DNA from: Chryseolinea sp. H1M3-3
GTDB lineage: Bacteria; Bacteroidota; Bacteroidia; Cytophagales; Cyclobacteriaceae
NCBI RefSeq assembly: GCF_029360725.1
Contig: NZ_JARKMY010000010.1
Span: 454,305-518,304 of the forward strand
Direction of reading: 5' to 3'
DNA length: 64,000 bases
This document shows, piece by piece, positions 1 through 64,000 of the stretch. The position numbers were made by a program, and so were the translations under genes. Numbering within the stretch: position 1 is the stretch's first letter; each line of letters begins with the position of its first letter. The notes under the pieces were generated by a model that was not told the origin of the DNA, did not search any database, and worked only from the letters and a program-made list of their open reading frames with translations.

Positions 1-2200
1 ATTAACTGTGACAGGAATTGTTAGCTGCCCGGAGAAAGTTGCGTTGGGCGTTATAGTAGTTCCACTGAACGTGTAGTTATTTCCACCGAAGACTTTTAAG
101 GTGAATCCCGTGGGATAACTATTATCAGGATCGGTAACCGTTAAATGAGCAAGTTCGATGGACAGACTTCCGCCTTGATTCACGCTCAAGGGCTCTTGGC
201 CAATAATTACTGGAGACTCGTTTTGTTTTTTGATCACATCGACCTTTAGATCAAAGCGATTGCTTTCGTTTTCTCCATCATTTACAGAAACGGGGACGGT
301 TAACAGCCCAGAGAAATTTGCTGAGGGTGTAATCGTCGTTCCATTGAATGTATAGTTATTTCCACCAAAGACTTTTAACGTAAATCCGGTGGGGTAACTA
401 TTGTCGGGATCGGTAACGGTTAAGTGAGCAAGTTCAATCGTAAGACTTCCGCCTTGATTCACGCTCAATGGTTGTTGGCCAATGATTACTGGCGGCTCGT
501 TTTGTTTTTTAATCACATCGACTTTCAGGTCGAAGCGATTGCTTTCGTTTTCACCATCATTCACTGAAACGGGAATCGTTAACTCTCCCGAGAAATTTGC
601 ATCTGGCGTTATCGTTGTTCCACTGAACGTATAGTTATTTCCTCCAAAGACTTTTAAGGTGAATTCAGTGGGATAACTATTATCAGGATCGGTAACCGTT
701 AGGTGACCAAGTTCGATGGTAAGACTTCCGCCTTGATTTACGCTCAAGGCTTCTTGGCCAATGATTACTGGAGGCTCGTTTTGTTTTTTAATCACATCGA
801 CTTTTAGGTCGAAGCGATTGCTTTCGTTTTCACCATCATTCACAGAAACGGGAATCGTTAACTGCCCAGAGAAGTTTGCATCCGGCGTTATAGTAGTTCC
901 GTTGAACGTATAGTTATTTCCACCAAAGATTTTTAATGTAAATCCGGTGGGGTAACTATTGTCGGGATCGGTAACGGTTAAGTGAGCAAGCTCAATCGTA
1001 AGACTTCCGCCTTGATTCACGCTCATTGTTTGTTGGCTAGTGATGATGGGAGGTTCATTTTGTTTTTTAATCACATCGACTTTTAGGTCGAAGCGATTGC
1101 TTTCGTTTTCACCATCATTCACAGAAACGGGAATCGTTAACTGCCCAGAGAAGTTTGCTGAGGGCGTTATCGTTGTTCCACTGAACGTATAATTATTTCC
1201 ACCAAAGACTTTTAACGTGAATCCAGTGGGGTAACTATTGTCGGGATCGGTAACGGTTAAGTGAGCAAGCTCAATGGTAAGACTTCCGCCTTGATTCACA
1301 CTCAACGGTTGTTGGCCAGTGATGAGTGGCGGCTCGTTTTGTTTTTTAATCACATTGACTTTCAGGTCGAAGCGATTGCTTTCGTTTTCTCCATCATTAA
1401 CTGTGACAGGAATTGTTAGCTGCCCGGAGAAATTTGATGCTGGCGTAACTGTCGTTCCACTGAACGTGTAGTTATTTCCGCCAAAGACTTTTAACGTAAA
1501 TCCTGTGGGATAACTATTATCAGGGTCGGTAACCGTTAAGTGACCAAGTTCGATGGTAAGGCTTCCGCCTTGATCCACACTCAACGGTTGTTGGCCAGTG
1601 ATGACGGGAGGCTCGTTTTGTTTTTTAATCACATCGACTTTCAGGTCGAAGCGATTGCTTTCGTTTTCTCCATCATTAACTGTGACAGGAATTGTTAGCT
1701 GCCCGGAGAAATTTGATGCTGGCGTAACTGTCGTTCCACTGAACGTGTAGTTATTTCCGCCAAAGACTTTTAACGTAAATCCTGTGGGATAACTATTATC
1801 AGGGTCGGTAACCGTTAAGTGACCAAGTTCGATGGTAAGGCTTCCGCCTTGATCCACACTCAATGGTTGTTGGCCACTGATGACGGGAGGCTCGTTTTGT
1901 TTTTTAATCACATCGACTTTTAGGTCGAAGCGATTGCTTTCGTTTTCACCATCATTCACAGAAACGGGAATCGTTAACTGCCCAGAGAAATTTCCTGACG
2001 GTGTTATTGTCGTTCCACTGACCGTATAGTTATTTCCTCCAAAGACTGTTAATGTAAAATCCGTGGGGTAAGTATTATCAGGATCAGTAACGGTCAAGTG
2101 AGCAAGTTCGATGGTAAGGTTTCCGTCTTGTTCGACACTCAGGGATTGTTGGCCCGTGATGACAGGAGCCTGGCTTTGAGCTGCCTCGACGTTGATCTGA
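1..2200 (-). repeat. Coding tandem repeat, 279-bp period
   Basis: The same landmark (a GAC that begins the reversed KVDV segment) recurs at 241, 520, 799, 1078, 1357, 1636 and 1915, exactly 279 bp apart, so each unit is 93 codons. The two units covering about 1395-1615 and 1674-1894 are almost identical at DNA level, which suggests recent duplication or gene conversion. The unit nearest the N-terminus (about 2130-2400) is much more diverged. Confidence 0.95.
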
Positions 2201-2532
2201 AGGTCGAATTTGTCACTTTTATTCTTTCCGTCACTTACCCGCACCGCCACGGAAAGCAGCCCCTCAAACCCTTGATCTGGGGTAACCGTTGTGCCCTGCA
2301 CCTTATAATCTTTTCCGCCACTAACCTCAAGAGAAAAGCCTTCGGGAAAGACAGGCGTGGGATCTTCGTCAGTGACAATAAGATTGCTTAATTCAATAGT
2401 GATGGAACTGCCCGCATTCGAATTCAGCGGTGAAGGTGTCTGTCCAATGATCTCGGGCTTAGAGTTATTCTGACAAAATGAACGATAGCAAACCAGAAGC
2501 AAGATGATCATTGCCAAACAAAAGCGGCTCAT
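1..2532 (-). CDS. Secreted tandem-repeat protein (93-residue Ig/cadherin-like repeats), 3' end outside window
   Basis: An open minus-strand frame runs from an ATG at 2530-2532 to the left edge (844 codons, no stop). The N-terminus is a signal peptide (MSRFCLAMIILLLVCYRSFC followed by Q). After a diverged first module come about eight near-identical 93-residue units. Each carries the pattern LTVTDPDNxYPTGFTL, then GGNNYTxxGTT, NFSGQLTIPV and VNDGENESNRFDLKVDV, joined by KKQNEPPVI linkers. The DPDN and NDGE motifs resemble calcium-binding loops of bacterial Ig-like/cadherin-like (tandem-95 type) surface proteins. This family is usually an exported adhesin or stalk, here probably ending in a type IX secretion tail beyond the edge. 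The exact family and ligand are not determinable. The repeat architecture is certain; the adhesin role is inference. Confidence 0.85.
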   Translation of the reverse strand, partial: MSRFCLAMIILLLVCYRSFCQNNSKPEIIGQTPSPLNSNAGSSITIELSNLIVTDEDPTPVFPEGFSLEVSGGKDYKVQGTTVTPDQGFEGLLSVAVRVSDGKNKSDKFDLQINVEAAQSQAPVITGQQSLSVEQDGNLTIELAHLTVTDPDNTYPTDFTLTVFGGNNYTVSGTTITPSGNFSGQLTIPVSVNDGENESNRFDLKVDVIKKQNEPPVISGQQPLSVDQGGSLTIELGHLTVTDPDNSYPTGFTLKVFGGNNYTFSGTTVTPASNFSGQLTIPVTVNDGENESNRFDLKVDVIKKQNEPPVITGQQPLSVDQGGSLTIELGHLTVTDPDNSYPTGFTLKVFGGNNYTFSGTTVTPASNFSGQLTIPVTVNDGENESNRFDLKVNVIKKQNEPPLITGQQPLSVNQGGSLTIELAHLTVTDPDNSYPTGFTLKVFGGNNYTFSGTTITPSANFSGQLTIPVSVNDGENESNRFDLKVDVIKKQNEPPIITSQQTMSVNQGGSLTIELAHLTVTDPDNSYPTGFTLKIFGGNNYTFNGTTITPDANFSGQLTIPVSVNDGENESNRFDLKVDVIKKQNEPPVIIGQEALSVNQGGSLTIELGHLTVTDPDNSYPTEFTLKVFGGNNYTFSGTTITPDANFSGELTIPVSVNDGENESNRFDLKVDVIKKQNEPPVIIGQQPLSVNQGGSLTIELAHLTVTDPDNSYPTGFTLKVFGGNNYTFNGTTITPSANFSGLLTVPVSVNDGENESNRFDLKVDVIKKQNESPVIIGQEPLSVNQGGSLSIELAHLTVTDPDNSYPTGFTLKVFGGNNYTFSGTTITPNATFSGQLTIPVTVN

Positions 2533-3112
2533 GGGTAGGAGTTATATTTTCCTTACCTAAAATGTATGCCAACGGAAAAAGCGAATTAGCGAGGCAAATG
2601 TCAGGACCGCATGTTCAAAGTGTTCCCACCGCTGAGGACATTCCTCCACATCAAATTTCCTCAAATGATAAATGGTCCGATTTGCTTATGATCACCTTAT
2701 CGCTTGTTGAGGGTTGATGTCCTCATCATTCGTTCGAGGTTTCAATGATAATCCGAACCAGTACTTAAAATGACAACCCGAAATAGACCGGAGAAAATTC
2801 TGCTATAGATGTTGATAGCAAACTGAGGGCAGCAAAAAAACAAATTCCCTGACAGGGTTATCCCTGAGATATCAGGGTGTAACGTGATGTCCCTTATTCA
2901 ATATCGCGGCCGCCACAAACAATGCATTCTCTTTATCTGCTTGGTGCAGTATTTTTTGGGAGACATTATTTTTTTAATAACAGAATACACATTACATGAG
3001 GTATTTATTGGGTGGCAACGAAAATTAAAGTCTGATTCTTCTAATGATCTTTAGAATGCGATAATCGCCTAAAAGTATACATGTCACTCCCAATTCATAC
3101 GATGGATGTAAA
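2533..3112. other. Divergent intergenic region with a small palindrome
   Basis: This 580-bp gap separates two divergent genes, so it should hold both promoters. No convincing ORF was seen. A small dyad, CCCTGA-GATA-TCAGGG, lies at 2862-2877, with a related CCCTGACAGGG just before it (about 2848-2858). It could be a hairpin or operator; no clear -7 TAnnTTTG element was identified. Confidence 0.5.
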
Positions 3113-6100
3113 ATGAAAGTCTATCGAAAAAATATTAAAAACCTCCTTAGCATAAGTGCAAACGCCGTCGGAGATAACCATAAAGCCGCTCTTGCGGCAC
3201 ACGGCTGCCGACTTCATACCTATGTAAAATTTCTAATTCCGGTACTCTTACAATTCATCGCGCTGTTTTCCAACGCACAACAGAAAAGTTTCTTATTTGA
3301 TCATTTAACATCAAAGGATGGTCTTTCCCAAGGCAATGTTTTGGATATCGTCGAGGATAAATTCGGTTTTATTTGGATTGGTTCAGAAGATGGTCTTAAC
3401 CTCTATAACGGCTATAGTTTCACCGTCTTTAGAAATAGTCACAAGGATTCCACGTCCATCAGCAATAACACCGTTTTCTCTATTGTTGAAGATGGAGATG
3501 GAAACCTCTGGGTAGGAACACAAAACGGTTTAAATTTCTACAATCGAAAACTAAATACCTTTCAGCATTTCAAACACGATCCGGAAAATGCATTTTCATT
3601 AAGCGACAACGTTGTCTACGCCATATTAATTGACGCTCGCGGGAATCTGTGGGTCGGTACCTCGAATGGCTTAAATTATTATGACAAAAGTCAAAAACAG
3701 TTTACCCGCTTTTTTCATGATCCATTAAATCCCAACTCGATTGCGAATAACGACATACAAAGCATCATTGAAGACGATAATAAAACGATATGGATCGGGA
3801 CCAATGGCGGTTTAAGCAAGCTCAGCCCAGACAGGAAAACCTTTAAAAACTATAAACACAATTCGAATGACCCTTCAAGCTTAAGCAGTGATGTTACAAG
3901 AACTTTATTCATAGATCGCAATAACACGCTTTGGGTAGGAACTTTCGATCAGGGTCTCAATTGCATGAACGAGGATGGCACATTCACCCATTATCATTCG
4001 AACGAGGATGATTCAACGAGCCTTTCCGACCCGTTTGTTCGAAGCATTAGCGAAAGCAAAGATGGTGAACTTTGGGTAGCTACAGACGATGGATTGAATT
4101 TGTTTGACAGTAAAACAAAAAAGTTTAGACATATTTCACCAGAGGCGAAGTCACCCATGCATCTTAACAACAATAGTCTTTTTTCAAAAATAATATTTGA
4201 TAAACACGACCGGTTGTGGGTTGGATCTCGGTATGGTCGAATACATACCTATGACAAAGGAAAAAGTATGTTTAAACTTTTTCAATATGATAAAGAAAAT
4301 AGAAGCGGAATGAACGGCAATAGTGCGACATCCTTTGCCGAAGATTCCACTGGCTTTTGGGTTGCCGTCGACCGATGTGGCTTAAATTATTATAATAGAA
4401 AAACAGAAAAATTCACTTACATCGTCCACGATCGGCTCAATAAAAATTCCCCATCGAGTAACAAAATGCTTGCCCTTGAATCTGATGTGTCAGGAGGGTT
4501 ATGGATTGGTTATTGGAACACGGGCCTGGACTTTTATGATACCAAAACGAAAAAATTTAAACATTTTACTCATGATCCGAAGGACCCCAGAAGCTTAAGC
4601 GACAATAACGTTTTCGATGTACTCCGTGATAGCAAGGGAAATATTTGGGTTGCGACGTTCGGAAATGGCATTAATAAATACAACCGGTCCACGGACGATT
4701 TTACTCGCTACACACATGATATAAAGAATCCGAACTCAATTACGGGGAGCGCGATTATTTATTTGCTTGAAGATCATTTAGGAAAAATCTGGATCGCCAG
4801 CAGACAACAAGGGCTCGATATGTTTGATCCTGAAACTGGCATATTTACGCATTACAAATCGAGCAACAAACCGGGGGCATTGTCGGAGAATGCGATTTTT
4901 TCCTTGTATGAGGATTCAGAAAACAATCTTTGGGTAGGAACGAACGGTGGAGGTCTGAATCTATTCGACCGCAAGACAAAAACGTTTAAGGCATTTCGTG
5001 AAAGTGATGGTTTGCCGAATGACGCCATTCAGGGAATTCTGGAGGACAATCAAAAAAACATCTGGGTGAGCACCAACAAGGGATTATGCAGGTTCGATTA
5101 CAAACGCAATATATTTAAGAGTTACAATGAAGGCAATGGATTGCAGGGAGATCACTTCAATCGATGGGCTTTTCGAAAACTTTCCACGGGTGAACTTTTG
5201 TTTGGCGGGAACAATGGTTTTAACCTGTTCGACCCAGCGACTATTGAAAGTAATTCGTTCGTACCTCCGGTATATATTACGGACTTCAAATTATTTAATA
5301 AGTCGGTCCGTGTAGGTGCAAACGAGATACTGAAGGAAAACATCCTTCTCTCGAAAGAAATAACATTAAGCCATGAACAAAATTTCTTTTCTATCGAATT
5401 TGCCGCGTTGAATTACCGTCAACCGGAACAAAATCAATACAAATACATTTTAGAAGGTCTTCAAAACGAATGGGTCGATGCTGGAAAAGACCGCAAGGCG
5501 TACTATACCAACATTCTCCCTGGCGAGTATACGTTTCGCGTTATAGGCTCCAACAACGATGGTCTATGGAATAACGAGGGGGCTGTACTAAAAATAATTG
5601 TTACCCCGCCCTTTTGGAATACAGGATGGTTTAAAGGTATTTTTGTCTTGAGTGTCGTTGCCGGAGCCATTTCATTTTACCGTTTACGAATGAATGCAAT
5701 CAAATCCCAAAAGATTGCACTTGAGCAGCAGGTAAAAGAACGTACATCGGAGGTTGTGAAACAAAAAGAGATTCTGGAAACTCAATCTAAAAGATTACAA
5801 TCCATTAATAAAGCACTAAAGTCACAGGAGGCAGAGCTGCTGCTTCGTCAAAAAGAGGCTGAAGAATCGAAAAAAGAAGCTGAACAAGCAAACCAGGCAA
5901 AAAGTATTTTCCTAGCTACGATGAGTCATGAAATCCGCACACCCATGAACGGTGTAATCGGGATGGCTGAGTTATTATCTGAAACGTCACAGACGAGTGA
6001 ACAGGAAACATATACAGAAACGATAAAAAGTTGTGGAGAAAGTCTGCTTACCGTCATCAACGATATCCTCGACTTCTCAAAAATTGAATCGGGTAACCTT

Positions 6101-7444
6101 GAATTAGAGAAAAATGATTTTAATTTAAGGACGTGTGTGGAAGAGGCGCTTGACGTGTTTGGCACCAAGGCTTCCAGAATCGGACTAGACTTGCTCTATG
6201 AAATTGATCCTAATGTTCCCACGTGTATCAGTGGAGACGTATTGAGATTACGGCAGGTAATTTTAAATCTTATAAGCAATGCCATAAAATTCACAAACAA
6301 GGGAGAAATATTTCTGGGCATACACCTGGTGAAAGGTTCAGAACAAGAGTTAGAGTTGGCTTTCAAAATTCAGGATACGGGAATTGGAATTCCTGCGAAT
6401 AAAATTGACCGTCTTTTTAAAGCATTCTCGCAGGTGGATTCATCAACCACACGTAAATATGGTGGTACTGGATTAGGACTGGTGATTTGTGAAAAGCTGG
6501 TTGGCTTAATGGGCGGCTCTATTGCTGTTGAAAGTACCTTAGGGGTTGGCACCATTTTTACCTTCACAATAAAAACGCAGCCAGGCAAGCAGATCGTCAA
6601 TGTAAGTCCCAACATTGACGATGTGGCTGGAAAGAAGATATTGATCATTGACGATAATTCAACCAATAGAAGTATTCTTAAAAGTAAACTTGAGCAATGG
6701 AATCTCCGGCCCACACTGGCTACGTCGGGCCACGAAGCGCTAGCGATCTTATCTGCGCACGCTGATTTTGATTTAGTTCTTACTGATTTTCAAATGCCTG
6801 AAATGGATGGCATGCAGGTGGCCCAACGTATTAAGGCTATACACCCAAATCTTCCCATCATCTTATTAAGTTCAATCGGAGACGAAAAATCAAAATCTCA
6901 TCCTGAACTTTTTACGTATGTGCTAACGAAACCCGTTAAACATCATATCCTCCAGAAGCATGTTGTCGGTCAACTTACCGGCCAGCAAAATAAAATCGCC
7001 CGAGCGGATGTGACGGGAAAAAAATTATCAACCGAGTTTGCCACTTTGCACCCGTTAAATATTTTGGTTGCTGACGACAATGCCGTAAACCAGACACTTG
7101 CCGAGCGCACCTTAAATAAATTAGGTTACTCCATTACCAAGGCGATAAATGGGGAGGAGGTTTTGAAAGCAGTATCGCGCACTTCGTTCGATGTTATTTT
7201 AATGGATATCCAAATGCCTGTCATGGATGGCTTGGAAGCCACTGTTGCCATTCGTAAACAAAAAAGGGTTCAGCCGGTAATTATAGCGATGACGGCAAAT
7301 GCCATGCAAGGCGATCGGGATACGTGTCTAGAAGCTGGCATGGACGATTATATCAGCAAGCCTGTGAAGCTTGAGATCCTTGTTGACGTACTAGAAAAAT
7401 GGTCTCAACACTGTCAAATAAGGAAAACATCACCAGCTGCATAA
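3113..7444 (+). CDS. One-piece hybrid two-component sensor (propeller, Y_Y_Y, HisKA, HATPase, two receivers)
   Basis: This 1443-residue membrane sensor has a signal or anchor segment at about 40-56. A two-component-regulator propeller made of many NLWVGTxxGLN-type blades follows to about 740, then a Y_Y_Y domain (about 755-830) and a transmembrane helix near 841-860. Next come a coiled coil, HisKA with H-box MSHEIRTPMNG (H939), HATPase with DTGIGIP and GGTGLGL, and two receiver domains. The first receiver has D1180/D1181 and phospho-acceptor D1225. The second has D1321/D1322, acceptor D1365 and K1416. There is no C-terminal AraC DNA-binding domain, unlike the classical HTCS of Bacteroides, so output must go through another protein. 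Such propellers usually sense glycans or other periplasmic ligands. The 39 residues before the hydrophobic segment are unusual, but no later Met offers a better start. Confidence 0.93.
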   Translation: MKVYRKNIKNLLSISANAVGDNHKAALAAHGCRLHTYVKFLIPVLLQFIALFSNAQQKSFLFDHLTSKDGLSQGNVLDIVEDKFGFIWIGSEDGLNLYNGYSFTVFRNSHKDSTSISNNTVFSIVEDGDGNLWVGTQNGLNFYNRKLNTFQHFKHDPENAFSLSDNVVYAILIDARGNLWVGTSNGLNYYDKSQKQFTRFFHDPLNPNSIANNDIQSIIEDDNKTIWIGTNGGLSKLSPDRKTFKNYKHNSNDPSSLSSDVTRTLFIDRNNTLWVGTFDQGLNCMNEDGTFTHYHSNEDDSTSLSDPFVRSISESKDGELWVATDDGLNLFDSKTKKFRHISPEAKSPMHLNNNSLFSKIIFDKHDRLWVGSRYGRIHTYDKGKSMFKLFQYDKENRSGMNGNSATSFAEDSTGFWVAVDRCGLNYYNRKTEKFTYIVHDRLNKNSPSSNKMLALESDVSGGLWIGYWNTGLDFYDTKTKKFKHFTHDPKDPRSLSDNNVFDVLRDSKGNIWVATFGNGINKYNRSTDDFTRYTHDIKNPNSITGSAIIYLLEDHLGKIWIASRQQGLDMFDPETGIFTHYKSSNKPGALSENAIFSLYEDSENNLWVGTNGGGLNLFDRKTKTFKAFRESDGLPNDAIQGILEDNQKNIWVSTNKGLCRFDYKRNIFKSYNEGNGLQGDHFNRWAFRKLSTGELLFGGNNGFNLFDPATIESNSFVPPVYITDFKLFNKSVRVGANEILKENILLSKEITLSHEQNFFSIEFAALNYRQPEQNQYKYILEGLQNEWVDAGKDRKAYYTNILPGEYTFRVIGSNNDGLWNNEGAVLKIIVTPPFWNTGWFKGIFVLSVVAGAISFYRLRMNAIKSQKIALEQQVKERTSEVVKQKEILETQSKRLQSINKALKSQEAELLLRQKEAEESKKEAEQANQAKSIFLATMSHEIRTPMNGVIGMAELLSETSQTSEQETYTETIKSCGESLLTVINDILDFSKIESGNLELEKNDFNLRTCVEEALDVFGTKASRIGLDLLYEIDPNVPTCISGDVLRLRQVILNLISNAIKFTNKGEIFLGIHLVKGSEQELELAFKIQDTGIGIPANKIDRLFKAFSQVDSSTTRKYGGTGLGLVICEKLVGLMGGSIAVESTLGVGTIFTFTIKTQPGKQIVNVSPNIDDVAGKKILIIDDNSTNRSILKSKLEQWNLRPTLATSGHEALAILSAHADFDLVLTDFQMPEMDGMQVAQRIKAIHPNLPIILLSSIGDEKSKSHPELFTYVLTKPVKHHILQKHVVGQLTGQQNKIARADVTGKKLSTEFATLHPLNILVADDNAVNQTLAERTLNKLGYSITKAINGEEVLKAVSRTSFDVILMDIQMPVMDGLEATVAIRKQKRVQPVIIAMTANAMQGDRDTCLEAGMDDYISKPVKLEILVDVLEKWSQHCQIRKTSPAA

Positions 7445-7475
7445 ATTATTCGAATTCGATTCCGCCGGTAGTTTC

Positions 7476-8234
7476 TCACATTACATATTCCCGACTGTTG
7501 TTAACCTTTCTCTTTATCTCCTGCATAACCACAAGCGGAGATTCTAACCGGCTATCACCTTTTCTAAATCTGATATAGTTTAGATAGTCTCTTTTAAATT
7601 CCTTTTCAAAGGCTGCTGCATTCCTGCCGCTTAAATCTTCAGTTGAATGCCCCATACGAGTTGGTTCCGTCAACCCAGACGAATACTCCTTTTTGTAATA
7701 TTCAGTATACGTTTCAAAATTAGGTACTTGATAATTAACGTGACCAAATTCGTGCGATAAGGCAAAGAGTGCCTTACTAAAAAGCCAAACTTTGATGGAG
7801 ACACTATGTTTACCGTACTCAGAAAAACATGCCTCTTTGTCTTCATCCGATTGTGCCATGTATGTTATACCGGCAGCCATTACTGACGCTTCTTCACGCG
7901 GTATGAATTTTACATAGATATCGGTGGGTATCCCGTTAGCATCTTTCATTGAGTCAATACGGTTGTAAAGACCTGGCGAAATAAGTTTAAACTGCGCTAG
8001 TAATTCTTCCGTTAACTCATAATACGACTGTTGCGCAATTAAAGTGTTTATCGTTGCTTTTATCCTTCGGCGTTCTGAGGTTGATAAATTATTACTCGTG
8101 TTAAGAATTTCATTATAATTTTTCAGCTGTTCGCGCACGTGATGAATATTTTTTTCATATCCGTTTCTCAATTTCGCCCACGCACTATTTAACGTAAGGA
8201 AAATTATAATCATTATAACGCTGTACTTTTTCAT
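7476..8234 (-). CDS. Secreted HExxH metallopeptidase-like protein
   Basis: 252 residues with a clean signal peptide (residues 1-20, ending SAWA). A zinc-metallopeptidase signature, ALSHEFGHVNYQ, places H161, E162 and H165 in the HExxH pattern, with acidic residues downstream (for example E174 and E178) as possible third ligands. The region before it is helical and charged. The motif is typical of peptidase-like proteins sometimes annotated as DUF metallopeptidases; the specific family was not recognised. It converges on the preceding hybrid kinase gene with a 31-bp gap and shows no operon partner. Proteolytic activity is inferred from the motif alone. Confidence 0.6.
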   Translation of the reverse strand: MKKYSVIMIIIFLTLNSAWAKLRNGYEKNIHHVREQLKNYNEILNTSNNLSTSERRRIKATINTLIAQQSYYELTEELLAQFKLISPGLYNRIDSMKDANGIPTDIYVKFIPREEASVMAAGITYMAQSDEDKEACFSEYGKHSVSIKVWLFSKALFALSHEFGHVNYQVPNFETYTEYYKKEYSSGLTEPTRMGHSTEDLSGRNAAAFEKEFKRDYLNYIRFRKGDSRLESPLVVMQEIKRKVNNSREYVM

Positions 8235-8412
8235 GACCTTTGGTGTTTTGGAGATTGATCTTGAAAATTGTTTACGCGTGAAAATTCTGCTGGGAGGATG
8301 CCGTTGAGCGCTCTACAATCCTGAGATTTAACTGGTGAAGATCACCGAGTGATTGCCGATGGAATGACAACCAAGATTAAAAGGTGTTACGAAAAAGCGT
8401 GGTTGAAAGAAA

Positions 8413-9153
8413 TCAAAAGAATTTCAAGAGCGACGTTTTTCTGCTGCGCGATACATCTACCGTGCTGCCGTCGCTCATCATGAGGTAGCCGCCATCACCT
8501 CTGATGTATTTCGTTACTTCATTCATATTGACAATGTAGGAGTGATGCACCCGTATAAAGGAGGGGAACGACTCCAGCTGCTCCTCTACTTCTTTGAGTG
8601 TTCGACACGCCGTGATCTTTCTTTTGTTTTTGAGATGCAGGTAAGTATAGTTGTTGTCAGCCTCACAAGTTATTATATCATCGGCCTTCACCAATTCAAA
8701 TCCTTCCACGATTGGCACTGCGATTTTTGTCAGGCCATGTTCTTTGTTCTGTATCTTATCTAACAACATGCGGAACTGTTCACCGGTAGGCAGGTGGTTG
8801 CTTGTCTGCACTTTCCGGACGGCTGCCACTAGCTCTTTTGGATCAATGGGTTTGAGTAAATAGTCCAAGGCGCTGAATCGTATTGCCTTGATTGCATATT
8901 TGTCGTAAGCGGTGGTGAAAATAACGGAGAATGGAATTTCATTAAACTGTTCAAGAAACTCAAATCCATTCATGGACGGCATTTCAACATCGAGAAAAAC
9001 CAAGTCTGGCTTATGCTTCATGGTGGCATCAAGTCCCTGTTTTGCCGAAAGACACCGCTGTAGTATTTGCACTTCCGGACAAAACTTATTGAGAAGAATG
9101 CTGAGGGAGTCCAGGCAATGCGCCTCATCATCTATCAGAATTGCATTAATCAT
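8413..9153 (-). CDS. LytTR-family response regulator
   Basis: 246 residues. An N-terminal receiver has the acidic pair D8/D9 and phospho-acceptor D55 in FLDVEMP, plus the DYLLKPI loop. A C-terminal LytTR DNA-binding domain spans about 140-246 and includes the FIRVHHSYIVN core. It is the partner of the upstream kinase, whose stop codon it overlaps by 8 bp (9146-9153), so translation is probably coupled. Targets cannot be read from the sequence; family members bind direct repeats upstream of their regulons. Confidence 0.93.
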   Translation of the reverse strand: MINAILIDDEAHCLDSLSILLNKFCPEVQILQRCLSAKQGLDATMKHKPDLVFLDVEMPSMNGFEFLEQFNEIPFSVIFTTAYDKYAIKAIRFSALDYLLKPIDPKELVAAVRKVQTSNHLPTGEQFRMLLDKIQNKEHGLTKIAVPIVEGFELVKADDIITCEADNNYTYLHLKNKRKITACRTLKEVEEQLESFPSFIRVHHSYIVNMNEVTKYIRGDGGYLMMSDGSTVDVSRSRKTSLLKFF

Positions 9154-11290
9154 AGTTAACTGATATTTTGACGATTACTTCGGTACCCAACGCATTTCCT
9201 TCAGGAGAAACGAGATCATTGATTGTGACCCCGAGTCCATTACCATTCATCATAGCAATGCGGTCGGCCGTGATTTTGGAGCCTAAGGACTTTTTGCGAA
9301 TACCGTATGGGTTGCTAATCATCGCTGATTTATTCCGGCCGACACCATCGTCGGTGATTCTAAAAAATAAATAACCATTCTCTTCACACACATTTATTTC
9401 TAAATGGCCTTTTTCTTCCTTATGGGTCAATCCATGCCAGATTGCATTTTCAGCGTAAGGTTGAATAATTAAAGGAGGAACCTTCAACGCGAAAACATCC
9501 AGGTCGGCCGGCAGCGTAATCTTATACTCGAACCTGTTTTCAAGACGCAACGCTTCCAGTTCGAGATATAACTCCAACGACTCCAATTCGCTCTCCAGTG
9601 ATATCATCGACACCTGCGCATTCTGCAAAATTAACCGTACCAGTTTGGAAAATTTAATAAGATATTCCGAGGCCTGCTCACTGTTGTTTTGTAAAATGAA
9701 CCGGTTGATAGAGTTCAATGAATTGAAAATAAAGTGCGGATTCATCTGAGCGCGAAGTGCCTGCATTTCAAGTTCGGCTGCCTTCTGCTGAAATTCCGCC
9801 TTTGTTCGTGCATTCTCAAATGTTTGCATTTTTAATTCGTTTTCAGCCAACTCACGCTGGTGTTTTTCAGATCTTCTTTTCAGCAAAATATTCCGGAACA
9901 CGATCAGTCCCATTCCCAGAAGAAAAATGATGCAAACAATTAGAAAATATTTTTGAAGTGAGTACTGATTCAATTGCATTTCCTGCAATTGCTTTTCTTT
10001 CGTTAACCTAACGATACCTGCCTGGGCTTTTTCAGTCTCAATCTCCGATCTGAAGAATGCCAGTTTTTGTTCGGCCTGATCTGCATCAATTGTATCCTTT
10101 AAAGCAGTGTATCTTCTCAGATGGTGATAGGCGCTGTCATTTTTTTGTTGCGTATCAAAGAGCTTATAAAGCATAAAATGTGCATCGCGGACATATTGCC
10201 TGGCTCCCGTTTCATTCGCAAGACGCAAAAGTTTGTAAGCGCTTTGCAAAGCTGTTGAACTATTTTTCTTTCCCTCGTGGGCCTTTACAAGTCTGAGCAG
10301 CGTCCACATTACCTGGTTTCGGTCTGTTACACTTTCAAAATAAATCAGCGCATTGCTCAAATACTGTATGGCTAAATCATATTGTTCCCGCGCAATATAT
10401 ATTTCGGCCATCCGTGAGTTTGGCCAGCTGTTTTGTTTGAATTCTTCCGTCATCCCTGAAACCGATGTCATTTTTTTATTGTGATTGCGCAAAAGTTCGT
10501 AGCAGAAAATCGCAGAATCATATTGTTTCAATAAATAAAAGGTTTCACCGATGTAGGTATACATTCGCAATACACCGCCACGGGCTTTAACAATGTTATG
10601 CGCCTCCCTGCAGTACTCGAGCGCAGTCTTATGATCACCCGCAGAATTATAAAGAATTGCTATTGCGATAAATCCCCTGGGATCACTACTGGGCTTCCGC
10701 CATAACGGGAGTCCTTTCATACAATATTCGATCGAACTTTTATACTGGCCTCTTTCAGTTTCCACAGCACCCATGGCAGCATATAGTAAACCAAGTAAGT
10801 TGTTATCGCCAATTTTAAGGGCAAGTTTTTCTGCATTCTTATAACTTGCCAAGGCCTCGTCAAAACTACCCTGCGCCCACTTTGCAAGACCCAGCAGTTC
10901 GTACGATTTTGCCAATTGGAATTTCTCCTGATCCCTTATTCCTTCTAGCAAGGCAACAGCCTTAGCGCAGTATTTCTCCATCGCTGGATAAGTCCCTACA
11001 ATTCGTTCATTCAATCCCAAATTGTAATAAGCCACTGCTTTTCCCTTTGTGAAGTTTATTCTTTCAGCTTCCAAAATTGCTTTGGATGCAAACAGCACGG
11101 CGCTGTCGGTGTGGATTTCTATGTATGAACGACAGAGTTCGTTCAGACCATTAACAAGGCTGGTATCTTTTAAGGTAGGCAGAAGTTTTTTTAAACCATC
11201 GATCTTTTCACGCTGCCCCAAACACTCAACACAGAGCGGAACCTGAATGATGAACAGGACCAGGTATTTTGCAAGCGTCTTTTTATTCAT
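9146..11290 (-). CDS. LytS/YehU-type sensor histidine kinase with TPR sensor
   Basis: 714 residues: signal peptide (ending near VECLGQ), a long tetratricopeptide region (about 35-400) as a periplasmic sensor, one transmembrane helix (YFLIVCIIFLLGMGLIVF), a coiled coil, then a His_kinase domain. The phospho-acceptor motif is QMNPHFIFNSLN (H519), and an HATPase domain with DDGVGRN ends the protein. The layout is the common Bacteroidota TPR-LytS type. It is first in a two-gene operon with the LytTR regulator. The ligand is unknown; TPRs suggest a protein partner. Confidence 0.92.
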   Translation of the reverse strand: MNKKTLAKYLVLFIIQVPLCVECLGQREKIDGLKKLLPTLKDTSLVNGLNELCRSYIEIHTDSAVLFASKAILEAERINFTKGKAVAYYNLGLNERIVGTYPAMEKYCAKAVALLEGIRDQEKFQLAKSYELLGLAKWAQGSFDEALASYKNAEKLALKIGDNNLLGLLYAAMGAVETERGQYKSSIEYCMKGLPLWRKPSSDPRGFIAIAILYNSAGDHKTALEYCREAHNIVKARGGVLRMYTYIGETFYLLKQYDSAIFCYELLRNHNKKMTSVSGMTEEFKQNSWPNSRMAEIYIAREQYDLAIQYLSNALIYFESVTDRNQVMWTLLRLVKAHEGKKNSSTALQSAYKLLRLANETGARQYVRDAHFMLYKLFDTQQKNDSAYHHLRRYTALKDTIDADQAEQKLAFFRSEIETEKAQAGIVRLTKEKQLQEMQLNQYSLQKYFLIVCIIFLLGMGLIVFRNILLKRRSEKHQRELAENELKMQTFENARTKAEFQQKAAELEMQALRAQMNPHFIFNSLNSINRFILQNNSEQASEYLIKFSKLVRLILQNAQVSMISLESELESLELYLELEALRLENRFEYKITLPADLDVFALKVPPLIIQPYAENAIWHGLTHKEEKGHLEINVCEENGYLFFRITDDGVGRNKSAMISNPYGIRKKSLGSKITADRIAMMNGNGLGVTINDLVSPEGNALGTEVIVKISVNYD

Positions 11291-11521
11291 GGTTCACAAG
11301 AATAAGAACAACAATAATTCTCTATCGTCTACCTTAATGCCCAACGTACAGGTTGATGAAGCTTGAATGGATGGCTGGTTTGAGGGACATAAAAGTCTGC
11401 AAGGTTTACGGTTTAATACTATGCATTGTTACAGCTCTTTCAGATCACCCAGGTTTTCTTTGTTGCACCCAGGTTTTCTATATTACTAATTAGGCGAAAA
11501 AATAACGTTTTTGAAAGGTAT

Positions 11522-11545
11522 GAAGGCCCGTTGTTCCGGGCCTTC
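11522..11545 (-). terminator. Hairpin terminator candidate after the haloperoxidase gene
   Basis: A perfect 9-bp stem (GAAGGCCCG paired with CGGGCCTTC) with a 6-nt loop lies 27 bp beyond the stop of the minus-strand gene at 11573. The tail on the minus strand is only mildly T-rich, so efficiency is uncertain. Confidence 0.6.
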
Positions 11546-11572
11546 TTGGAAACACCTTGTTTTAAATTTCCA

Positions 11573-12928
11573 TTAACGTACCAATTGAAGCGCATTTACT
11601 TCCTGCCCAATTTGTTTACCCAAATGTAAACCGGCATCAATTGAAGGCAGATAATGAATACCACCATAGTTTCGGGATATACCACATTCCTCGGCGGCGG
11701 CGTTAAAGGAAGCGAATGTTCTTGGGCCTCCATATTTCGATCCATGCGTATTATCGGTGAAGGAAAAGTTTTCTCCGAATAATCCAGTCATGGTTTGCAT
11801 AAACGACTGGGTGAGAAAAGCGTGTGCTGCCGGATACTCTGGATGAGGAGGAGTTCCTATTAGAGGAGCCCAGTCAGCATTTATGACTTTTTTGATATAG
11901 GTAACAGGTCTCAACATATTGTATTTGTATTTGGATCTAAAGCCAACGATGGCTGCGTCATTCAGTGCGATACCTGTTTTTGCATAAGCGATGGCTGTTT
12001 TCGCGAGATCACTTTTCTTTTGTTTTAGTATCTGCGTAAGTATGGCAACCGAATGTCCCGGAGGTGTATATCCGACGCCTACACCAACATCGTTCCAATA
12101 GAGCGCAATATTTTTTTGTTCCTGTGTGAGGGATTGAGAAAGATCATGCATAGCTTTTTCCATTTTATAAAAATCTGAAGCTGGGTCTTCGGAATAGGCG
12201 TATACGAAAGGAGGAACAACTCTTTGTAAATTCTGTACTAAGAATGGACGAGTGTTTCCGAAATACGGCGAAATTCCATTGGCAAATGCAGGTGGTGTCG
12301 GCTCCCATGCGCCGGGAAATACGGGCGGTACATACCCGGTATTGCCTAGATTACTATTATCAGTTTTCGACCAGGCTATCACGGCATCTGCAATCGCATG
12401 ACCAAAAGCCTGTGAACGGACGAATACAGCGGATGCAACGCCTGGCCTAAGCGACTCGTTGTACGCTGCTTCCAGGGAATCAATGTGTTGTTTATTCGAG
12501 GTAACAACCGTTTCAGGATAGAAAGCAGCTACCAGCTTTGCCATGGCTGCATTTGCCGTAACCTCCCATGAATAGCCGTTATTATTTTCCTTTTGAGGCA
12601 TAGGCGGCATTTGATAAAGCCTTTGACTTAAGCTAATGGAATTGTTGATACCTGGTCTTACCGATTCATAAAGACCGATTCCAACGTATCCCCACGCGCG
12701 ACTTAATAGAATTGGATTGACTGGTGGATTAGCTTTGAGGATCATCTCCAATTGCAGGTCGTACCAGGCAGTGGCTACCGCACCACTGGAACGACTGGCT
12801 CCACCGGGCTTGCCTCCTCCCTCACCATAGACATCATCATGATTTTTCTCGCAGCCCCCCATGAAGGCTGAGAAGGTCACCAGTAAGATTATTATGATAA
12901 CCTGGTGCCAGCGATTTTTCTTTTTCAT
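11573..12928 (-). CDS. Vanadium-dependent haloperoxidase-like lipoprotein (PAP2 superfamily)
   Basis: 451 residues with an N-terminal export signal and probable lipobox FMGGC, so likely a lipid-anchored envelope protein. The C-terminal half carries the vanadate/phosphate-binding pattern. KYKYNMLRP fits Kx6RP, SRNYGGIH fits SRx5H with D six residues later, and between them lies YPAAHA where most family members have PSGH. Vanadium haloperoxidases oxidise halides with peroxide, while related PAP2 enzymes hydrolyse phosphoesters; the altered P-A-A-H loop leaves activity uncertain. It stands alone with its own terminator candidate and is divergent from the gene at 13278. Confidence 0.85.
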   Translation of the reverse strand: MKKKNRWHQVIIIILLVTFSAFMGGCEKNHDDVYGEGGGKPGGASRSSGAVATAWYDLQLEMILKANPPVNPILLSRAWGYVGIGLYESVRPGINNSISLSQRLYQMPPMPQKENNNGYSWEVTANAAMAKLVAAFYPETVVTSNKQHIDSLEAAYNESLRPGVASAVFVRSQAFGHAIADAVIAWSKTDNSNLGNTGYVPPVFPGAWEPTPPAFANGISPYFGNTRPFLVQNLQRVVPPFVYAYSEDPASDFYKMEKAMHDLSQSLTQEQKNIALYWNDVGVGVGYTPPGHSVAILTQILKQKKSDLAKTAIAYAKTGIALNDAAIVGFRSKYKYNMLRPVTYIKKVINADWAPLIGTPPHPEYPAAHAFLTQSFMQTMTGLFGENFSFTDNTHGSKYGGPRTFASFNAAAEECGISRNYGGIHYLPSIDAGLHLGKQIGQEVNALQLVR

Positions 12929-13277
12929 ACAAATTGTTAAGAATAGTTAAAATGTGGTCTTATCAACGGGCAGGTTTCAATGAAAAATTGAGGCACTGTG
13001 TAGTTTACGCTCCGGGAGGGTAGTTGGCTAAAATGGTTGAGTCGTTTACATCCGCGTGGGTTCGGAGCAAGTGTTTATACCATGAGATGATCATTTGCCC
13101 ATGTAAAAGAAGACACTCGACCTTCTAGCTTTTAATGTGTCTCCACGTTAGTCTATAATGCTGTTTCTACCGGGTGTTGATAGCATCGCAATAACAGTGT
13201 GTCAGCCATTGACCTAAATGGGTTATATCCATTGAGGAAACAATGAGTTACTCTTGTGAAGTAAAAACATCACTGCT
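12929..13277. other. Divergent intergenic region
   Basis: This 349-bp gap lies between two divergent envelope-protein genes and presumably holds both promoters. No ORF, hairpin or clear TAnnTTTG element was recognised. Confidence 0.4.
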
Positions 13278-14657
13278 ATGAAATTCGCTTCCAGTTTCTA
13301 TCCTTCGCGCATTGCCGGCGTCGCTATCATAACCGTCCTGATAATTTCATTATCGTGCGGTAGCGATCCGGAACCAAACGTTTTGCCAGTTTTGCCAGAG
13401 GTAAACGCTATCGCCCCAACTTCCGGCGAAAACAATACGCCGGTCGTTATTACTGGTACGAATTTCAGTGCAGTTCCTTCTGAAAACAAGGTAACTTTCA
13501 ATGGAGTGGAGGCTATCGTGACGGCCGCTACAGCGACACAACTAAACACAACGGTGCCACCATCTGCGACGACCGGAGCTGTAGTGGTGAAGGTTCAGAA
13601 TACTACTGCGGCAAATCAATTTGTATTTACTGTTGAATCGCCTGCACCTCAAGTCAATCAAATAGCGCCGGCTTTTGGCGTACCCAACACCTCGGTTGTT
13701 ATAACCGGGATTAATTTCAGTACCGTTACCACAGAGAACAACGTAAGCTTCAATGGCAAAGAAGCTGCTGTCACTGCGGCGACGGCTACACAAATTACAG
13801 CTGTGGTACCGCTGTTATCTTCCACAGGACCGGTCGTTGTGTCGGTAAAAGGGAAGACTGCAGCGAATCAACCAGTGTTTACTGTCCTCGCTGTACCAGT
13901 ATTGACAACTTCGGCAGTCACCGACATTGTTCTAACTACAGCTACTTGCGGCGGAAACATTACGAGTGAAGGAGGGTCCGCTGTTACTGCCCGCGGTATT
14001 TGCTGGAGCACGGCACCTTTGCCTACCATCGCTAATAGCAAAACGACCAATGGGTCTGGCTTAGGCGCGTTCACAAGTTCAATAACGGGACTAACGTTAG
14101 GCATTACCTACTATGTTCGGGCCTATGCGACAAGCAGTATTGGAACGGCGTATGGTGACCAGGTTACGTTTAAATCGCTTCCGATATTAGGGCAAACTTA
14201 CCAGGGTGGAATTATTGCGTACATCTTTCAACTTGGAGATCCCGGTTACATAGAAGGCGAATCACACGGGCTTATCGTGGCTTCAGACGATCAAGGCAGT
14301 GCCTCCTCTTGGAGTGGTAACCCTGTTAACACGATAACTGGCGCAACCGGAACTGCATTAGGTACAGGAAAAACAAATACGCTTTCAATAATGGGAAGTA
14401 TGGGCGGACCTTATCACGCGGCGAAAGCCTGTTTTGACTTGGTATCTGGAATTTATGAAGACTGGAATCTGCCAAGCAAAGATGAATTGAACAAGCTTTA
14501 TGCAGGAAGGGCCGTCATCGGTAATATGTCCGCTGGCTATTACTGGAGTTCTACGGAAAGCACAACTACTGCATGGATACAAAACTTTTCTACTGGAGTA
14601 CAATCGACCTACGCCAAGGGTGGTTCTTTCTATGTTCGCGCAGTGCGTTACTTTTAG
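13278..14657 (+). CDS. IPT/TIG-domain lipoprotein with C-terminal DUF1566 (Lcl)-like domain
   Basis: 459 residues. A lipoprotein signal is present (IISLSC, lipid Cys near 27). Two IPT/TIG Ig-like domains follow (about 40-118 and 122-200), both with the APxxGxxNTxVVITGxNF pattern. A fibronectin-type stretch (about 200-295) contains GITYYVRAYATSS. The last 160 residues resemble the DUF1566/Lcl C-terminal domain, with WNLPSKDELNKLY, YYWSSTE and VRAVRYF. Such proteins are surface lipoproteins of unknown ligand, common in Bacteroidota. It converges on the SRPBCC gene. Confidence 0.8.
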   Translation: MKFASSFYPSRIAGVAIITVLIISLSCGSDPEPNVLPVLPEVNAIAPTSGENNTPVVITGTNFSAVPSENKVTFNGVEAIVTAATATQLNTTVPPSATTGAVVVKVQNTTAANQFVFTVESPAPQVNQIAPAFGVPNTSVVITGINFSTVTTENNVSFNGKEAAVTAATATQITAVVPLLSSTGPVVVSVKGKTAANQPVFTVLAVPVLTTSAVTDIVLTTATCGGNITSEGGSAVTARGICWSTAPLPTIANSKTTNGSGLGAFTSSITGLTLGITYYVRAYATSSIGTAYGDQVTFKSLPILGQTYQGGIIAYIFQLGDPGYIEGESHGLIVASDDQGSASSWSGNPVNTITGATGTALGTGKTNTLSIMGSMGGPYHAAKACFDLVSGIYEDWNLPSKDELNKLYAGRAVIGNMSAGYYWSSTESTTTAWIQNFSTGVQSTYAKGGSFYVRAVRYF

Positions 14658-14779
14658 TTTGCAAATGTTCTTATCAGTTTTTCGCTTGACTCTTCCCAAG
14701 GGAACAATTTTATGCGCAAGCCATGATTTTGGCCAGGATGTGCAAAATGAAGGACCCCAGTGCCATCAGATGCGTGTGT

Positions 14780-15274
14780 TCAGGAACGATGCTGCGTGGG
14801 CCATGGCCTTCCCATGCCGCTTTCACAAAATAATTTCAAGCTTCTCAGGAATTGGCCCCAGGTGTAACTGCATTCGGCGTACATAGAAGTATACGCTTTC
14901 CAATCATCATGTTGGAGCATCAAGAGGGTTACGTTATTGCCATTTTGTTGTTGCATCTGGTCTCCAATTTCAGGGTGCAACCTTAACAATGTTCTCTTAT
15001 CACCAGCCTCAAGTTTGAAAGTCAACGTTGTGCCTATCCATTCGTCGGCTCCTGCAATACAAGTCCATTTAACCAGCTCAGGAGATTTTAGTTCCGTGAT
15101 TTTCATTTCCTTAAAATAGGCGGGACCAAATCCAAAGCGTGCAATGCTACCGACCTCCGGTTTGGCATTGGTGTCGGGTGTCCACCAAGCAGACAATCCT
15201 TCCTGACGCGTAATGGCGCTATAAACTTTTTCAGCCGGTGCGGCGATAATTAACTCTTGACGAATGTTTGGCAT
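14780..15274 (-). CDS. SRPBCC (AHSA1-like) domain protein
   Basis: 164 residues matching the START/Bet v1-like AHSA1 fold. The N-terminal block runs IIAAPAEKVYSAIT with GLSAWWTPDT, and the C-terminal helix contains WGQFLRSLK. These cytoplasmic proteins have a hydrophobic pocket and often unknown ligands. It lies 29 bp after the broken PEP-mutase-like gene on the same strand and may share its transcript. The tail after the last helix (CESGMGRPWPTQHRS) is unlike the family and may be extra. Confidence 0.8.
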   Translation of the reverse strand: MPNIRQELIIAAPAEKVYSAITRQEGLSAWWTPDTNAKPEVGSIARFGFGPAYFKEMKITELKSPELVKWTCIAGADEWIGTTLTFKLEAGDKRTLLRLHPEIGDQMQQQNGNNVTLLMLQHDDWKAYTSMYAECSYTWGQFLRSLKLFCESGMGRPWPTQHRS

Positions 15275-15303
15275 TTTTGTGTGATTTTAATTTATGAACT
15301 AGC

Positions 15304-16037
15304 TTAAAGCAAATGCTCCTCAACAAAAACTCCTTTGGCAATTTCTTCCATCTCAGTATAGGTAGCTTTATATAGAAGTCCCGCCATACTGATACGCTTC
15401 ACACCACAAACAGTTAGGGATGAAATAGAAGTGAACTTCGATATGCCTATCACGTTTACTGGCAAGGAAGTAGCTGTAACTATTTCTTTAACAACATCGG
15501 TGCTTTGTATTCCGGTTACGAAAAGCCCATCGGCACCTGCATCTTCATACATTCTTGCCCTTTTTATGGTTGTCTCAAGAGGTGACGGAAGATTTAATAA
15601 AAAAGCATCTGTTCTGGCGTTGATAAATAATTTCTGCCGGGTTTTGTCAAGATAGTTTTTTATACAAAACAGTTTGTTAAGATAAACCTCTTCGCCTTCA
15701 GTGTCTTCGATGTTTATGCCCACTACACCAAGGTCAATTATTTTTTGTATGTACGCTTTTAACGTTTCTAAATCTTGTGTGTAACCTCTTTCAATATCCA
15801 CCGATAAGGGGATGTTAATACCGACTTAATCCTCTTGACAACGTATAGAAGTTCTTCAAAAGAAATTTGTTGCCCATCTTTATAGCCAAGAGAATCCGCG
15901 ATCGCTCCGCTAGAGGTAGCCACTGCGTGATACCCCACCTTCTCGATTATTTGAGCGCTTTTAACATTCCACGAATTAGCAATCAATAATGGTTCAGGTT
16001 GGTGATGCAATTCGTAAAAGTTATCGAAGTGGTTCAT
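15304..16037 (-). pseudogene. Isocitrate lyase/PEP mutase-family gene broken by a single-base frameshift
   Basis: The N-terminal part (from ATG at 16037) encodes LLIANSWNVKSAQIIEKVGY and continues in frame to about 15806. The rest of the enzyme is then in another frame, resuming at DIERGY and including GVVGINIED. Both motifs belong to the isocitrate lyase/PEP phosphonomutase superfamily, which makes or breaks C-C or C-P bonds using Mg2+. Adding one base in the region 15806-15812 (for example reading AAC-ATC-CCC-TTA-TCG) fuses the halves into a normal enzyme of about 245 residues. The lesion may be a real recent mutation or a sequencing error; the downstream part is otherwise intact. Confidence 0.8.
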
Positions 16038-16324
16038 ACCATTATTATTTTAAAGAATCATTCAATCACTTGTGGATCGGTATTCAGCGAAGGTAATTTT
16101 GTGTTAGCCGGAAATGCTTTATCGACACAAAAATATTGTCCATATATGACTTCGTGGGGGTGTGGCCTGGACTTTATGAATGGTCATTTTAGACAATCTT
16201 TTCCAGAACGTTTGAATTTTTAGCTATACAGTTGCCGTGATCGGTTAACCCACAGCGGCTTAATGGCTAGTGTCACCGTTCCACTTATTTCTAAAACATT
16301 GCATATCAAAAAGCGATTACATCA

Positions 16325-16718
16325 ATGTTGGCTCAGCAAACTGAAGCCATACAAAACGAGGATGATACCATACGCCTGCAGGTTGTAAAGGATGGCTACC
16401 TAAACTATAGATTACTGCAAATCAGAAAATCTTTATTCCCCCCGGTATCCATCGAGCACGTCGTGGGACGCGTCAAAATCAACAGGCATCATTTCCGAAT
16501 TTGAATACGAAACAATTGAAGCGTGTGAAGGGGCATATGCGTCGCAACGGATGATAAATGGCAGTACCTTGCCGAAGATTATTGAGGATCTGTTTGCCCT
16601 AGATCCATCACAGATAGATCAGAAGCTAGTAAAACTTCGGCTGAAGTTTGTAGAGATGAGTGAGCAGGAGAAGACCTTACAGCAGCTATTAGAAGAAGCA
16701 ATTAAGAAGACACGATGA
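16325..16718 (+). pseudogene. Possible frameshifted small gene (two overlapping-frame fragments)
   Basis: Fragment 1 (ATG 16325 to TGA 16504, 59 residues, beginning MLAQQTEAIQNEDD) is followed in the next frame by coding-like sequence. That second frame reads SEFEYETIEACEGAYASQ from about 16494, then MINGSTLPKIIEDL from the ATG at 16551, and stops at 16718. The second half ends in a charged helix (VEMSEQEKTLQQLLEEAIKK). Amino-acid composition looks like real coding DNA across both parts, so one gene of about 125 residues may have lost a base near 16470-16500. The family is not recognised. Alternatively only the 55-residue ORF from 16551 is real. Confidence 0.35.
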
Positions 16719-16867
16719 TATATCAAGTATCTAAATGGACAAATATCACCCTTGGACAACGCACGTTGCTATCTTGGATTGATGTCAAAAAAAGTTACGT
16801 GGCGCCGGCAACTATCTTCGGTTAATTCATCAATAATTTTTTCTTGTTTTAATATATGACATTTTTT

Positions 16868-17035
16868 CAGGTTTTATCAAAGAACCTGACTCTAGCTAAG
16901 GGTTGGTTATACGGTGGCTATACTGTCAGTATACTCCAGCCAACTTCACCCTTACCGGGGGCTGCCTATAAGCATGTCAGCACCCTTTATTATGAACGTA
17001 GCCAGCCTGGAAATTAATACGTGCACGAATAGATG
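16868..17035 (+). repeat. Structured leader-like element, copy A
   Basis: It contains an inverted repeat CAGGTT-N9-AACCTG (16868-16888), then AC, 27 nt, then CTATACTGTCAGTATACT (16918-16935). The core of the last segment is a 7+1+7 palindrome (TATACTG-T-CAGTATA). Spacings match copy B at 62490-62615 exactly. A looser match, TGGAAATTAAT versus TGGATATTAAT, and an ATG (17033) lie downstream in both. Only a 16-codon ORF follows that ATG here. It could be a regulated leader, a small RNA or a mobile-element end. Confidence 0.55.
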
Positions 17036-17422
17036 AGCACCCTCAAAGAAGCTGTTCCAGCAAGTGAATTATTTCAAAGGTGAAGACCTGTGACATCGTA
17101 AGGCGACCGAGAGTTATTGTTGCACTAGGTTTTATTTTGACACTCAGGGCTTAGTGTCGTTCGTAGCTTTTTTATAGTACAGGGTCAGAAATAGTGCCTT
17201 AATGATAGCGGTTCAGGCCTGCGATGTTCAAGCGTAATTTTTTTATTTAATTGAGTGGATTTCAAGCTCGTTTATCTCGCTGTTTTCCTATCGCTCGGGG
17301 ATTGTTCACCGGTGCGAGCAAAAACAAAGTACCGAAGGCAAAGAATTGGCATTTAGTTCACTATCGTTATTCTTTGTAAGTACTAAATTGAGTAAACTTG
17401 AAATAAAGCACTGAAAGATTTT

Positions 17423-17917
17423 ATGGACCTCCAAAAACTCATCACACGTCTCCTCAAATACAACCTTTGGGCTAACGAACGTCTAACTGCGTGGTTGTTG
17501 ACACAACACCCAAGCCTCCTTTATGAGAAGACAGGCTCAAGCTTTGGAACAATTGCTCACACGCTGCAACATATTCTATCAGGACAAAACTATTGGCATG
17601 GTATTATCGCCAAGGGGCAAATCAAAGAATACAATCAGCCCGTAGGAGAGAATGCCGCAGCGCAAATCATATCTGATCTTATTGTAAGCTCCCAACAATT
17701 GATCGACGACTTGTCAACATTAAATGACCAGCAATTAACTGAAAATATTCAGGCTTCTGACAGCAAGCAAAGTCGATACGAATATATTCTGCACGTGGTG
17801 AATCATGGTTCTTACCACCGCGGTCAGGTTGTTACCATGTGTCGTGCTTTGTCAATAAAAGAAGAAATTCCTGTAACCGACTATGATGGGTACCTTTGGT
17901 GGATAGAGAACATGTGA
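17423..17917 (+). CDS. DinB-family metal-binding protein
   Basis: 164 residues with the DinB/YfiT four-helix pattern. The N-terminal LLKYNLWANERL is followed by a metal-binding histidine triad at H50 (TLQHILSGQ), H128 and H132 (VNHGSYHRGQ). Members are putative metal-dependent hydrolases or thiol-S-transferase-like enzymes induced by damage or stress in some bacteria. The specific substrate is unknown. It is monocistronic and convergent with the kinase gene at 17962. Confidence 0.9.
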   Translation: MDLQKLITRLLKYNLWANERLTAWLLTQHPSLLYEKTGSSFGTIAHTLQHILSGQNYWHGIIAKGQIKEYNQPVGENAAAQIISDLIVSSQQLIDDLSTLNDQQLTENIQASDSKQSRYEYILHVVNHGSYHRGQVVTMCRALSIKEEIPVTDYDGYLWWIENM

Positions 17918-17961
17918 CGACGGAACACTGATTAAGCTGTTACGGTCGTGATAGGAAGCGT

Positions 17962-19287
17962 TTATAAATGCTTAACGGGGACATAAATATCAAACGTTGC
18001 TTCTTCATTCAAAGTGCCAGTTGCCGTGATAATCCCGTGGTGATTTTCAACAATTCGTTTACAGATAGCAAGGCCAATACCGGTGCCGGGATATTCCTCC
18101 TGACTATGAAGACGCTGAAACATTTCAAAGATGCGTTCATTGTACTCTGGTTCGAAGCCAATACCGTTGTCGATATAAGTAAGGTGACAGTAGTCCAATT
18201 TAGGTGATAGTCTCCCCGCCGGCAAGGTGGGATTTTCGTTAAATAATTTTCTACCTCGAACGACTCTAGACGTTATAATAATGTGAAGTGTCTTTTGGGG
18301 GTTTGAGAATTTCAATGAGTTGCTAATCAGGTTATAAAAAAGCTGGTAAAATTGAAACCGGATAATGCTGACTTTGCAAAGTTTAGTAGATTCTAATACA
18401 GCTTTCTTCTCCAGTAATTCTTCTTCAAAGTAATTCTGTACTTCATCTAAAACTGTCGTGAGATCTACCGTTTCAAATTTGTGTTTATCGTTCTTTGTGC
18501 GTGAGTAAGACAGCAAATCAAGTATTAGCCCCTGCATTCTTTTGGCCGTCTCATGGATTTTTTGCAAGTAGGTTTTACCCTGATAGGACAAGTTTTCGCT
18601 TTCTTCTCTGAGCATGAAGTTGACGAAATTCTGAATTTTACGCAGTGGTTCCTGCAAATCGTGACTCGATACATGCGTGAAAGAAGTTAGATCCTTGTTT
18701 GCAATCTCAAGTTCAATATTTTTTTGTTGCAATTGTTTTGCCCTGTGTTTTAATTCTTCCTGGTTTTTATTTTGGACAGTTAAATCTGTAAGAATAATAC
18801 TTAACATAAAAGTATTATCCAACAACAATGGATTTGAAGACATAAGGACTGGTATAGTCTTGTCCGCACTACTGTGCAGGTAGATTTCTTCTTTTATCGG
18901 ATGCTCACTGCATTGTTGAAACATGGTGTCAAAACGACCCTTCGAATGATCATCAATAAACGTATTGAATTTTGTTCCTATTACCTTTTGTAGTGGTTGA
19001 TTCACCAGGTTTGCGAAGTAAGAATTGGCGTATAAAATCGTTCCATCTTTATCAAGCGTGATTGCACCTTCATGCATTTTCTCAATTAAAATTCTGTAGA
19101 TTTTGTCAGCGTTTTTTTCAGTATAGACCTTAAGTCTTTCTTCACCAGCAATTACTAAGGCATCAATATCTTCTTTTTTAATAGCCTCAATGGATTTTAT
19201 TGCCTCCTTTAGCTTTCGTTTGAGCGCAGTATTTTCCTGAGTTAACTTTTCAATTTCGCCGATAGATTTTTTACCGCGTACACTCAT
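17962..19287 (-). CDS. PAS-domain sensor histidine kinase of the kaiBC operon
   Basis: 441 residues, no membrane segment, so cytoplasmic. An N-terminal coiled coil (about 10-45) leads into the KEDIDALVI and ADKIYRILIEKMHEGA motifs seen before PAS domains of many kinases. The PAS domain covers about 75-170 and is followed by a second coiled coil. HisKA has SSHDLQEPLRKI (H209); HATPase has N-box NLISNSLKF, DNGIGF and GTGIGLAICK. It starts 18 bp after kaiB and is last in the operon receiver-kaiC-kaiB-kinase. Inference: it passes a signal to or from the KaiBC unit, analogous in position but not in sequence to SasA. Confidence 0.92.
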   Translation of the reverse strand: MSVRGKKSIGEIEKLTQENTALKRKLKEAIKSIEAIKKEDIDALVIAGEERLKVYTEKNADKIYRILIEKMHEGAITLDKDGTILYANSYFANLVNQPLQKVIGTKFNTFIDDHSKGRFDTMFQQCSEHPIKEEIYLHSSADKTIPVLMSSNPLLLDNTFMLSIILTDLTVQNKNQEELKHRAKQLQQKNIELEIANKDLTSFTHVSSHDLQEPLRKIQNFVNFMLREESENLSYQGKTYLQKIHETAKRMQGLILDLLSYSRTKNDKHKFETVDLTTVLDEVQNYFEEELLEKKAVLESTKLCKVSIIRFQFYQLFYNLISNSLKFSNPQKTLHIIITSRVVRGRKLFNENPTLPAGRLSPKLDYCHLTYIDNGIGFEPEYNERIFEMFQRLHSQEEYPGTGIGLAICKRIVENHHGIITATGTLNEEATFDIYVPVKHL

Positions 19288-19305
19288 GTATTTAAAGCGA
19301 AGTAA

Positions 19306-19632
19306 TTAAACCAGATTAAGACCTGCCAGAACCTTTTCAGTATTCGACAGATCTCCAACAAGCCTACCTTCCGGCCGTGGAAATTTTCTTATCAAGAGCG
19401 GTATAGCTATGATGTCTTCTTTGACAGCCAAATATGGTTGTTGGTAAATATCGATTACTTCCAACTCATATCTTCCTTTCAGGTGCTTCTCACAGATTGC
19501 TTTTATGTTTATAATTGCCCGTTTGGAGTTGGGTAAAATGCCTGCAACGAACAATTGAAGTATATACTTTTCTCCCTGAGCATCTTTTGCTTTTTTCTTA
19601 ACCTTTTTGTTTTGGGCTAACTTTTTTAACAT
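19306..19632 (-). CDS. kaiB: Circadian clock protein KaiB homologue
   Basis: 108 residues, close to the roughly 100-residue KaiB length, with a Lys-rich N-terminal extension. The thioredoxin-like KaiB core is clear: YILQLFVAG, then SKRAIINIKAICE, YELEVIDIYQQP, and the proline-rich IIAIPLLIRKFPRPEGRLVGDLS with the terminal LNLV. KaiB binds the KaiC CI ring and is a fold-switching protein in cyanobacteria. It lies between kaiC (79 bp upstream) and a kinase gene (18 bp downstream). No KaiA is present, as expected outside cyanobacteria, so a self-sustained clock is not implied. Confidence 0.95.
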   Translation of the reverse strand: MLKKLAQNKKVKKKAKDAQGEKYILQLFVAGILPNSKRAIINIKAICEKHLKGRYELEVIDIYQQPYLAVKEDIIAIPLLIRKFPRPEGRLVGDLSNTEKVLAGLNLV

Positions 19633-19711
19633 GGTGATTAGCTTATTCTGCGCATAAAAGATTCAGTGGTTTAAATTGTATTGTGTTTTTTTTCGGCATG
19701 CTACGCCGATT

Positions 19712-21190
19712 CTATTCTTCAGAAGTTCCTGAAGCCTCACGCTCCTTACCTTGACGTTCAGAAATTTGTTTTAGTGCAATTCCGAAATCTGAAATAATTA
19801 AATGCTTTACCATTTTAGAATGTCCCATACCTCTTGACTTCATCACTGTGCAGGTTCGTTTGCGTTCACCATCAGATTCGGCATCCTGAACCATGATCCA
19901 GGTGTCAACCATAGATGAAATTCCTTCGTCGCTCGGATTCCTTTCTATTAACTTCTCCGTTATCGCGGCAGTAAAAATGACGGTTATCTGCTCGCCCTTT
20001 AAGTAGTCTACAAACCTCGTAAGCATTAGCCTTACACCACTATTTGGTCCCTCAGTCATTAAATTTGTAATCGGGTCAAGAATAACTGCAGCAGGTTTGA
20101 TTTTTTTTATTTTATTCTTAATAGAAATAAAGTGCAATTCAAGATTTTGTAACGTAGGACGTGAGGAGTAAAAAAGCAATCGACCAGACTTAACCAAAGG
20201 TTCTAAATTGATCCCGATGGATCGCATATTTCTGATCACCTGGTTGGGGGCTTCTTCAAAGGCACAATAAAGACATTGCACATTTTCTTTACAAACATCA
20301 AATGCAAAAGAGGCTGCAATACTCGTTTTACCTGTGCCCGCCGTGCCTGATATCAGGACGCTGCTTCCTGCATAATAACCTCTCTTACCAAGCATTTCGT
20401 TTAAATCTGGAATGCCTGTTGAGATTATTTTTGAACTTATTTTACTCCGAATCGGCTCGGCAATAATCGGAAATACCGTCACCCCTTTTTCATCGATAAC
20501 AAAAGGATATTCATTGTTGCCATGCTCCGACCCCCTGTATTTAACAACCCGTAGGCGCCGGGTTGTAACCTGGTCCTTTACGCGATTATCCAATACGATG
20601 ACGCAGTCGGCTACGTATTCCTCCAAACCATGGCGGGTAAGAAACGCATCCCCAATTTCTGCGGTAATTATTGCAGTTACGTTCTTTTCTTTTAACCAGG
20701 AAAAAAGTCTTTTAAATTCTGAACGCAGAATCTTGTAATCAAAGGCGTAAAAAAGCGTATCTAACGAATCAAGCACTACGCGCTTAGCTTTTACCTTTTT
20801 TATCGCTTGTTCAAGTCTTACAAATAATCCTTCTATATCATACTTACCAGTCTCCACTATCTCATCCCTGCTGAGGCTGACATGCTCCAGGTATATTTTA
20901 TTTTCCGCAAGATGGGTCTTTAGATTATACCCTAAAGATTTTACGTTCATCTCTAGTTCATCGGTCTTCTCTTCAAATGCCATGAAAACGCCAGGCTCTT
21001 TAAACATGGTAATTCCATTCACAATGAATTCCATAGCAAGAATTGTTTTGCCACATCCGGTGTTGCCTAGCAAAAGCGTGGGACGGTTTTTCGGTAGGCC
21101 TCCTGTTGTAATATCATCGAGGCCTTCAATGCCCGTTGGTGACTTTGGAAATTTAAATTTTGGTGCTTTTAATTTGTTACCTTTTAGCAT
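19712..21190 (-). CDS. kaiC: KaiC-type double RecA ATPase
   Basis: 492 residues with two RecA/KaiC domains. CI has Walker A GNTGCGKT (42-49) and the catalytic Glu pair in AFEEKTDE. CII has Walker A GTAGTGKT (282-289) and AFEEAPNQ. The CII segment EGISSMVDT aligns with the autophosphorylation site of cyanobacterial KaiC (S431-T432), giving S425-S426, so Ser replaces Thr. The KSRGMGHSKM motif and a short charged tail follow. KaiC forms hexamers that hydrolyse ATP and may autophosphorylate. It is preceded by a receiver gene (30 bp) and followed by kaiB. The identity is firm; its role as timer or stress regulator here is inference. Confidence 0.96.
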   Translation of the reverse strand: MLKGNKLKAPKFKFPKSPTGIEGLDDITTGGLPKNRPTLLLGNTGCGKTILAMEFIVNGITMFKEPGVFMAFEEKTDELEMNVKSLGYNLKTHLAENKIYLEHVSLSRDEIVETGKYDIEGLFVRLEQAIKKVKAKRVVLDSLDTLFYAFDYKILRSEFKRLFSWLKEKNVTAIITAEIGDAFLTRHGLEEYVADCVIVLDNRVKDQVTTRRLRVVKYRGSEHGNNEYPFVIDEKGVTVFPIIAEPIRSKISSKIISTGIPDLNEMLGKRGYYAGSSVLISGTAGTGKTSIAASFAFDVCKENVQCLYCAFEEAPNQVIRNMRSIGINLEPLVKSGRLLFYSSRPTLQNLELHFISIKNKIKKIKPAAVILDPITNLMTEGPNSGVRLMLTRFVDYLKGEQITVIFTAAITEKLIERNPSDEGISSMVDTWIMVQDAESDGERKRTCTVMKSRGMGHSKMVKHLIISDFGIALKQISERQGKEREASGTSEE

Positions 21191-21220
21191 AAGGTCAATA
21201 TATTTTTAGTATTGGTAAAG

Positions 21221-21667
21221 CTACACTTCCAGCAAAGAAAGAATAAACTTCTTCCTGGCAGGACGGTCAAACTTGTTTTTGATAATGCGTGTAAGGACGA
21301 ATTGAATTAATTTGGCAAGCTCATCAATTCCTGTTTTTCGAATATAATAGTGTGCACCACTTGCGTACAACATATCGGCCACGTCGTCATGCACATAAGT
21401 AGAATACATAATGACCGGAAGTGCTTTTAATTCAGGACTTGATTTTATTTCTGTGAGACATTCAAAACCGTTTTTGCGCGGCATGTTGTAATCAAGGAAG
21501 AGAACATCAGGAAGCTTCGCGGAATTTTCAAAAAGATAAGCCATCAATTTGGCCCCATCGTCGACCATCGTCAGTCGAGTTGGAATTGATAAGGATTCAA
21601 CCGCTTTATCGAAGAAGTACCGGTCGTCCCGGTCGTCATCAGCAAGTAAAATATGGACGGGGATCAT
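21221..21667 (-). CDS. Single-domain response regulator upstream of kaiC
   Basis: About 148 residues from the ATG at 21665-21667 (start MIPVHILLADDD); a longer frame to 21721 would need a TTG start and adds residues foreign to the family. Receiver features are D10/D11/D12, phospho-acceptor D59 in FLDYNMP, and YIRKTG. A short basic C-terminal helix follows but no DNA-binding domain, so it acts by protein contact. First gene of the receiver-kaiC-kaiB-kinase operon. CheY-like receivers of this stand-alone kind commonly pair with PAS kinases such as that at 17962. Confidence 0.9.
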   Translation of the reverse strand: MIPVHILLADDDRDDRYFFDKAVESLSIPTRLTMVDDGAKLMAYLFENSAKLPDVLFLDYNMPRKNGFECLTEIKSSPELKALPVIMYSTYVHDDVADMLYASGAHYYIRKTGIDELAKLIQFVLTRIIKNKFDRPARKKFILSLLEV

Positions 21668-21837
21668 TGATAGTGGTGTTTCATAACGTTTAAGCCAATA
21701 GGGGGGAGCAACAACAAGCAAAGCGACATTAAATATACAAATTAATCACGGGATCACGGTAAGTTTTGCTCAGACGGGGTGGTTTCTGCTTACGACGAAA
21801 GAAAGCCTAACTTTCACTTTTATGATAATAGCACCAC

Positions 21838-21875
21838 TGTACTTCGAACGAAGTTATTTGTACTTCAAGTTGAAG
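21838..21875. promoter_or_regulatory. Two phased dyads upstream of the kaiC operon
   Basis: Two inverted repeats both begin TGTACTTC and start 21 bp apart (21838 and 21859). The first contains ACTTCG-AA-CGAAGT (21841-21854) and the second CTTCAA-G-TTGAAG (21863-21875). They sit in the 314-bp gap between the two signalling operons, about 170 bp before the receiver start. The spacing of about two helical turns suggests a dimeric regulator site; no binder is known. Confidence 0.4.
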
Positions 21876-21981
21876 AAGGCTATCCCGCGTACTGGGGCGC
21901 TTGAGAAGAGTTGCAATAAACATTCAAAGTTGTCACACGGTTATGAAAGGCGCACCAAAGCATGCCCTTGTCAGCATTCAC

Positions 21982-22377
21982 CTAAACGATGTAAGACAAA
22001 AATTTGTGAATGAGTATTTTGCCGTCAGCATAAGTGCTGGGTTTTACGAGATAGTCTATGGCTCCCAAACTGAGGCATTTTCTTTTTTCGCTCTCGTTAG
22101 TAGATGTAGAAAAAATAATCACAGGGATATGTTTGAACCGAACGTCTCGTTTAATATGAAGCAATGTTTGCGTTCCGTTTAATAAAGGCATATTGAGGTC
22201 CAATACGATTAAATTCGGAAGGGAAATGACATTAAGTAATTCCAGGTAATCAATTAATTCCTTACCATTCAACATAAATTTAACATTCTCTTGCTGTCCC
22301 ACTTCAGTGAAGTAATCAAGCAGGATCATGTGATCTTCCAGGTCATCATCTACGACCAAAATTTGATACGGCGCCAT
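21982..22377 (-). CDS. Single-domain response regulator of the stressosome operon
   Basis: 131 residues forming one receiver: D10/D11/D12, phospho-acceptor D60 in VLDLNMP, and YLVKPS. No output domain is present. It starts one base after the stop of the upstream kinase gene and is the last gene of the rsbR-rsbS-rsbT-phosphatase-kinase-receiver operon. Inference: it accepts phosphate from the H331 kinase and acts by protein contact. Confidence 0.92.
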   Translation of the reverse strand: MAPYQILVVDDDLEDHMILLDYFTEVGQQENVKFMLNGKELIDYLELLNVISLPNLIVLDLNMPLLNGTQTLLHIKRDVRFKHIPVIIFSTSTNESEKRKCLSLGAIDYLVKPSTYADGKILIHKFLSYIV

Positions 22378-22378
22378 A

Positions 22379-24022
22379 CTAATCTCGTTGAATATCTTGC
22401 GTTAAAGGAAAGGTGATTTTAAAAATCGCATACTCACCTAATATTGATTCTGCATTAATGGATGCATTGTGAAGTTCAGCAATCTTTTTGCAGATTGATA
22501 AACCAATACCTGTTCCCGGAAACCTGTCGCGCGTATGCAGTCGTTCAAACAGTCCAAAGATTTTTTCTTTGTACTCGTCTTCAAAACCGATACCATTGTC
22601 TTTTACTGTTATTGAAACGTTTTCTGTGTCTGCAACTAAGCTAACTCGAATATGAGGGGGTACATCAGGCTTACGATATTTTAACGAATTAGAAATTAAG
22701 TTCACAAATAATTGGCGGAGCCGTAATGGATTTCCCATAACAGTACTCAGTTTATCAATCTCCACGACTCCTTTGCTTTCCTGAATCCTGTAATCCATGT
22801 CCTGCAGCACTTCACCCATCAACATATTTAAATCCACCTGCTCGAATAAAAGATGTTGATTTTGGAGCTGAGAATAACTCAATAAATCCGTTATCAACTC
22901 CTTCATTCGTTCTGCAGCTTTAACAATATTACTTAATGTCGCGTGTCCCGCGTCTCCAAGGCTTGATGAATACCTTCGATTAAGTGTATCGGAATAGAAA
23001 AATAATTTTCTTAATGGTTCCTGAAGATCATGTGAGGCAAGATGTGCAAATTGTTCAAGTTCATAGTTACTGCGGTTTAACGCAATAATTTTCTCCTGGA
23101 GTTCCTTTTGATTTTCAAATAACTGCTCTTGTGTCGCTTTGAGTTCACGATTATCTTTTAACGTTACCTCTATAAGTTTCTGAGCATCGACATCCACTAT
23201 AAAGCCGATCCATTGTGTGATAATTTGCCTTTCATCCTTCAATGGAACAACAGAAATCATATGCCACAGAAATTTGCCAGACGCTTTTTCCCGAAATCTG
23301 TATTGGCCATTGAACGAAGTTTGTTGCGCGTATGCATTGTTCAGATTCTTTGCAAACACCGTATAGTCGTGTGGATGAAGGAAGTTTTTCCAACTTAAGC
23401 TTGTTAATTGATCCGGCATCTGACCTAAAAAATTCACCAGCCACTGATTGCTATATTTTACAACCCCAGCGTTATTTGCGGAGAACATCATCAATGGAAG
23501 CGAATCGGTCAGCACCCTAAAATCATTTTCACTTTTCTGAACTTTTTCGGCCAGATCCTGCAGTAATAAATTTTTTCTCCGTAATTCGTCATACGGTGAC
23601 AGTGGGGGCTCAAGTTTAAAATATTTAACGAATGAGTCCAGGCTTTTCTCTGTTACAACCCGCGGAAGACTCAATCGCTGCTTTAGAACAACTTGCGCCT
23701 GCTTTACCGACACGGTGACTTCGACATCGCCCACCAGGCGTTTTGCATATTGGCATGCTTCAACGCATTCGCGGGTGAAATCTTTTTTATCGCGTATAAT
23801 TGCGTGTAAAAACTGTTTAGCATTAGCCACATGAATACACAAGACGAGTTCTGCATTTTTTCCATGTTCAATCGCGCAACGAGCGATCTCAGAAACCGCT
23901 GTTGCTACGGAAGTCTGAGTTATAAGAGAAAAGCCGATTAGCTCACATAATTTCATTGCCCGTTTATGGGCAAGAATTAAGTCCATTTCGTTTTCAAGTT
24001 TTACGCAGACAATCTCCTTCAT
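22379..24022 (-). CDS. Histidine kinase with degenerate RsbT-like N-terminal domain
   Basis: 547 residues, cytoplasmic. Residues 1-130 resemble the RsbT/RsbW ATPase fold (QTSVATAVSEIARCAIEHG aligns with QTKIITAASELARNML of the neighbouring RsbT-like protein). However, the DxGPGI nucleotide-binding motif is missing; IIRDKKDF stands there. A PAS domain follows (about 170-290), then a coiled coil, HisKA with ASHDLQEPLRKL (H331), and an intact HATPase with NLISNSLKY, DNGIGF and GTGIGLSICKK. It starts 4 bp after the SpoIIE-type gene. The N-terminal domain may bind the stressosome core or an STAS partner without catalysis, so this protein could be the bridge between partner switching and phosphorelay. 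Confidence 0.9.
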   Translation of the reverse strand: MKEIVCVKLENEMDLILAHKRAMKLCELIGFSLITQTSVATAVSEIARCAIEHGKNAELVLCIHVANAKQFLHAIIRDKKDFTRECVEACQYAKRLVGDVEVTVSVKQAQVVLKQRLSLPRVVTEKSLDSFVKYFKLEPPLSPYDELRRKNLLLQDLAEKVQKSENDFRVLTDSLPLMMFSANNAGVVKYSNQWLVNFLGQMPDQLTSLSWKNFLHPHDYTVFAKNLNNAYAQQTSFNGQYRFREKASGKFLWHMISVVPLKDERQIITQWIGFIVDVDAQKLIEVTLKDNRELKATQEQLFENQKELQEKIIALNRSNYELEQFAHLASHDLQEPLRKLFFYSDTLNRRYSSSLGDAGHATLSNIVKAAERMKELITDLLSYSQLQNQHLLFEQVDLNMLMGEVLQDMDYRIQESKGVVEIDKLSTVMGNPLRLRQLFVNLISNSLKYRKPDVPPHIRVSLVADTENVSITVKDNGIGFEDEYKEKIFGLFERLHTRDRFPGTGIGLSICKKIAELHNASINAESILGEYAIFKITFPLTQDIQRD

Positions 24023-24026
24023 ACTA

Positions 24027-25043
24027 TCATTTTACGCTTAATATCAAGATGGACGAATCGTCATTTCCCCGAGTAAAATCCCGATAGATCGCTGCAGCAA
24101 GAATCATTGTATTATACTTCAGTATCGCCGGATATTTGGCAAGGTCCCACCTTGTTTGAAGTCCATCTGAACACATAATCAATCGTTGATTCCGTTCTAC
24201 AGGAAAGATGGAGGGGCTCATTGAATGAGGTAGGTTGTGTCCAATTGTTCCATTGTATGGCAGATAATTTTTATAATTCAGTGCAGTATACAATCGGGTA
24301 AAAATATTTCCGACGCCGCAAATGCTCCACTCACTTGTTTGACGGTTGAAAACAGCAATTGTTCCGACAAGACCCCTGGTCCGTCTCACCTTCTCATGCA
24401 TCTGCCGGATCATGTCAACAGGATCATCGTCTTCCGAGGCGAAAAAAAAGTCGCCGGCCAGCTCGACTGCTTCTTTCGCATATTTTCCATGACCAAGACC
24501 GTCACCAAAGAATACTTTAACGCCAGACAAAGTTTCTTTTATTCTATAACCATCCCCACAAACTTCCTCACGCGGCTTGTTTATAAAAAGGTCACTCCAC
24601 TCAAAAAGTCTTTTTTTTATGGGCAAGCTTTTGTCACCCTCTGATCTTACGGATGCATATAAGATTGTTCCGGTACCTACCAAGGTATACAACTCTACGT
24701 CGTCGCTTAATCGATGAATGGCCCCCAGGCCCTGGCCAAGTGTTTTTGTTGTTGAAACACCATCCTTCATCATGCCGATTTTGTCTACGATGCCCGGCCC
24801 TTTATCCAGACTGATGATCTCAAACTTTCGATCATTTTCATTGATATCTGTTACCCTGTACAGCAACTCACCACTTCCCGCATGCTTGACAAGGTTCGAA
24901 CAAATTTCCGACACAACGATGTCGATTGCTGCGACCTTATTTTCCTTAAAATGTCTTTTTACTACCTGCTGATGAATCTCTCGCTTTATATAGGCAACAT
25001 AACTTCGTTCCTCAATTTGGTAGCTAGTAAAGGTCTTATCCAT
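24027..25043 (-). CDS. SpoIIE/RsbX-type PP2C phosphatase with N-terminal anti-sigma-like ATPase domain
   Basis: 338 residues in two domains. Residues 1-135 form an RsbT/RsbW-like HATPase with VVSEICSNLVKHA, LDKGPGI and TLGQGLGAIHRL. Residues 150-338 form a PP2C/SpoIIE phosphatase with metal-binding acidic motifs GDGLGHG, CSDGLQTRWD and GNDDSSILIL. It would dephosphorylate STAS proteins such as the RsbS- and RsbR-like neighbours, resetting the stressosome. Its start overlaps the rsbT-like gene by 8 bp. The fusion of ATPase and phosphatase in one chain differs from free-standing Bacillus RsbX. Confidence 0.92.
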   Translation of the reverse strand: MDKTFTSYQIEERSYVAYIKREIHQQVVKRHFKENKVAAIDIVVSEICSNLVKHAGSGELLYRVTDINENDRKFEIISLDKGPGIVDKIGMMKDGVSTTKTLGQGLGAIHRLSDDVELYTLVGTGTILYASVRSEGDKSLPIKKRLFEWSDLFINKPREEVCGDGYRIKETLSGVKVFFGDGLGHGKYAKEAVELAGDFFFASEDDDPVDMIRQMHEKVRRTRGLVGTIAVFNRQTSEWSICGVGNIFTRLYTALNYKNYLPYNGTIGHNLPHSMSPSIFPVERNQRLIMCSDGLQTRWDLAKYPAILKYNTMILAAAIYRDFTRGNDDSSILILSVK

Positions 25044-25464
25044 TTTTCCATTTGATCACGGTAACTGTTGTACCCTTACCCACTTCTGATTCAATATTAA
25101 ATTCGCTGACAAGTCTTTTCGTACCGGGGAGGCCAAGTCCAAGGCTTTTTGCTGTGGAGTATCCATCCTTCATAGCCATTGGTATATTAGCTATTCCAGG
25201 GCCTTGATCCTTAAATGTCAAGCGAATACCATTTTCCCTACCGGTGCTGATGACTTCCAGCGTGACTTTACCGCCTTTAGCGTACTTCAACATGTTTCGT
25301 GCAAGCTCGCTGGCGGCCGTAATTATTTTTGTTTGATTGACGAGACCCATTCCAATCTTCACGGCATGTTCTTTCAGGCGGTTACGGAACGGTATAACAT
25401 CCACCTCCCTCACAATTGTCATTAATTCTTTATTCAGCACTACCATCATCCGATCCGTCGACAT
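25036..25464 (-). CDS. RsbT-like serine kinase/anti-sigma-type ATPase
   Basis: 142 residues with the GHKL ATPase of the RsbT family: N-box ASELARNMLKYA, G1 DQGPGI and G2 KSLGLGLPG, with a terminal strand TTVTVIKW. In Bacillus, RsbT phosphorylates RsbS and RsbR and, when released, activates a downstream phosphatase. The frame overlaps the end of the rsbS-like gene by 35 bp; a later Met (position 6 or 7) is possible as start and would still overlap. No sigma-B is in view, so the target of released RsbT is probably a protein of this cluster. Confidence 0.92.
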   Translation of the reverse strand: MSTDRMMVVLNKELMTIVREVDVIPFRNRLKEHAVKIGMGLVNQTKIITAASELARNMLKYAKGGKVTLEVISTGRENGIRLTFKDQGPGIANIPMAMKDGYSTAKSLGLGLPGTKRLVSEFNIESEVGKGTTVTVIKWKNG

Positions 25465-25831
25465 TGCGCTCCATATTGGTCAATTTACTGCGCAACAGCT
25501 CCATCCCTTTTTCGACATTAAGTGCGCTGAATACTCCAGACAAGGGTAGTCCTAGCTCTACCAATGTTATTGCCACTGCTGGCTGCATTCCAACAACAAC
25601 CGTTTCGGCATCTAAAATCTTTGACATCGCCGCAATGTTTCCAATAATCCTCCCCATGAAAGAGTCGATGATGCTGACGGCTGATATATCGATGAGTACA
25701 CCGCGGGCGCCTGTTTTATTGATCATTTGGACAAGATCTGCTTCAAGAGATTCGGCGAGTCGATCGTATAAATCAACTTGAATGGTAACCAAAAGCAAAC
25801 GGCCCATCCTTAAAATTGGGATCTTTTCCAT
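25430..25831 (-). CDS. RsbS-like STAS protein (stressosome scaffold)
   Basis: 133 residues of single STAS domain. The conserved segment VLIDISAVSIIDSFMGRIIG places S57 at the Bacillus RsbS phosphorylation site (Ser59), and VVGMQPAVAITLVELGL is nearly the RsbS signature. An acidic tail (VDGSDDGSAE) is extra. RsbS and RsbR form the stressosome shell that sequesters RsbT. It lies 9 bp after the rsbR-like gene and overlaps the rsbT-like gene. Confidence 0.94.
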   Translation of the reverse strand: MEKIPILRMGRLLLVTIQVDLYDRLAESLEADLVQMINKTGARGVLIDISAVSIIDSFMGRIIGNIAAMSKILDAETVVVGMQPAVAITLVELGLPLSGVFSALNVEKGMELLRSKLTNMERNVDGSDDGSAE

Positions 25832-25840
25832 TTCACAAAA

Positions 25841-26701
25841 TCAATTAAGATTGGTTACGTTTTTTCTTGTCACCTGTAATTGCAGCATGGTGAAAGCGGT
25901 TTTTAAAGCACTCGCCAATGTTGATTTTGTTAAGATGTTACTCAGATCAATGCCTAGATGCACGACGGTCTGCGCAATTTCCGGTCTAATACCGCTGATA
26001 ATACATTCAGCGCCCATGAGCCGGGTTGCACTCACCGTCTTGATCAAGTGTTGCGCTACAAGGGAGTCTACAGCGGGAACTCCGGATATGTCGAGAATAG
26101 CAATGCTGCTTCCCGTTTCCACTATTTTTTGCAAAAGATTTTCCATGACAACCTGGGTCCTTGCGCTATCAAGTGTTCCGATAATAGGCAATGCAAGGAT
26201 ACCATCCCAAACTTGAATTACTGGCGTTGAAATTTCAGTGATCTCATCTGTTTGTCTTAGAATTACATCTTCGCGCCCCCTAAGAAAAGTTTCGAATGTA
26301 TCAATGCTGAAGCTGTCTATAAGCTTACCGATCTTTATACTTTGCATGTACAATTCTTGTGGATCTTTGATTTCCTGTTGAAGAATTTCGAGCAATGCAT
26401 TTTTAAGGCTAAAGATATAATTTCCAGTTTCACGAGGGCTGAACCCCTGCTTTGCGCGAGAAATGGATACAGACGCTAAAATATCATTCACCTGCTCAAA
26501 GCCCATACTCTTCGCATCCTCGATATTATTATCGTTTAGATTAGAAGTTAACGCACTAAGCAATTCTTCCGATTGTGATCGCAAGTCATCGTTACTCATC
26601 AGGTCCTCGCGCAGGCCTTCATCTAAAAGTTGAAATTTCATCCACGATTCAAGAATAGCCTTGTTTTTCTTTTGCAATATCCTGATAGCCTCGTTTTTCA
26701 T
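25841..26701 (-). CDS. RsbR-like stressosome protein (RsbT co-antagonist)
   Basis: 286 residues. An N-terminal helical RsbRD-type sensor domain (about 1-145) with FSPRETGNYIFSLKNALLEI is followed by a C-terminal STAS domain (about 160-275) with LDISGVPAVDSLVAQHLIK and RPEIAQTVVHLGI. S213 takes the place of Bacillus RsbR Thr171, and T245 matches Thr205. The N-terminal domain is not a globin, so the input signal is unknown. First gene of the operon; a TAnnTTTG element lies about 32 bp upstream. Confidence 0.94.
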   Translation of the reverse strand: MKNEAIRILQKKNKAILESWMKFQLLDEGLREDLMSNDDLRSQSEELLSALTSNLNDNNIEDAKSMGFEQVNDILASVSISRAKQGFSPRETGNYIFSLKNALLEILQQEIKDPQELYMQSIKIGKLIDSFSIDTFETFLRGREDVILRQTDEITEISTPVIQVWDGILALPIIGTLDSARTQVVMENLLQKIVETGSSIAILDISGVPAVDSLVAQHLIKTVSATRLMGAECIISGIRPEIAQTVVHLGIDLSNILTKSTLASALKTAFTMLQLQVTRKNVTNLN

Positions 26702-26732
26702 TATTTATGTTCGGGGGGTTTAACTTGATCGA

Positions 26733-26740
26733 CAAATGTA
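26733..26740 (-). promoter_or_regulatory. -7 element TACATTTG before the rsbR operon
   Basis: The plus-strand CAAATGTA reads TACATTTG on the minus strand, matching the Bacteroidota -7 consensus TAnnTTTG. Transcription would start about 25 nt before the rsbR-like ATG. A TTG lies 13 bp further upstream (26754-26756), closer than the usual spacing, so the -33 part is weak. Confidence 0.45.
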
Positions 26741-27223
26741 TCGTAATTCTCGACAACGCTGCCTAGTTAACTATTAGAAGACTGGATTTGTTCAATCCCA
26801 TCTTGAATTAGTGAGTTACGTTCTACTGAAGCACGCCCAGCTAATGGGATAAAATGCCTTTTAGAAAAGCTTGATTGATGCCGCTTTATTCAACGAATGA
26901 GGTCTTTCGTGTAGCATTTGCTTCACTTACGAATAACCACACATAAAGACGTTAAAGATGAAGAGTTCTTTATAAAACCAGCCATTGGGCCGTCAATGGT
27001 ATTGGAATTCAACAAGTATAGTACCTGCACCAAGATATTTTAAAGAATCAAAAGAGACCGCGATGGGCATGTTCGTCTCACATTCTGATATTAAAAACTA
27101 TTGGGACAACGTGATCCTAAATGCCATAGCTACGGCGTTGTATTGTTCAGCACAGAAGGTATATATTTACGTTAGTTCATGCGGACAGAGAATTCTTCGT
27201 TTGCACAATTTGGCTTAGGGATG
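26741..27223. other. Intergenic region, no supported gene
   Basis: Between the rsb operon promoter and the membrane protein gene at 27224. A plus-strand frame of 77 codons (26985-27218) exists but has no recognised motif or ribosome site and is not supported as a gene. Confidence 0.4.
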
Positions 27224-27691
27224 CTACAAGAAAATTCCTAAAACTGTTCCGTAGATCACGTGCGCCAAGCATGTCGCAATCGGTGTACCCTTCCCATAGT
27301 TCAATGCAAGGAAACCAGGCGGTTCAAGTTGTCTAGTTGGCGTAGGGCCTTGAAATGGACGAGCCATCCGCGGATGAAAAGAACTTAATATTTGTAACCC
27401 AGATGTGAGAACGAAAGCCGTGTGTACAAATCCAATCCCTAAACCAAACCACCATGTGTGCAAATCGGCGATATTAAAGGCAAGACCATAAATAAATGCA
27501 AAAATCCACCCCATGATTATATGCGACAGAAATCCAATCCTGACCGCTTTATCCCTGCTACCAGTGAATATTGTTCCGAGCATAAATGGCAAATCGATTC
27601 GCGTAAGTCCGAGATATTTCGAACTCACCATGATGGTTGTCAGTATTACCGTGGCAGCGAATCCCCATAGTATCACTTCATTAACATTCAT
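27224..27691 (-). CDS. Multi-pass membrane protein of unknown function
   Basis: 155 residues with about four hydrophobic helices: VILWGFAATVILTTIMVS, IGFLSHIIMGWIFAFIYGL, TWWFGLGIGFVHTAFVLTS and a C-terminal ATCLAHVIYGTVLGIFL. His residues in three helices are conserved-looking and might bind metal or haem, but no family is claimed. Its ATG overlaps the TGA of the GH15 gene (ATGA, 27688-27691), so translation was coupled to that gene when intact. Confidence 0.7.
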   Translation of the reverse strand: MNVNEVILWGFAATVILTTIMVSSKYLGLTRIDLPFMLGTIFTGSRDKAVRIGFLSHIIMGWIFAFIYGLAFNIADLHTWWFGLGIGFVHTAFVLTSGLQILSSFHPRMARPFQGPTPTRQLEPPGFLALNYGKGTPIATCLAHVIYGTVLGIFL

Positions 27692-29546
27692 ATTACTGAG
27701 CTTGGTGCTTTTCCTTTTTCATTTGTGCTTCCCTTTTGAAACGCTTCATTGATGGTAAGCGCAGCATTGATCAACCCAATATGCGTCAAGCCTTGTGGAT
27801 AATTCCCGAGAAGATTTCCGGACACAGGTTCAATCTCTTCTGAGAACAGACCGGTAGGGCTTGCGTGGCTCAGCATCGTTTCGAACACATTAACCGCCTT
27901 TTCTAGCTGCCCCGATTTCGCAAAATTTTCAGCCAGCCAATAACTGCAAACGCCGAATGCCCCTTCCCTGCCATCTACGCCGTCGCTGACATCGCGATAT
28001 CGATAGATCAGACCATTCTCACACAAATTGCGATAAATCATCTCGGTCGTTGAAATCATCCTCTCACTTGCCGCATCGCAGTAGCCTACTAAAGAAAAAA
28101 TTAAAACACTTGCGTCCAATGAACTGCCGCTTAACGCTCGCGTATAAGTTTTTAATTCACTATTGTAACCGTAGTGTTCAACAACGTCCCGGATCCGTTC
28201 GGATGTTTCTTTGAATTTTTTCAAAGGTGCTTTATTCCATTGATACATATTGCAAAGTTTAAGGAGGCGATCGAGACCCAGCCAGGCCATCACTTTGGAA
28301 TGTGTATGATGAACACATGTTGACCGGACTTCCCAGATTCCATTATCAGGCTTATCCCAGGTTTCACATATCACTTCACCGAGGCCAATCAGAAACTTTT
28401 TTGTTTCCTTGTCAAACCTTTCAACGTATGGCGCATACGTATAAACCGCGTCAAGCACTTCTCCATACACATCAAGCTGGAATTGACTGTCGGCTCCATT
28501 GCCGATACGAACAGGCCGGGACGCCGCGTAGCCAGACAACCAGGGAAGGGTGTCTTCCTTGATCGACGCTTGCCCGAAAACCGAGTACACCACCTGCAGC
28601 TTTGGACGAGTTAATCCGGTAGCATGCAATATCCAGTTCATGTAGGCATGGGTTTCCTCTTCGAAACCCAAATTGAGTAGACCCGTGTCGTAAATGATGC
28701 ATCTCGTAGCCAGCAATACCGGTAGTCCCAATTCCTTTCTCCACCTGGTTCTTCAGGTAACGATGTTGTTGGAGCAGCAATGATGGCTCCGGATGGGGCG
28801 TACGTCAATAGCTTAAGCGCCAATGCACTTCGCTTTACTTCATCAGCATAAAGACCAGTGTAGTTGCACTTCTGAATCCAAGACTGCCAAAATGCAATGG
28901 TAGTTTTCATTCGTTTCAAACCATTAAGCTTGAGTTCAGGCAGGATCGCCGGACACTGGCTTGAATAGCTTAATGAAAAAATAACCCGATGATTGGAGGG
29001 CACATAAAATTCAGCGACAACTTTACCGTCCGAATAATTTACCTGAACCGCTTCCGGCTCAAGCGTGCTAAGGAGTGTATGAATATTCTCTTTCCACGAG
29101 AACTGAATTCCAAGCCTTTTATGATCCTCCAGAACAGCAATATCTTTTCCGTAAAACTTTCTGGGAACACATTCCAGTTTCATCTTAACGTTTCCCTTTA
29201 TTCCCTCGACCACCCGGAGAATTTCATGATCAGGAAAAAGGGTATGCGATTTTTCCTCTTCTGACATTGCCGTAAAAGCATCCATCAGACGAACCTCTCC
29301 TTCGTCATTTATAAAATGTGTTTCTAAAACATTCGTGTCCCGTATATAATTTTGAGTCGACTGATAAGGCGCAGTGGGCGAGACAGAAAAATGCCCACCT
29401 TTTTGCCGGTCTAAAATTGCAGCGAATATACTGGGCGAATCAAATTCCGGCAGACAGCACCAATCAATTGAGCCATGCTTTGAAACTAATGCGGCTGAAC
29501 GACAGTTCCCAATAAGGGCATAATCCGATATTTTAAGTTCTATCAT
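27688..29546 (-). pseudogene. GH15 glucoamylase/trehalase-like gene with single-base frameshift
   Basis: The N-terminal half (from 29546) reads IGNCRSAALVSKHGSIDWCCLP at its start and reaches GGERNWDYRYCWLRDASFT, the (alpha/alpha)6 active-site region of GH15. The frame is then lost near 28678-28685. The C-terminal half continues in the next frame as LLNLGFEEETHAYMNW, with PDNGIWEVR (general acid Glu region) and GLFSEEIEP (general base). Restoring one base (CGG-GCT-CTA-CTC-AAT) gives a full protein of about 619 residues, the normal length. Substrates in this family are starch, isomaltose or trehalose. Either a fresh null mutation or an assembly error; the remainder looks under selection. Confidence 0.88.
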
Positions 29547-29595
29547 AAAGCCGTTGTGCCCTCACGTTAAGCTAAGTGCTAAACATCACACTTGT

Positions 29596-30024
29596 TCATT
29601 TCTTAACGTTGTGCGTGTTATTGTCAAGCAGCAGGAAAAGGCAAAACGCGCCAATAGCCATCACGATATCTCTCACTGCAATATCGAAGTACTGCCCTGT
29701 CAGCAATAGGCTGATGGCAATGCCCACCAGCCACCCTGCTACAATAAGGCTTCCGAGTCTCGGTTTCACGAAAACGATAATGCCCGCGATGATTTCGATA
29801 ACGCCCACAATGCTCATGAAGGTTTGCGGCGTAAACGGAAGGATATCCGTGACGATGGGTGCAAGATATTGATTCCAGTCTGTTAAGATATGCATAAACT
29901 TATCAGCACCTGCTACGATTGGAACTAGTCCGTACGTCCACTGTAAGATCGATGTTACACGGTCTGTTTTGTTAGCTGTTGCTTCAGATGAAGGTCCAGC
30001 ATAATTTGTTGTTGCGGTAGCCAT
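29596..30024 (-). CDS. DoxX-like four-helix membrane protein
   Basis: 142 residues with four hydrophobic helices. ILQWTYGLVPIVAGADKFMHI is followed by FMSIVGVIEIIAGIIVFV, LIVAGWLVGIAISLLL and AVRDIVMAIGAFCLFLLL. The first helix with GxDK and the GxxExxxG pattern resemble DoxX/DoxD-type membrane proteins. It lies 49 bp upstream of the GH15 start on the same strand. Function is unknown; redox-linked roles are proposed for some relatives. Confidence 0.7.
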   Translation of the reverse strand: MATATTNYAGPSSEATANKTDRVTSILQWTYGLVPIVAGADKFMHILTDWNQYLAPIVTDILPFTPQTFMSIVGVIEIIAGIIVFVKPRLGSLIVAGWLVGIAISLLLTGQYFDIAVRDIVMAIGAFCLFLLLDNNTHNVKK

Positions 30025-30341
30025 AATATTTAATATTAATGTTTAAGATTAGATTGCCACCAATGGCATTCGTTACATTTTCTTAAATAATCGATAATTG
30101 AGGCACACGGTGTAGCCAAATAACTAATGACCACTGGAAGTAACTACATCGAGACAAACAGACCGCTAAGTTATTTTTCATGAACAGTCGCCTCGCAAAC
30201 GCTGCTATATCTTACTTAAGTGCTTTCCCCTGATATCCCAGGCATTACTACAACGGTTCAGCTATTATTTTTGGTTTCCCTTGACCTCGGTCGATGTTCT
30301 GAACAGATACACTTTAACCAACTTAATAAATCGCACATTCA
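30025..30341. other. Divergent intergenic region
   Basis: A 317-bp gap between the DoxX-like gene and the secreted-protein gene at 30342. No ORF or firm promoter motif was seen; the part next to the DoxX-like start is AT-rich. Confidence 0.35.
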
Positions 30342-31361
30342 ATGAAAACAGTTACAAAATTTGGGATCCTGATGTTCGCCATTCTTTTTTCATGCGGCAC
30401 GGTATCAGCACAAAAAAAGAAAGCAGAGGTAGCGCCGCCAACCGATGCCAGCAGATTCAATTGGGATAAATCGAAGCTCGTCCCGAAACTAAAAAAATTA
30501 GCAATCACTGAGCTTACCGTTAATTACAAACTCACAACTACCGCGAAGACTATTACTAAAGAAGATCGCTCCGGAGGAAAGATCGCCGGCGCACGAGTGA
30601 CCGCATTTCTTGAATTTACCGACAGCGAGCCCACACAAGCCGACTATCAAGGTATTACCGACCATTTCTACCGTTATTTTCAGAAAAAACTGAAAGAAAA
30701 TGGGATCGACACCGTAGGCTGGAGCGAGATCACTGCATCTGAATTTTACCAAAAAAGCGGTGGTGAAGAAGGTGTTAAAGAAGACTCAGAAAAAGAAGGG
30801 GGTGGAAACAAGTGGGTATCGTGCACAGCTAATAAAGGTAAGGTCGTTCACAGCGGTATGACGGGTTTTGCCGGCGGAAAAGGAAAACGTTCCATGGAAT
30901 TTGCAGACCAATTTGGAACCGCTGCAACGTTTAAAGTAAATGTTGATTTTGCTGACGTAATGGTGAACCTGGATATCAAATCAACCGACAGAAGAGATGT
31001 TGGTGGTGGCTGGTATTACCCGGCAACAACCTCTAAGAAATATACGTGGGGCGTACACGCACAGATGATGGTAGGCGACCAGGAAAATAAAGAGTTGACA
31101 TACATCTGGGCTAACAAAGGATGGCCTGAATTCCTGTATCAGTGGAATGATATACCCGTGGCGGGAGAATATGCAGAGTCAGTAACGGAAGACATTTCAA
31201 AAGCGAGAAGCGGTCTTGCGAAAGGATTCGCTTTCCGCAAAGAGCTCGACCCTGTATTGATTCAGACCACTCGCGAGAAATATATTGTAGCCGCGAGAAA
31301 TGCTGTGGAAAGATGGGCCGACGCTTTTGTTGCCAGAGCGGTGCAAATGCGTAAGGGATAA
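30342..31361 (+). CDS. Secreted protein of unknown function
   Basis: 339 residues with a signal peptide ending VSAQ (about residue 23). The mature part begins with a Lys-rich stretch, contains a Gly/Glu-rich linker near 145-160 (EEGVKEDSEKEGGG) and no Cys pair, repeat or catalytic motif I recognise. It ends with a charged helix (AARNAVERWADAFVARAVQM) and has no type IX sorting tail. It is followed by a strong terminator, so the gene is probably monocistronic. No family is claimed. Confidence 0.65.
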   Translation: MKTVTKFGILMFAILFSCGTVSAQKKKAEVAPPTDASRFNWDKSKLVPKLKKLAITELTVNYKLTTTAKTITKEDRSGGKIAGARVTAFLEFTDSEPTQADYQGITDHFYRYFQKKLKENGIDTVGWSEITASEFYQKSGGEEGVKEDSEKEGGGNKWVSCTANKGKVVHSGMTGFAGGKGKRSMEFADQFGTAATFKVNVDFADVMVNLDIKSTDRRDVGGGWYYPATTSKKYTWGVHAQMMVGDQENKELTYIWANKGWPEFLYQWNDIPVAGEYAESVTEDISKARSGLAKGFAFRKELDPVLIQTTREKYIVAARNAVERWADAFVARAVQMRKG

Positions 31362-31388
31362 TCGCTGCAATCGTACAACGAAATTTAA

Positions 31389-31419
31389 AACCTCAGTCAC
31401 TTCATGGCTGAGGTTTTTT
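31389..31419 (+). terminator. Strong rho-independent terminator
   Basis: AACCTCAGTCA and TGGCTGAGGTT form an 11-bp stem (one G-T pair) with a CTTCA loop. It is followed directly by a T run ending at 31419, and it starts 27 bp after the stop codon at 31361. Confidence 0.9.
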
Positions 31420-31754
31420 GTTTGGTGTAAACGTTATCAACTCATGACAATTGATATGCGAATGAATCGCAAAAGACGTTTAAACATATGTTAATGTCAT
31501 TTGCAGGATGGATGATTCAGTAAACCTCAAAGAAAATTTAAAGCAACCCAATCCGACGATACTTTCAGAAAGAACTTCAAAACGGTTCAATATGTCATAG
31601 ACTCATGCGAACCGCGCTGTCCGTACGAGACATCTGCGGCATGTTCCAACATTGACACATGCTTACATTGTGATTTTTTATTCGTACGGGATCGATGTTA
31701 CTTTTATTTGTTAATGGCTTAATATTGTCCATCTATAAAACTCCCTTAAGAACA
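31420..31754. other. Intergenic region upstream of the ArsA gene
   Basis: About 335 bp with no ORF, hairpin or repeat that I can support. The promoter of the ArsA gene should lie here, but no clear TAnnTTTG element was identified. Confidence 0.35.
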
Positions 31755-33563
31755 ATGAAAGACATATCCTCCAATTTTCTATTCTTTACCGGGAAAGGTG
31801 GTGTAGGAAAAACTTCGCTTGCATGTGCAACGGCAGTAAAAATCGCAGAAGAAGGAAAAAAGGTTCTCTTAATCAGCACTGATCCGGCATCGAATTTAGA
31901 GGACGTGTTACAAACTCCGGTGAAGAATGAGATAACACCACACAAAACCGTTCGTACGCTTTTCACTATCAATATTAATCCTGAAGTTTCAGCGCAAGAA
32001 TATCGTGACCGGGCAATCGCTCCATTAAAAGGCGTAGCTCCTCAGGATGAAATAAACAAAGTAGTAGAGCAACTCTCCGGCGCGTGTACAACTGAGATCG
32101 CTTCGTTCGATGAATTCTCGCGTTTTATAACAGGCGAGGGTAGCTCACAAAATTTTGATACAGTCATTTTTGATACTGCACCTACAGGCCACACGATTCG
32201 TTTGCTAGAATTACCTGCGGCGTGGGACACCTTCCTGGACAACAATCCAAAGGGTGCATCATGTATCGGTCCGTCTACAGCTCTAAAAAGCAGTAAGGAG
32301 CGCTATAAAAAAGTTATTGCTAGTTTAAGAGATGCTAAGAAAACTACTTTTTTTCTGGTAACTCGTCCAGAAACTTCCTCTTTAAAGGAAGCTGCCCGAA
32401 CGAGTGTAGAACTGAAGGAACTAGGAATGTCAAATCAAAAACTATTGATTAATGGTGTATTCAGGGCGTTGGATCGTACGGACGCTGTAGCTTTGGAAAT
32501 TGAAAAAATGGCTGAAAAGCACTTAACGACATTACCCGCGGAACTGAGCAGCCTTGAAAAATCACAGTATCCAACGTTACCCTATAATGTACTAGGTATC
32601 GAAAAATTACGATCATTGTTAGATATCGGGCTTCAACAGAAACTTGTAAGCGAAGAAATTGGCACTAATAGTAGATTGACACATCCGCTTGATGATTTAT
32701 CAAGACTTGTAGATGACCTGGAAGGAAATTCCAATAGCGGTTTGATTATGACAATGGGTAAAGGTGGTGTAGGTAAAACTATTGTAGCCGCATCTATTGC
32801 AACCATGTTGGCAAGGCGGGGACACCAGGTGCTGTTAACCACTACAGATCCTGCAGCCCACATTAAAGATTTCATGAACCAATTAGATCAAAAACCAGAC
32901 ACGCTGGTAATCGAACGAATTGATCCCAAGGTTGAAACAAAAACTTACATTGATAAAGTAGTCGAACAAAAGGGTGCAAGGCTGGATGAGGAGGGTCGGA
33001 GATTATTAATTGAAGATCTTCAATCGCCATGCTCAGAAGAAGTGGCGGTTTTTCATGCTTTCTCGAGTGCCATCTTCAAAGCAAAAAAGCAGTTTGTGGT
33101 GATGGATACAGCGCCTACTGGACATACGCTGCTTCTCCTTGATACAACAGGCAGCTACCATCGCGAAATATTAAAGACGATGGACTCAAAAAAAATAAAA
33201 ACGCCTTACATGTTTTTACAAGATGCTGATTTCGCAAAAATACTTTTGGTGGCGCTACCTGAAACAACGCCGATGAGAGAAGCTGAAAGCCTTCAAAATG
33301 ATTTGAAAAGAGCTGGGATTGTTCCGTATGCCTGGATTGTCAATCAGTGTTTATCTGCTATAACGCACTTAAAAGATCCGATACTCCAAAAGCGAGCGGC
33401 ATCCGAAATTGGCATTATCGATATCATCAGAGAAAAGTTGTCTAACAGAACATACGGTATTCCATTCTTGCCAGAGGAGAAATTATTGCCTGCAATACTC
33501 GAACGATATGATCATACAACGATACGACAAGTGCGCAGCGCAGGCGATTTTAAAGAAAAATAA
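31755..33563 (+). CDS. arsA: Arsenical pump-driving ATPase ArsA (two-domain)
   Basis: 602 residues from ATG 31755, placing the P-loop at residues 13-20 as in family members; an earlier ATG at 31695 would add a hydrophobic leader foreign to ArsA. Both halves contain the deviant Walker A GKGGVGKT (13-20 and 336-343 region) and the DTAPTGHT signature. Cys residues equivalent to the three As(III)/Sb(III) ligands of E. coli ArsA are visible: C111 (SGACTTE), C170 (GASCIGP) and C426 (SPCSEE). ArsA energises the ArsB pump using a metallochaperone ArsD. Neither ArsB/Acr3, ArsD, ArsC nor ArsR is nearby, so the partner is elsewhere or its role has changed. Confidence 0.92.
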   Translation: MKDISSNFLFFTGKGGVGKTSLACATAVKIAEEGKKVLLISTDPASNLEDVLQTPVKNEITPHKTVRTLFTININPEVSAQEYRDRAIAPLKGVAPQDEINKVVEQLSGACTTEIASFDEFSRFITGEGSSQNFDTVIFDTAPTGHTIRLLELPAAWDTFLDNNPKGASCIGPSTALKSSKERYKKVIASLRDAKKTTFFLVTRPETSSLKEAARTSVELKELGMSNQKLLINGVFRALDRTDAVALEIEKMAEKHLTTLPAELSSLEKSQYPTLPYNVLGIEKLRSLLDIGLQQKLVSEEIGTNSRLTHPLDDLSRLVDDLEGNSNSGLIMTMGKGGVGKTIVAASIATMLARRGHQVLLTTTDPAAHIKDFMNQLDQKPDTLVIERIDPKVETKTYIDKVVEQKGARLDEEGRRLLIEDLQSPCSEEVAVFHAFSSAIFKAKKQFVVMDTAPTGHTLLLLDTTGSYHREILKTMDSKKIKTPYMFLQDADFAKILLVALPETTPMREAESLQNDLKRAGIVPYAWIVNQCLSAITHLKDPILQKRAASEIGIIDIIREKLSNRTYGIPFLPEEKLLPAILERYDHTTIRQVRSAGDFKEK

Positions 33564-33758
33564 ATGACGCTATTTCACGATATGAAAGTCGCGAACACCC
33601 GTTAAGACCGTCGCGTTTCGCCTCCATCTAAATAGAATTTTCTCATCAACTTTGTGCTGTTGAGTTAACACGCTAGTGCAGTGGAGCAGCAACCATTAAA
33701 AAAACGGGCGTATCCGAAAAGCCAGACGAGTAGGAGCAAAAAAATAAATATTGAGTTC

Positions 33759-34205
33759 ATGGCTAACAATGTTTCGCTTCATAGAATACTTAAAGCATCT
33801 CCTGAAAAAGTATTCCGCGCATTTACACAAGCTTCGGCAATAGCGTCATGGTTGCCCCCGTATGGATTTATTTGCACCGTCCATCAAATGAATGCAGAGA
33901 AAGGCGGTACTTTCAGGATGTCATTCGAAAACTTTTCAACCGGTAACAGTCATTCATTCGGTGGCACCTATATAGAGGTAAAGCCTAATGAGTTTCTAAA
34001 GTACACTGACACATTTGACGATCCCAATTTGCCAGGAGAAATGATTACTTCTGTATCCCTCCGAAACACTATAGCCGGTACCGAGATAAAAATTTCACAG
34101 GAAGGAATTCCTGTGGCAATACCGGCAGAGATGTGCTATTTAGGTTGGCAGGAATCGCTGGAAAAACTTGCTAAACTTGTCGAGCCGGAGATTCCGGATG
34201 CTTGA
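33759..34205 (+). CDS. SRPBCC (AHSA1-like) domain protein
   Basis: 148 residues from ATG 33759 (MANNVSLHRI); an in-frame GTG at 33681 would add a basic, low-complexity leader. The pattern is typical of AHSA1-like proteins: HRILKASPEKVFRAFT, WLPPYGF, GTFRMSFENF, and the C-terminal GWQESLEKLAKLVE helix. Second SRPBCC gene in the window and clearly diverged from that at 14780. Ligand unknown. It follows arsA by about 195 bp and may be separately transcribed. Confidence 0.85.
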   Translation: MANNVSLHRILKASPEKVFRAFTQASAIASWLPPYGFICTVHQMNAEKGGTFRMSFENFSTGNSHSFGGTYIEVKPNEFLKYTDTFDDPNLPGEMITSVSLRNTIAGTEIKISQEGIPVAIPAEMCYLGWQESLEKLAKLVEPEIPDA

Positions 34206-34346
34206 TCCAGACAGACTCCTTATTACTCCAAGGTGTCGAGGGCTCGATTTCACATTTACGAAATGCGAAATGATTTGTTTGTTAAGAGCTACTCAACGCA
34301 TGTAGCATGAAAGGTGATTGAAATGTATTCGTAGCTGATTTACACA

Positions 34347-35291
34347 CTAACGGGTAAATGGCTGGGGACAATATACGTCTTTGTGAATACCACGAATACG
34401 AACTCTGTAGTTCAGCATAAATTCGTGGGTTCCGTTAGAAAATTTGCGGATATCCGAAGTTATCCAATCATATGAATAGCCGAAATTAAATTTTTCACTA
34501 AGCTTAAAATGGAGGAGGGTGGTAAAACTTTCGCCAGTGCGATAGGAAACGCCGGTACTGATCAGGTTGTGGAAGATTAAAGCAACATTGATATCGGCAT
34601 TCAAGGGTGTTCCTTCCTGAGCTCTAATCAAGAGGGAAGAATTGAGTTTTACTTTATCAAGTCGATCAAGGGGAAGTATTGAGCCAACGAGCAAATAATA
34701 GTGCCGTGCCAACGCGAGTTGTTGCAGACCGCCGTTAAAAAATTTAGCATGTTTTAAAATTACAGGAACAGAAAAACCACCGAAAAACTTCTTGTTACTA
34801 TAAAATACACCGCCACCGAAATTCGGTTTCAATTCGCTTAATGTACCGTTGAATGTGGGGTCTTGGCCGGCTTTCAAATTAAGTTCACTAAAGTCAGCGC
34901 GAAAGTTGTGAAAGCCACCTTGAAGGCCCATCGAAAATACGCCTCCCCGCTGATCTTGTATCCGGTATGCATAAGCTGCATAAACACCTGTGTTCGTATA
35001 GCTGCCAACCTTATCGCTGGTGACGAGCAACCCCACCCCTACCTTACTATTATTTACGGTAGAGTGAACCCCCAGCGTTGCTGTCTGAGGAGCACCTTCG
35101 AAATTAACCCATTGATTTCTGTAGCTGACTGTAGCACTGAGTTGAACATGACTTCCCGCGTATGCCGGATTGATCAACAATCCATTATAAATATATTGTG
35201 AATACACAATGGTTTGTTGCGCTGCCGAACGGAAGCAAATCCCCAGTAGCAGCAGTCCAAACACAAACACTATTTTCTTTAAGGCACTCAT
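34347..35291 (-). CDS. PorP/SprF-family outer-membrane protein
   Basis: 314 residues with a signal peptide (FRSAAQQ) and the PorP/SprF opening SQYIYNGLLINPAYAG, followed by alternating beta strands of a barrel. SprF-type proteins help surface delivery of SprB-like adhesins by the type IX secretion system and bind the type-B C-terminal signal. The gene starts 3 bp after the stop of the giant repeat protein, matching the known sprB-sprF pairing, so they are almost surely co-transcribed. Confidence 0.93.
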   Translation of the reverse strand: MSALKKIVFVFGLLLLGICFRSAAQQTIVYSQYIYNGLLINPAYAGSHVQLSATVSYRNQWVNFEGAPQTATLGVHSTVNNSKVGVGLLVTSDKVGSYTNTGVYAAYAYRIQDQRGGVFSMGLQGGFHNFRADFSELNLKAGQDPTFNGTLSELKPNFGGGVFYSNKKFFGGFSVPVILKHAKFFNGGLQQLALARHYYLLVGSILPLDRLDKVKLNSSLLIRAQEGTPLNADINVALIFHNLISTGVSYRTGESFTTLLHFKLSEKFNFGYSYDWITSDIRKFSNGTHEFMLNYRVRIRGIHKDVYCPQPFTR

Positions 35292-35294
35292 ATC

Positions 35295-38200
35295 TTAACG
35301 CAGTAATTCCAAGTATCCGGTCTTTTGTTCGGAACCATCTCCCTTATTGATGATATAGAAGTACGTTCCATCGGGTAGCTCATTGCCCAGGATATTTATT
35401 CCACGGTTTGAAATACCATCGAAATAAACATCTTCATTATCATATCCGCTTGCCTCAAAGACAAGTGTACCAGCACGGTTAAAAATCTTAACGGAATTGT
35501 TTGGATATTCAGAGATGCAACCTACCTCGAAGAAATCATTCAGGCCATCATTGTTTCTCGATACGCCATTATAGATGGAAAGATCCGTTTTGATTTCAAA
35601 GGTTTTAGGTGTTTTACAATTCTTGAAAGATATTGCCGTAACCGTAAAAACTCCTGAAGGCAGCGCCGAAGCCTGGGGTCCTATTTCAATCGCTCCCTGG
35701 ATATCCCATTCGATCGCCTTTACTTCGACGTCCCCGGATAATTTGATTGATGCGCTACCAATATTTTCATTACAGTTCGTATTAACTGTTACGATGTCAA
35801 AGTCAGGGTACTGTGCAATGGAAATCACTTCTTTCTGCACAGGCATGGATGTACAACCAGATGTGCGATCAATGGCCGTAACGGTATATATACCCGCATC
35901 GAGCGCTTCATATATTTCACCGGATGCATCTGCCTGGCTTTTGATACCCGGTCCGTTATACCAATTGAATATATAGTCTTTCGTTACTCCGTTTACGTCA
36001 GCACTCAGTGCACCGTCATGGATCTCACAATCCGTACGGTTGGAGATTACGTTAATTTGCGGCATCGGTGTAGTGAGCGGATCACTTCCAATCGTGATGG
36101 TGGTGGTACCCGCACAACCTGAAATCACATCAGTAGCTTTGACCACGTAAGTTGTGGCCTTTAGAATACCAGCTTCACTTCCTGTATATATCGAGTTCGT
36201 TGCGGATCCTTCATACCAATCGAACGTATATCCAATCACACTTCCATTGACTGATGCAACCGCCACACCGTTCGCATTGCCTGGATCACAATATGTAAGC
36301 GGAGCCTTCTGCATGGCCGAAACCTCAGGATATGCCCTACCATCACCTACGGTTACAGTATCTGAAATAGACGCACAAAAGTTAAGTGTCGGGTGTTTGG
36401 CTATAGCGATATACGTTCCGATGGGAACGACAAGCACTTCGTTTGAAGTAAAGTCAGGGGTTGCATCAACGACTGAGCCGTTATGCCATTCAATTGTGTA
36501 TAACTGCCCCGAGCCCGTCCTTGTAGCAGCAAACAAACTACCATTGTCTGTCACACAGCTGGTCAACGGAACGGCTGATGCAACAACCTGGATTGCAACT
36601 GTGTCTGTTGCGAGCTTATAAGTCTCCAGACTGTAACAATGCGTCGTATTGTTAGTCACCCGGACCGTATACTCCAACACGTTGGTGTAATCGATGTTTC
36701 CTAGGAAAGGACTGTTCGGCTCCACCAGCGTTCCGGTTGTGTTATTGCCCTGAAACCATTCGATAGTATAGTCGGAAGAGTTCGTGTTATTACCAGTTGA
36801 TACAAAGAAACTACCTTTCACCTCAGGCAAAATACAGACGGCAGGATTTTTAAATTCGTCCAATATAATCTGCGGCTTGGCAGTTTGATCATCAATTTCG
36901 CCAATGATATAATCCGATGCACATCCCAGGGCATCACTAATCTGAACATAGTAAATACCGTTTCCAAGATCAGGCGAAATATGATTTCCATTTAATACAG
37001 GTGTTATCGCAACTAAATTTGCGTCAAACCATTGGAATGAAAATTTATTCCTGTCGATGACATTGTCCATATCAAAGGAAGTGGTTGCCCCATCAAGGAA
37101 TTGCTGGATCTCGTCCACCGTCAGTTTTCCATCCTGAACAGGTGTACACATGGTTTGTGCATTTGCTGTCAACGATCCATTAAGGACAGGTATCTTACGT
37201 TCGATGGTAAGCGTTGCCATATTCGTACAACTTGCAGATGGTGTTGAGGTATCGGTTACGAGAACGGTATAGTCACCTTCGGGCACACCAGATAAAACGG
37301 GGCCAGTATGCATTAAATCAGCAGGATTGGTATTGTTTCTACCGGAGAACCATTCAAACGTATATCCCGCAGTAACTCCGCTTGTCGATCCCTCTGAAAC
37401 GGATGCGCTTAGCTGCCCCGTGTAATTCGTGTTGCAAGCGATATTGTCAAAATCTTTGACAGCAACGACAACCGGTATCACTGTGACATCTTCTATTGTA
37501 AACGGTACCAATGGTGAGACACAGTTTGAGGCTACATGTGTTGCTCTGACAAAATAATCATTGGCGATAAGATTTATCCCTACAGTTGACCCAGTGCCTG
37601 GATCAACCGGCGTAAGATCGCGTTGCAACCATTCAAATACATATCCTGTAGTATTACCAACAGGTAGGCCGTTAAAAATAACATCTGTGACCGATGCGCT
37701 TCCCGTTAGAGATTGGCAGTCGTAATTATCTATGGTGGCGATGTCATTGCTATTAATTCCAACCACGTTTTGAGTTTCTCCCACGCTGAACGTAGCAGTG
37801 CTCACACAGGTGTTGCCCGGTGAAAGAATGTCTGTCACTTCTACTGTGTAGTCGCCTGCTGCCAGGTTTGATAATGTCGCTGTCGTCTCTCCTGCTATCG
37901 CACTTGACGTGCCTATTCCACTATACCATTGAATCGTATAATCAGTCGCGGCTGGAACCCCGCCATTCACATCGATGGTGATCGATCCATTAGGGGAGGC
38001 ACCTGAACAATTTGTGTTGTCTGTAATTGTATTCTGTGTGATCACAGGCGTGACGCTTGCATCATCAACCGTGAACACCATCGCAGCTGAGCTGCACAAG
38101 GATGTTGTGTTTGTAGCTACCACCCTATAGTTTCCAGCTGCTAACGGAACACCAACAATCGCAGATGCACCAGGACCATCGATCGATACCCCAGCATCAT

Positions 38201-41200
38201 CAAACCATTCGAAGGTAAAACCAGTCGTGCCGCCATTGGATACACCATCGATCATAATATCGGTAACCTCTGCTGAACCATTCGCCACACAATCAGTTTG
38301 ATCTCCTACTGTGATCGCTGCACTGTTAATTGTAAACACAGGAAGATCATCTACAACGGTGAACGTCGCAGTGCTCACACAAGTGTTGCCCGGTGAAAGA
38401 ATGTCTGTCACCTCTACTGTGTAGTCGCCTGCAGCCAGGTTTGATAATGTCGCTGTCGTCTCTCCTGCTATCGCACTTGATGTGCCTATTCCATTATACC
38501 ATTGAATCGTATAATCAGTCGCTGCAGGAACCCCGCCATTCACATCGATGGTGATTGATCCATTAGATGGTGCGCCTGAACAATTTGTGTTGTCTGTAAT
38601 TGTATTCGATGTGATCGAAGGCGTGACACTTGCATCATCTACCGCGAACACCATCGCAGCTGAGCTGCACAAGGATGTTGTGTTTGTCGCCACCACCCTA
38701 TAGTTACCCGCTGCTAACGGAACACCAACAATCGCAGATGCACCAGGACCATCGATCGATACACCAGCATCATCAAACCACTCAAAGGTAAAACCAGTCG
38801 TGCCTCCATTGGATACACCATCGATCATAATATCGGTAACTTCTGCTGAACCATTCGCCACACAATCAGTTTGGTCTCCTACCGTGATCGCTGTGCTGTT
38901 AATTGTAAACACCGGAAGATCATCAACAACGGTGAACGTCGCAGTGCTCACACAGGTGTTGCCCGGTGAAAGAATGTCTGTCACCTCTACGGTGTAGTCT
39001 CCTGCTGCCAGGTTTGATAATGTCGCTGTTGTCTCTCCTGCTATCGCACTTGATGTGCCTATTCCACTATACCATTGAATCGTATAATCAGTAGCTGCAG
39101 GAACCCCGCCATTCACATCGATGGTGATCGATCCATTAGGGGATGCACCTGAACAATTTGTATTATCTGTAATTGTATTCGATGTGATCACAGGCGTTGA
39201 ACTCACATCATCAACCGTGAACACCATAGCAGCTGAACTGCACAAGGATGTTGTGTTTGTCGCTACCACCCTATAGTTACCCGCTGCTAACGGAACACCA
39301 ACAATCGCAGATGCGCCAGGACCATCGATCGATACGCCAGCATCGTCAAACCATTCGAAGGTAAAGCCTGTCGTGCCTCCATTGGATACACCGTCGATCA
39401 TGATATCGGTAACTTCTGCTGAACCATTCGCCACACAATCGGTTTGATCTCCTACTGTGATCGCTGTGCTGTTGATTGTAAACACCGGAAGATCATCAAC
39501 AACGCTGAACGTAGCAGTGCTCACACAGGTGTTGCCCGGTGAAAGAATGTCTGTCACCTCTACGGTGTAGTCGCCTGCTGCCAGGTTTGATAATGTCGCT
39601 GTTGTCTCTCCTGCTATCGCACTTGATGTGCCTATTCCGTTATACCATTGAATTGTATAGTCAGTCGCGGCTGGAACCCCGCCATTCACATCGATGGTGA
39701 TCGATCCATTAGGTGATGCACCTGAACAATTTGTGTTATCTGTAATTGTATTCGATGTGATCGAAGGCGTTGAACTCACATCATCAACCGTGAACACCAT
39801 GGCAGCTGAGCTGCACAAGGATGTTGTGTTTGTCGCTACCACCCTATAGTTACCCGCTGCTAACGGAACACCAACAATCGCAGATGCGCCAGGACCATCG
39901 ATCGATACCCCAGCATCATCAAACCACTCGAAGGTAAACCCTGTCGTGCCGCCATTGGATACACCATCGATCATAATATCGGTAACCTCTGCTGAACCAT
40001 TCGCCACACAATCAGTTTGATCTCCGACCGTGATCGCTGTGCTGTTAATTGTAAACACAGGAAGATCATCAACAACGCTGAACGTCGCTGTGCTCACACA
40101 GGTGTTGCCCGGTGAAAGAATGTCCGTCACCTCTACGGTGTAGTCGCCTGCTGCCAGGTTTGATAATGTCGCTGTCGTCTCTCCTGCTATCGCACTTGAT
40201 GTGCCTATTCCGCTATACCATTGAATCGTATAATCAGTCGCTGCAGGAACCCCGCCATTCACATCGATGGTGATTGATCCATTAGGAGAAGCACCTGAAC
40301 AATTTGTGTTAGCTGTAATTGTATTCGATGTGATCACAGGCACTACACTCACATCCTTTATGGTGAATTGTACCAGCGGTGAAGCGCAATTAGAAGCATT
40401 GCTAATTGCCTTGACAAAGTAATCGTTAACACCAATTGGCGTACCGACGTCGTCCGTTGTTGAGCTCAGTGGAATGGGAGTCGTTCCATCATTCAGGAGC
40501 CATTGAAAGGTATATCCAGCTACTCCTCCGGAAGAGATGCCATCGACAAATACATCTAGAACCTTCGCAGATCCATTGTCCGGACTACACTCTGTTTGAT
40601 CAGAAATATCGATGCTCGCCGAAGGGATAGAAATTACATAAGGATCCGCGTTGATGTGCAGCGTTTCTGTTGCTGTACAGTTATTGGCGGCACTAGTAAC
40701 TTTCACCGTATAAAAACCTTCATCGATATTAACAGCAGTATGACCTGGTGCGAGAACATTGGCAACCGGAAGTAACGGACTTGTGATCAGTTTGCCGTCG
40801 TACCAATCGTAAGTATATCCTGCTGCCGGTGTTGGCACGCCATCTACATTAAGGGAGATCGATCCTGTACCAGAAGCTCCGATACAGTTCTTGTTATCCG
40901 TAAGAATATTGGCAGCAACGATCGGATAAACTTTATTATCAGCAATGTTAATATCATTAGGAGCTGATGAGCAGCCATTGAGAGCCGGGTTGACCTCCAC
41001 AGCAAGAACTGTGTAATTTCCCGCAGCCAGACCAGTTACAACAGTTGAAGGGTTTGTACCGGGTCGTGACATAATCAACGCGCCATTTTGAAACACATCG
41101 ATTCTATACCAGGTTTGATCGATAGTGGGATGCGCTAATAACGTTCCTGCGCTCGGTGTAATTTCCGCATCAAAGCTTCCATCAAGAACGATACAATCTG

Positions 41201-44200
41201 TTTGAGGAGAAGTCAATATACTTAACAAAGCAGCTTCATCGCTATAAGGAAGATTGATAGTAAGTGAATCCTGGCAGCCTGTATTGTTATCCAATACAAT
41301 CACTGTATGTAAGCCGCTGTTGATAGGTTCCAAAGATGCAGCATTGGATATTCGGTTAGAATTCAGCGGGAAATTTTGTCCTGATCCTTCTGCCGTCATC
41401 CCAATATTTTTATCCCCTTCAAACCAACTGAATGTAAATCCCAATGTGTTCGCCGGCGACGAAGCCTCAACGCCAAGCTGACCCTGTGCGTCATTACAAA
41501 TGGCGGGGACAATTCGTTCACCTAATAATTCTGAGATAGTAATAACCGTGTTTGGTGCATTGTTCACTGCGACTGTTACAGGCATCTGAACATCACAACC
41601 TAAAACATTATTAGTACCAATAACAGTATAGTTACCAGATGGCAGTCCGTTTACTGTTGCACCTGTATAATCCGCTACAGCTTTCAAACTATTTCCCTGA
41701 TACCAGGAGAATGTATAATCAGCAAGCACACCGATGCTCACAGCCGTCACGGAAACACTTCCATCCGGAGTGGAACATGAGTTCACCAAGGTGGAAGCCG
41801 TCATGTCAATGGTAGGTAATACAATGTTATTTACAACGGAAACCTCCGTTGTTCCAGCGCATCCTGTTGCATTGGAGATGGCTTGTACAGTATAAATTCC
41901 GGCCTCGAGGTTCGCCGCCGCCGCCGGACCACTCGTTACTTCGTTCGCCGCAAGCGTGTTCTGACCTTTGAAGATATGGAACGTGTAGCCAACCGTTGTT
42001 CCTCCTACGTCGGCGAGTATTGAGCCGTTCGATTTCGTCGGGTCACATGCCGTATTCGCGAGTGGCGTTCCACTCGGCGTGGGATAAGATAAATTGTCTG
42101 TTATGGTAAAGCTTGCAGTCACTGGACATCCACTGTTGGGCGTTACATTATCAGTCACACGAACGGTATATGTACCTCCACGTAGTCCTTGTGCTACTTC
42201 ATTGTTAAGTCCTGCTGTGCTTCCCACTGTAGTACCAAGCGGAGTACCAGTTCCATTTCCTTCAAACCATGCTATTGTAAAGTCAGCAACAGGGGCTCCC
42301 CCATTGATCTCAATCGTAATGGATCCATTCGGTACTACACCAGAACAATGCGTATTATTAACAGCAGCTGACAAAGCCACAACCGGGTTTACGTGCGTAT
42401 CATTAATCGTGAACGCGGTGATTACTGACTTACAATTCGTTGCAGAATTCGTGGCCTGCACGAAATAATTTCCGGCTGCTAATGGAACGGCTATGGAAGC
42501 TGCAGTTCCTGATCCTGCGATGACCGTAGTTCCATTGCTCTGGAACCATGTGAATGTATAGCCTGTTGTGTTTCCTGCTCCTACTCCATTCACGGTGATC
42601 TCATTCACCGTTGCAGCGCCATTTACCGGACTGCAATTTGATTGGTGACCAAGAGTAATATCTGCGTTGTCAATTGTAACAACGGCAGGTGTATTGGTAA
42701 TGGTAAAAGTTGTTGTAGTGGAACAACCATTGTTCGGGGTTATGAGATCAGTAACACGAACAGTGTAAGTTCCTGCCGAAAGTCCCTGAGCTGTTATATT
42801 GCTTACGCCAGTTACACTACCTATCGTTGTTCCCAACGATACTGTCGTGCCGTTTCCTTCGAACCACTCAACATTGAATTGTCCGGCAGCAGGAGCAACA
42901 CCATTGATATTTATTGTGATCGATCCATTTGGAGTAACGCCTGTACAATTAGTGTTATTAACGGTGGTGGCTGCAGTTACGGCAGGATTGACGTGTGTAT
43001 CATTAATCGTAAAAGGTGTGACCGGCGATTTACAATTCGTTGCTGTGTTGGTAGCCTGCACGAAATAATTTCCGGCTGCTAATGGAACAGCAATGGTAGC
43101 TGCAGTTCCCGAGCCTGCAATAACAGTCGTTCCATTACTCTGGAACCAAGTGAACGTATAGCCGGTTGTGTTTCCGAGCCCAGCTCCATTCACGGTAATC
43201 TCATTCACCGTTGCAGCGCCATTTACCGGACTGCAATTTGACTGGTGACCAAGAGTAATATCTGCGTTGTCAATTGTAACAACGGCAGGTGTATTGGTAA
43301 TGGTAAAAGTTGTTGTAGTGGAACAACCATTGTTCGGTGTTACGAGATCAGTAACTCGAACCGTGTAAGTTCCTGCCGAAAGTCCCTGAGCTGTTATATT
43401 GCTTACGCCGGTTACACTACCTATCGTTGTTCCCAACGATACTGTCGTGCCGTTTCCTTCGAACCACTCAACATTGAATTGTCCGGCAGCAGGAGCAACA
43501 CCATTGATATTTATTGTGATCGATCCATTTGGAGTAACGCCTGTACAATTAGTGTTATTAACTGTGGTAGCTGCAGTTACGGCAGGATTGACGTGCGTAT
43601 CATTAATCGTAAAAGGTGTGACTGGCGATTTACAATTCGTTGCTGTGTTGGTAGCCTGCACGAAATAATTTCCGGCTGCTAATGGAACAGCAATGGTAGC
43701 TGTAGTTCCTGATCCAGCAATGACCGTTGTTCCATTGCTCTGGAACCAAGTAAACGTATAGCCAGTTGTGTTCCCGAGACCAGCTCCATTCACGGTGATT
43801 TCGTTAACCGTTGCAGAACCATTCACCGGACTGCAATTTGACTGATGACTAAGTGAAATATCCGCATTGTCAATTGTAACAACTGGAGGGGTGTTGGTAA
43901 TCGTAAAGGTCGTGGTAGTAGCACAGCCGTTGTTCGGAGTTACGATATCGGTAACACGAACTGTATAAGTTCCAGCCGAAAGTCCTTGAGCTGTTATATT
44001 GCTTACTCCGGTGACACTACCTATCGTTGTTCCTAGTGGCGTGGTTGTTCCGTTTCCTTCGAACCACTCCACATTGAACTGTCCAACAACAGGAGCAGCG
44101 CCATCGACATTTATGGTGATTGATCCATTTGGAGTAACGCCTGTACAATTAGTGTTATTAACGGTGGTAGCAGCAGTTACAGCTGGATTAACATGGGTAT

Positions 44201-47200
44201 CATTGATGGCGAAAGGCGTGACCGGCGATTTACAATTCGTCGCCGTGTTGGTGGCCTGCAAGAAATAATTTCCAGCTGCTAATGGAACAGCAATAGTAGC
44301 TGCAGTTCCTGATCCTGCGATGACCGTTGTTCCATTGCTCTGGAACCAGGTGAATGTATAACCAGTTGTGTTTCCTACTCCTACTCCATTCACAGTGATT
44401 TCATTCACCGTTGCTGATCCATTTACCGGACTGCAATTTGACTGATGTGTAAGGATAATATCTGTATTTTCAATAGTAACAACGGCAGGTGTATTGGTAA
44501 TGGTAAAGGTCGTTGTAGTAGAACATCCGTTGTTCGGGGTTACTAAATCAGTAACACGAACTGTGTAAGTTCCTGCTGAAAGTTCTTGAGCCGTTTGATT
44601 GTTCGCACCTGATACACTGCCAACAGTTGTTCCTAACACTGTAGTCGTGCCATTGCCTTCAAACCATTCAATATTGAATTGTCCGGCGACGGGAGCAACA
44701 CCATCGATATTTATCGTGATCGATCCGTTTGGAGTGACGCCTGTACAATTGGTGTTGTTAACGGTGGCCGCTGCTGTTACTGCAGGATTAATGTGCGTAT
44801 CATTAATAGTAAAAGGTGTAACTGGAGATTTGCAATTCGTTGCTGTGTTGGTAGTCTGCACAAAATAATTTCCGGCTGCTAATGAAACAGCAATGGTAGC
44901 TGAAGTTCCTGATCCTGCGATGACCGTTGTTCCATTGCTCTGGAACCAGGTGAATGTAAAGCCGGTTGTATTTCCGAGACCAGCTCCATCCACGGTGATT
45001 TCATTTACCGTTGCTGATCCATTTACCGGACTGCAATTTGACTGATGAGCAAGTGCGATATCCGCATTGTCGATTGTAATAATTGCCGGTGTATTGGTAA
45101 TCGTAAAGGTCGTTGTGGTGGAACAACCATTGTTCGGGGTTATGAGATCAGTAACACGAACCGTATACGTTCCTGCTGAAAGTCCTTGAGCGGTTTGATT
45201 GTTCGCGCCTGCCACGCTGCCAACAGTTGTCCCTAATGCTGTAGTGGTGCTATTTCCTTCGAACCATTCAATATTGAACTGTCCGGCAACAGGAGCAACA
45301 CCATTGATATTTATTGTGATCGATCCGTTCGGTGTTACACCTGTACAATTGGTGTTGTTAACTGTAGTAGCTGCCGTTACTGCAGGATTAACATGGGTAT
45401 CATTGATGGTGAAAGGTGTGATTGGCGATTTACAATTCGTCGCCGTGTTTGTGGCCTGCACCAAATAATTCCCGGCAGCCAATGGAACAGCAATAGTAGC
45501 TGCAGTTCCTGATCCCGCGATGACCGTTGTTCCATTGCTCTGGAACCATGTGAATGTGTACCCTGTTGTATTTCCTGCTCCTATTCCATTCACGGTGATC
45601 TCGTTCACAGACGCAGAGCCATTTCCCGGACTGCAATTTGACTGATGTGTAAGGATAATATCTGTATTTTCAATAGTAACAACGGCAGGTGTATTGGTAA
45701 TGGTAAAGGTCGTTGTAGTAGAACATCCGGTGTTAGGGGTTACTAAATCAGTAACACGAACCGTGTAGGTCCCGGCAGAAAGTTCCTGAGCTGTTTGACT
45801 GTTCGCGCCCGCCACGATACCAACAGTTGTTCCTAAAGTTGTAGTCGTGCCATTGCCTTCAAACCATTCAATATTGAATTGTCCGGCGACGGGAGCAACA
45901 CCATCGATATTTATCGTGATCGATCCGTTTGGAGTAACGCCTGTACAATTGGTGTTATTAACCGTGGTGGCGGCAGTTACAGCCGGATTAACATGGGTAT
46001 CATTGATGGTGAAAGGTGTGGCTGGCGATTTACAATTCGTCGCTACGTTTGAGGCCTGCACGAAATAATTTCCAGCTGCTAATGGAACAGCAATAGAAGC
46101 TGCATTTCCTGATCCTGCGATGACCGTTGTTCCATTGCTCTGGAACCAGGTGAACGTGTAGCCTGTTGTGTTTCCTGCTCCCACTCCATTCACGGTAATC
46201 TCATTCACCGTTGCAGCGCCATTTACCGGACTGCAATTGGACTGGTGGCCAAGTACGATGTCCAGATTATCAATAGTAACAACAGCAGGCGTATTGGTGA
46301 TGGTAAAAGTTGTTGTGGTGGAACAACCATTGTTCGGTGTTATGAGATCATTAACACGAACAGTATAAGTTCCTGCTGAAAGTCCTTGAGCTGTTATATT
46401 GCTTACTCCGGTTACATTACCTATCGTTGTTCCCAGTGGCGTGGTGGTTCCGTTACCTTCGAACCATGCTACATTGAATTGTCCGGCAGCAGGAGCAACA
46501 CCATTGATATTTATTGTGATCGATCCATTCGGTGTGGCCCCAGTACAATTGGTGTTATTAACCGTGGTAGCTGCAGTTACGGCAGGATTGACGTGCGTAT
46601 CATTAATCGTAAAAGGTGTGACCGGCGATTTACAATTCGTTGCTGTGTTGGTAGCCTGCACGAAATAATTTCCGGCTGCTAATGGAACAGCAATGGTAGC
46701 TGCAGTTCCTGATCCGGCAATGACCGTAGTTCCATTGCTCTGGAACCAAGTAAACGTATAGCCGGTTGTGTTTCCGAGCCCAGCTCCATTCACGGTGATT
46801 TCACTAACGGTTGCTGATCCATTTACCGGACTGCAATTTGATTGGTGGCCAAGTGTAATATCCGCATTGTCGATTGTAATAACTGCCGGTGTATTGGTAA
46901 TCGTAAATGTTGTTGTAGTGGAACAACCATTGTTCGGGGTTATGAGATCATTAACACGAACAGTGTAAGTTCCTGCTGAAAGTCCCTGAGCTGTTATATT
47001 GCTTACTCCGGTGACAGTACCTATCGTTGTTCCCAACGATACTGTCGTGCCGTTTCCTTCGAACCATTCAACATTGAATTGTCCGGCAGCAGGAGCAATA
47101 CCATTAATATTTATTGTGATCGATCCATTTGGAGTAACGCCTGTACAATTCGTGTTATTAACCGTGGTAGCTGCAGTTACGGCAGGATTGACGTGCGTAT

Positions 47201-50200
47201 CATTAATCGTAAAAGGTGTGACCGGCGATTTACAATTCGTTGCTGTGTTGGTAGCCTGCACGAAATAATTTCCGGCTGCTAATGGAACAGCAATGGTAGC
47301 TGCAGTTCCTGATCCTGCGATGACCGTTGTTCCATTGCTCTGGAACCAGGTGAATGTATAGCCAGTTGTGTTTCCGAGACCAGCTCCATTCACAGTGATT
47401 TCATTAACGGTTGCTGATCCATTTACCGGACTGCAATTTGACTGATGACCCAGTGAAATATCCGCATTGTCAATTGTAACAACGGGAGGTGTGTTGGTAA
47501 TCGTAAAAGTCGTTGTAGTAGCACAGCCGTTGTTCGGAGTTACGATATCGGTAACACGAACTGTATAAGTTCCAGCCGAAAGTCCTTGAGCTGTTATATT
47601 GCTTACTCCAGTTACACTACCTATCGTTGTTCCTAGTGGCGTGGTTGTTCCGTTTCCTTCGAACCATGCTACGTTGAATTGTCCTGCTGCAGGGGCAATT
47701 CCATTAATATTTATTGTGATTGATCCGTTAGGCGTGGCCCCAGTACAATTGGTGTTGTTAACAGTAGTGGCGGCAGCTACCACGGGATAGACATACGCAT
47801 CAATGATGGTCACTACTTCCGTATCAATACAACCATTGGCCGTATTCGTAGCTTGAACGGTGTAAACACCCGCCGCCAGTCCTGTTATAGGAGCCGCATT
47901 ACCAATCAGATTTGCCGCCAGCGTGTTATTTCCTTTAAACCATTTGAAGGTGTAACCCAAGGTACTTCCTGACACAGAAGCACTGGCTGCGCCAGTTGGC
48001 GTAGTACAGGATGTTTGCTGTGATGTAACGGTAGCGGTAACAGGAACAATTTGTTTTGAAACAACGGTTACAACCACCGGTTCTGAACTACACCCAGTGG
48101 ACTTATCGGTGGCTACCACCGTATAATCGCCAACCGTGATGTTCGAATATGTACTTCCAGCAAAATCGGAAGTAGGTTTAACGCTGCTTCCATTATACCA
48201 CGCGAAATCGTATCCATTCGTAACATTACCTACCTTAGCCGATGCGCTACCTGAATTTGCCGGATTGCAATTTGCTTCTGTGACCGAAGCCGTAACGACT
48301 GGCCTTACTGTGTTGTCTGTTACTTTGGCGGATGTCAGAATTTGACAACCCGTAGCTTTCTCTGTAACCAGAACGGAGTAAACGACATTAGACACGTTTG
48401 TAATCACATGACTTTTCGAAAGTATTGGACTTGTACCAAACACATTTCCCTCAAACCACTCATAGGTATAGTTCCCGAAGGGGGCACCACCATTTATGGA
48501 TACGGTCAGTTTTCCATCCGGATTCTTACAACTGGTGTAGGGCGCGTCTTCCGTGATCTTTGCCGTAAGAGTTTTAGTCTCCTGTCCTACCACCACCTGC
48601 GCGGTAGTTGAACTACATTTCGCTCCTTTATGATATGCAATAATTGAGTAAGATCCAGCAGCTAAACCCGTTCTTACCGGGCCTTTGAAAACCGCCTGGG
48701 CAGTATCTCCCACCGTAGCGCCATCGAACCAATAAAACGTATAGCCTACTGTTTCCTTGACAGCGCCTACCAACCGATACACTTCCGCCGCTCCGTTGGA
48801 TTGTCCTGTATTATTTCCACACTTTATATCATTCGATATCAGCGCCGTTTGAATTGTAAATGGCGATGGCGAGACGCCAGCGGAAACAATGTTGTTTGTA
48901 TAGTTACATTCTGTAAAAGAAGAATTGGGCAATTTAATGGGCGTTGGAACGGTAGAGCCATTGTCGTTAAGCACCACAAATAATGTGAAGTTGGCGCCAC
49001 TACCTTCAACTGTCATATCCGTGAGCGACACGACATCATTGACATTGAATTTGGTGAGGTTGATGTTTACCGTATTGAGCTTAACTGCACCTGCTAGGGT
49101 GGGATTTCCCTGGTAAAAGGTTATTGGAAGAACGCCGGAAAGACCGAGGTCTCCAACATTTTTTATATTCAAGGAAACCAAAAAGTCTTCGTCGGGGCAA
49201 GTCGGCGGAGTGATCTTCACTGAGGCAGGATCATAGGTAATATCCGGCGAGGCATACGTTGGGCATCCTTTTGTATCGAGAAAAGGAGATTGGTTTAAGA
49301 AAGTATTTAATGCACGATTAGGCCCTGTTGTACATGAGCCTGATGAGAAAACGAGATGATGTTTCTGTTGTATCCTTGGGATACTGAGATCATCATTTAC
49401 ATTCACATTAAAATAACCGTGTTGGTTCCACACTTTACGTGCTGGCACCCATGCAGCCAGATTTGATTTGTAAGTCCTTACCTGGCCGAACGGCGCACGG
49501 CTTATGTCATTGATGTTATCCGTATCGTTGGTCGCACAGATCACACATATTTCTGTAGATCCATCACCATCCACATCGGCTACGATAGGGTAATCATTTG
49601 CTGTTCTTGAACGACACGTGGCCTGCGTAAAGACACTTCCTGTTTTACCATTTATAATATATATAAACGCTTCATCGCGGTAGACAATTTCTACGGCATT
49701 ATCATTATTAAAATCAAAAACGGTAGTGCCAGTATACCCAGAGGTACCTTCATTGATATTTATGGAGATCGCAGGCCATAGGGGCGTGAAATCTTCTTTA
49801 AGTGCGTACAGGCGATTTCCGGAAACGAACGTAGCATTCGATTTTCCATCTCCATCGATGTCAGCGATGTTGAGCCTTCCTGTGCCGTGTTGCCAATTAT
49901 TTGGTGGTTTATAGACTTTATACGTGCTATTCTTTACATCCCAGAAAAAAACAGTAGTAGCACCGCCTGTCGAACCTGACGCGCCGCTCATTAATACATC
50001 CAAAGATCCATCCTGATTATAGTCGGCTACACTGGTAAGGGAGGTTACCCATCCAAAGGTGGTAAGTTTTGGAAAGTAGCTCGCAGCAGCCGGAATAGTT
50101 ACAGCTGATGAAAGTGTTCCCGCATCAAGCGTTCGTGCCCCCAGGTTCACGCCATAGATTCTTCCTCCAAGCACAAGTTCTAAGCCCGCACAATCGGTAC

Positions 50201-50909
50201 ACGCTGCATCATCTAATATATCTACAGCCACAGGCCCTGCGTCTATTGTAGTCCAGGTCCCACTACCTTTTACCAAACGGAGACCCGTTTCAGCATCAAG
50301 TATTTCATTGCGATAATACAGTTCTACTTTTCCATCCTGGTCGAAATCGGCTAGTCCCATTGTAATGGGCTGACCATAAATTGGTACACGCCATTGCAAA
50401 CCGCCGTTGCAGTCGTATGAGGCTATGTAAAATGTTGTTCCTTCCTTTTCAGCAATGAAAATGTCTCCACAATTGTCGCGCTTGACATTACCGATCGCGT
50501 GACCAAAATACTCAGCGGTCCCCTTAATTGTACCACTGTTTTTTAAACTCAGGTCACGACCATCCAGGATATAGACTTTTTTATCATCCTGATGGAGTGT
50601 TACTACTTCGGGGATGCCATCATTATTAAGATCACCGACCACCATGGAGCCTGATGTCCAGGTCGAGCGGTTAGGTGATTTGGCACCAACTTTCATCTCG
50701 AACTTTGCAGTCCCTGAAGGGGGAACCTGACAGAGTTTATCACGGCCTACATAAAAATCTTTACAGACAACACTATTTGCACAGTTGCTATCAAAACAGT
50801 CGATGAATCCATCCCCATCGTTGTCGATCCCATCGCCGCAATTTGATTCCTGCCCTAGCACAGAAAGCGATAGCGCCATCAGCAGAAATACCACCAAAGT
50901 CTTTTTCAT
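35295..50909 (-). CDS. Giant SprB-like surface adhesin with type IX secretion (gliding-motility) C-terminal domain
   Basis: 5204 residues (well over 500 kDa). Signal peptide MKKTLVVFLLMALSLSVLGQ; then a GDGIDNDGDGFIDC calcium-loop motif; FG-GAP/VCBS-type propeller blades to about 480 (for example VVGDLNNDGIPEVV); a CARDB-like segment; and then dozens of Cys-containing SprB-type Ig repeats. These include two highly uniform tandem arrays. The C-terminus has NNDGLNDFFEVGCI, VKIFNRAGTLVFE and DGTYFYII, the gliding-motility type-B sorting domain recognised by type IX secretion. Partner SprF-like gene is immediately downstream. Role inferred: mobile surface adhesin for gliding or attachment. Upstream of 50909 the next gene is divergent. 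Confidence 0.95.
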   Translation of the reverse strand: MKKTLVVFLLMALSLSVLGQESNCGDGIDNDGDGFIDCFDSNCANSVVCKDFYVGRDKLCQVPPSGTAKFEMKVGAKSPNRSTWTSGSMVVGDLNNDGIPEVVTLHQDDKKVYILDGRDLSLKNSGTIKGTAEYFGHAIGNVKRDNCGDIFIAEKEGTTFYIASYDCNGGLQWRVPIYGQPITMGLADFDQDGKVELYYRNEILDAETGLRLVKGSGTWTTIDAGPVAVDILDDAACTDCAGLELVLGGRIYGVNLGARTLDAGTLSSAVTIPAAASYFPKLTTFGWVTSLTSVADYNQDGSLDVLMSGASGSTGGATTVFFWDVKNSTYKVYKPPNNWQHGTGRLNIADIDGDGKSNATFVSGNRLYALKEDFTPLWPAISININEGTSGYTGTTVFDFNNDNAVEIVYRDEAFIYIINGKTGSVFTQATCRSRTANDYPIVADVDGDGSTEICVICATNDTDNINDISRAPFGQVRTYKSNLAAWVPARKVWNQHGYFNVNVNDDLSIPRIQQKHHLVFSSGSCTTGPNRALNTFLNQSPFLDTKGCPTYASPDITYDPASVKITPPTCPDEDFLVSLNIKNVGDLGLSGVLPITFYQGNPTLAGAVKLNTVNINLTKFNVNDVVSLTDMTVEGSGANFTLFVVLNDNGSTVPTPIKLPNSSFTECNYTNNIVSAGVSPSPFTIQTALISNDIKCGNNTGQSNGAAEVYRLVGAVKETVGYTFYWFDGATVGDTAQAVFKGPVRTGLAAGSYSIIAYHKGAKCSSTTAQVVVGQETKTLTAKITEDAPYTSCKNPDGKLTVSINGGAPFGNYTYEWFEGNVFGTSPILSKSHVITNVSNVVYSVLVTEKATGCQILTSAKVTDNTVRPVVTASVTEANCNPANSGSASAKVGNVTNGYDFAWYNGSSVKPTSDFAGSTYSNITVGDYTVVATDKSTGCSSEPVVVTVVSKQIVPVTATVTSQQTSCTTPTGAASASVSGSTLGYTFKWFKGNNTLAANLIGNAAPITGLAAGVYTVQATNTANGCIDTEVVTIIDAYVYPVVAAATTVNNTNCTGATPNGSITININGIAPAAGQFNVAWFEGNGTTTPLGTTIGSVTGVSNITAQGLSAGTYTVRVTDIVTPNNGCATTTTFTITNTPPVVTIDNADISLGHQSNCSPVNGSATVNEITVNGAGLGNTTGYTFTWFQSNGTTVIAGSGTAATIAVPLAAGNYFVQATNTATNCKSPVTPFTINDTHVNPAVTAATTVNNTNCTGVTPNGSITININGIAPAAGQFNVEWFEGNGTTVSLGTTIGTVTGVSNITAQGLSAGTYTVRVNDLITPNNGCSTTTTFTITNTPAVITIDNADITLGHQSNCSPVNGSATVSEITVNGAGLGNTTGYTFTWFQSNGTTVIAGSGTAATIAVPLAAGNYFVQATNTATNCKSPVTPFTINDTHVNPAVTAATTVNNTNCTGATPNGSITININGVAPAAGQFNVAWFEGNGTTTPLGTTIGNVTGVSNITAQGLSAGTYTVRVNDLITPNNGCSTTTTFTITNTPAVVTIDNLDIVLGHQSNCSPVNGAATVNEITVNGVGAGNTTGYTFTWFQSNGTTVIAGSGNAASIAVPLAAGNYFVQASNVATNCKSPATPFTINDTHVNPAVTAATTVNNTNCTGVTPNGSITINIDGVAPVAGQFNIEWFEGNGTTTTLGTTVGIVAGANSQTAQELSAGTYTVRVTDLVTPNTGCSTTTTFTITNTPAVVTIENTDIILTHQSNCSPGNGSASVNEITVNGIGAGNTTGYTFTWFQSNGTTVIAGSGTAATIAVPLAAGNYLVQATNTATNCKSPITPFTINDTHVNPAVTAATTVNNTNCTGVTPNGSITININGVAPVAGQFNIEWFEGNSTTTALGTTVGSVAGANNQTAQGLSAGTYTVRVTDLITPNNGCSTTTTFTITNTPAIITIDNADIALAHQSNCSPVNGSATVNEITVDGAGLGNTTGFTFTWFQSNGTTVIAGSGTSATIAVSLAAGNYFVQTTNTATNCKSPVTPFTINDTHINPAVTAAATVNNTNCTGVTPNGSITINIDGVAPVAGQFNIEWFEGNGTTTVLGTTVGSVSGANNQTAQELSAGTYTVRVTDLVTPNNGCSTTTTFTITNTPAVVTIENTDIILTHQSNCSPVNGSATVNEITVNGVGVGNTTGYTFTWFQSNGTTVIAGSGTAATIAVPLAAGNYFLQATNTATNCKSPVTPFAINDTHVNPAVTAATTVNNTNCTGVTPNGSITINVDGAAPVVGQFNVEWFEGNGTTTPLGTTIGSVTGVSNITAQGLSAGTYTVRVTDIVTPNNGCATTTTFTITNTPPVVTIDNADISLSHQSNCSPVNGSATVNEITVNGAGLGNTTGYTFTWFQSNGTTVIAGSGTTATIAVPLAAGNYFVQATNTATNCKSPVTPFTINDTHVNPAVTAATTVNNTNCTGVTPNGSITININGVAPAAGQFNVEWFEGNGTTVSLGTTIGSVTGVSNITAQGLSAGTYTVRVTDLVTPNNGCSTTTTFTITNTPAVVTIDNADITLGHQSNCSPVNGAATVNEITVNGAGLGNTTGYTFTWFQSNGTTVIAGSGTAATIAVPLAAGNYFVQATNTATNCKSPVTPFTINDTHVNPAVTAATTVNNTNCTGVTPNGSITININGVAPAAGQFNVEWFEGNGTTVSLGTTIGSVTGVSNITAQGLSAGTYTVRVTDLITPNNGCSTTTTFTITNTPAVVTIDNADITLGHQSNCSPVNGAATVNEITVNGVGAGNTTGYTFTWFQSNGTTVIAGSGTAASIAVPLAAGNYFVQATNSATNCKSVITAFTINDTHVNPVVALSAAVNNTHCSGVVPNGSITIEINGGAPVADFTIAWFEGNGTGTPLGTTVGSTAGLNNEVAQGLRGGTYTVRVTDNVTPNSGCPVTASFTITDNLSYPTPSGTPLANTACDPTKSNGSILADVGGTTVGYTFHIFKGQNTLAANEVTSGPAAAANLEAGIYTVQAISNATGCAGTTEVSVVNNIVLPTIDMTASTLVNSCSTPDGSVSVTAVSIGVLADYTFSWYQGNSLKAVADYTGATVNGLPSGNYTVIGTNNVLGCDVQMPVTVAVNNAPNTVITISELLGERIVPAICNDAQGQLGVEASSPANTLGFTFSWFEGDKNIGMTAEGSGQNFPLNSNRISNAASLEPINSGLHTVIVLDNNTGCQDSLTINLPYSDEAALLSILTSPQTDCIVLDGSFDAEITPSAGTLLAHPTIDQTWYRIDVFQNGALIMSRPGTNPSTVVTGLAAGNYTVLAVEVNPALNGCSSAPNDINIADNKVYPIVAANILTDNKNCIGASGTGSISLNVDGVPTPAAGYTYDWYDGKLITSPLLPVANVLAPGHTAVNIDEGFYTVKVTSAANNCTATETLHINADPYVISIPSASIDISDQTECSPDNGSAKVLDVFVDGISSGGVAGYTFQWLLNDGTTPIPLSSTTDDVGTPIGVNDYFVKAISNASNCASPLVQFTIKDVSVVPVITSNTITANTNCSGASPNGSITIDVNGGVPAATDYTIQWYSGIGTSSAIAGETTATLSNLAAGDYTVEVTDILSPGNTCVSTATFSVVDDLPVFTINSTAITVGDQTDCVANGSAEVTDIMIDGVSNGGTTGFTFEWFDDAGVSIDGPGASAIVGVPLAAGNYRVVATNTTSLCSSAAMVFTVDDVSSTPSITSNTITDNTNCSGASPNGSITIDVNGGVPAATDYTIQWYNGIGTSSAIAGETTATLSNLAAGDYTVEVTDILSPGNTCVSTATFSVVDDLPVFTINSTAITVGDQTDCVANGSAEVTDIMIDGVSNGGTTGFTFEWFDDAGVSIDGPGASAIVGVPLAAGNYRVVATNTTSLCSSAAMVFTVDDVSSTPVITSNTITDNTNCSGASPNGSITIDVNGGVPAATDYTIQWYSGIGTSSAIAGETTATLSNLAAGDYTVEVTDILSPGNTCVSTATFTVVDDLPVFTINSTAITVGDQTDCVANGSAEVTDIMIDGVSNGGTTGFTFEWFDDAGVSIDGPGASAIVGVPLAAGNYRVVATNTTSLCSSAAMVFAVDDASVTPSITSNTITDNTNCSGAPSNGSITIDVNGGVPAATDYTIQWYNGIGTSSAIAGETTATLSNLAAGDYTVEVTDILSPGNTCVSTATFTVVDDLPVFTINSAAITVGDQTDCVANGSAEVTDIMIDGVSNGGTTGFTFEWFDDAGVSIDGPGASAIVGVPLAAGNYRVVATNTTSLCSSAAMVFTVDDASVTPVITQNTITDNTNCSGASPNGSITIDVNGGVPAATDYTIQWYSGIGTSSAIAGETTATLSNLAAGDYTVEVTDILSPGNTCVSTATFSVGETQNVVGINSNDIATIDNYDCQSLTGSASVTDVIFNGLPVGNTTGYVFEWLQRDLTPVDPGTGSTVGINLIANDYFVRATHVASNCVSPLVPFTIEDVTVIPVVVAVKDFDNIACNTNYTGQLSASVSEGSTSGVTAGYTFEWFSGRNNTNPADLMHTGPVLSGVPEGDYTVLVTDTSTPSASCTNMATLTIERKIPVLNGSLTANAQTMCTPVQDGKLTVDEIQQFLDGATTSFDMDNVIDRNKFSFQWFDANLVAITPVLNGNHISPDLGNGIYYVQISDALGCASDYIIGEIDDQTAKPQIILDEFKNPAVCILPEVKGSFFVSTGNNTNSSDYTIEWFQGNNTTGTLVEPNSPFLGNIDYTNVLEYTVRVTNNTTHCYSLETYKLATDTVAIQVVASAVPLTSCVTDNGSLFAATRTGSGQLYTIEWHNGSVVDATPDFTSNEVLVVPIGTYIAIAKHPTLNFCASISDTVTVGDGRAYPEVSAMQKAPLTYCDPGNANGVAVASVNGSVIGYTFDWYEGSATNSIYTGSEAGILKATTYVVKATDVISGCAGTTTITIGSDPLTTPMPQINVISNRTDCEIHDGALSADVNGVTKDYIFNWYNGPGIKSQADASGEIYEALDAGIYTVTAIDRTSGCTSMPVQKEVISIAQYPDFDIVTVNTNCNENIGSASIKLSGDVEVKAIEWDIQGAIEIGPQASALPSGVFTVTAISFKNCKTPKTFEIKTDLSIYNGVSRNNDGLNDFFEVGCISEYPNNSVKIFNRAGTLVFEASGYDNEDVYFDGISNRGINILGNELPDGTYFYIINKGDGSEQKTGYLELLR
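37790..40340 (-). repeat. Coding tandem array, about 573-bp period (191-residue unit), four to five copies
   Basis: The segment reading TFSV/TFTV on the protein recurs near 37790, 38360, 38937, 39510 and 40080. Each protein unit contains NTNCSGASPNGSITIDVNGG and a second Cys pair block (TDCVANGSAEVTDIMIDGVS). Units are nearly identical at DNA level. Confidence 0.9.
42060..47790 (-). repeat. Coding tandem array, 600-bp period (200-residue unit), about nine copies
   Basis: The unit boundaries repeat every 600 bp exactly (for example 42799, 43399, 43999, 44599, 45199 for one landmark). Each unit has two SprB-like domains: NNTNCTGVTPNGSI...WFEGNGTT and HQSNCSPVNGSATVNEI...WFQSNGTTVIAG. Long stretches are identical between copies, so copy number may vary by recombination. 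Confidence 0.93.
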
Positions 50910-51161
50910 GGAACCGTTTAGAACGTACTAGCTACGCGCATTTTAAAAAAAATTGAGGAGGGGTCTTCGAATTAAATTGGTATTCCAACTTCCATTCTTT
51001 ATTGCTAGCAAGTAGGTGTTTTCGAATGATATAGATTTATGATCCTTCGTGGATATATATTCTATGTAAGAATTTACGGATAATGATAAGCTTTAATGTT
51101 AAAAATCTGAGGACCTTTTCGCACACAAACAATGGTGGCAAATTTGCCGGCAATAGCGTTG

Positions 51162-51968
51162 ATGAAATATATATACTCGATTACATGTATTGCGGGGCTG
51201 CTCGTTTTTATATCTGTTGAAATAACTTCCGCGCAGATTATGCGCATAGGAGTGAAAGCAGGGCCGCAGTTATCCTGGGTTGCTGGCGACGATCCAAAAT
51301 ATAATTCGGTGGCAACGGTACGGCCAACAACAGGTTTTCATGCGGGATTAGTTTTGGCATTCAAAGTGAAGGACCGGTATTTTCTCAATACGGAATTAAT
51401 TTATTCCCAAAAAGGAAAACGTGTTGAAGGTAAGATAGATCCTAACTTGAGGGATAAAGTTGTCTATAACCACATCGATGTGCCTGTGCTTTTTTCTATG
51501 CACTTCAAAGGTAGTCTTACAAAAGAAAGACAATTCAAATGGTACATCAATGCAGGGCCTACGACAAGTTACTGGCTAGGTGGAAAAGGTGTAATTAAGT
51601 CAGGTGACTTGATAGAAAACGGTCTTTCAGAATTGAAGTACAAGATTGCTTTTGGCACCAGGCCCGATCACAACAACGCAGACATACTCTATATAAAGGA
51701 TGCCAAACGTCTCCAATTTTCTATGAGCATCGGAGGTGGCATATTACTAGAACCTGCCAATAGACAGAAGGTAATGATCGATTTCAGGTATGACATCGGA
51801 CATACACGAATCGGCACGCCGGAGAGTTCACAATTTATGGTTCCTGCTGATTACCAGGACAGCCTGAAAGGTAGAAATAAAGGCATACGAATGTCGTTGA
51901 TTTATCTTTTTGAATTCAGTTCAGATCGTAAAGAGAGAAATAAGGGTAAAAGCTCGATCAAAAAGTAA
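51162..51968 (+). CDS. Outer-membrane beta-barrel (PorT-like/OMP_b-brl_2) protein
   Basis: 268 residues from ATG 51162 (MKYIYSITCIAGLLVF), giving a normal signal peptide; the frame's first ATG at 51132 would put ten odd residues before it. The mature part begins MRIGVKAGPQLSWVAG and shows alternating strands (LNTELIYSQKGK, FSMSIGGGILLEP, DFRYDIGHTRIG), the outer-membrane beta-barrel pattern of Bacteroidota. It is divergent from the giant adhesin with 252 bp between; a link to type IX secretion is possible but not shown. Confidence 0.8.
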   Translation: MKYIYSITCIAGLLVFISVEITSAQIMRIGVKAGPQLSWVAGDDPKYNSVATVRPTTGFHAGLVLAFKVKDRYFLNTELIYSQKGKRVEGKIDPNLRDKVVYNHIDVPVLFSMHFKGSLTKERQFKWYINAGPTTSYWLGGKGVIKSGDLIENGLSELKYKIAFGTRPDHNNADILYIKDAKRLQFSMSIGGGILLEPANRQKVMIDFRYDIGHTRIGTPESSQFMVPADYQDSLKGRNKGIRMSLIYLFEFSSDRKERNKGKSSIKK

Positions 51969-52039
51969 AAGCTGACTTTGGGATGACTATCGGCCAAACA
52001 TATAACGATGTGGCGGGTAGGCTATCCGTAACTTCAAAT

Positions 52040-52128
52040 TCCGCCCTTTCAGGGCTAATGTCGTTGTTGCTTTTTTTGCGCAGGCCTGAAAGGCCTGCGC
52101 TAGTGATGACGGCCCTTCAGGCCTGTGA
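52040..52128. repeat. REP-like palindromic element, copy 1
   Basis: Layout: CCGCCCTTTCAGGGC, then TTGTTGC and a T run, then a perfect hairpin GCGCAGGCC-TGAAA-GGCCTGCGC (52078-52100), then TAGTGATGACGGCC and TTCAGGCCTGTGA. The same order recurs at 52401, 54440 and 54662. Confidence 0.9.
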
Positions 52129-52400
52129 TTTCAGGGTGATTTAAATCCGTGCAGGTGGATTCAAGATTTACTAACAACAATTACGGGCGCATGTACTTAA
52201 TATTTGGCTTGTTATTAAGAGGTGCTTTTCGAGATTCTTTTATGAGCATCAAGGAGACTTTAACATGTTGTCTTTTAGGGGACCTCAACCAAAAGGTTTG
52301 TTCTTACTCTGTTTAAAAAAATAGTAGGTTCAATCAATGATCATATCCGGACGATTATAGACCGTCAACACGCAGGTAGGCTTTCCGTGATTTTGAGATT

Positions 52401-52480
52401 TAGCCCTTTAAGCTAACATTGTTGTTGCTTTTTTTTGCGCAGGCTGGAAAGTCCTGCGCTAGTGATGACGGCCTGTACAG
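52401..52480. repeat. REP-like palindromic element, copy 2 (degenerate)
   Basis: AGCCCTTTAAGCTAAC, GTTGTTGC with a T run, GCGCAGGCTGGAAAGTCCTGCGC with mismatches in the stem, then TAGTGATGACGGCCTGT. It lacks the final CAGGCCTG segment seen in other copies. Confidence 0.8.
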
Positions 52481-52591
52481 ATGATTTTTTAATCCGGAAA
52501 GATGGATTCAAGAAGAACGAAGAAAATCCAAAAGGTTAACGAAGAACGCCGTGAAGTAACCAGAAATTATACAGCGTCTTTGGACGATTGG

Positions 52592-53197
52592 TTAAATCAT
52601 TATCTTATTAAATTCATTCAATAACAATTCACCGGCCTGAGGTAGATTATTACCAAAACAAACTAGTCCTTCGTAATGGCCGGCCATGGCGAATATTTTA
52701 TGTTGAGCAAGGTTTTGTTCGTTAAACAATCGTGTTATTTCCTTTGCCATTTCAGGTGTGCCGTATTCAATATTTTGCGCGGTGGCAGGCAAGGTATTCA
52801 AGAGTTTCTTCCATAATTTAAAATGATGAACATGCATCACGGCATGGGCATCGTTTGACTGTTCGTAAATCATCGCGTGGGTAAGGGATTCAGATGAAGC
52901 TATTGTAGATCCGGTTGAGCAGATTGCGTTCTTTTCTACATCATAATCAGTTACTAATGCATAATGCTCTTCCGTAAGCTTTTCAAATTTCCCGGTTCCA
53001 GATCCGGAAATAATAAATTCATTTTTCCTATGCCGAACGCTGATATTGCCATATCCGACACCCTCTTCATTAACACCGATAAGACCCAGGCGGTACAACT
53101 TATCCCGCCAAACATTCAGATCTCTTATCCATGCTTCTGCTAATGGTGCAGACTTTGTCCATTGACAATTGAATTTAATGACACCCTCTTCATTCAT
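52592..53197 (-). CDS. Class II aldolase/adducin-family protein paired with MtnA (MtnB or Ald2 role)
   Basis: 201 residues with the class II aldolase fold: GNISVRHRKNEFIISGSGTG, the ICSTGSTIASSESLTHAMIYE helix with catalytic-type Glu, MHVHH zinc ligands and a distal AMAGHYEGLV histidine. Its start overlaps mtnA by 4 bp (ATGA). In the methionine salvage pathway MtnB dehydrates methylthioribulose-1-phosphate, while in the DHAP shunt an aldolase of the same fold cleaves it or 5-deoxyribulose-1-phosphate. The sequence alone does not decide between them. Confidence 0.85.
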   Translation of the reverse strand: MNEEGVIKFNCQWTKSAPLAEAWIRDLNVWRDKLYRLGLIGVNEEGVGYGNISVRHRKNEFIISGSGTGKFEKLTEEHYALVTDYDVEKNAICSTGSTIASSESLTHAMIYEQSNDAHAVMHVHHFKLWKKLLNTLPATAQNIEYGTPEMAKEITRLFNEQNLAQHKIFAMAGHYEGLVCFGNNLPQAGELLLNEFNKIMI

Positions 53198-54306
53198 ATC
53201 TGCTTGACTTTTTCAGCGTACATTTTAGTAATATCTTCTTCGCTTGCGCGGCAAATCCCTCGTTCTGTGATCAAGCCGCTGATAAGCCTGGCTGGGGTAA
53301 CATCAAATCCATAATTCCCGGCGGGGCTGTCTAATGGTGTTATCAATACTTTTTTAATCTCGCCATCACATAACCCATACATGTATTTTACTTCATCAGA
53401 ATTTCTCTCCTCGATATGAATGTCTTTCAAACCATCGTGTATACTCCAATCAAAAGTAGACGACGGCAATGCTACATAAAAAGGAATTCCATTGTCATGC
53501 GCTGCCAATGCCTTCAGGTAGGTGCCAATTTTATTGGCAGCATCTCCGGCAACGGTTACTCTATCTGCACCAGTGATTACCATATCCACCAAGGCATGTT
53601 GCATCAGGTGGCCGCCAGCATTATCTACAATGACGGTATGAGGGATACCTTGATTCATCAACTCCCATGCTGTTAAGCTTGCACCCTGATTGCGAGGACG
53701 CGTCTCATCTACCCAAACGTGAAGATCAATTCCTCTTTCAAATGCTTCATAAATTGGTGCAGTAGCGGAACCGTAATCAACAAAGGCCAGCCATCCAGCA
53801 TTACAATGAGTCAAAATATTGACCACCTTTCCATTTTTTCGTTTACTGATCTCTTCAATAATTGCCACACCGTGCGTCCCTATTCGTCGGCAATACTCGG
53901 CGTCTTCCTGAGCAATATGCTCTGCCATTTTTCGAGCGATTTTAATTTTTTCATTGGCTGTTTTTCCCTGCGCGATAGCATCTAATTGTTTGTTAACGGC
54001 CCATTCCAAATTGACAGCTGTCGGTCGCGTGGCCTTCAAGGCATCCGCGGATGCCAATATGTGTTCTAAAGAATTTTTGTGCCTGGATTCTATAGTAGCC
54101 AGGTACATACCGTATCCTGCAGCAGCACCGATAAGACCAGCACCTCTCACATGCATGTCTTTTATTGCATGCACCATCTCGCTTACTGTATGTAAGTCTT
54201 CCGTGATGAAGCGATGTGGCAAATGACGTTGATCAATGATAGTGATCACTTCTTCATTTTCTTCGTTGATCCAGATCGTGCGATAGTGTTTGCCTAGTAC
54301 TTTCAT
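53194..54306 (-). CDS. mtnA: S-methyl-5-thioribose-1-phosphate isomerase
   Basis: About 370 residues from the ATG at 54304-54306 (MKVLGKHYRTIW), which fits the family; an in-frame ATG at 54333 adds nine residues. Diagnostic MtnA motifs are VRGAGLIGAAAGYG, RPTAVNLEWA, ILTHCNAGWLA (catalytic Cys), DETRPRNQGASLTAWEL and ITGADRV (catalytic Asp), with AANKIGTY. The eIF2B-like enzyme converts MTR-1-P to the ribulose form. It is translationally coupled to a class II aldolase; no mtnK, mtnC, mtnD or nucleosidase gene is nearby, so the rest of the pathway must lie elsewhere. Confidence 0.95.
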   Translation of the reverse strand: MKVLGKHYRTIWINEENEEVITIIDQRHLPHRFITEDLHTVSEMVHAIKDMHVRGAGLIGAAAGYGMYLATIESRHKNSLEHILASADALKATRPTAVNLEWAVNKQLDAIAQGKTANEKIKIARKMAEHIAQEDAEYCRRIGTHGVAIIEEISKRKNGKVVNILTHCNAGWLAFVDYGSATAPIYEAFERGIDLHVWVDETRPRNQGASLTAWELMNQGIPHTVIVDNAGGHLMQHALVDMVITGADRVTVAGDAANKIGTYLKALAAHDNGIPFYVALPSSTFDWSIHDGLKDIHIEERNSDEVKYMYGLCDGEIKKVLITPLDSPAGNYGFDVTPARLISGLITERGICRASEEDITKMYAEKVKQI

Positions 54307-54439
54307 ATTTGTCGATTGCATGAATTTAAACAAATATAATTTGTGAGGTATTTTTCACCGGTTAGGATCGGCGGGTATGATTCAGTTTTGTTATCTGAAG
54401 TAAGTAAGTGACAAAGAATTTGATTCTGGGCAACATTTC

Positions 54440-54532
54440 ATTCCGCCCCTTCAGGGCTTGATGGCGCTTGTTGCTTTTTTTTCCGCAGGCCTAAAGTCCT
54501 GCGCTAGTGATGACGGCCTTTCAGGCCTGCGA
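54440..54532. repeat. REP-like palindromic element, copy 3
   Basis: CCGCCCCTTCAGGGCTTGATG, TTGTTGC and T run, CCGCAGGCC-TAAAG-TCCTGCG, TAGTGATGACGGCC, TTTCAGGCCTGCGA. A partial extra CCTCAGGCCTGCGATT follows at about 54560-54576. Confidence 0.9.
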
Positions 54533-54661
54533 TATACAATGCACGTTTTTTACCAAACTGCCTCAGGCCTGCGATTAATCAACGTGATTTTTTTGTGAAC
54601 CAAAAAAGTCCTTCGTGCTTGGTACGGCCTTGCATAAGAATTTGGTTCTGGACAACCTTTC

Positions 54662-54753
54662 ATTCCGCCCTTCAAGGGCTTGATGGCGCCTGTTGCTTTT
54701 TTTACCGCAGGCCTAAAGGCCTGCGCTATTGATGACGGCCTTTCAGGCCTGTG
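54662..54753. repeat. REP-like palindromic element, copy 4
   Basis: CCGCCCTTCAAGGGCTTGATG, TGTTGC and T run, then the perfect hairpin CGCAGGCC-TAAA-GGCCTGCG (54706-54725), TATTGATGACGGCC, TTTCAGGCCTGTGA. Confidence 0.9.
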
Positions 54754-54784
54754 AAGATACGTCGCCGTCGTTGTTCCGGTAAGA

Positions 54785-56833
54785 CTATTTTAGCTTATAA
54801 CAAACAAGTTCATTGGGACCTGTACGGTAGTAAACGTAGTTATAAATCTGATCCACTTCGTATTCGGGCTCCTTATCATTTTTAATATCAATTGCATTCA
54901 CAATCTCACCGTTGCTTTTATTTATCTGGACGAGCTGATTTCCTTTTTTCTCCTGCTTCGTCATCATCATCATAAAAGTTGGCGTTGATAATGACGCTTT
55001 ATAGCGCGCATTGAATTGCTTCATGGCGTTTGCAGAATATGCAAAGCCTGCGTTGCTCAGCTCGCCAAACCCTCTCGAAAATTCTTGTCCGACAGCTTTG
55101 CCGGCTGGGTCATTTGATTGCTGGGATGCCTGGGCAAATGCCGCAGAATAAACGCCTGCCACGCTACCGATATATGCTGCGCGGATGGCTTGTGCGGCAA
55201 GCAGCGCCCGCATAAGTGCAGGTTCGCGCGGTGCAGCATAGTATTTGTGGTATTTAACTGAGCCGTCGGATCCAAATTTCATTATGTTCTGCTCAGACAT
55301 CATGATAATACCATCTGTGACAATGTCGATTGACGAGGGCATTTCCTTACCTTCAAATTCGATTTTTGCTGTTGTAATTTGTCTTGATGTTCCTGCTTGT
55401 TTATCTACTTCAAACAAGGACTTCTCCTTTGGGGAATAAACAAACATTTTTCCTGTTCCGTTATCGCCGGTAGGGAAAGGTCGGGGTACGTCGCTGTTAA
55501 AAGGATTACCGGCTTCTATTGAATTTGCCCAAAGCAGGCTTCCTGTATTGGTGTCTAAAATGTTTACTTCTTTTGTGGTTGTAAATAATAATCCTTTCGG
55601 CGTGAGCTCACTTTTAATCAGGTCGCCTTTGAGTTTTACCGGTTTAGGATACTTCAGCGTGCCGGTATTTGGATCCAGTATATTTAGGAAATATTCTTCA
55701 GCCTTATTGTTCCATGCATTGTCGAAGGCGGTTGTAATAAGGATACCTTGTTTTGTTTCAATATAGCTTACTACACTCCCTTCAGCCTTTATACCCTTCC
55801 CTTTTTTTCCCCAGGTAGTTTCGCCAGTTTCATAGCTTACGAGATTGATGGTCGGTTTTTGAGACGAGCGGGGACAGATGATCAATCCTTTTTCGTGAGG
55901 GATAACCTGGTTTAAGAGGTCGTTCTCTCTCGCAGGTTGCTTCCACACTGGAGCGCCTGTGTTTACATCATAGGCATAATATAGATTGTAGTAAAATTTC
56001 TGCGGGCCGCTTTCACTGCTGTTTGTTGTGGTGAACCCGGAACCGGTGTTTGATTCAATGTCGGTGCCTATATAGACAACACCCTTTCGATACGGTGAAA
56101 AATGAATTTGTGCATGCTTTGAAGGCTCAATTTTATTTTTCCAAGTAACCTGACCGTTGGATGAATTAATTCTAATTACATAATTCGGATGCGTCAGTAA
56201 CAAACTATTTTGGTCCAGTTCGTAAGGCTCGCTTGTAAGCGCTTGCAGACTGCTCAGTTCGTCACCCATCTTTTGAAGTTTGCCTAAGATGCCTTTTCCA
56301 GCAGCTTCTGCTTTAAACAGATCGTCATTGGCCCACACTTGCTGTCCCGTGGCAATATCGTACATAAAAAGTGAAGCGACGAGATTCTTAGGGCGCATGC
56401 CAATCACCAGTAATTTTCCGGCGGAAGGAAGTACATGGCGGCTTAAAACACCAATGCTTTCCTTCTGAGAGTCGAACAAGGTCTTACCATTGGTAACTTC
56501 CACAATGGCTTGCATCGGAATCGTCGAACTACTGTTGGCTTTATAAGCAATGGTGACAAATTCCGTTCCCTGAACTTCTTCAAAAGTGGCTGGACTTAAT
56601 GCTGGAAAGGATTTATTCTCCCAAAGAATTTTGCCATCATTAGGATTGACACCATATAACCCATCGTTAGTACTCACAATAATATAGCCCAATGAATGAA
56701 CGCGCTGCCAGTTAATGGTTGTTTTAAATTTTGCTGACCATGCCGGCGGGAGTTTTTGCTGCGCGTGCCCTGAAAAAGCCGTTAATATCAATATAGCCAG
56801 CAGGTGTTGAGCAAAGGTGATTTTCAGTTTCAT
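54785..56833 (-). CDS. Exported PQQ-type beta-propeller repeat protein
   Basis: 682 residues with a signal peptide (FSGHAQQ). Numerous propeller blades of the PQQ/BamB type are visible: GKILWENKSF, GQQVWANDD, GQVTWKNKI, GAPVWKQPA, GETTWGKKG and GSLLWANSI. A C-terminal Gln/Ala-rich helical section (about 530-600) precedes one more blade (KSNGEIVNAID). Probably a soluble periplasmic or outer-membrane-associated protein; substrate or partner unknown. No enzyme-specific PQQ-dehydrogenase residues were identified. Confidence 0.8.
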   Translation of the reverse strand: MKLKITFAQHLLAILILTAFSGHAQQKLPPAWSAKFKTTINWQRVHSLGYIIVSTNDGLYGVNPNDGKILWENKSFPALSPATFEEVQGTEFVTIAYKANSSSTIPMQAIVEVTNGKTLFDSQKESIGVLSRHVLPSAGKLLVIGMRPKNLVASLFMYDIATGQQVWANDDLFKAEAAGKGILGKLQKMGDELSSLQALTSEPYELDQNSLLLTHPNYVIRINSSNGQVTWKNKIEPSKHAQIHFSPYRKGVVYIGTDIESNTGSGFTTTNSSESGPQKFYYNLYYAYDVNTGAPVWKQPARENDLLNQVIPHEKGLIICPRSSQKPTINLVSYETGETTWGKKGKGIKAEGSVVSYIETKQGILITTAFDNAWNNKAEEYFLNILDPNTGTLKYPKPVKLKGDLIKSELTPKGLLFTTTKEVNILDTNTGSLLWANSIEAGNPFNSDVPRPFPTGDNGTGKMFVYSPKEKSLFEVDKQAGTSRQITTAKIEFEGKEMPSSIDIVTDGIIMMSEQNIMKFGSDGSVKYHKYYAAPREPALMRALLAAQAIRAAYIGSVAGVYSAAFAQASQQSNDPAGKAVGQEFSRGFGELSNAGFAYSANAMKQFNARYKASLSTPTFMMMMTKQEKKGNQLVQINKSNGEIVNAIDIKNDKEPEYEVDQIYNYVYYRTGPNELVCYKLK

Positions 56834-57285
56834 ACCATTGAAATTTTAAGGTCAAAATTGTGCCCTTTCGTGAAGCTTGTTAGTGCACTATGAACCAATA
56901 AGAGCTTACAACTTACGAACTCCTTCGACGAAGTCGTTGGCTTTTTCGACGAGGCGCTTAGCTATTTAAGGCTAAAACTTACATGACATATTTGTATAAC
57001 GGCTACCAAGATTTCCAACCTTTCCCTGATGGCCAATTTGATTAAGAAGGAGACAATCAAAACTTCGTTTTATCGAATAAAGAAATCATTTTCGTGGCTG
57101 AGGCAGCGGCAAAAAATCTTGATCGACCAATTCTATCTCCATGAAGCTGTTTCGCTTTTCTTTATTACGGATTAATGTTTTCTTTGACGAATGGGATAAA
57201 ATGTATAATTCACGGCATTAAAATTTATGGAACACTGTATAAGCGTAAAAAGTCGGATCATGCATTGCTCCGTGATTAAGCAACT
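56834..57285. other. Divergent intergenic region
   Basis: This 452-bp gap between the propeller gene and greB has a short dyad CTTCG-A-CGAAG near 56922-56932 and no ORF that I can support. Confidence 0.4.
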
Positions 57286-57759
57286 ATGAAAACGCCCTTA
57301 ATTACCCCAGAAGGTTTAGAAAAGTTAAAAGCTGAGTTGGATCATCTGTGGCGTGTTGAACGGCCAGAGACCACACAAAAAGTATCGTGGGCCGCAAGCC
57401 TTGGGGATCGCTCTGAAAATGCAGATTATCATTACAATAAAAAGCGTCTGCGTGAAATTGACCGGCGCGTGCTTTATTTACGCAAGTGTATTGATGATTT
57501 GAAAGTGGTGAATTATTCACCCTTCCAGGAAGGTAAAGTATTGTTTGGCGCGTGGGTAGAAATTGAAAATGTAAAAGGCGATCACAAACGCTTCCGCATC
57601 GTGGGCTATGATGAGATTTTTGATACCAAAGATTACATTTCTATCGATTCCCCAATGGCGCGTGCGCTGATGAAGAAAGAAGTGGGTGATGAAGCAGTGG
57701 TGAAAACAGAGGCTGGGGAGTTTGCCTGGCGTGTGACCAAAATTGAGTATCAGAAATAA
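57286..57759 (+). CDS. greB: Transcription elongation factor GreB
   Basis: 157 residues, normal Gre length. The N-terminal coiled coil carries ITPEGLEKLKAELDHLW and the GreB signature RPETTQKVSWAASLGDRSEN with ADYHYNKKRLREIDRRV, including the acidic tip (D and E) that reaches the RNA polymerase secondary channel. The C-terminal FKBP-like domain has RFRIVGYDEIF and the ISIDSPMARALM motif. It rescues backtracked polymerase by stimulating transcript cleavage. Monocistronic. Confidence 0.95.
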   Translation: MKTPLITPEGLEKLKAELDHLWRVERPETTQKVSWAASLGDRSENADYHYNKKRLREIDRRVLYLRKCIDDLKVVNYSPFQEGKVLFGAWVEIENVKGDHKRFRIVGYDEIFDTKDYISIDSPMARALMKKEVGDEAVVKTEAGEFAWRVTKIEYQK

Positions 57760-57936
57760 CGATGTTTAGTAAACAATCTGACACTTCTGCAACACTCGTA
57801 TAATTGATATGTTGATTCCGGACGGATGAGCCTTCCCTAATTGAAACATGTCTGGACTAGCCCAAGGGTTGTCATGCTTGTATATTACCTTTGTATTCGC
57901 GCTGGGCAGAACAAATTTTTTTCAACAAAAGTTAGA

Positions 57937-58878
57937 TCACGCTGCACCTGCGTTATCTACGATCTCAAGTTTGTAGCCTTTACCGTGAATATTGGTTATG
58001 CGAAGATCAGGATCGGCGCTTAATTTTTTTCTAAGCTTTGAGATGAACATGTCAAGGCTGCGACCAGTGATAACACCGTCATCGGTCCATACTTCCTGGA
58101 TAAGTTCGTCGCGCAACGTGAGTCGCCCGATATTTCTATTGAGTAATGTCAGTATTCTGCACTCCTTATCTGTCAATGAAATTGCTTCTTCGCCTATTCT
58201 CAAACGCTGGTGGGTGGTGTCAAATTCAAATCTTCCTATTGTAAGAACCGGATTGCTTTCATTTTGAATTGAAACATTCTGCTCCGCTGATGGCATTGAT
58301 TTTTTAGACTGAAGGCTGGTGCTGATCAATACAACGGCCAACACTGATATGATACCACTGATCATCAGCGCAATTTGTGAATTAAGAACCGTGGGGTCAG
58401 GAAAATCCGCAAAAGCAATTTCAATGTTATAGCAAGCTTTCGGTTGACTCCTGCCTTGACAAGATTTAATACTGTTATGGGGAGGATTGATTTCAAATCC
58501 ATAAACAATAGCTGGGTTATGACATTTATAAACGGTAACAGTGTACCTGGATAGTCCTGTTTTGGCAAGAAACTGCTGGACAATTGGCACTAAGATGTCG
58601 GGATGAAATACAAATTCGTTTTCAAATTTTAGCAGGAATACACCTTTGGCTTTTTCGATAACCGGAGGAATCACGGATGTTGAGTCACCAGCGCGAAGAA
58701 GCAAATCATGCCCGATAGCACGCACCGCTATATTGACTCGCTTGGAATATATCTCGCCCTCTGACCTATCCGTAATGAAAGCGGTCAAAAATAAAATAGC
58801 ACAAAGCGAGATGACAATTGCAGCGAAAAGCTTAAATCTCGGTGCTCTGAAGACTGTACGGAAAAAATTTACGCGCAT
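57937..58878 (-). CDS. Membrane-anchored winged-helix regulator (ToxR-like topology)
   Basis: 313 residues. Transmembrane helix at about 17-36, a periplasmic domain with three Cys (C119, C140, C149; KACYNIEI), a second helix at about 168-188, and a cytoplasmic OmpR/PhoB-type winged helix (about 211-308). The DNA-binding part includes LTDKECRILTLLNRN, DELIQEVW and SLDMFISKLRKKLSADP. No receiver domain, so it is a one-component sensor reading an envelope signal. Its ATG abuts three phased TTTACAA repeats that also precede the divergent secreted-protein gene. Inference: it controls both. Confidence 0.88.
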   Translation of the reverse strand: MRVNFFRTVFRAPRFKLFAAIVISLCAILFLTAFITDRSEGEIYSKRVNIAVRAIGHDLLLRAGDSTSVIPPVIEKAKGVFLLKFENEFVFHPDILVPIVQQFLAKTGLSRYTVTVYKCHNPAIVYGFEINPPHNSIKSCQGRSQPKACYNIEIAFADFPDPTVLNSQIALMISGIISVLAVVLISTSLQSKKSMPSAEQNVSIQNESNPVLTIGRFEFDTTHQRLRIGEEAISLTDKECRILTLLNRNIGRLTLRDELIQEVWTDDGVITGRSLDMFISKLRKKLSADPDLRITNIHGKGYKLEIVDNAGAA

Positions 58879-58907
58879 TTACAATTCTTTTTACAAACTA
58901 TTTACAA
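58878..58907. promoter_or_regulatory. Three phased TTTACAA direct repeats (candidate operator)
   Basis: TTTACAA occurs at 58878-58884, 58890-58896 and 58901-58907, spaced 12 and 11 bp, about one helical turn each. They lie between the divergent regulator and secreted-protein genes. Winged-helix regulators of the OmpR class commonly bind such phased direct repeats. Confidence 0.55.
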
Positions 58908-58935
58908 TTGGCCCAACCCTCGATGCGTACGTTTG
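58908..58935 (+). promoter_or_regulatory. Promoter: TTG-N17-TACGTTTG before the secreted protein
   Basis: TTG at 58908-58910 and TACGTTTG at 58928-58935 fit the Bacteroidota -33/-7 layout. The predicted start site, around 58942, is close to the ATG at 58962. This decides the start of that gene, because longer frames would place the promoter inside the coding region. Confidence 0.6.
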
Positions 58936-58961
58936 GGTACACAAACCAAAGTAACTTTTTT

Positions 58962-59504
58962 ATGAAACATTTAAAAAAAACGACTGCCCTATTGATGCTT
59001 CTAACGTCAATTATTGGTTCCCGGACACTTGCCCAGGATTTTGTTAATATGAATGCGATACTGAAGTTCAATAACGATATGATAGTCAAGACAGCGTTAG
59101 CGGAGGAAATAAAGAAAGAACGCGCAAAGGAAGTGATGCAAGACAATGAATACGTTAGTACTGGGTATGAAAAGGGAATATTTTCAGGCAATCCTCTTAT
59201 GTTAAACGGCAAGTCTTTAGACTACGGCGAATTCAACCTGCAATCACAAGGCGAACTGACAGTGACTAAAGGAGCAGCTATAACCGGGCAAACAACGCAA
59301 ATTCCTTTTCATGTGTACTTGAGAAGAAATGGAAATATTGTTCTGATCCCTGGTAAGGAAAGATCGGATCCGCAGCAGACTAAAATTGATATATCGGAGG
59401 TTTTAAGATATGCAGCACCCGGAGATCATCTTGTAATTGAGGCGGTCAGGAAAGAAGACGGTCCTGTGAAAAGAATTTTGAAATTACTTGGTGGCGGTTG
59501 CTAG
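58962..59504 (+). CDS. Small secreted protein divergent from the membrane regulator
   Basis: 180 residues from ATG 58962, beginning with the signal peptide MKHLKKTTALLMLLTSIIGS and cleavage after LAQ. An earlier in-frame ATG at 58908 would include the promoter and is rejected. The mature protein is hydrophilic, includes VTKGAAITGQTTQIPFHVYL and IPGKERSDPQQTK, and ends in a Cys (LGGGC). No family recognised. The divergent regulator and phased repeats suggest it is a controlled envelope component or the ligand-binding partner of that regulator. Confidence 0.72.
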   Translation: MKHLKKTTALLMLLTSIIGSRTLAQDFVNMNAILKFNNDMIVKTALAEEIKKERAKEVMQDNEYVSTGYEKGIFSGNPLMLNGKSLDYGEFNLQSQGELTVTKGAAITGQTTQIPFHVYLRRNGNIVLIPGKERSDPQQTKIDISEVLRYAAPGDHLVIEAVRKEDGPVKRILKLLGGGC

Positions 59505-59892
59505 CATCGTGCTAACAAAATCTTTAGGCTGGTTCCATTTGAATTGATTCTTCTTCTTTCATTCTCAAGGCAAGCCGATGAGGCACGTGCATGTTAAGAT
59601 CTATTCTTGGTATTGAACAAAACAGGACAGAGGCCCGAAATTTTTTACCGGATTGAATGTGAAGAACTGTTCCTGTTCTCTGTGAAGTGTGCTCGAGTAT
59701 TTCGTCCGTAATCTCGGAATAGGGTCAGTGTGTACTTTACTGCTTTTAACGGTACGCCTGGCCCTTCTTCCCCCTGGAGACAATGTGCGGATAGAATTCA
59801 AAATCATTCGTTATAAAACTTGAGAAGGACGTTATACGATCCTCGCCGGTTTGTAATTTGCGGCTAGAAAGTCAATTAACGTGCTTTGTTTC
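59505..59892. other. Intergenic region with remnant repeats
   Basis: Holds the left copies of two repeats (listed separately, 59661-59771) that recur after the PLD-like gene, and otherwise no supported gene. Confidence 0.5.
59661..59771. repeat. Left flank repeats Y1 and X1 around the PLD-like gene
   Basis: Y1 (59661-59719) matches 61706-61769, sharing CTGTGAAGTG and CTCGAG and the same context; the right copy overlaps the 3' end of the gene at 61748. X1 (59726-59771, beginning CAGTGTGTACTTTACTGCTT) matches 61519-61565 at roughly nine of ten positions. X and Y have the same orientation as their right-hand copies but reversed order. Confidence 0.75.
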
Positions 59893-61149
59893 ATGATCAC
59901 TAAAAAACTCGCTGTACCCTTCATTAACGAAAAGCTGCTCCAGCAGGTAGAACATTGTTACATTGCTACTGCAGCTATCTCGGAAGCCGGATTCGACTTC
60001 ATCCGAACCCGAATTCCAACCAAAACAAAAATGGAAATTGTGACAGGACTGGAGATGCCTACTTCGCCTGGTGTACTACAAAGGATCTGGCGCAACTATC
60101 AGGGGCGCATTACGCTGAACATTTACACGCGCAACGACTTTCACGCTAATGTGTACATCTTCGACTTGCCGTATCGGAAGTCCGTTGCTTTTGTGGGGTC
60201 GGGCCACTTCACCCTAGAAGGTATTAAAGACAGTGAAGAACTTTTTTACAAGATCAGCGACGCAAAAGAAATTGAAAATCTTAAATCATGGTTTATCGGC
60301 TATTACGAATTCGCACAGCCTCTTACGGAAACGCTTATTGCAGAATATGAATTGCGTTACCCTGTAATGAAGCAAAGACACCATGCATCACGCCTGGAAA
60401 AGAAGCAATTCATCGCGCTCACGACAGCCGGTTTTAGCTGGGATCAAATGAAGTTGAAGCAACAGTACTTCAAAAAAGAAGATTATCTCGCCTTCAGCAG
60501 CAGCAAAGCTCACTTTACTACACCTGAACTTTATGCCGAGCGGGTGAGCGTGCAAAACAAATTTAAAGCACTTCATGAGCTGATTAAGAATGACCTGCAG
60601 AAATTAGGATTTCATGCGACAGATCCGAACTCCACCGTCAGCAGCTTTGATCCGGCTCATCATGATGATAGCCAACTGCGCAGCATGTGGTTGGCTTATA
60701 GCATTAAGACAGCGTTAAAAAATCGTGACGAAGCAACCACATTCGGTGATCAGATGCATGTACAAATCATGCTCAGCCAAATGGATATGGGTATTTACTT
60801 TTTGGCTGGAAGTCCCCGGAAAGGACGAGTCGATCGTGAATATTTTAAGCGAAGGATGAACGACGTTGAATACCGGAAACAAACTTTTGCACTCCTTAGT
60901 GGTTTAGGTGGCGGTTATTGGATTGAAGTGGCGTGCGAACGGAAAAATATAGACGCTTTTCCGACAGAAGACGCCCTATGGGAATTTACAAAAGCTGATC
61001 AGTGGCTATATTATGATTTTATCATAGGCAAAAATTATACTCCGGACGCCGTTGAAATCAGCAGTGAAAATATAGCGGCGACCATTGTGAAGGAATTGGA
61101 TAAACTATCGTTTTTGTTCAGGCATATGCAGGCGGCTGCTGAAATGTAA
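59893..61149 (+). CDS. PLD-like protein with unknown C-terminal domain
   Basis: 418 residues from the ATG at 59893; a GTG four codons earlier (59881) is less likely. The N-terminal 150 residues fit a phospholipase D-like domain (ATAAISEAGFDFIRT, then DFHANVYIF and AFVGSGHFTLEGIKDSEEL). The usual HxK is HxN here (H84, N86), so catalysis may be lost or altered. The remainder (about 160-418) is helical with a WLAYSIKTALKNRDEATTF stretch and no family I recognise. PLD-like proteins of this form often occur in restriction or defence contexts; no partner genes are adjacent. It is bracketed by imperfect repeats. Confidence 0.7.
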   Translation: MITKKLAVPFINEKLLQQVEHCYIATAAISEAGFDFIRTRIPTKTKMEIVTGLEMPTSPGVLQRIWRNYQGRITLNIYTRNDFHANVYIFDLPYRKSVAFVGSGHFTLEGIKDSEELFYKISDAKEIENLKSWFIGYYEFAQPLTETLIAEYELRYPVMKQRHHASRLEKKQFIALTTAGFSWDQMKLKQQYFKKEDYLAFSSSKAHFTTPELYAERVSVQNKFKALHELIKNDLQKLGFHATDPNSTVSSFDPAHHDDSQLRSMWLAYSIKTALKNRDEATTFGDQMHVQIMLSQMDMGIYFLAGSPRKGRVDREYFKRRMNDVEYRKQTFALLSGLGGGYWIEVACERKNIDAFPTEDALWEFTKADQWLYYDFIIGKNYTPDAVEISSENIAATIVKELDKLSFLFRHMQAAAEM

Positions 61150-61747
61150 TTACACGACAATCTTCTAGGCCACCCGCATGGGCTTACCGTTGGCCTTCAA
61201 TTGATTCGACTGTCCTTTGTTGCTGGTGTTACTTGCTTTGGTTCGGAGGTGTCCAAATAAATGGCGTGTAGACCGGGTCTACCAGATCTGCCATTTCGAA
61301 AGTAGGTGGGCGTACGGATTGATTACCTACTAAAACTATAATAAGACATATTCGACATGGGCTTAGCTCAGACGGTGTCAATGCAATACCATTAGGAAGG
61401 TAATGGTATCAAAACTTCGGCTATAAAGAAAGGCGTCAGTCATGTTATGCATGCCCGACGCCGTAGTCATATTGACTCATGTTAATGGTGTTAAAATTTC
61501 CGAATGTTGCGCTGGCAGCAGTGTGTACTTTACTGCTTTCAACGGTGTGCCTGGTGCATTCTTCCTCGAAGACTCACCGGCTGGTTTTCTTAGTTGTTGT
61601 TCATGTCGTTTCTTTTAAGTTAGCGATCACGTTAATAGCTTCATTGCAGGGACAGCGATCCAGTGCGCTTTGATAATGCCTTCAAACTATTTTGTGGAAA
61701 GGCTTCGAAGGACTGTTGCTGTTGTCTGTGAAGTGAACCCTCGAGCA
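61150..61747. other. Intergenic region with repeats and a hairpin
   Basis: Contains a dyad at 61386-61409, repeats X2 and Y2, and an ATTTCGAAAGTAGGTGGGC segment (about 61294-61312) that resembles the promoter-proximal sequence at 62400-62418. No complete gene was seen; the region may be a decayed paralogous locus. Confidence 0.5.
61386..61409. other. Inverted repeat ATACCATTA-GGAAGG-TAATGGTAT
   Basis: Perfect 9-bp arms with a 6-nt loop. No poly-T tail, so not a typical terminator. It lies between the PLD-like gene and repeat X2; role unknown. Confidence 0.6.
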
Positions 61748-61769
61748 TTACGCCAGTAATTTCTCGAAG
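61519..61769. repeat. Right flank repeats X2 and Y2
   Basis: X2 (61519-61565) and Y2 (61706-61769) are the right-hand copies of X1 and Y1. Y2 overlaps the stop of the gene at 61748-62317, so Y1 looks like the remnant of a paralogue's 3' end. Confidence 0.7.
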
Positions 61770-62317
61770 ATGGTCTCGTTGCCCGGACGGTCGATCGCCG
61801 TAACGACGATCTTCACTCCTGTCAACGATGCAAGCGCTTGCGTGGTGACGTACTTCCATTCGGTGTCACCAGCCTTGAGCGACGCTTCGCCAGACTCGAT
61901 CAATACACCATCAGCGTTTTGGATGTCGATCTTCATCCTGATGGTCTTTGCATTGTCTGACACCAACACCAGGATCGTGCTTCCAGCCACACCCGTAAAT
62001 CCAGATACGTTTACGTCAAGCACTTTCGGACGGGTCATGTAGTCACCCAGCGCCGCCGCAAAAGGATTAGCAAAGGCGCCGTTACCGGCCATCTCTTTGT
62101 ACTCCTGCTTCGCTACGGGATCCTGCATCTTAGCTTTCGCATATTCGGCTGCCCGTTGAAAGCGTACCTGATGCGCTAATTGCTTTTCTGTCTGAACCCT
62201 TGGGGCCGTCAACCTTCTTGATGCCAGTGTAACGCCGTGGACTACACGGAACACGATTTTCTTTCCAAACTTGCCGCTCATGCCTTCGGTCAAGTCATTT
62301 TCTTTAATAAGAGCCAT
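61748..62317 (-). CDS. Conserved-looking protein of unknown function
   Basis: 189 residues, no signal peptide or membrane segment. The N-terminus is basic (MSGKFGKKIVFRVVHGVTLASRR with internal breaks), followed by a helical middle (HQVRFQRAAEYAKAKM) and a beta-rich C-terminal part (VSGFTGVAGSTILVLVSDN, VKIVVTAIDRPGNETIFEKLLA). No family claimed. A good TTG-N17-TACTTTTG promoter lies upstream, and a remnant of a related 3' end appears at 59661, so the family may be locally duplicated. Confidence 0.7.
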   Translation of the reverse strand: MALIKENDLTEGMSGKFGKKIVFRVVHGVTLASRRLTAPRVQTEKQLAHQVRFQRAAEYAKAKMQDPVAKQEYKEMAGNGAFANPFAAALGDYMTRPKVLDVNVSGFTGVAGSTILVLVSDNAKTIRMKIDIQNADGVLIESGEASLKAGDTEWKYVTTQALASLTGVKIVVTAIDRPGNETIFEKLLA

Positions 62318-62403
62318 AAATAAATAAATTTTAAAGGTTAAACATTAATTAAACTACTATCGCCTCTCAGACAACCCGCGGTGTTATCGTTGAATTGATA
62401 TTT

Positions 62404-62431
62404 CAAAAGTAGGCGGGCAGACCGCAACCAA
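62404..62431 (-). promoter_or_regulatory. Promoter TTG-N17-TACTTTTG for the gene at 61748
   Basis: On the minus strand TTG (62429-62431) and TACTTTTG (62404-62411) with 17 bp between. The same spacing occurs at 58908-58935, which supports both calls. It lies about 87 bp before the ATG at 62317. Confidence 0.55.
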
Positions 62432-62489
62432 CTTTCGGTCTGATTTTTATTTAAATATTTTTACTTTTTTTTGATAACTGACAATATTT

Positions 62490-62615
62490 CAGGTTTCATC
62501 GCCGAACCTGACACTGCCTAAACCATGAATAAACCTTGCCTATACTGTCAGTATACTAGCCATAAGTATTACTACCCGAAACTTGGATATTAATTCATCG
62601 GCATTCAAATCGATG
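62490..62615 (+). repeat. Structured leader-like element, copy B
   Basis: CAGGTT-N9-AACCTG (62490-62510), AC, 27 nt, then CTATACTGTCAGTATACT (62540-62557), then a TGGATATTAAT match and an ATG at 62613, as in copy A (16868-17035). A 13-codon ORF follows the ATG. It lies in the 595-bp gap before the sigma-factor gene, which is otherwise empty of supported features. Confidence 0.55.
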
Positions 62616-62912
62616 ACGAAAAAACTAGGACAGGGAACGAACACACTTGAATAAAACAGAAGAATTTTTTATTTGACAACCTTGTGAGCTTAAAATTCCT
62701 CGTCACATCTAAAGCAAAGCTGGGTCAAATTAGCGGGCAATGAATCGTTATGACATCCTTCCAACCATTTCGACATAAGCCGAAATATGTGCCGATAATC
62801 ATTCATGAATAAAACTCACAGACAAATCAGTCATTGGTATTTAACTATTTGACATTAGATATTTTGATGTAGATTTTCACCGCGTTTAAAACACAGCATC
62901 TAACAGACGACC

Positions 62913-64000
62913 ATGCAAAACTCTCCAGAATATATTCGTCAACTTTTGAGTGACATCTACCAAAAAGAGTCGCGCCCTGTTTTTGCAACCCTGATCCGAT
63001 TGCTTGGAGACTTCGACAGTGCCGAAGATGCTTTGCATGATGCCTTCAAGGCAGCGCTTGAGCAATGGACCGAAAACGGCATTCCCTCCAGCCCAAGGGC
63101 TTGGCTTATTTCCACCGGTCGCTTTAAGGCCATTGACCGTATTCGGCGTCAATCAAAATTTAATCCATTACAGATACAGCAAGTCCGGCAAATGGAGGCT
63201 GATACGGCCGATCCTTCGAAACAGATTGATAAAGAGATTGAAGATGACGTGCTTCGGCTGATCTTCACCTGCTGCCACCCGGCACTCGCACTTGATACGC
63301 GCACAGCGATGACGTTGCGTGAGGTATGCAATCTGACCACCGAAGAGATCGCCAGCGCGTTTCTTGCCACGTCATCCACTATTGCACAGCGGATTGTTCG
63401 TGGAAAGGCGAAAATTCGTGAAACAAAAATTCCTTTCGAAGTCCCGCAACAACATGAGCTGCCAGACCGGCTTGGGACTGTACTCCAGGTAATTTACCTT
63501 GTATTTAACGAAGGCTACTATGCCTCGTCAGGCGCAACGGTAACCCGGGTTGACCTTTCAAGCGAAGCGATTCGACTCGGCCGTCTTCTGCATGATTTGC
63601 TGCCTAGCCCTGAGGTTACCGGATTATTGGGCCTGATGCTCCTACACGAATCGCGGCGGCCTGCCCGTACCACGGCGGCCGGAGATCTTATTCTTTTGGA
63701 AGATCAGGACCGCTCACTTTGGAATCGAGATATGATAGCAGAGGGAACGTCGCTTGTAGAGCAAGCCTTTTTATCCAAACCACCAGGTCTGTACACGCTG
63801 CAGGCAGCTATCGCAGCGCTGCACGCCGAAGCAAAGAATGCCGAAGCCACTGACTGGGCTCAGATAGCAGGACTCTATACCTTGTTGCTGCGCATAAATC
63901 CTTCACCCGTTATTGAATTAAACCGCGCTGTAGCCATAGCCATGCACAAGGGTCCCGAGGCAGGGTTGCTCCATATCGAGGCGATTCTGGAACGTGGAGA
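62913..64000 (+). CDS. ECF sigma factor, ECF42/SigJ-like, 3' end outside window
   Basis: An open frame from ATG 62913 runs off the right edge (362 codons visible). N-terminal sigma-70 region 2 has SAEDALHDAFKAALEQW and RAWLISTGRFKAIDRIRR. Region 4 has LTTEEIASAFLATSSTIAQRI. A long C-terminal extension (about 180 onward, VFNEGYYASSG, TRVDLSSEAIRLGRLL, GLYTLQAAIAALHAEA) is the DUF6596/TPR-like tail typical of ECF42 factors. These usually lack an anti-sigma factor and act with a DGPF/YCII-type partner. That partner is not upstream and may follow beyond the edge. Confidence 0.93.
   Translation, partial: MQNSPEYIRQLLSDIYQKESRPVFATLIRLLGDFDSAEDALHDAFKAALEQWTENGIPSSPRAWLISTGRFKAIDRIRRQSKFNPLQIQQVRQMEADTADPSKQIDKEIEDDVLRLIFTCCHPALALDTRTAMTLREVCNLTTEEIASAFLATSSTIAQRIVRGKAKIRETKIPFEVPQQHELPDRLGTVLQVIYLVFNEGYYASSGATVTRVDLSSEAIRLGRLLHDLLPSPEVTGLLGLMLLHESRRPARTTAAGDLILLEDQDRSLWNRDMIAEGTSLVEQAFLSKPPGLYTLQAAIAALHAEAKNAEATDWAQIAGLYTLLLRINPSPVIELNRAVAIAMHKGPEAGLLHIEAILERG

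Follow-up and report, generated by a model that had tools for sequence, protein, structure and literature searches.

With slightly better than even confidence, we read the rsb and kai genes of Chryseolinea sp. H1M3-3 as two independent signalling operons that adjoin each other: a stressosome module, whose histidine kinase and phosphatase would dock through domains of the RsbT fold, and a separate kai operon, whose position is lineage-specific. The RsbT fold may act in this module as a tag that couples both enzymes to the stressosome.

Gene content and layout of the rsb and kai operons

The window, which is the whole stretch of 64,000 nucleotides that was analysed, contains ten genes of the two operons, and an ORF check showed that all of them are open on the minus strand (Table 1). 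The rsb operon has the order rsbR-rsbS-rsbT, RsbT-like kinase/RsbX-type phosphatase fusion, histidine kinase and receiver, while the kai operon, which follows after 314 bp, has the order receiver-kaiC-kaiB-PAS kinase. The rsbS and rsbT genes overlap by 35 bp and rsbT and the phosphatase gene by 8 bp, and gaps of 4 bp and then 1 bp precede the histidine kinase and the receiver. The coordinates bear out the order, strand, overlaps and gaps described in the first-pass annotation, and its domain motifs are supported by Pfam. The second receiver, which it had also proposed, is a real gene, but its start was corrected, because the ATG at 21667 is more likely than the TTG at 21721. Of the other loci in the family, 17 match the histidine kinase, and all of them repeat the five-gene rsb order; chance is therefore not at issue for this operon. 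With regard to possible joint transcription of the two operons, by one promoter or by read-through, no terminator-like site was found in the 314-bp gap. A Bacteroidota-type promoter pattern had no match near either operon, and its three matches in the window equal the number given by shuffles.

Table 1. Features of the rsb and kai operons in the window
Feature	Coordinates	Strand	Pfam domains	Remarks
rsbR	25841..26701	-	RsbRD_N + STAS	
rsbS	25430..25831	-	STAS	Ser57 is the S59-type phosphoacceptor
rsbT	25036..25464	-	HATPase_c	serine kinase; N, G1 and G2 boxes intact
RsbX-type SpoIIE/PP2C phosphatase with N-terminal RsbT-like kinase domain	24027..25043	-	HATPase_c_2 + SpoIIE	RsbT-like motifs intact
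histidine kinase	22379..24022	-	PAS + HisKA + HATPase_c	pseudo-RsbT domain and helix ahead of PAS; His331 in HisKA
pseudo-RsbT domain of histidine kinase (aa 1-147)	23582..24022	-		Cys49 at N-box Asn; without DxGxG and G2 box
single-domain receiver of rsb operon	21982..22377	-	receiver	presumed partner of histidine kinase
single-domain receiver of kai operon	21221..21667	-	receiver	ATG start at 21667
kaiC	19712..21190	-	KaiC	KaiC domain present twice; P-loops at aa 42 and 282
kaiB	19306..19632	-	KaiB	
PAS histidine kinase of kai operon	17962..19287	-	PAS + HisKA + HATPase_c	

The first three genes code for the proteins of a stressosome core, which would assemble into a megadalton complex, and in which RsbR joins a variable N-domain to a STAS domain with phosphoacceptors, RsbS has the phosphoacceptor serine, and RsbT has the ATP motifs. 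Ser213 and Thr245 of RsbR align with the two phosphoacceptor threonines (T171/T205 type) of solved RsbR proteins, and the top match of RsbS is RsbS 6qcm (E 1.4e-32), with the DSF motif aligned. One of the two RsbR phosphoacceptor positions is occupied by serine instead of threonine. The SpoIIE match of the phosphatase is 21.4 bits, which is below the Pfam cut-off of 25, and its C-terminal part matches the Moorella-type PDB 3zt9 (E 5e-15) and RsbX 3w40 (E 9e-9). The PDB search gave three chains up to E 1, none of them named RsbU, and the protein is RsbX-type rather than RsbU-type. Its N-terminal RsbT-like kinase domain is an addition to the earlier annotation. The kai operon encodes a KaiBC module, with KaiB and a double-domain KaiC that has two P-loops. 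This KaiC is closest to PDB 8db3/8dba (E 6e-143), presumably KaiC from Rhodobacter, and its Ser425-Ser426 we take to be the place of the phosphosite pair.

A pseudo-RsbT domain on the histidine kinase

The N terminus of the histidine kinase, which the first-pass annotation had singled out, is RsbT-derived over residues 1-147 (hhalign, 99%). The closest fold to its AlphaFold model is that of RsbW/SpoIIAB, the alignment behind this model including intact-motif members, which may have guided it. A profile of the domain gave no significant match to PDB sequences, the best being SpoIIAB (E 0.09). The domain was named pseudo-RsbT because the window copy is without the N, G1 and G2 ATP boxes. The ATP site is also gone from most Bacteroidota copies seen, which is quoted from alignment-free motif counts since one alignment places a gap where the profile alignment keeps the G1 Asp. 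Among 102 plasmid records with a match, the five examined, which come from Proteobacteria and Deinococcus, have intact ATP motifs, and the intact and decayed domains together make an apparent kinase-to-pseudokinase series. The domain is under purifying selection, with a median dN/dS of 0.08 that is the same as in the kinase core, while RsbT is more constrained. A conserved S-x-Y-D-E motif lies after the domain and ahead of the helix, the helix residues are conserved, and wherever a locus offers sufficient sequence, the domain adjoins rsbRST. Once identical cores had been merged, 90 of 98 kinase N-domains, 87 of 96 RsbT and 91 of 98 phosphatases counted as distinct; in a tree, the RsbT group had a support of only 58 (quick build, 39 of 98 sets, with a long-branch warning).

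The RsbU_N domain, which is the known RsbT receptor, was not found in the Chryseolinea genome, nor above the cut-off in any of the 35 genomes with such kinases, one of which (G378) has a sub-threshold match (E 4.9e-4). A protein with this domain would mark the canonical RsbT-RsbU-RsbV-RsbW-SigB output. Its absence from the genome agrees with the earlier description of an rsb module that has a histidine kinase and receiver beside it and no sigma-B branch in the operon. The accompanying statement that RsbV and RsbW are missing concerned the window only; another contig of the genome carries a STAS and HATPase_c_2 pair next to a SpoIIE-like protein, and RsbT might reach this other SpoIIE-like/STAS/HATPase set by some route.

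For the rsb module, the analysis shows which genes are present and in what order, their homology, the fold predicted for the N-domain, its lost ATP motifs, the purifying selection on it and the absence of RsbU_N; docking, release, the direction of the effect and the pairing of kinase and receiver are inferred. RsbR and RsbS would form the core that holds RsbT, and the pseudo-RsbT domain of the kinase would bind the unphosphorylated STAS domains of RsbS and RsbR. Upon stress, RsbT would phosphorylate RsbS and the pseudo-RsbT tag would be released, which would send a change along the helix to the PAS and histidine kinase domains, and these would alter the phosphorylation state of the adjacent receiver. 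RsbS and RsbR would be reset by the RsbX part, which would dock through its own RsbT-like domain. The shared RsbT fold alone does not prove that the docking face was retained.

The pseudo-RsbT domain could also pair with RsbT itself instead of the RsbR-RsbS core, so that stress-released RsbT would bind and activate the kinase, which would keep the classical order in which RsbT leaves and binds its target. GHKL switch kinases dimerise. Such pairing is consistent with the fold that the N-domain shares with RsbW/SpoIIAB, with the conserved S-x-Y-D-E stretch, and with the precedent of B. subtilis, where released RsbT activates RsbU by binding and ordering its coiled-coil linker (PMC12143880). However, the catalytic motifs in the N-domain of the five plasmid relatives are more readily explained if the domain acts on STAS partners, and we regard the pairing with RsbT as unlikely, although deserving of attention. 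Much less credible is that the N-domain is a functionless relic and the kinase is driven by its PAS domain only. The loss of catalytic motifs in most Bacteroidota copies and the weaker constraint than that on RsbT would fit such decay, but the dN/dS equal to that of the kinase core, the conserved helix and the constant place beside rsbRST argue for a function.

Returning to docking on the RsbR-RsbS core, it is possible, although we hold this wider claim more tentatively, that stressosomes generally use the RsbT fold as a docking tag, with free, phosphatase-fused and kinase-fused copies, the kinase copy being an adaptor pseudokinase in most Bacteroidota. With three such copies, the switch, reset and output would share docking sites. 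If true, the stressosome would have a route to two-component systems without any RsbU-type receptor, found across Bacteroidota, Deinococcota and Proteobacteria. A dead RsbT domain fused to a kinase would connect the two physically and directly, and would also allow stressosome outputs to be recognised in genomes by their sequence. A dead-looking copy of the switch kinase on an output enzyme suggests a way in which a sensor may grip its output.

Distribution of the Rsb-Kai adjacency

The adjacency of the two operons was analysed in 196 family, 199 Flavobacterium and 295 class genomes and in 80 collection loci, 7 of which duplicate family loci. Among the family genomes, 18 match the rsb kinase, 8 have KaiB and 2 have both (Fisher p 0.16), and the two modules are side by side only in the window. 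No rsb genes were found near kai in 30 further kai loci. The one other adjacency is that of Flavobacterium fluviatile and F. limi, which have a different Kai layout, divergent from rsbR, with 323 and 383 bp between the kaiC and rsbR ORF starts. Conserved adjacency as a general feature was rejected on these counts, Flavobacterium being the exception. In this genus KaiB is present in 12 of 15 genomes with the rsb kinase versus 9 of 184 without it (Fisher p 2e-11), statistics which are uncorrected for shared ancestry and genome size, either of which may explain the co-occurrence. Both modules lie within about 103 kb in 7 of the 12 genomes that have both (about 5, 5, 30, 30-50, 67, 74 and 103 kb); in the others they are 1.07 Mb apart or, in four cases, on different contigs.

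In the class sample 13 genomes were above the KaiB cut-off. The kinase N-domain profile matched 16, of which the 4 above 100 bits were counted, 3 of them with KaiB; the 12 weaker matches, mostly RsbT-sized frames and none with KaiB, were dropped. Besides the already known loci of the genome studied here and of F. limi (G458, with the same coordinates as G197), the kai loci of ten other genomes were examined; G440 (38.6 bits, 264-aa frame), a second KaiB locus in G423 and three genomes below the cut-off were not included. Some kai-locus stretches end at contig edges, the shortest having 8,992 bases (L191).

These data do not support the first-pass proposal of a combined Rsb-Kai island, in which one functional unit exchanges signals through its kinases and receivers, and we consider it improbable. 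An adjacency seen only in this genome, which had been named as refuting it, is nearly what was found, the two Flavobacterium species being the departure. The adjacency seemingly arose twice, and together with the co-occurrence and proximity in Flavobacterium this leaves some room for a Rsb-Kai link. Nevertheless, the family counts, the 30 further kai loci, the different layout and orientation of the two adjacencies and the uncorrected Flavobacterium statistics all speak against the island, as do the window ORFs that flank the operons, 14 of 16 of which are without a match in the relatives' loci while the other 2 match weakly.

Comparison with known systems

As described in PMC9237108, Vibrio-type RSTX modules consist of rsbR-rsbS-rsbT-rsbX, closely followed by signalling proteins, histidine kinases and receivers among them, without sigma-B; Bacteroidetes are among the named carriers. 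The rsb operon is similar in its rsbRST genes, RsbX-type phosphatase, neighbouring two-component proteins and lack of sigma-B. It differs in having an RsbT-type domain on both phosphatase and kinase, while in the RSTX modules the RsbX-type phosphatase is single-domain and the downstream proteins are with or without RsbU_N. For kinases without RsbU_N, RsbT phosphorylation was suggested by the same authors, who found no interaction of V. vulnificus RsbT with the downstream protein D1, and how a stressosome without sigma-B and RsbU_N outputs drives histidine kinases is left unsettled in the Vibrio work (PMC9237108).

Histidine kinases and diguanylate cyclases fused to RsbU_N are described for some Proteobacteria and Moorella in PMC12143880. 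Like the kinase studied here, they are stressosome outputs in which a coupling domain at the N terminus is joined to a helical linker, but they carry the RsbT receptor, while this kinase carries a copy of RsbT itself. The anti-sigma kinases RsbW and SpoIIAB have the same fold as its N-domain, whereas the window copy is without ATP motifs and fused to a histidine kinase, with no sigma factor in the operon.

The kai operon resembles the KaiBC-only type of Rhodobacter sphaeroides in its KaiC match (8db3/8dba) and in the adjoining KaiB and histidine kinase genes, but KaiC has 492 aa here versus 568 in 8dba, and the first gene of the operon encodes a receiver. According to PMC5520375, the kaiBC operon of R. 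sphaeroides includes a histidine kinase, and some Bacteroidetes form a group whose only Kai proteins are KaiB2/KaiC2-like. Neither a fusion of RsbT to a histidine kinase nor a Rsb-Kai link is described in the accessible portions of the literature on stressosome outputs and KaiC, including PMC6848086, PMC4976288 and PMC7522486, although an earlier mention in print is possible. Stressosome modules with two-component output are already known, and what appears from the sequence to differ here is the presence of RsbT-type domains on both the kinase and the phosphatase.

Gene content of the rsb and kai operons

The ten genes that the first-pass annotation described in two adjacent operons were found as described in both content and placement, which was borne out by the ORFs and by Pfam and PDB comparisons that also backed the domain identities of the products of both operons. 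RsbS and RsbR retain their phosphoacceptor residues, one of them being Ser instead of Thr.

Features of the window and of its genome (window coordinates unless a contig is named)
Feature	Position	Strand	Size	Content
Both operons	17962-26701	-	ten genes	
rsb operon, tight		-	six genes	rsbR, rsbS, rsbT, phosphatase fusion, histidine kinase, receiver
Phosphatase fusion		-	338 aa	RsbT-like kinase domain and RsbX-type phosphatase
rsb-operon histidine kinase		-	547 aa	
kai operon	314 bp beyond rsb operon	-		receiver, kaiC, kaiB, PAS histidine kinase
ORFs overlapping in different frames	27688-29546	-	347 and 302 aa	glycoside hydrolase family 15 match (347-aa ORF); possibly one gene interrupted by a frameshift
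Two short ORFs	15304-17423		165 and 89 aa	by eye resemble fragments of a single disrupted enzyme gene; the ~1.4 kb that follows has no ORF of at least 80 aa
Giant ORF and neighbor	34347-50909	-	5204 aa	possibly a very large protein of the secreted or gliding type; then PorP/SprF type IX secretion protein
LytS-type TPR histidine kinase	8413-11290	-		adjoins 246-aa ORF; four rsb loci from Flavobacterium and a single kai locus have weak relatives nearby
RsbU/V/W-like set	G000 (window's genome), C1:915372-918268 (L229:6373-9269)		686 aa (first protein)	SpoIIE-like protein (by eye), STAS protein, HATPase_c_2 protein

Adjacency and co-occurrence of the Rsb and Kai modules

Among the 196 genomes of the window's family, 18 match the N-terminus of the rsb kinase and eight have KaiB; two genomes have both, the window's own and G177, the latter with the two on separate contigs. 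G093, of the same genus as the window, has the rsb kinase and lacks KaiB, and the reverse holds for G015 and G163. The rsbR-S-T-phosphatase-kinase order was conserved in all 17 other rsb loci fetched from the family, none of which contained a kai gene, and no rsb gene was found in the seven other kai loci (one per KaiB genome) or near 30 further ones from the Flavobacterium and class samples, within the 9-20 kb fetched, some stretches of which stop at contig edges. With adjacency in one of 196 family genomes, the proposal that Rsb and Kai form one island was not supported. In two of 80 collection loci, from Flavobacterium fluviatile and F. limi, kaiC-kaiB-kaiB-kinase-receiver is divergent from rsbR, a layout unlike that of the window, so the adjacency seems to have two separate origins. 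Duplications were also seen: Sediminibacterium roseum (L122) has two tandem rsbR-S-T sets ahead of one phosphatase and kinase, and Flavobacterium hungaricum two complete rsb modules ~21 kb apart (L068 and L091).

Uncorrected for relatedness and genome size, KaiB occurred in 12/15 Flavobacterium genomes with the rsb kinase versus 9/184 without (p 2e-11), in 3/4 strong matches versus 10/291 in the class sample (p 2.6e-4; F. limi enters both counts), and, leaving co-occurrence unclear, in 2/18 versus 6/178 in the window's family (p 0.16). We conclude that Rsb and Kai are two modules often retained by the same kinds of bacteria, and no single conserved unit.

An RsbT-like domain in the rsb kinase

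Residues 1-147 of the kinase have no Pfam match, and 18 homologues match HATPase_c_2 (nine) or HATPase_c (nine). Profile comparison with the neighboring RsbT proteins gave 99.1%, and 96.5% when the eight window-like members alone were used. The sequence profile of the N-terminus alone reached SpoIIAB at just E 0.09. The AlphaFold model (pLDDT 91.3, 18-row alignment) was nearest to RsbW and SpoIIAB, with SiaB and LvrC below and ordinary histidine kinase ATPase domains far below. In a quick tree (39 rows per group), which carried long-branch warnings, kinase N-domains formed a group with support of 97, phosphatase N-domains one with 99 and RsbT one with 58.

The N-domain retains residues common to RsbT in its first two helices. 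Its ATP motifs have largely been lost: among 90 distinct copies, 17 retain the N-box Asn, 10 have DxGxG and one has the G2 box, versus 87/87 for these motifs in RsbT and 89-90/91 in the phosphatase's kinase domain. Its constraint, measured as dN/dS (0.084), about equals that of the kinase core (0.085), RsbT being more constrained (0.048).

A contig scan gave 285 relatives, the best 80 of which have record titles with names that we take to be Bacteroidota. Outside Bacteroidota, five of 102 plasmid records with a match were examined (two Paraburkholderia, two Deinococcus, one being D. radiodurans MP1, and one Phaeobacter). In each, rsbT is followed by a 330-351 aa protein and then a kinase, both bearing an RsbT-like N-domain; in 3/5 the former carries the annotation SpoIIE phosphatase. 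Hence, the fusion is ancient or widely shared. All three ATP motifs are intact in the N-domains of 5/5 plasmid kinases, so the pseudokinase state of the window copy has intact relatives.

Proposed mechanism

RsbU_N was not found in the window genome, and 0/35 genomes carrying the rsb kinase had it over the cut-off. The stressosome core could hold and free the kinase directly, via the kinase's copy of RsbT; the main alternative is that the N-domain pairs with RsbT rather than being held by the core. According to PMC7522486 and PMC12143880, RsbS of B. subtilis holds RsbT in the stressosome until RsbS phosphorylation frees it to bind and activate RsbU. With direct hold and release of the kinase, the output would be a histidine kinase and receiver instead of a sigma factor, which agrees with what the first-pass annotation had supposed.
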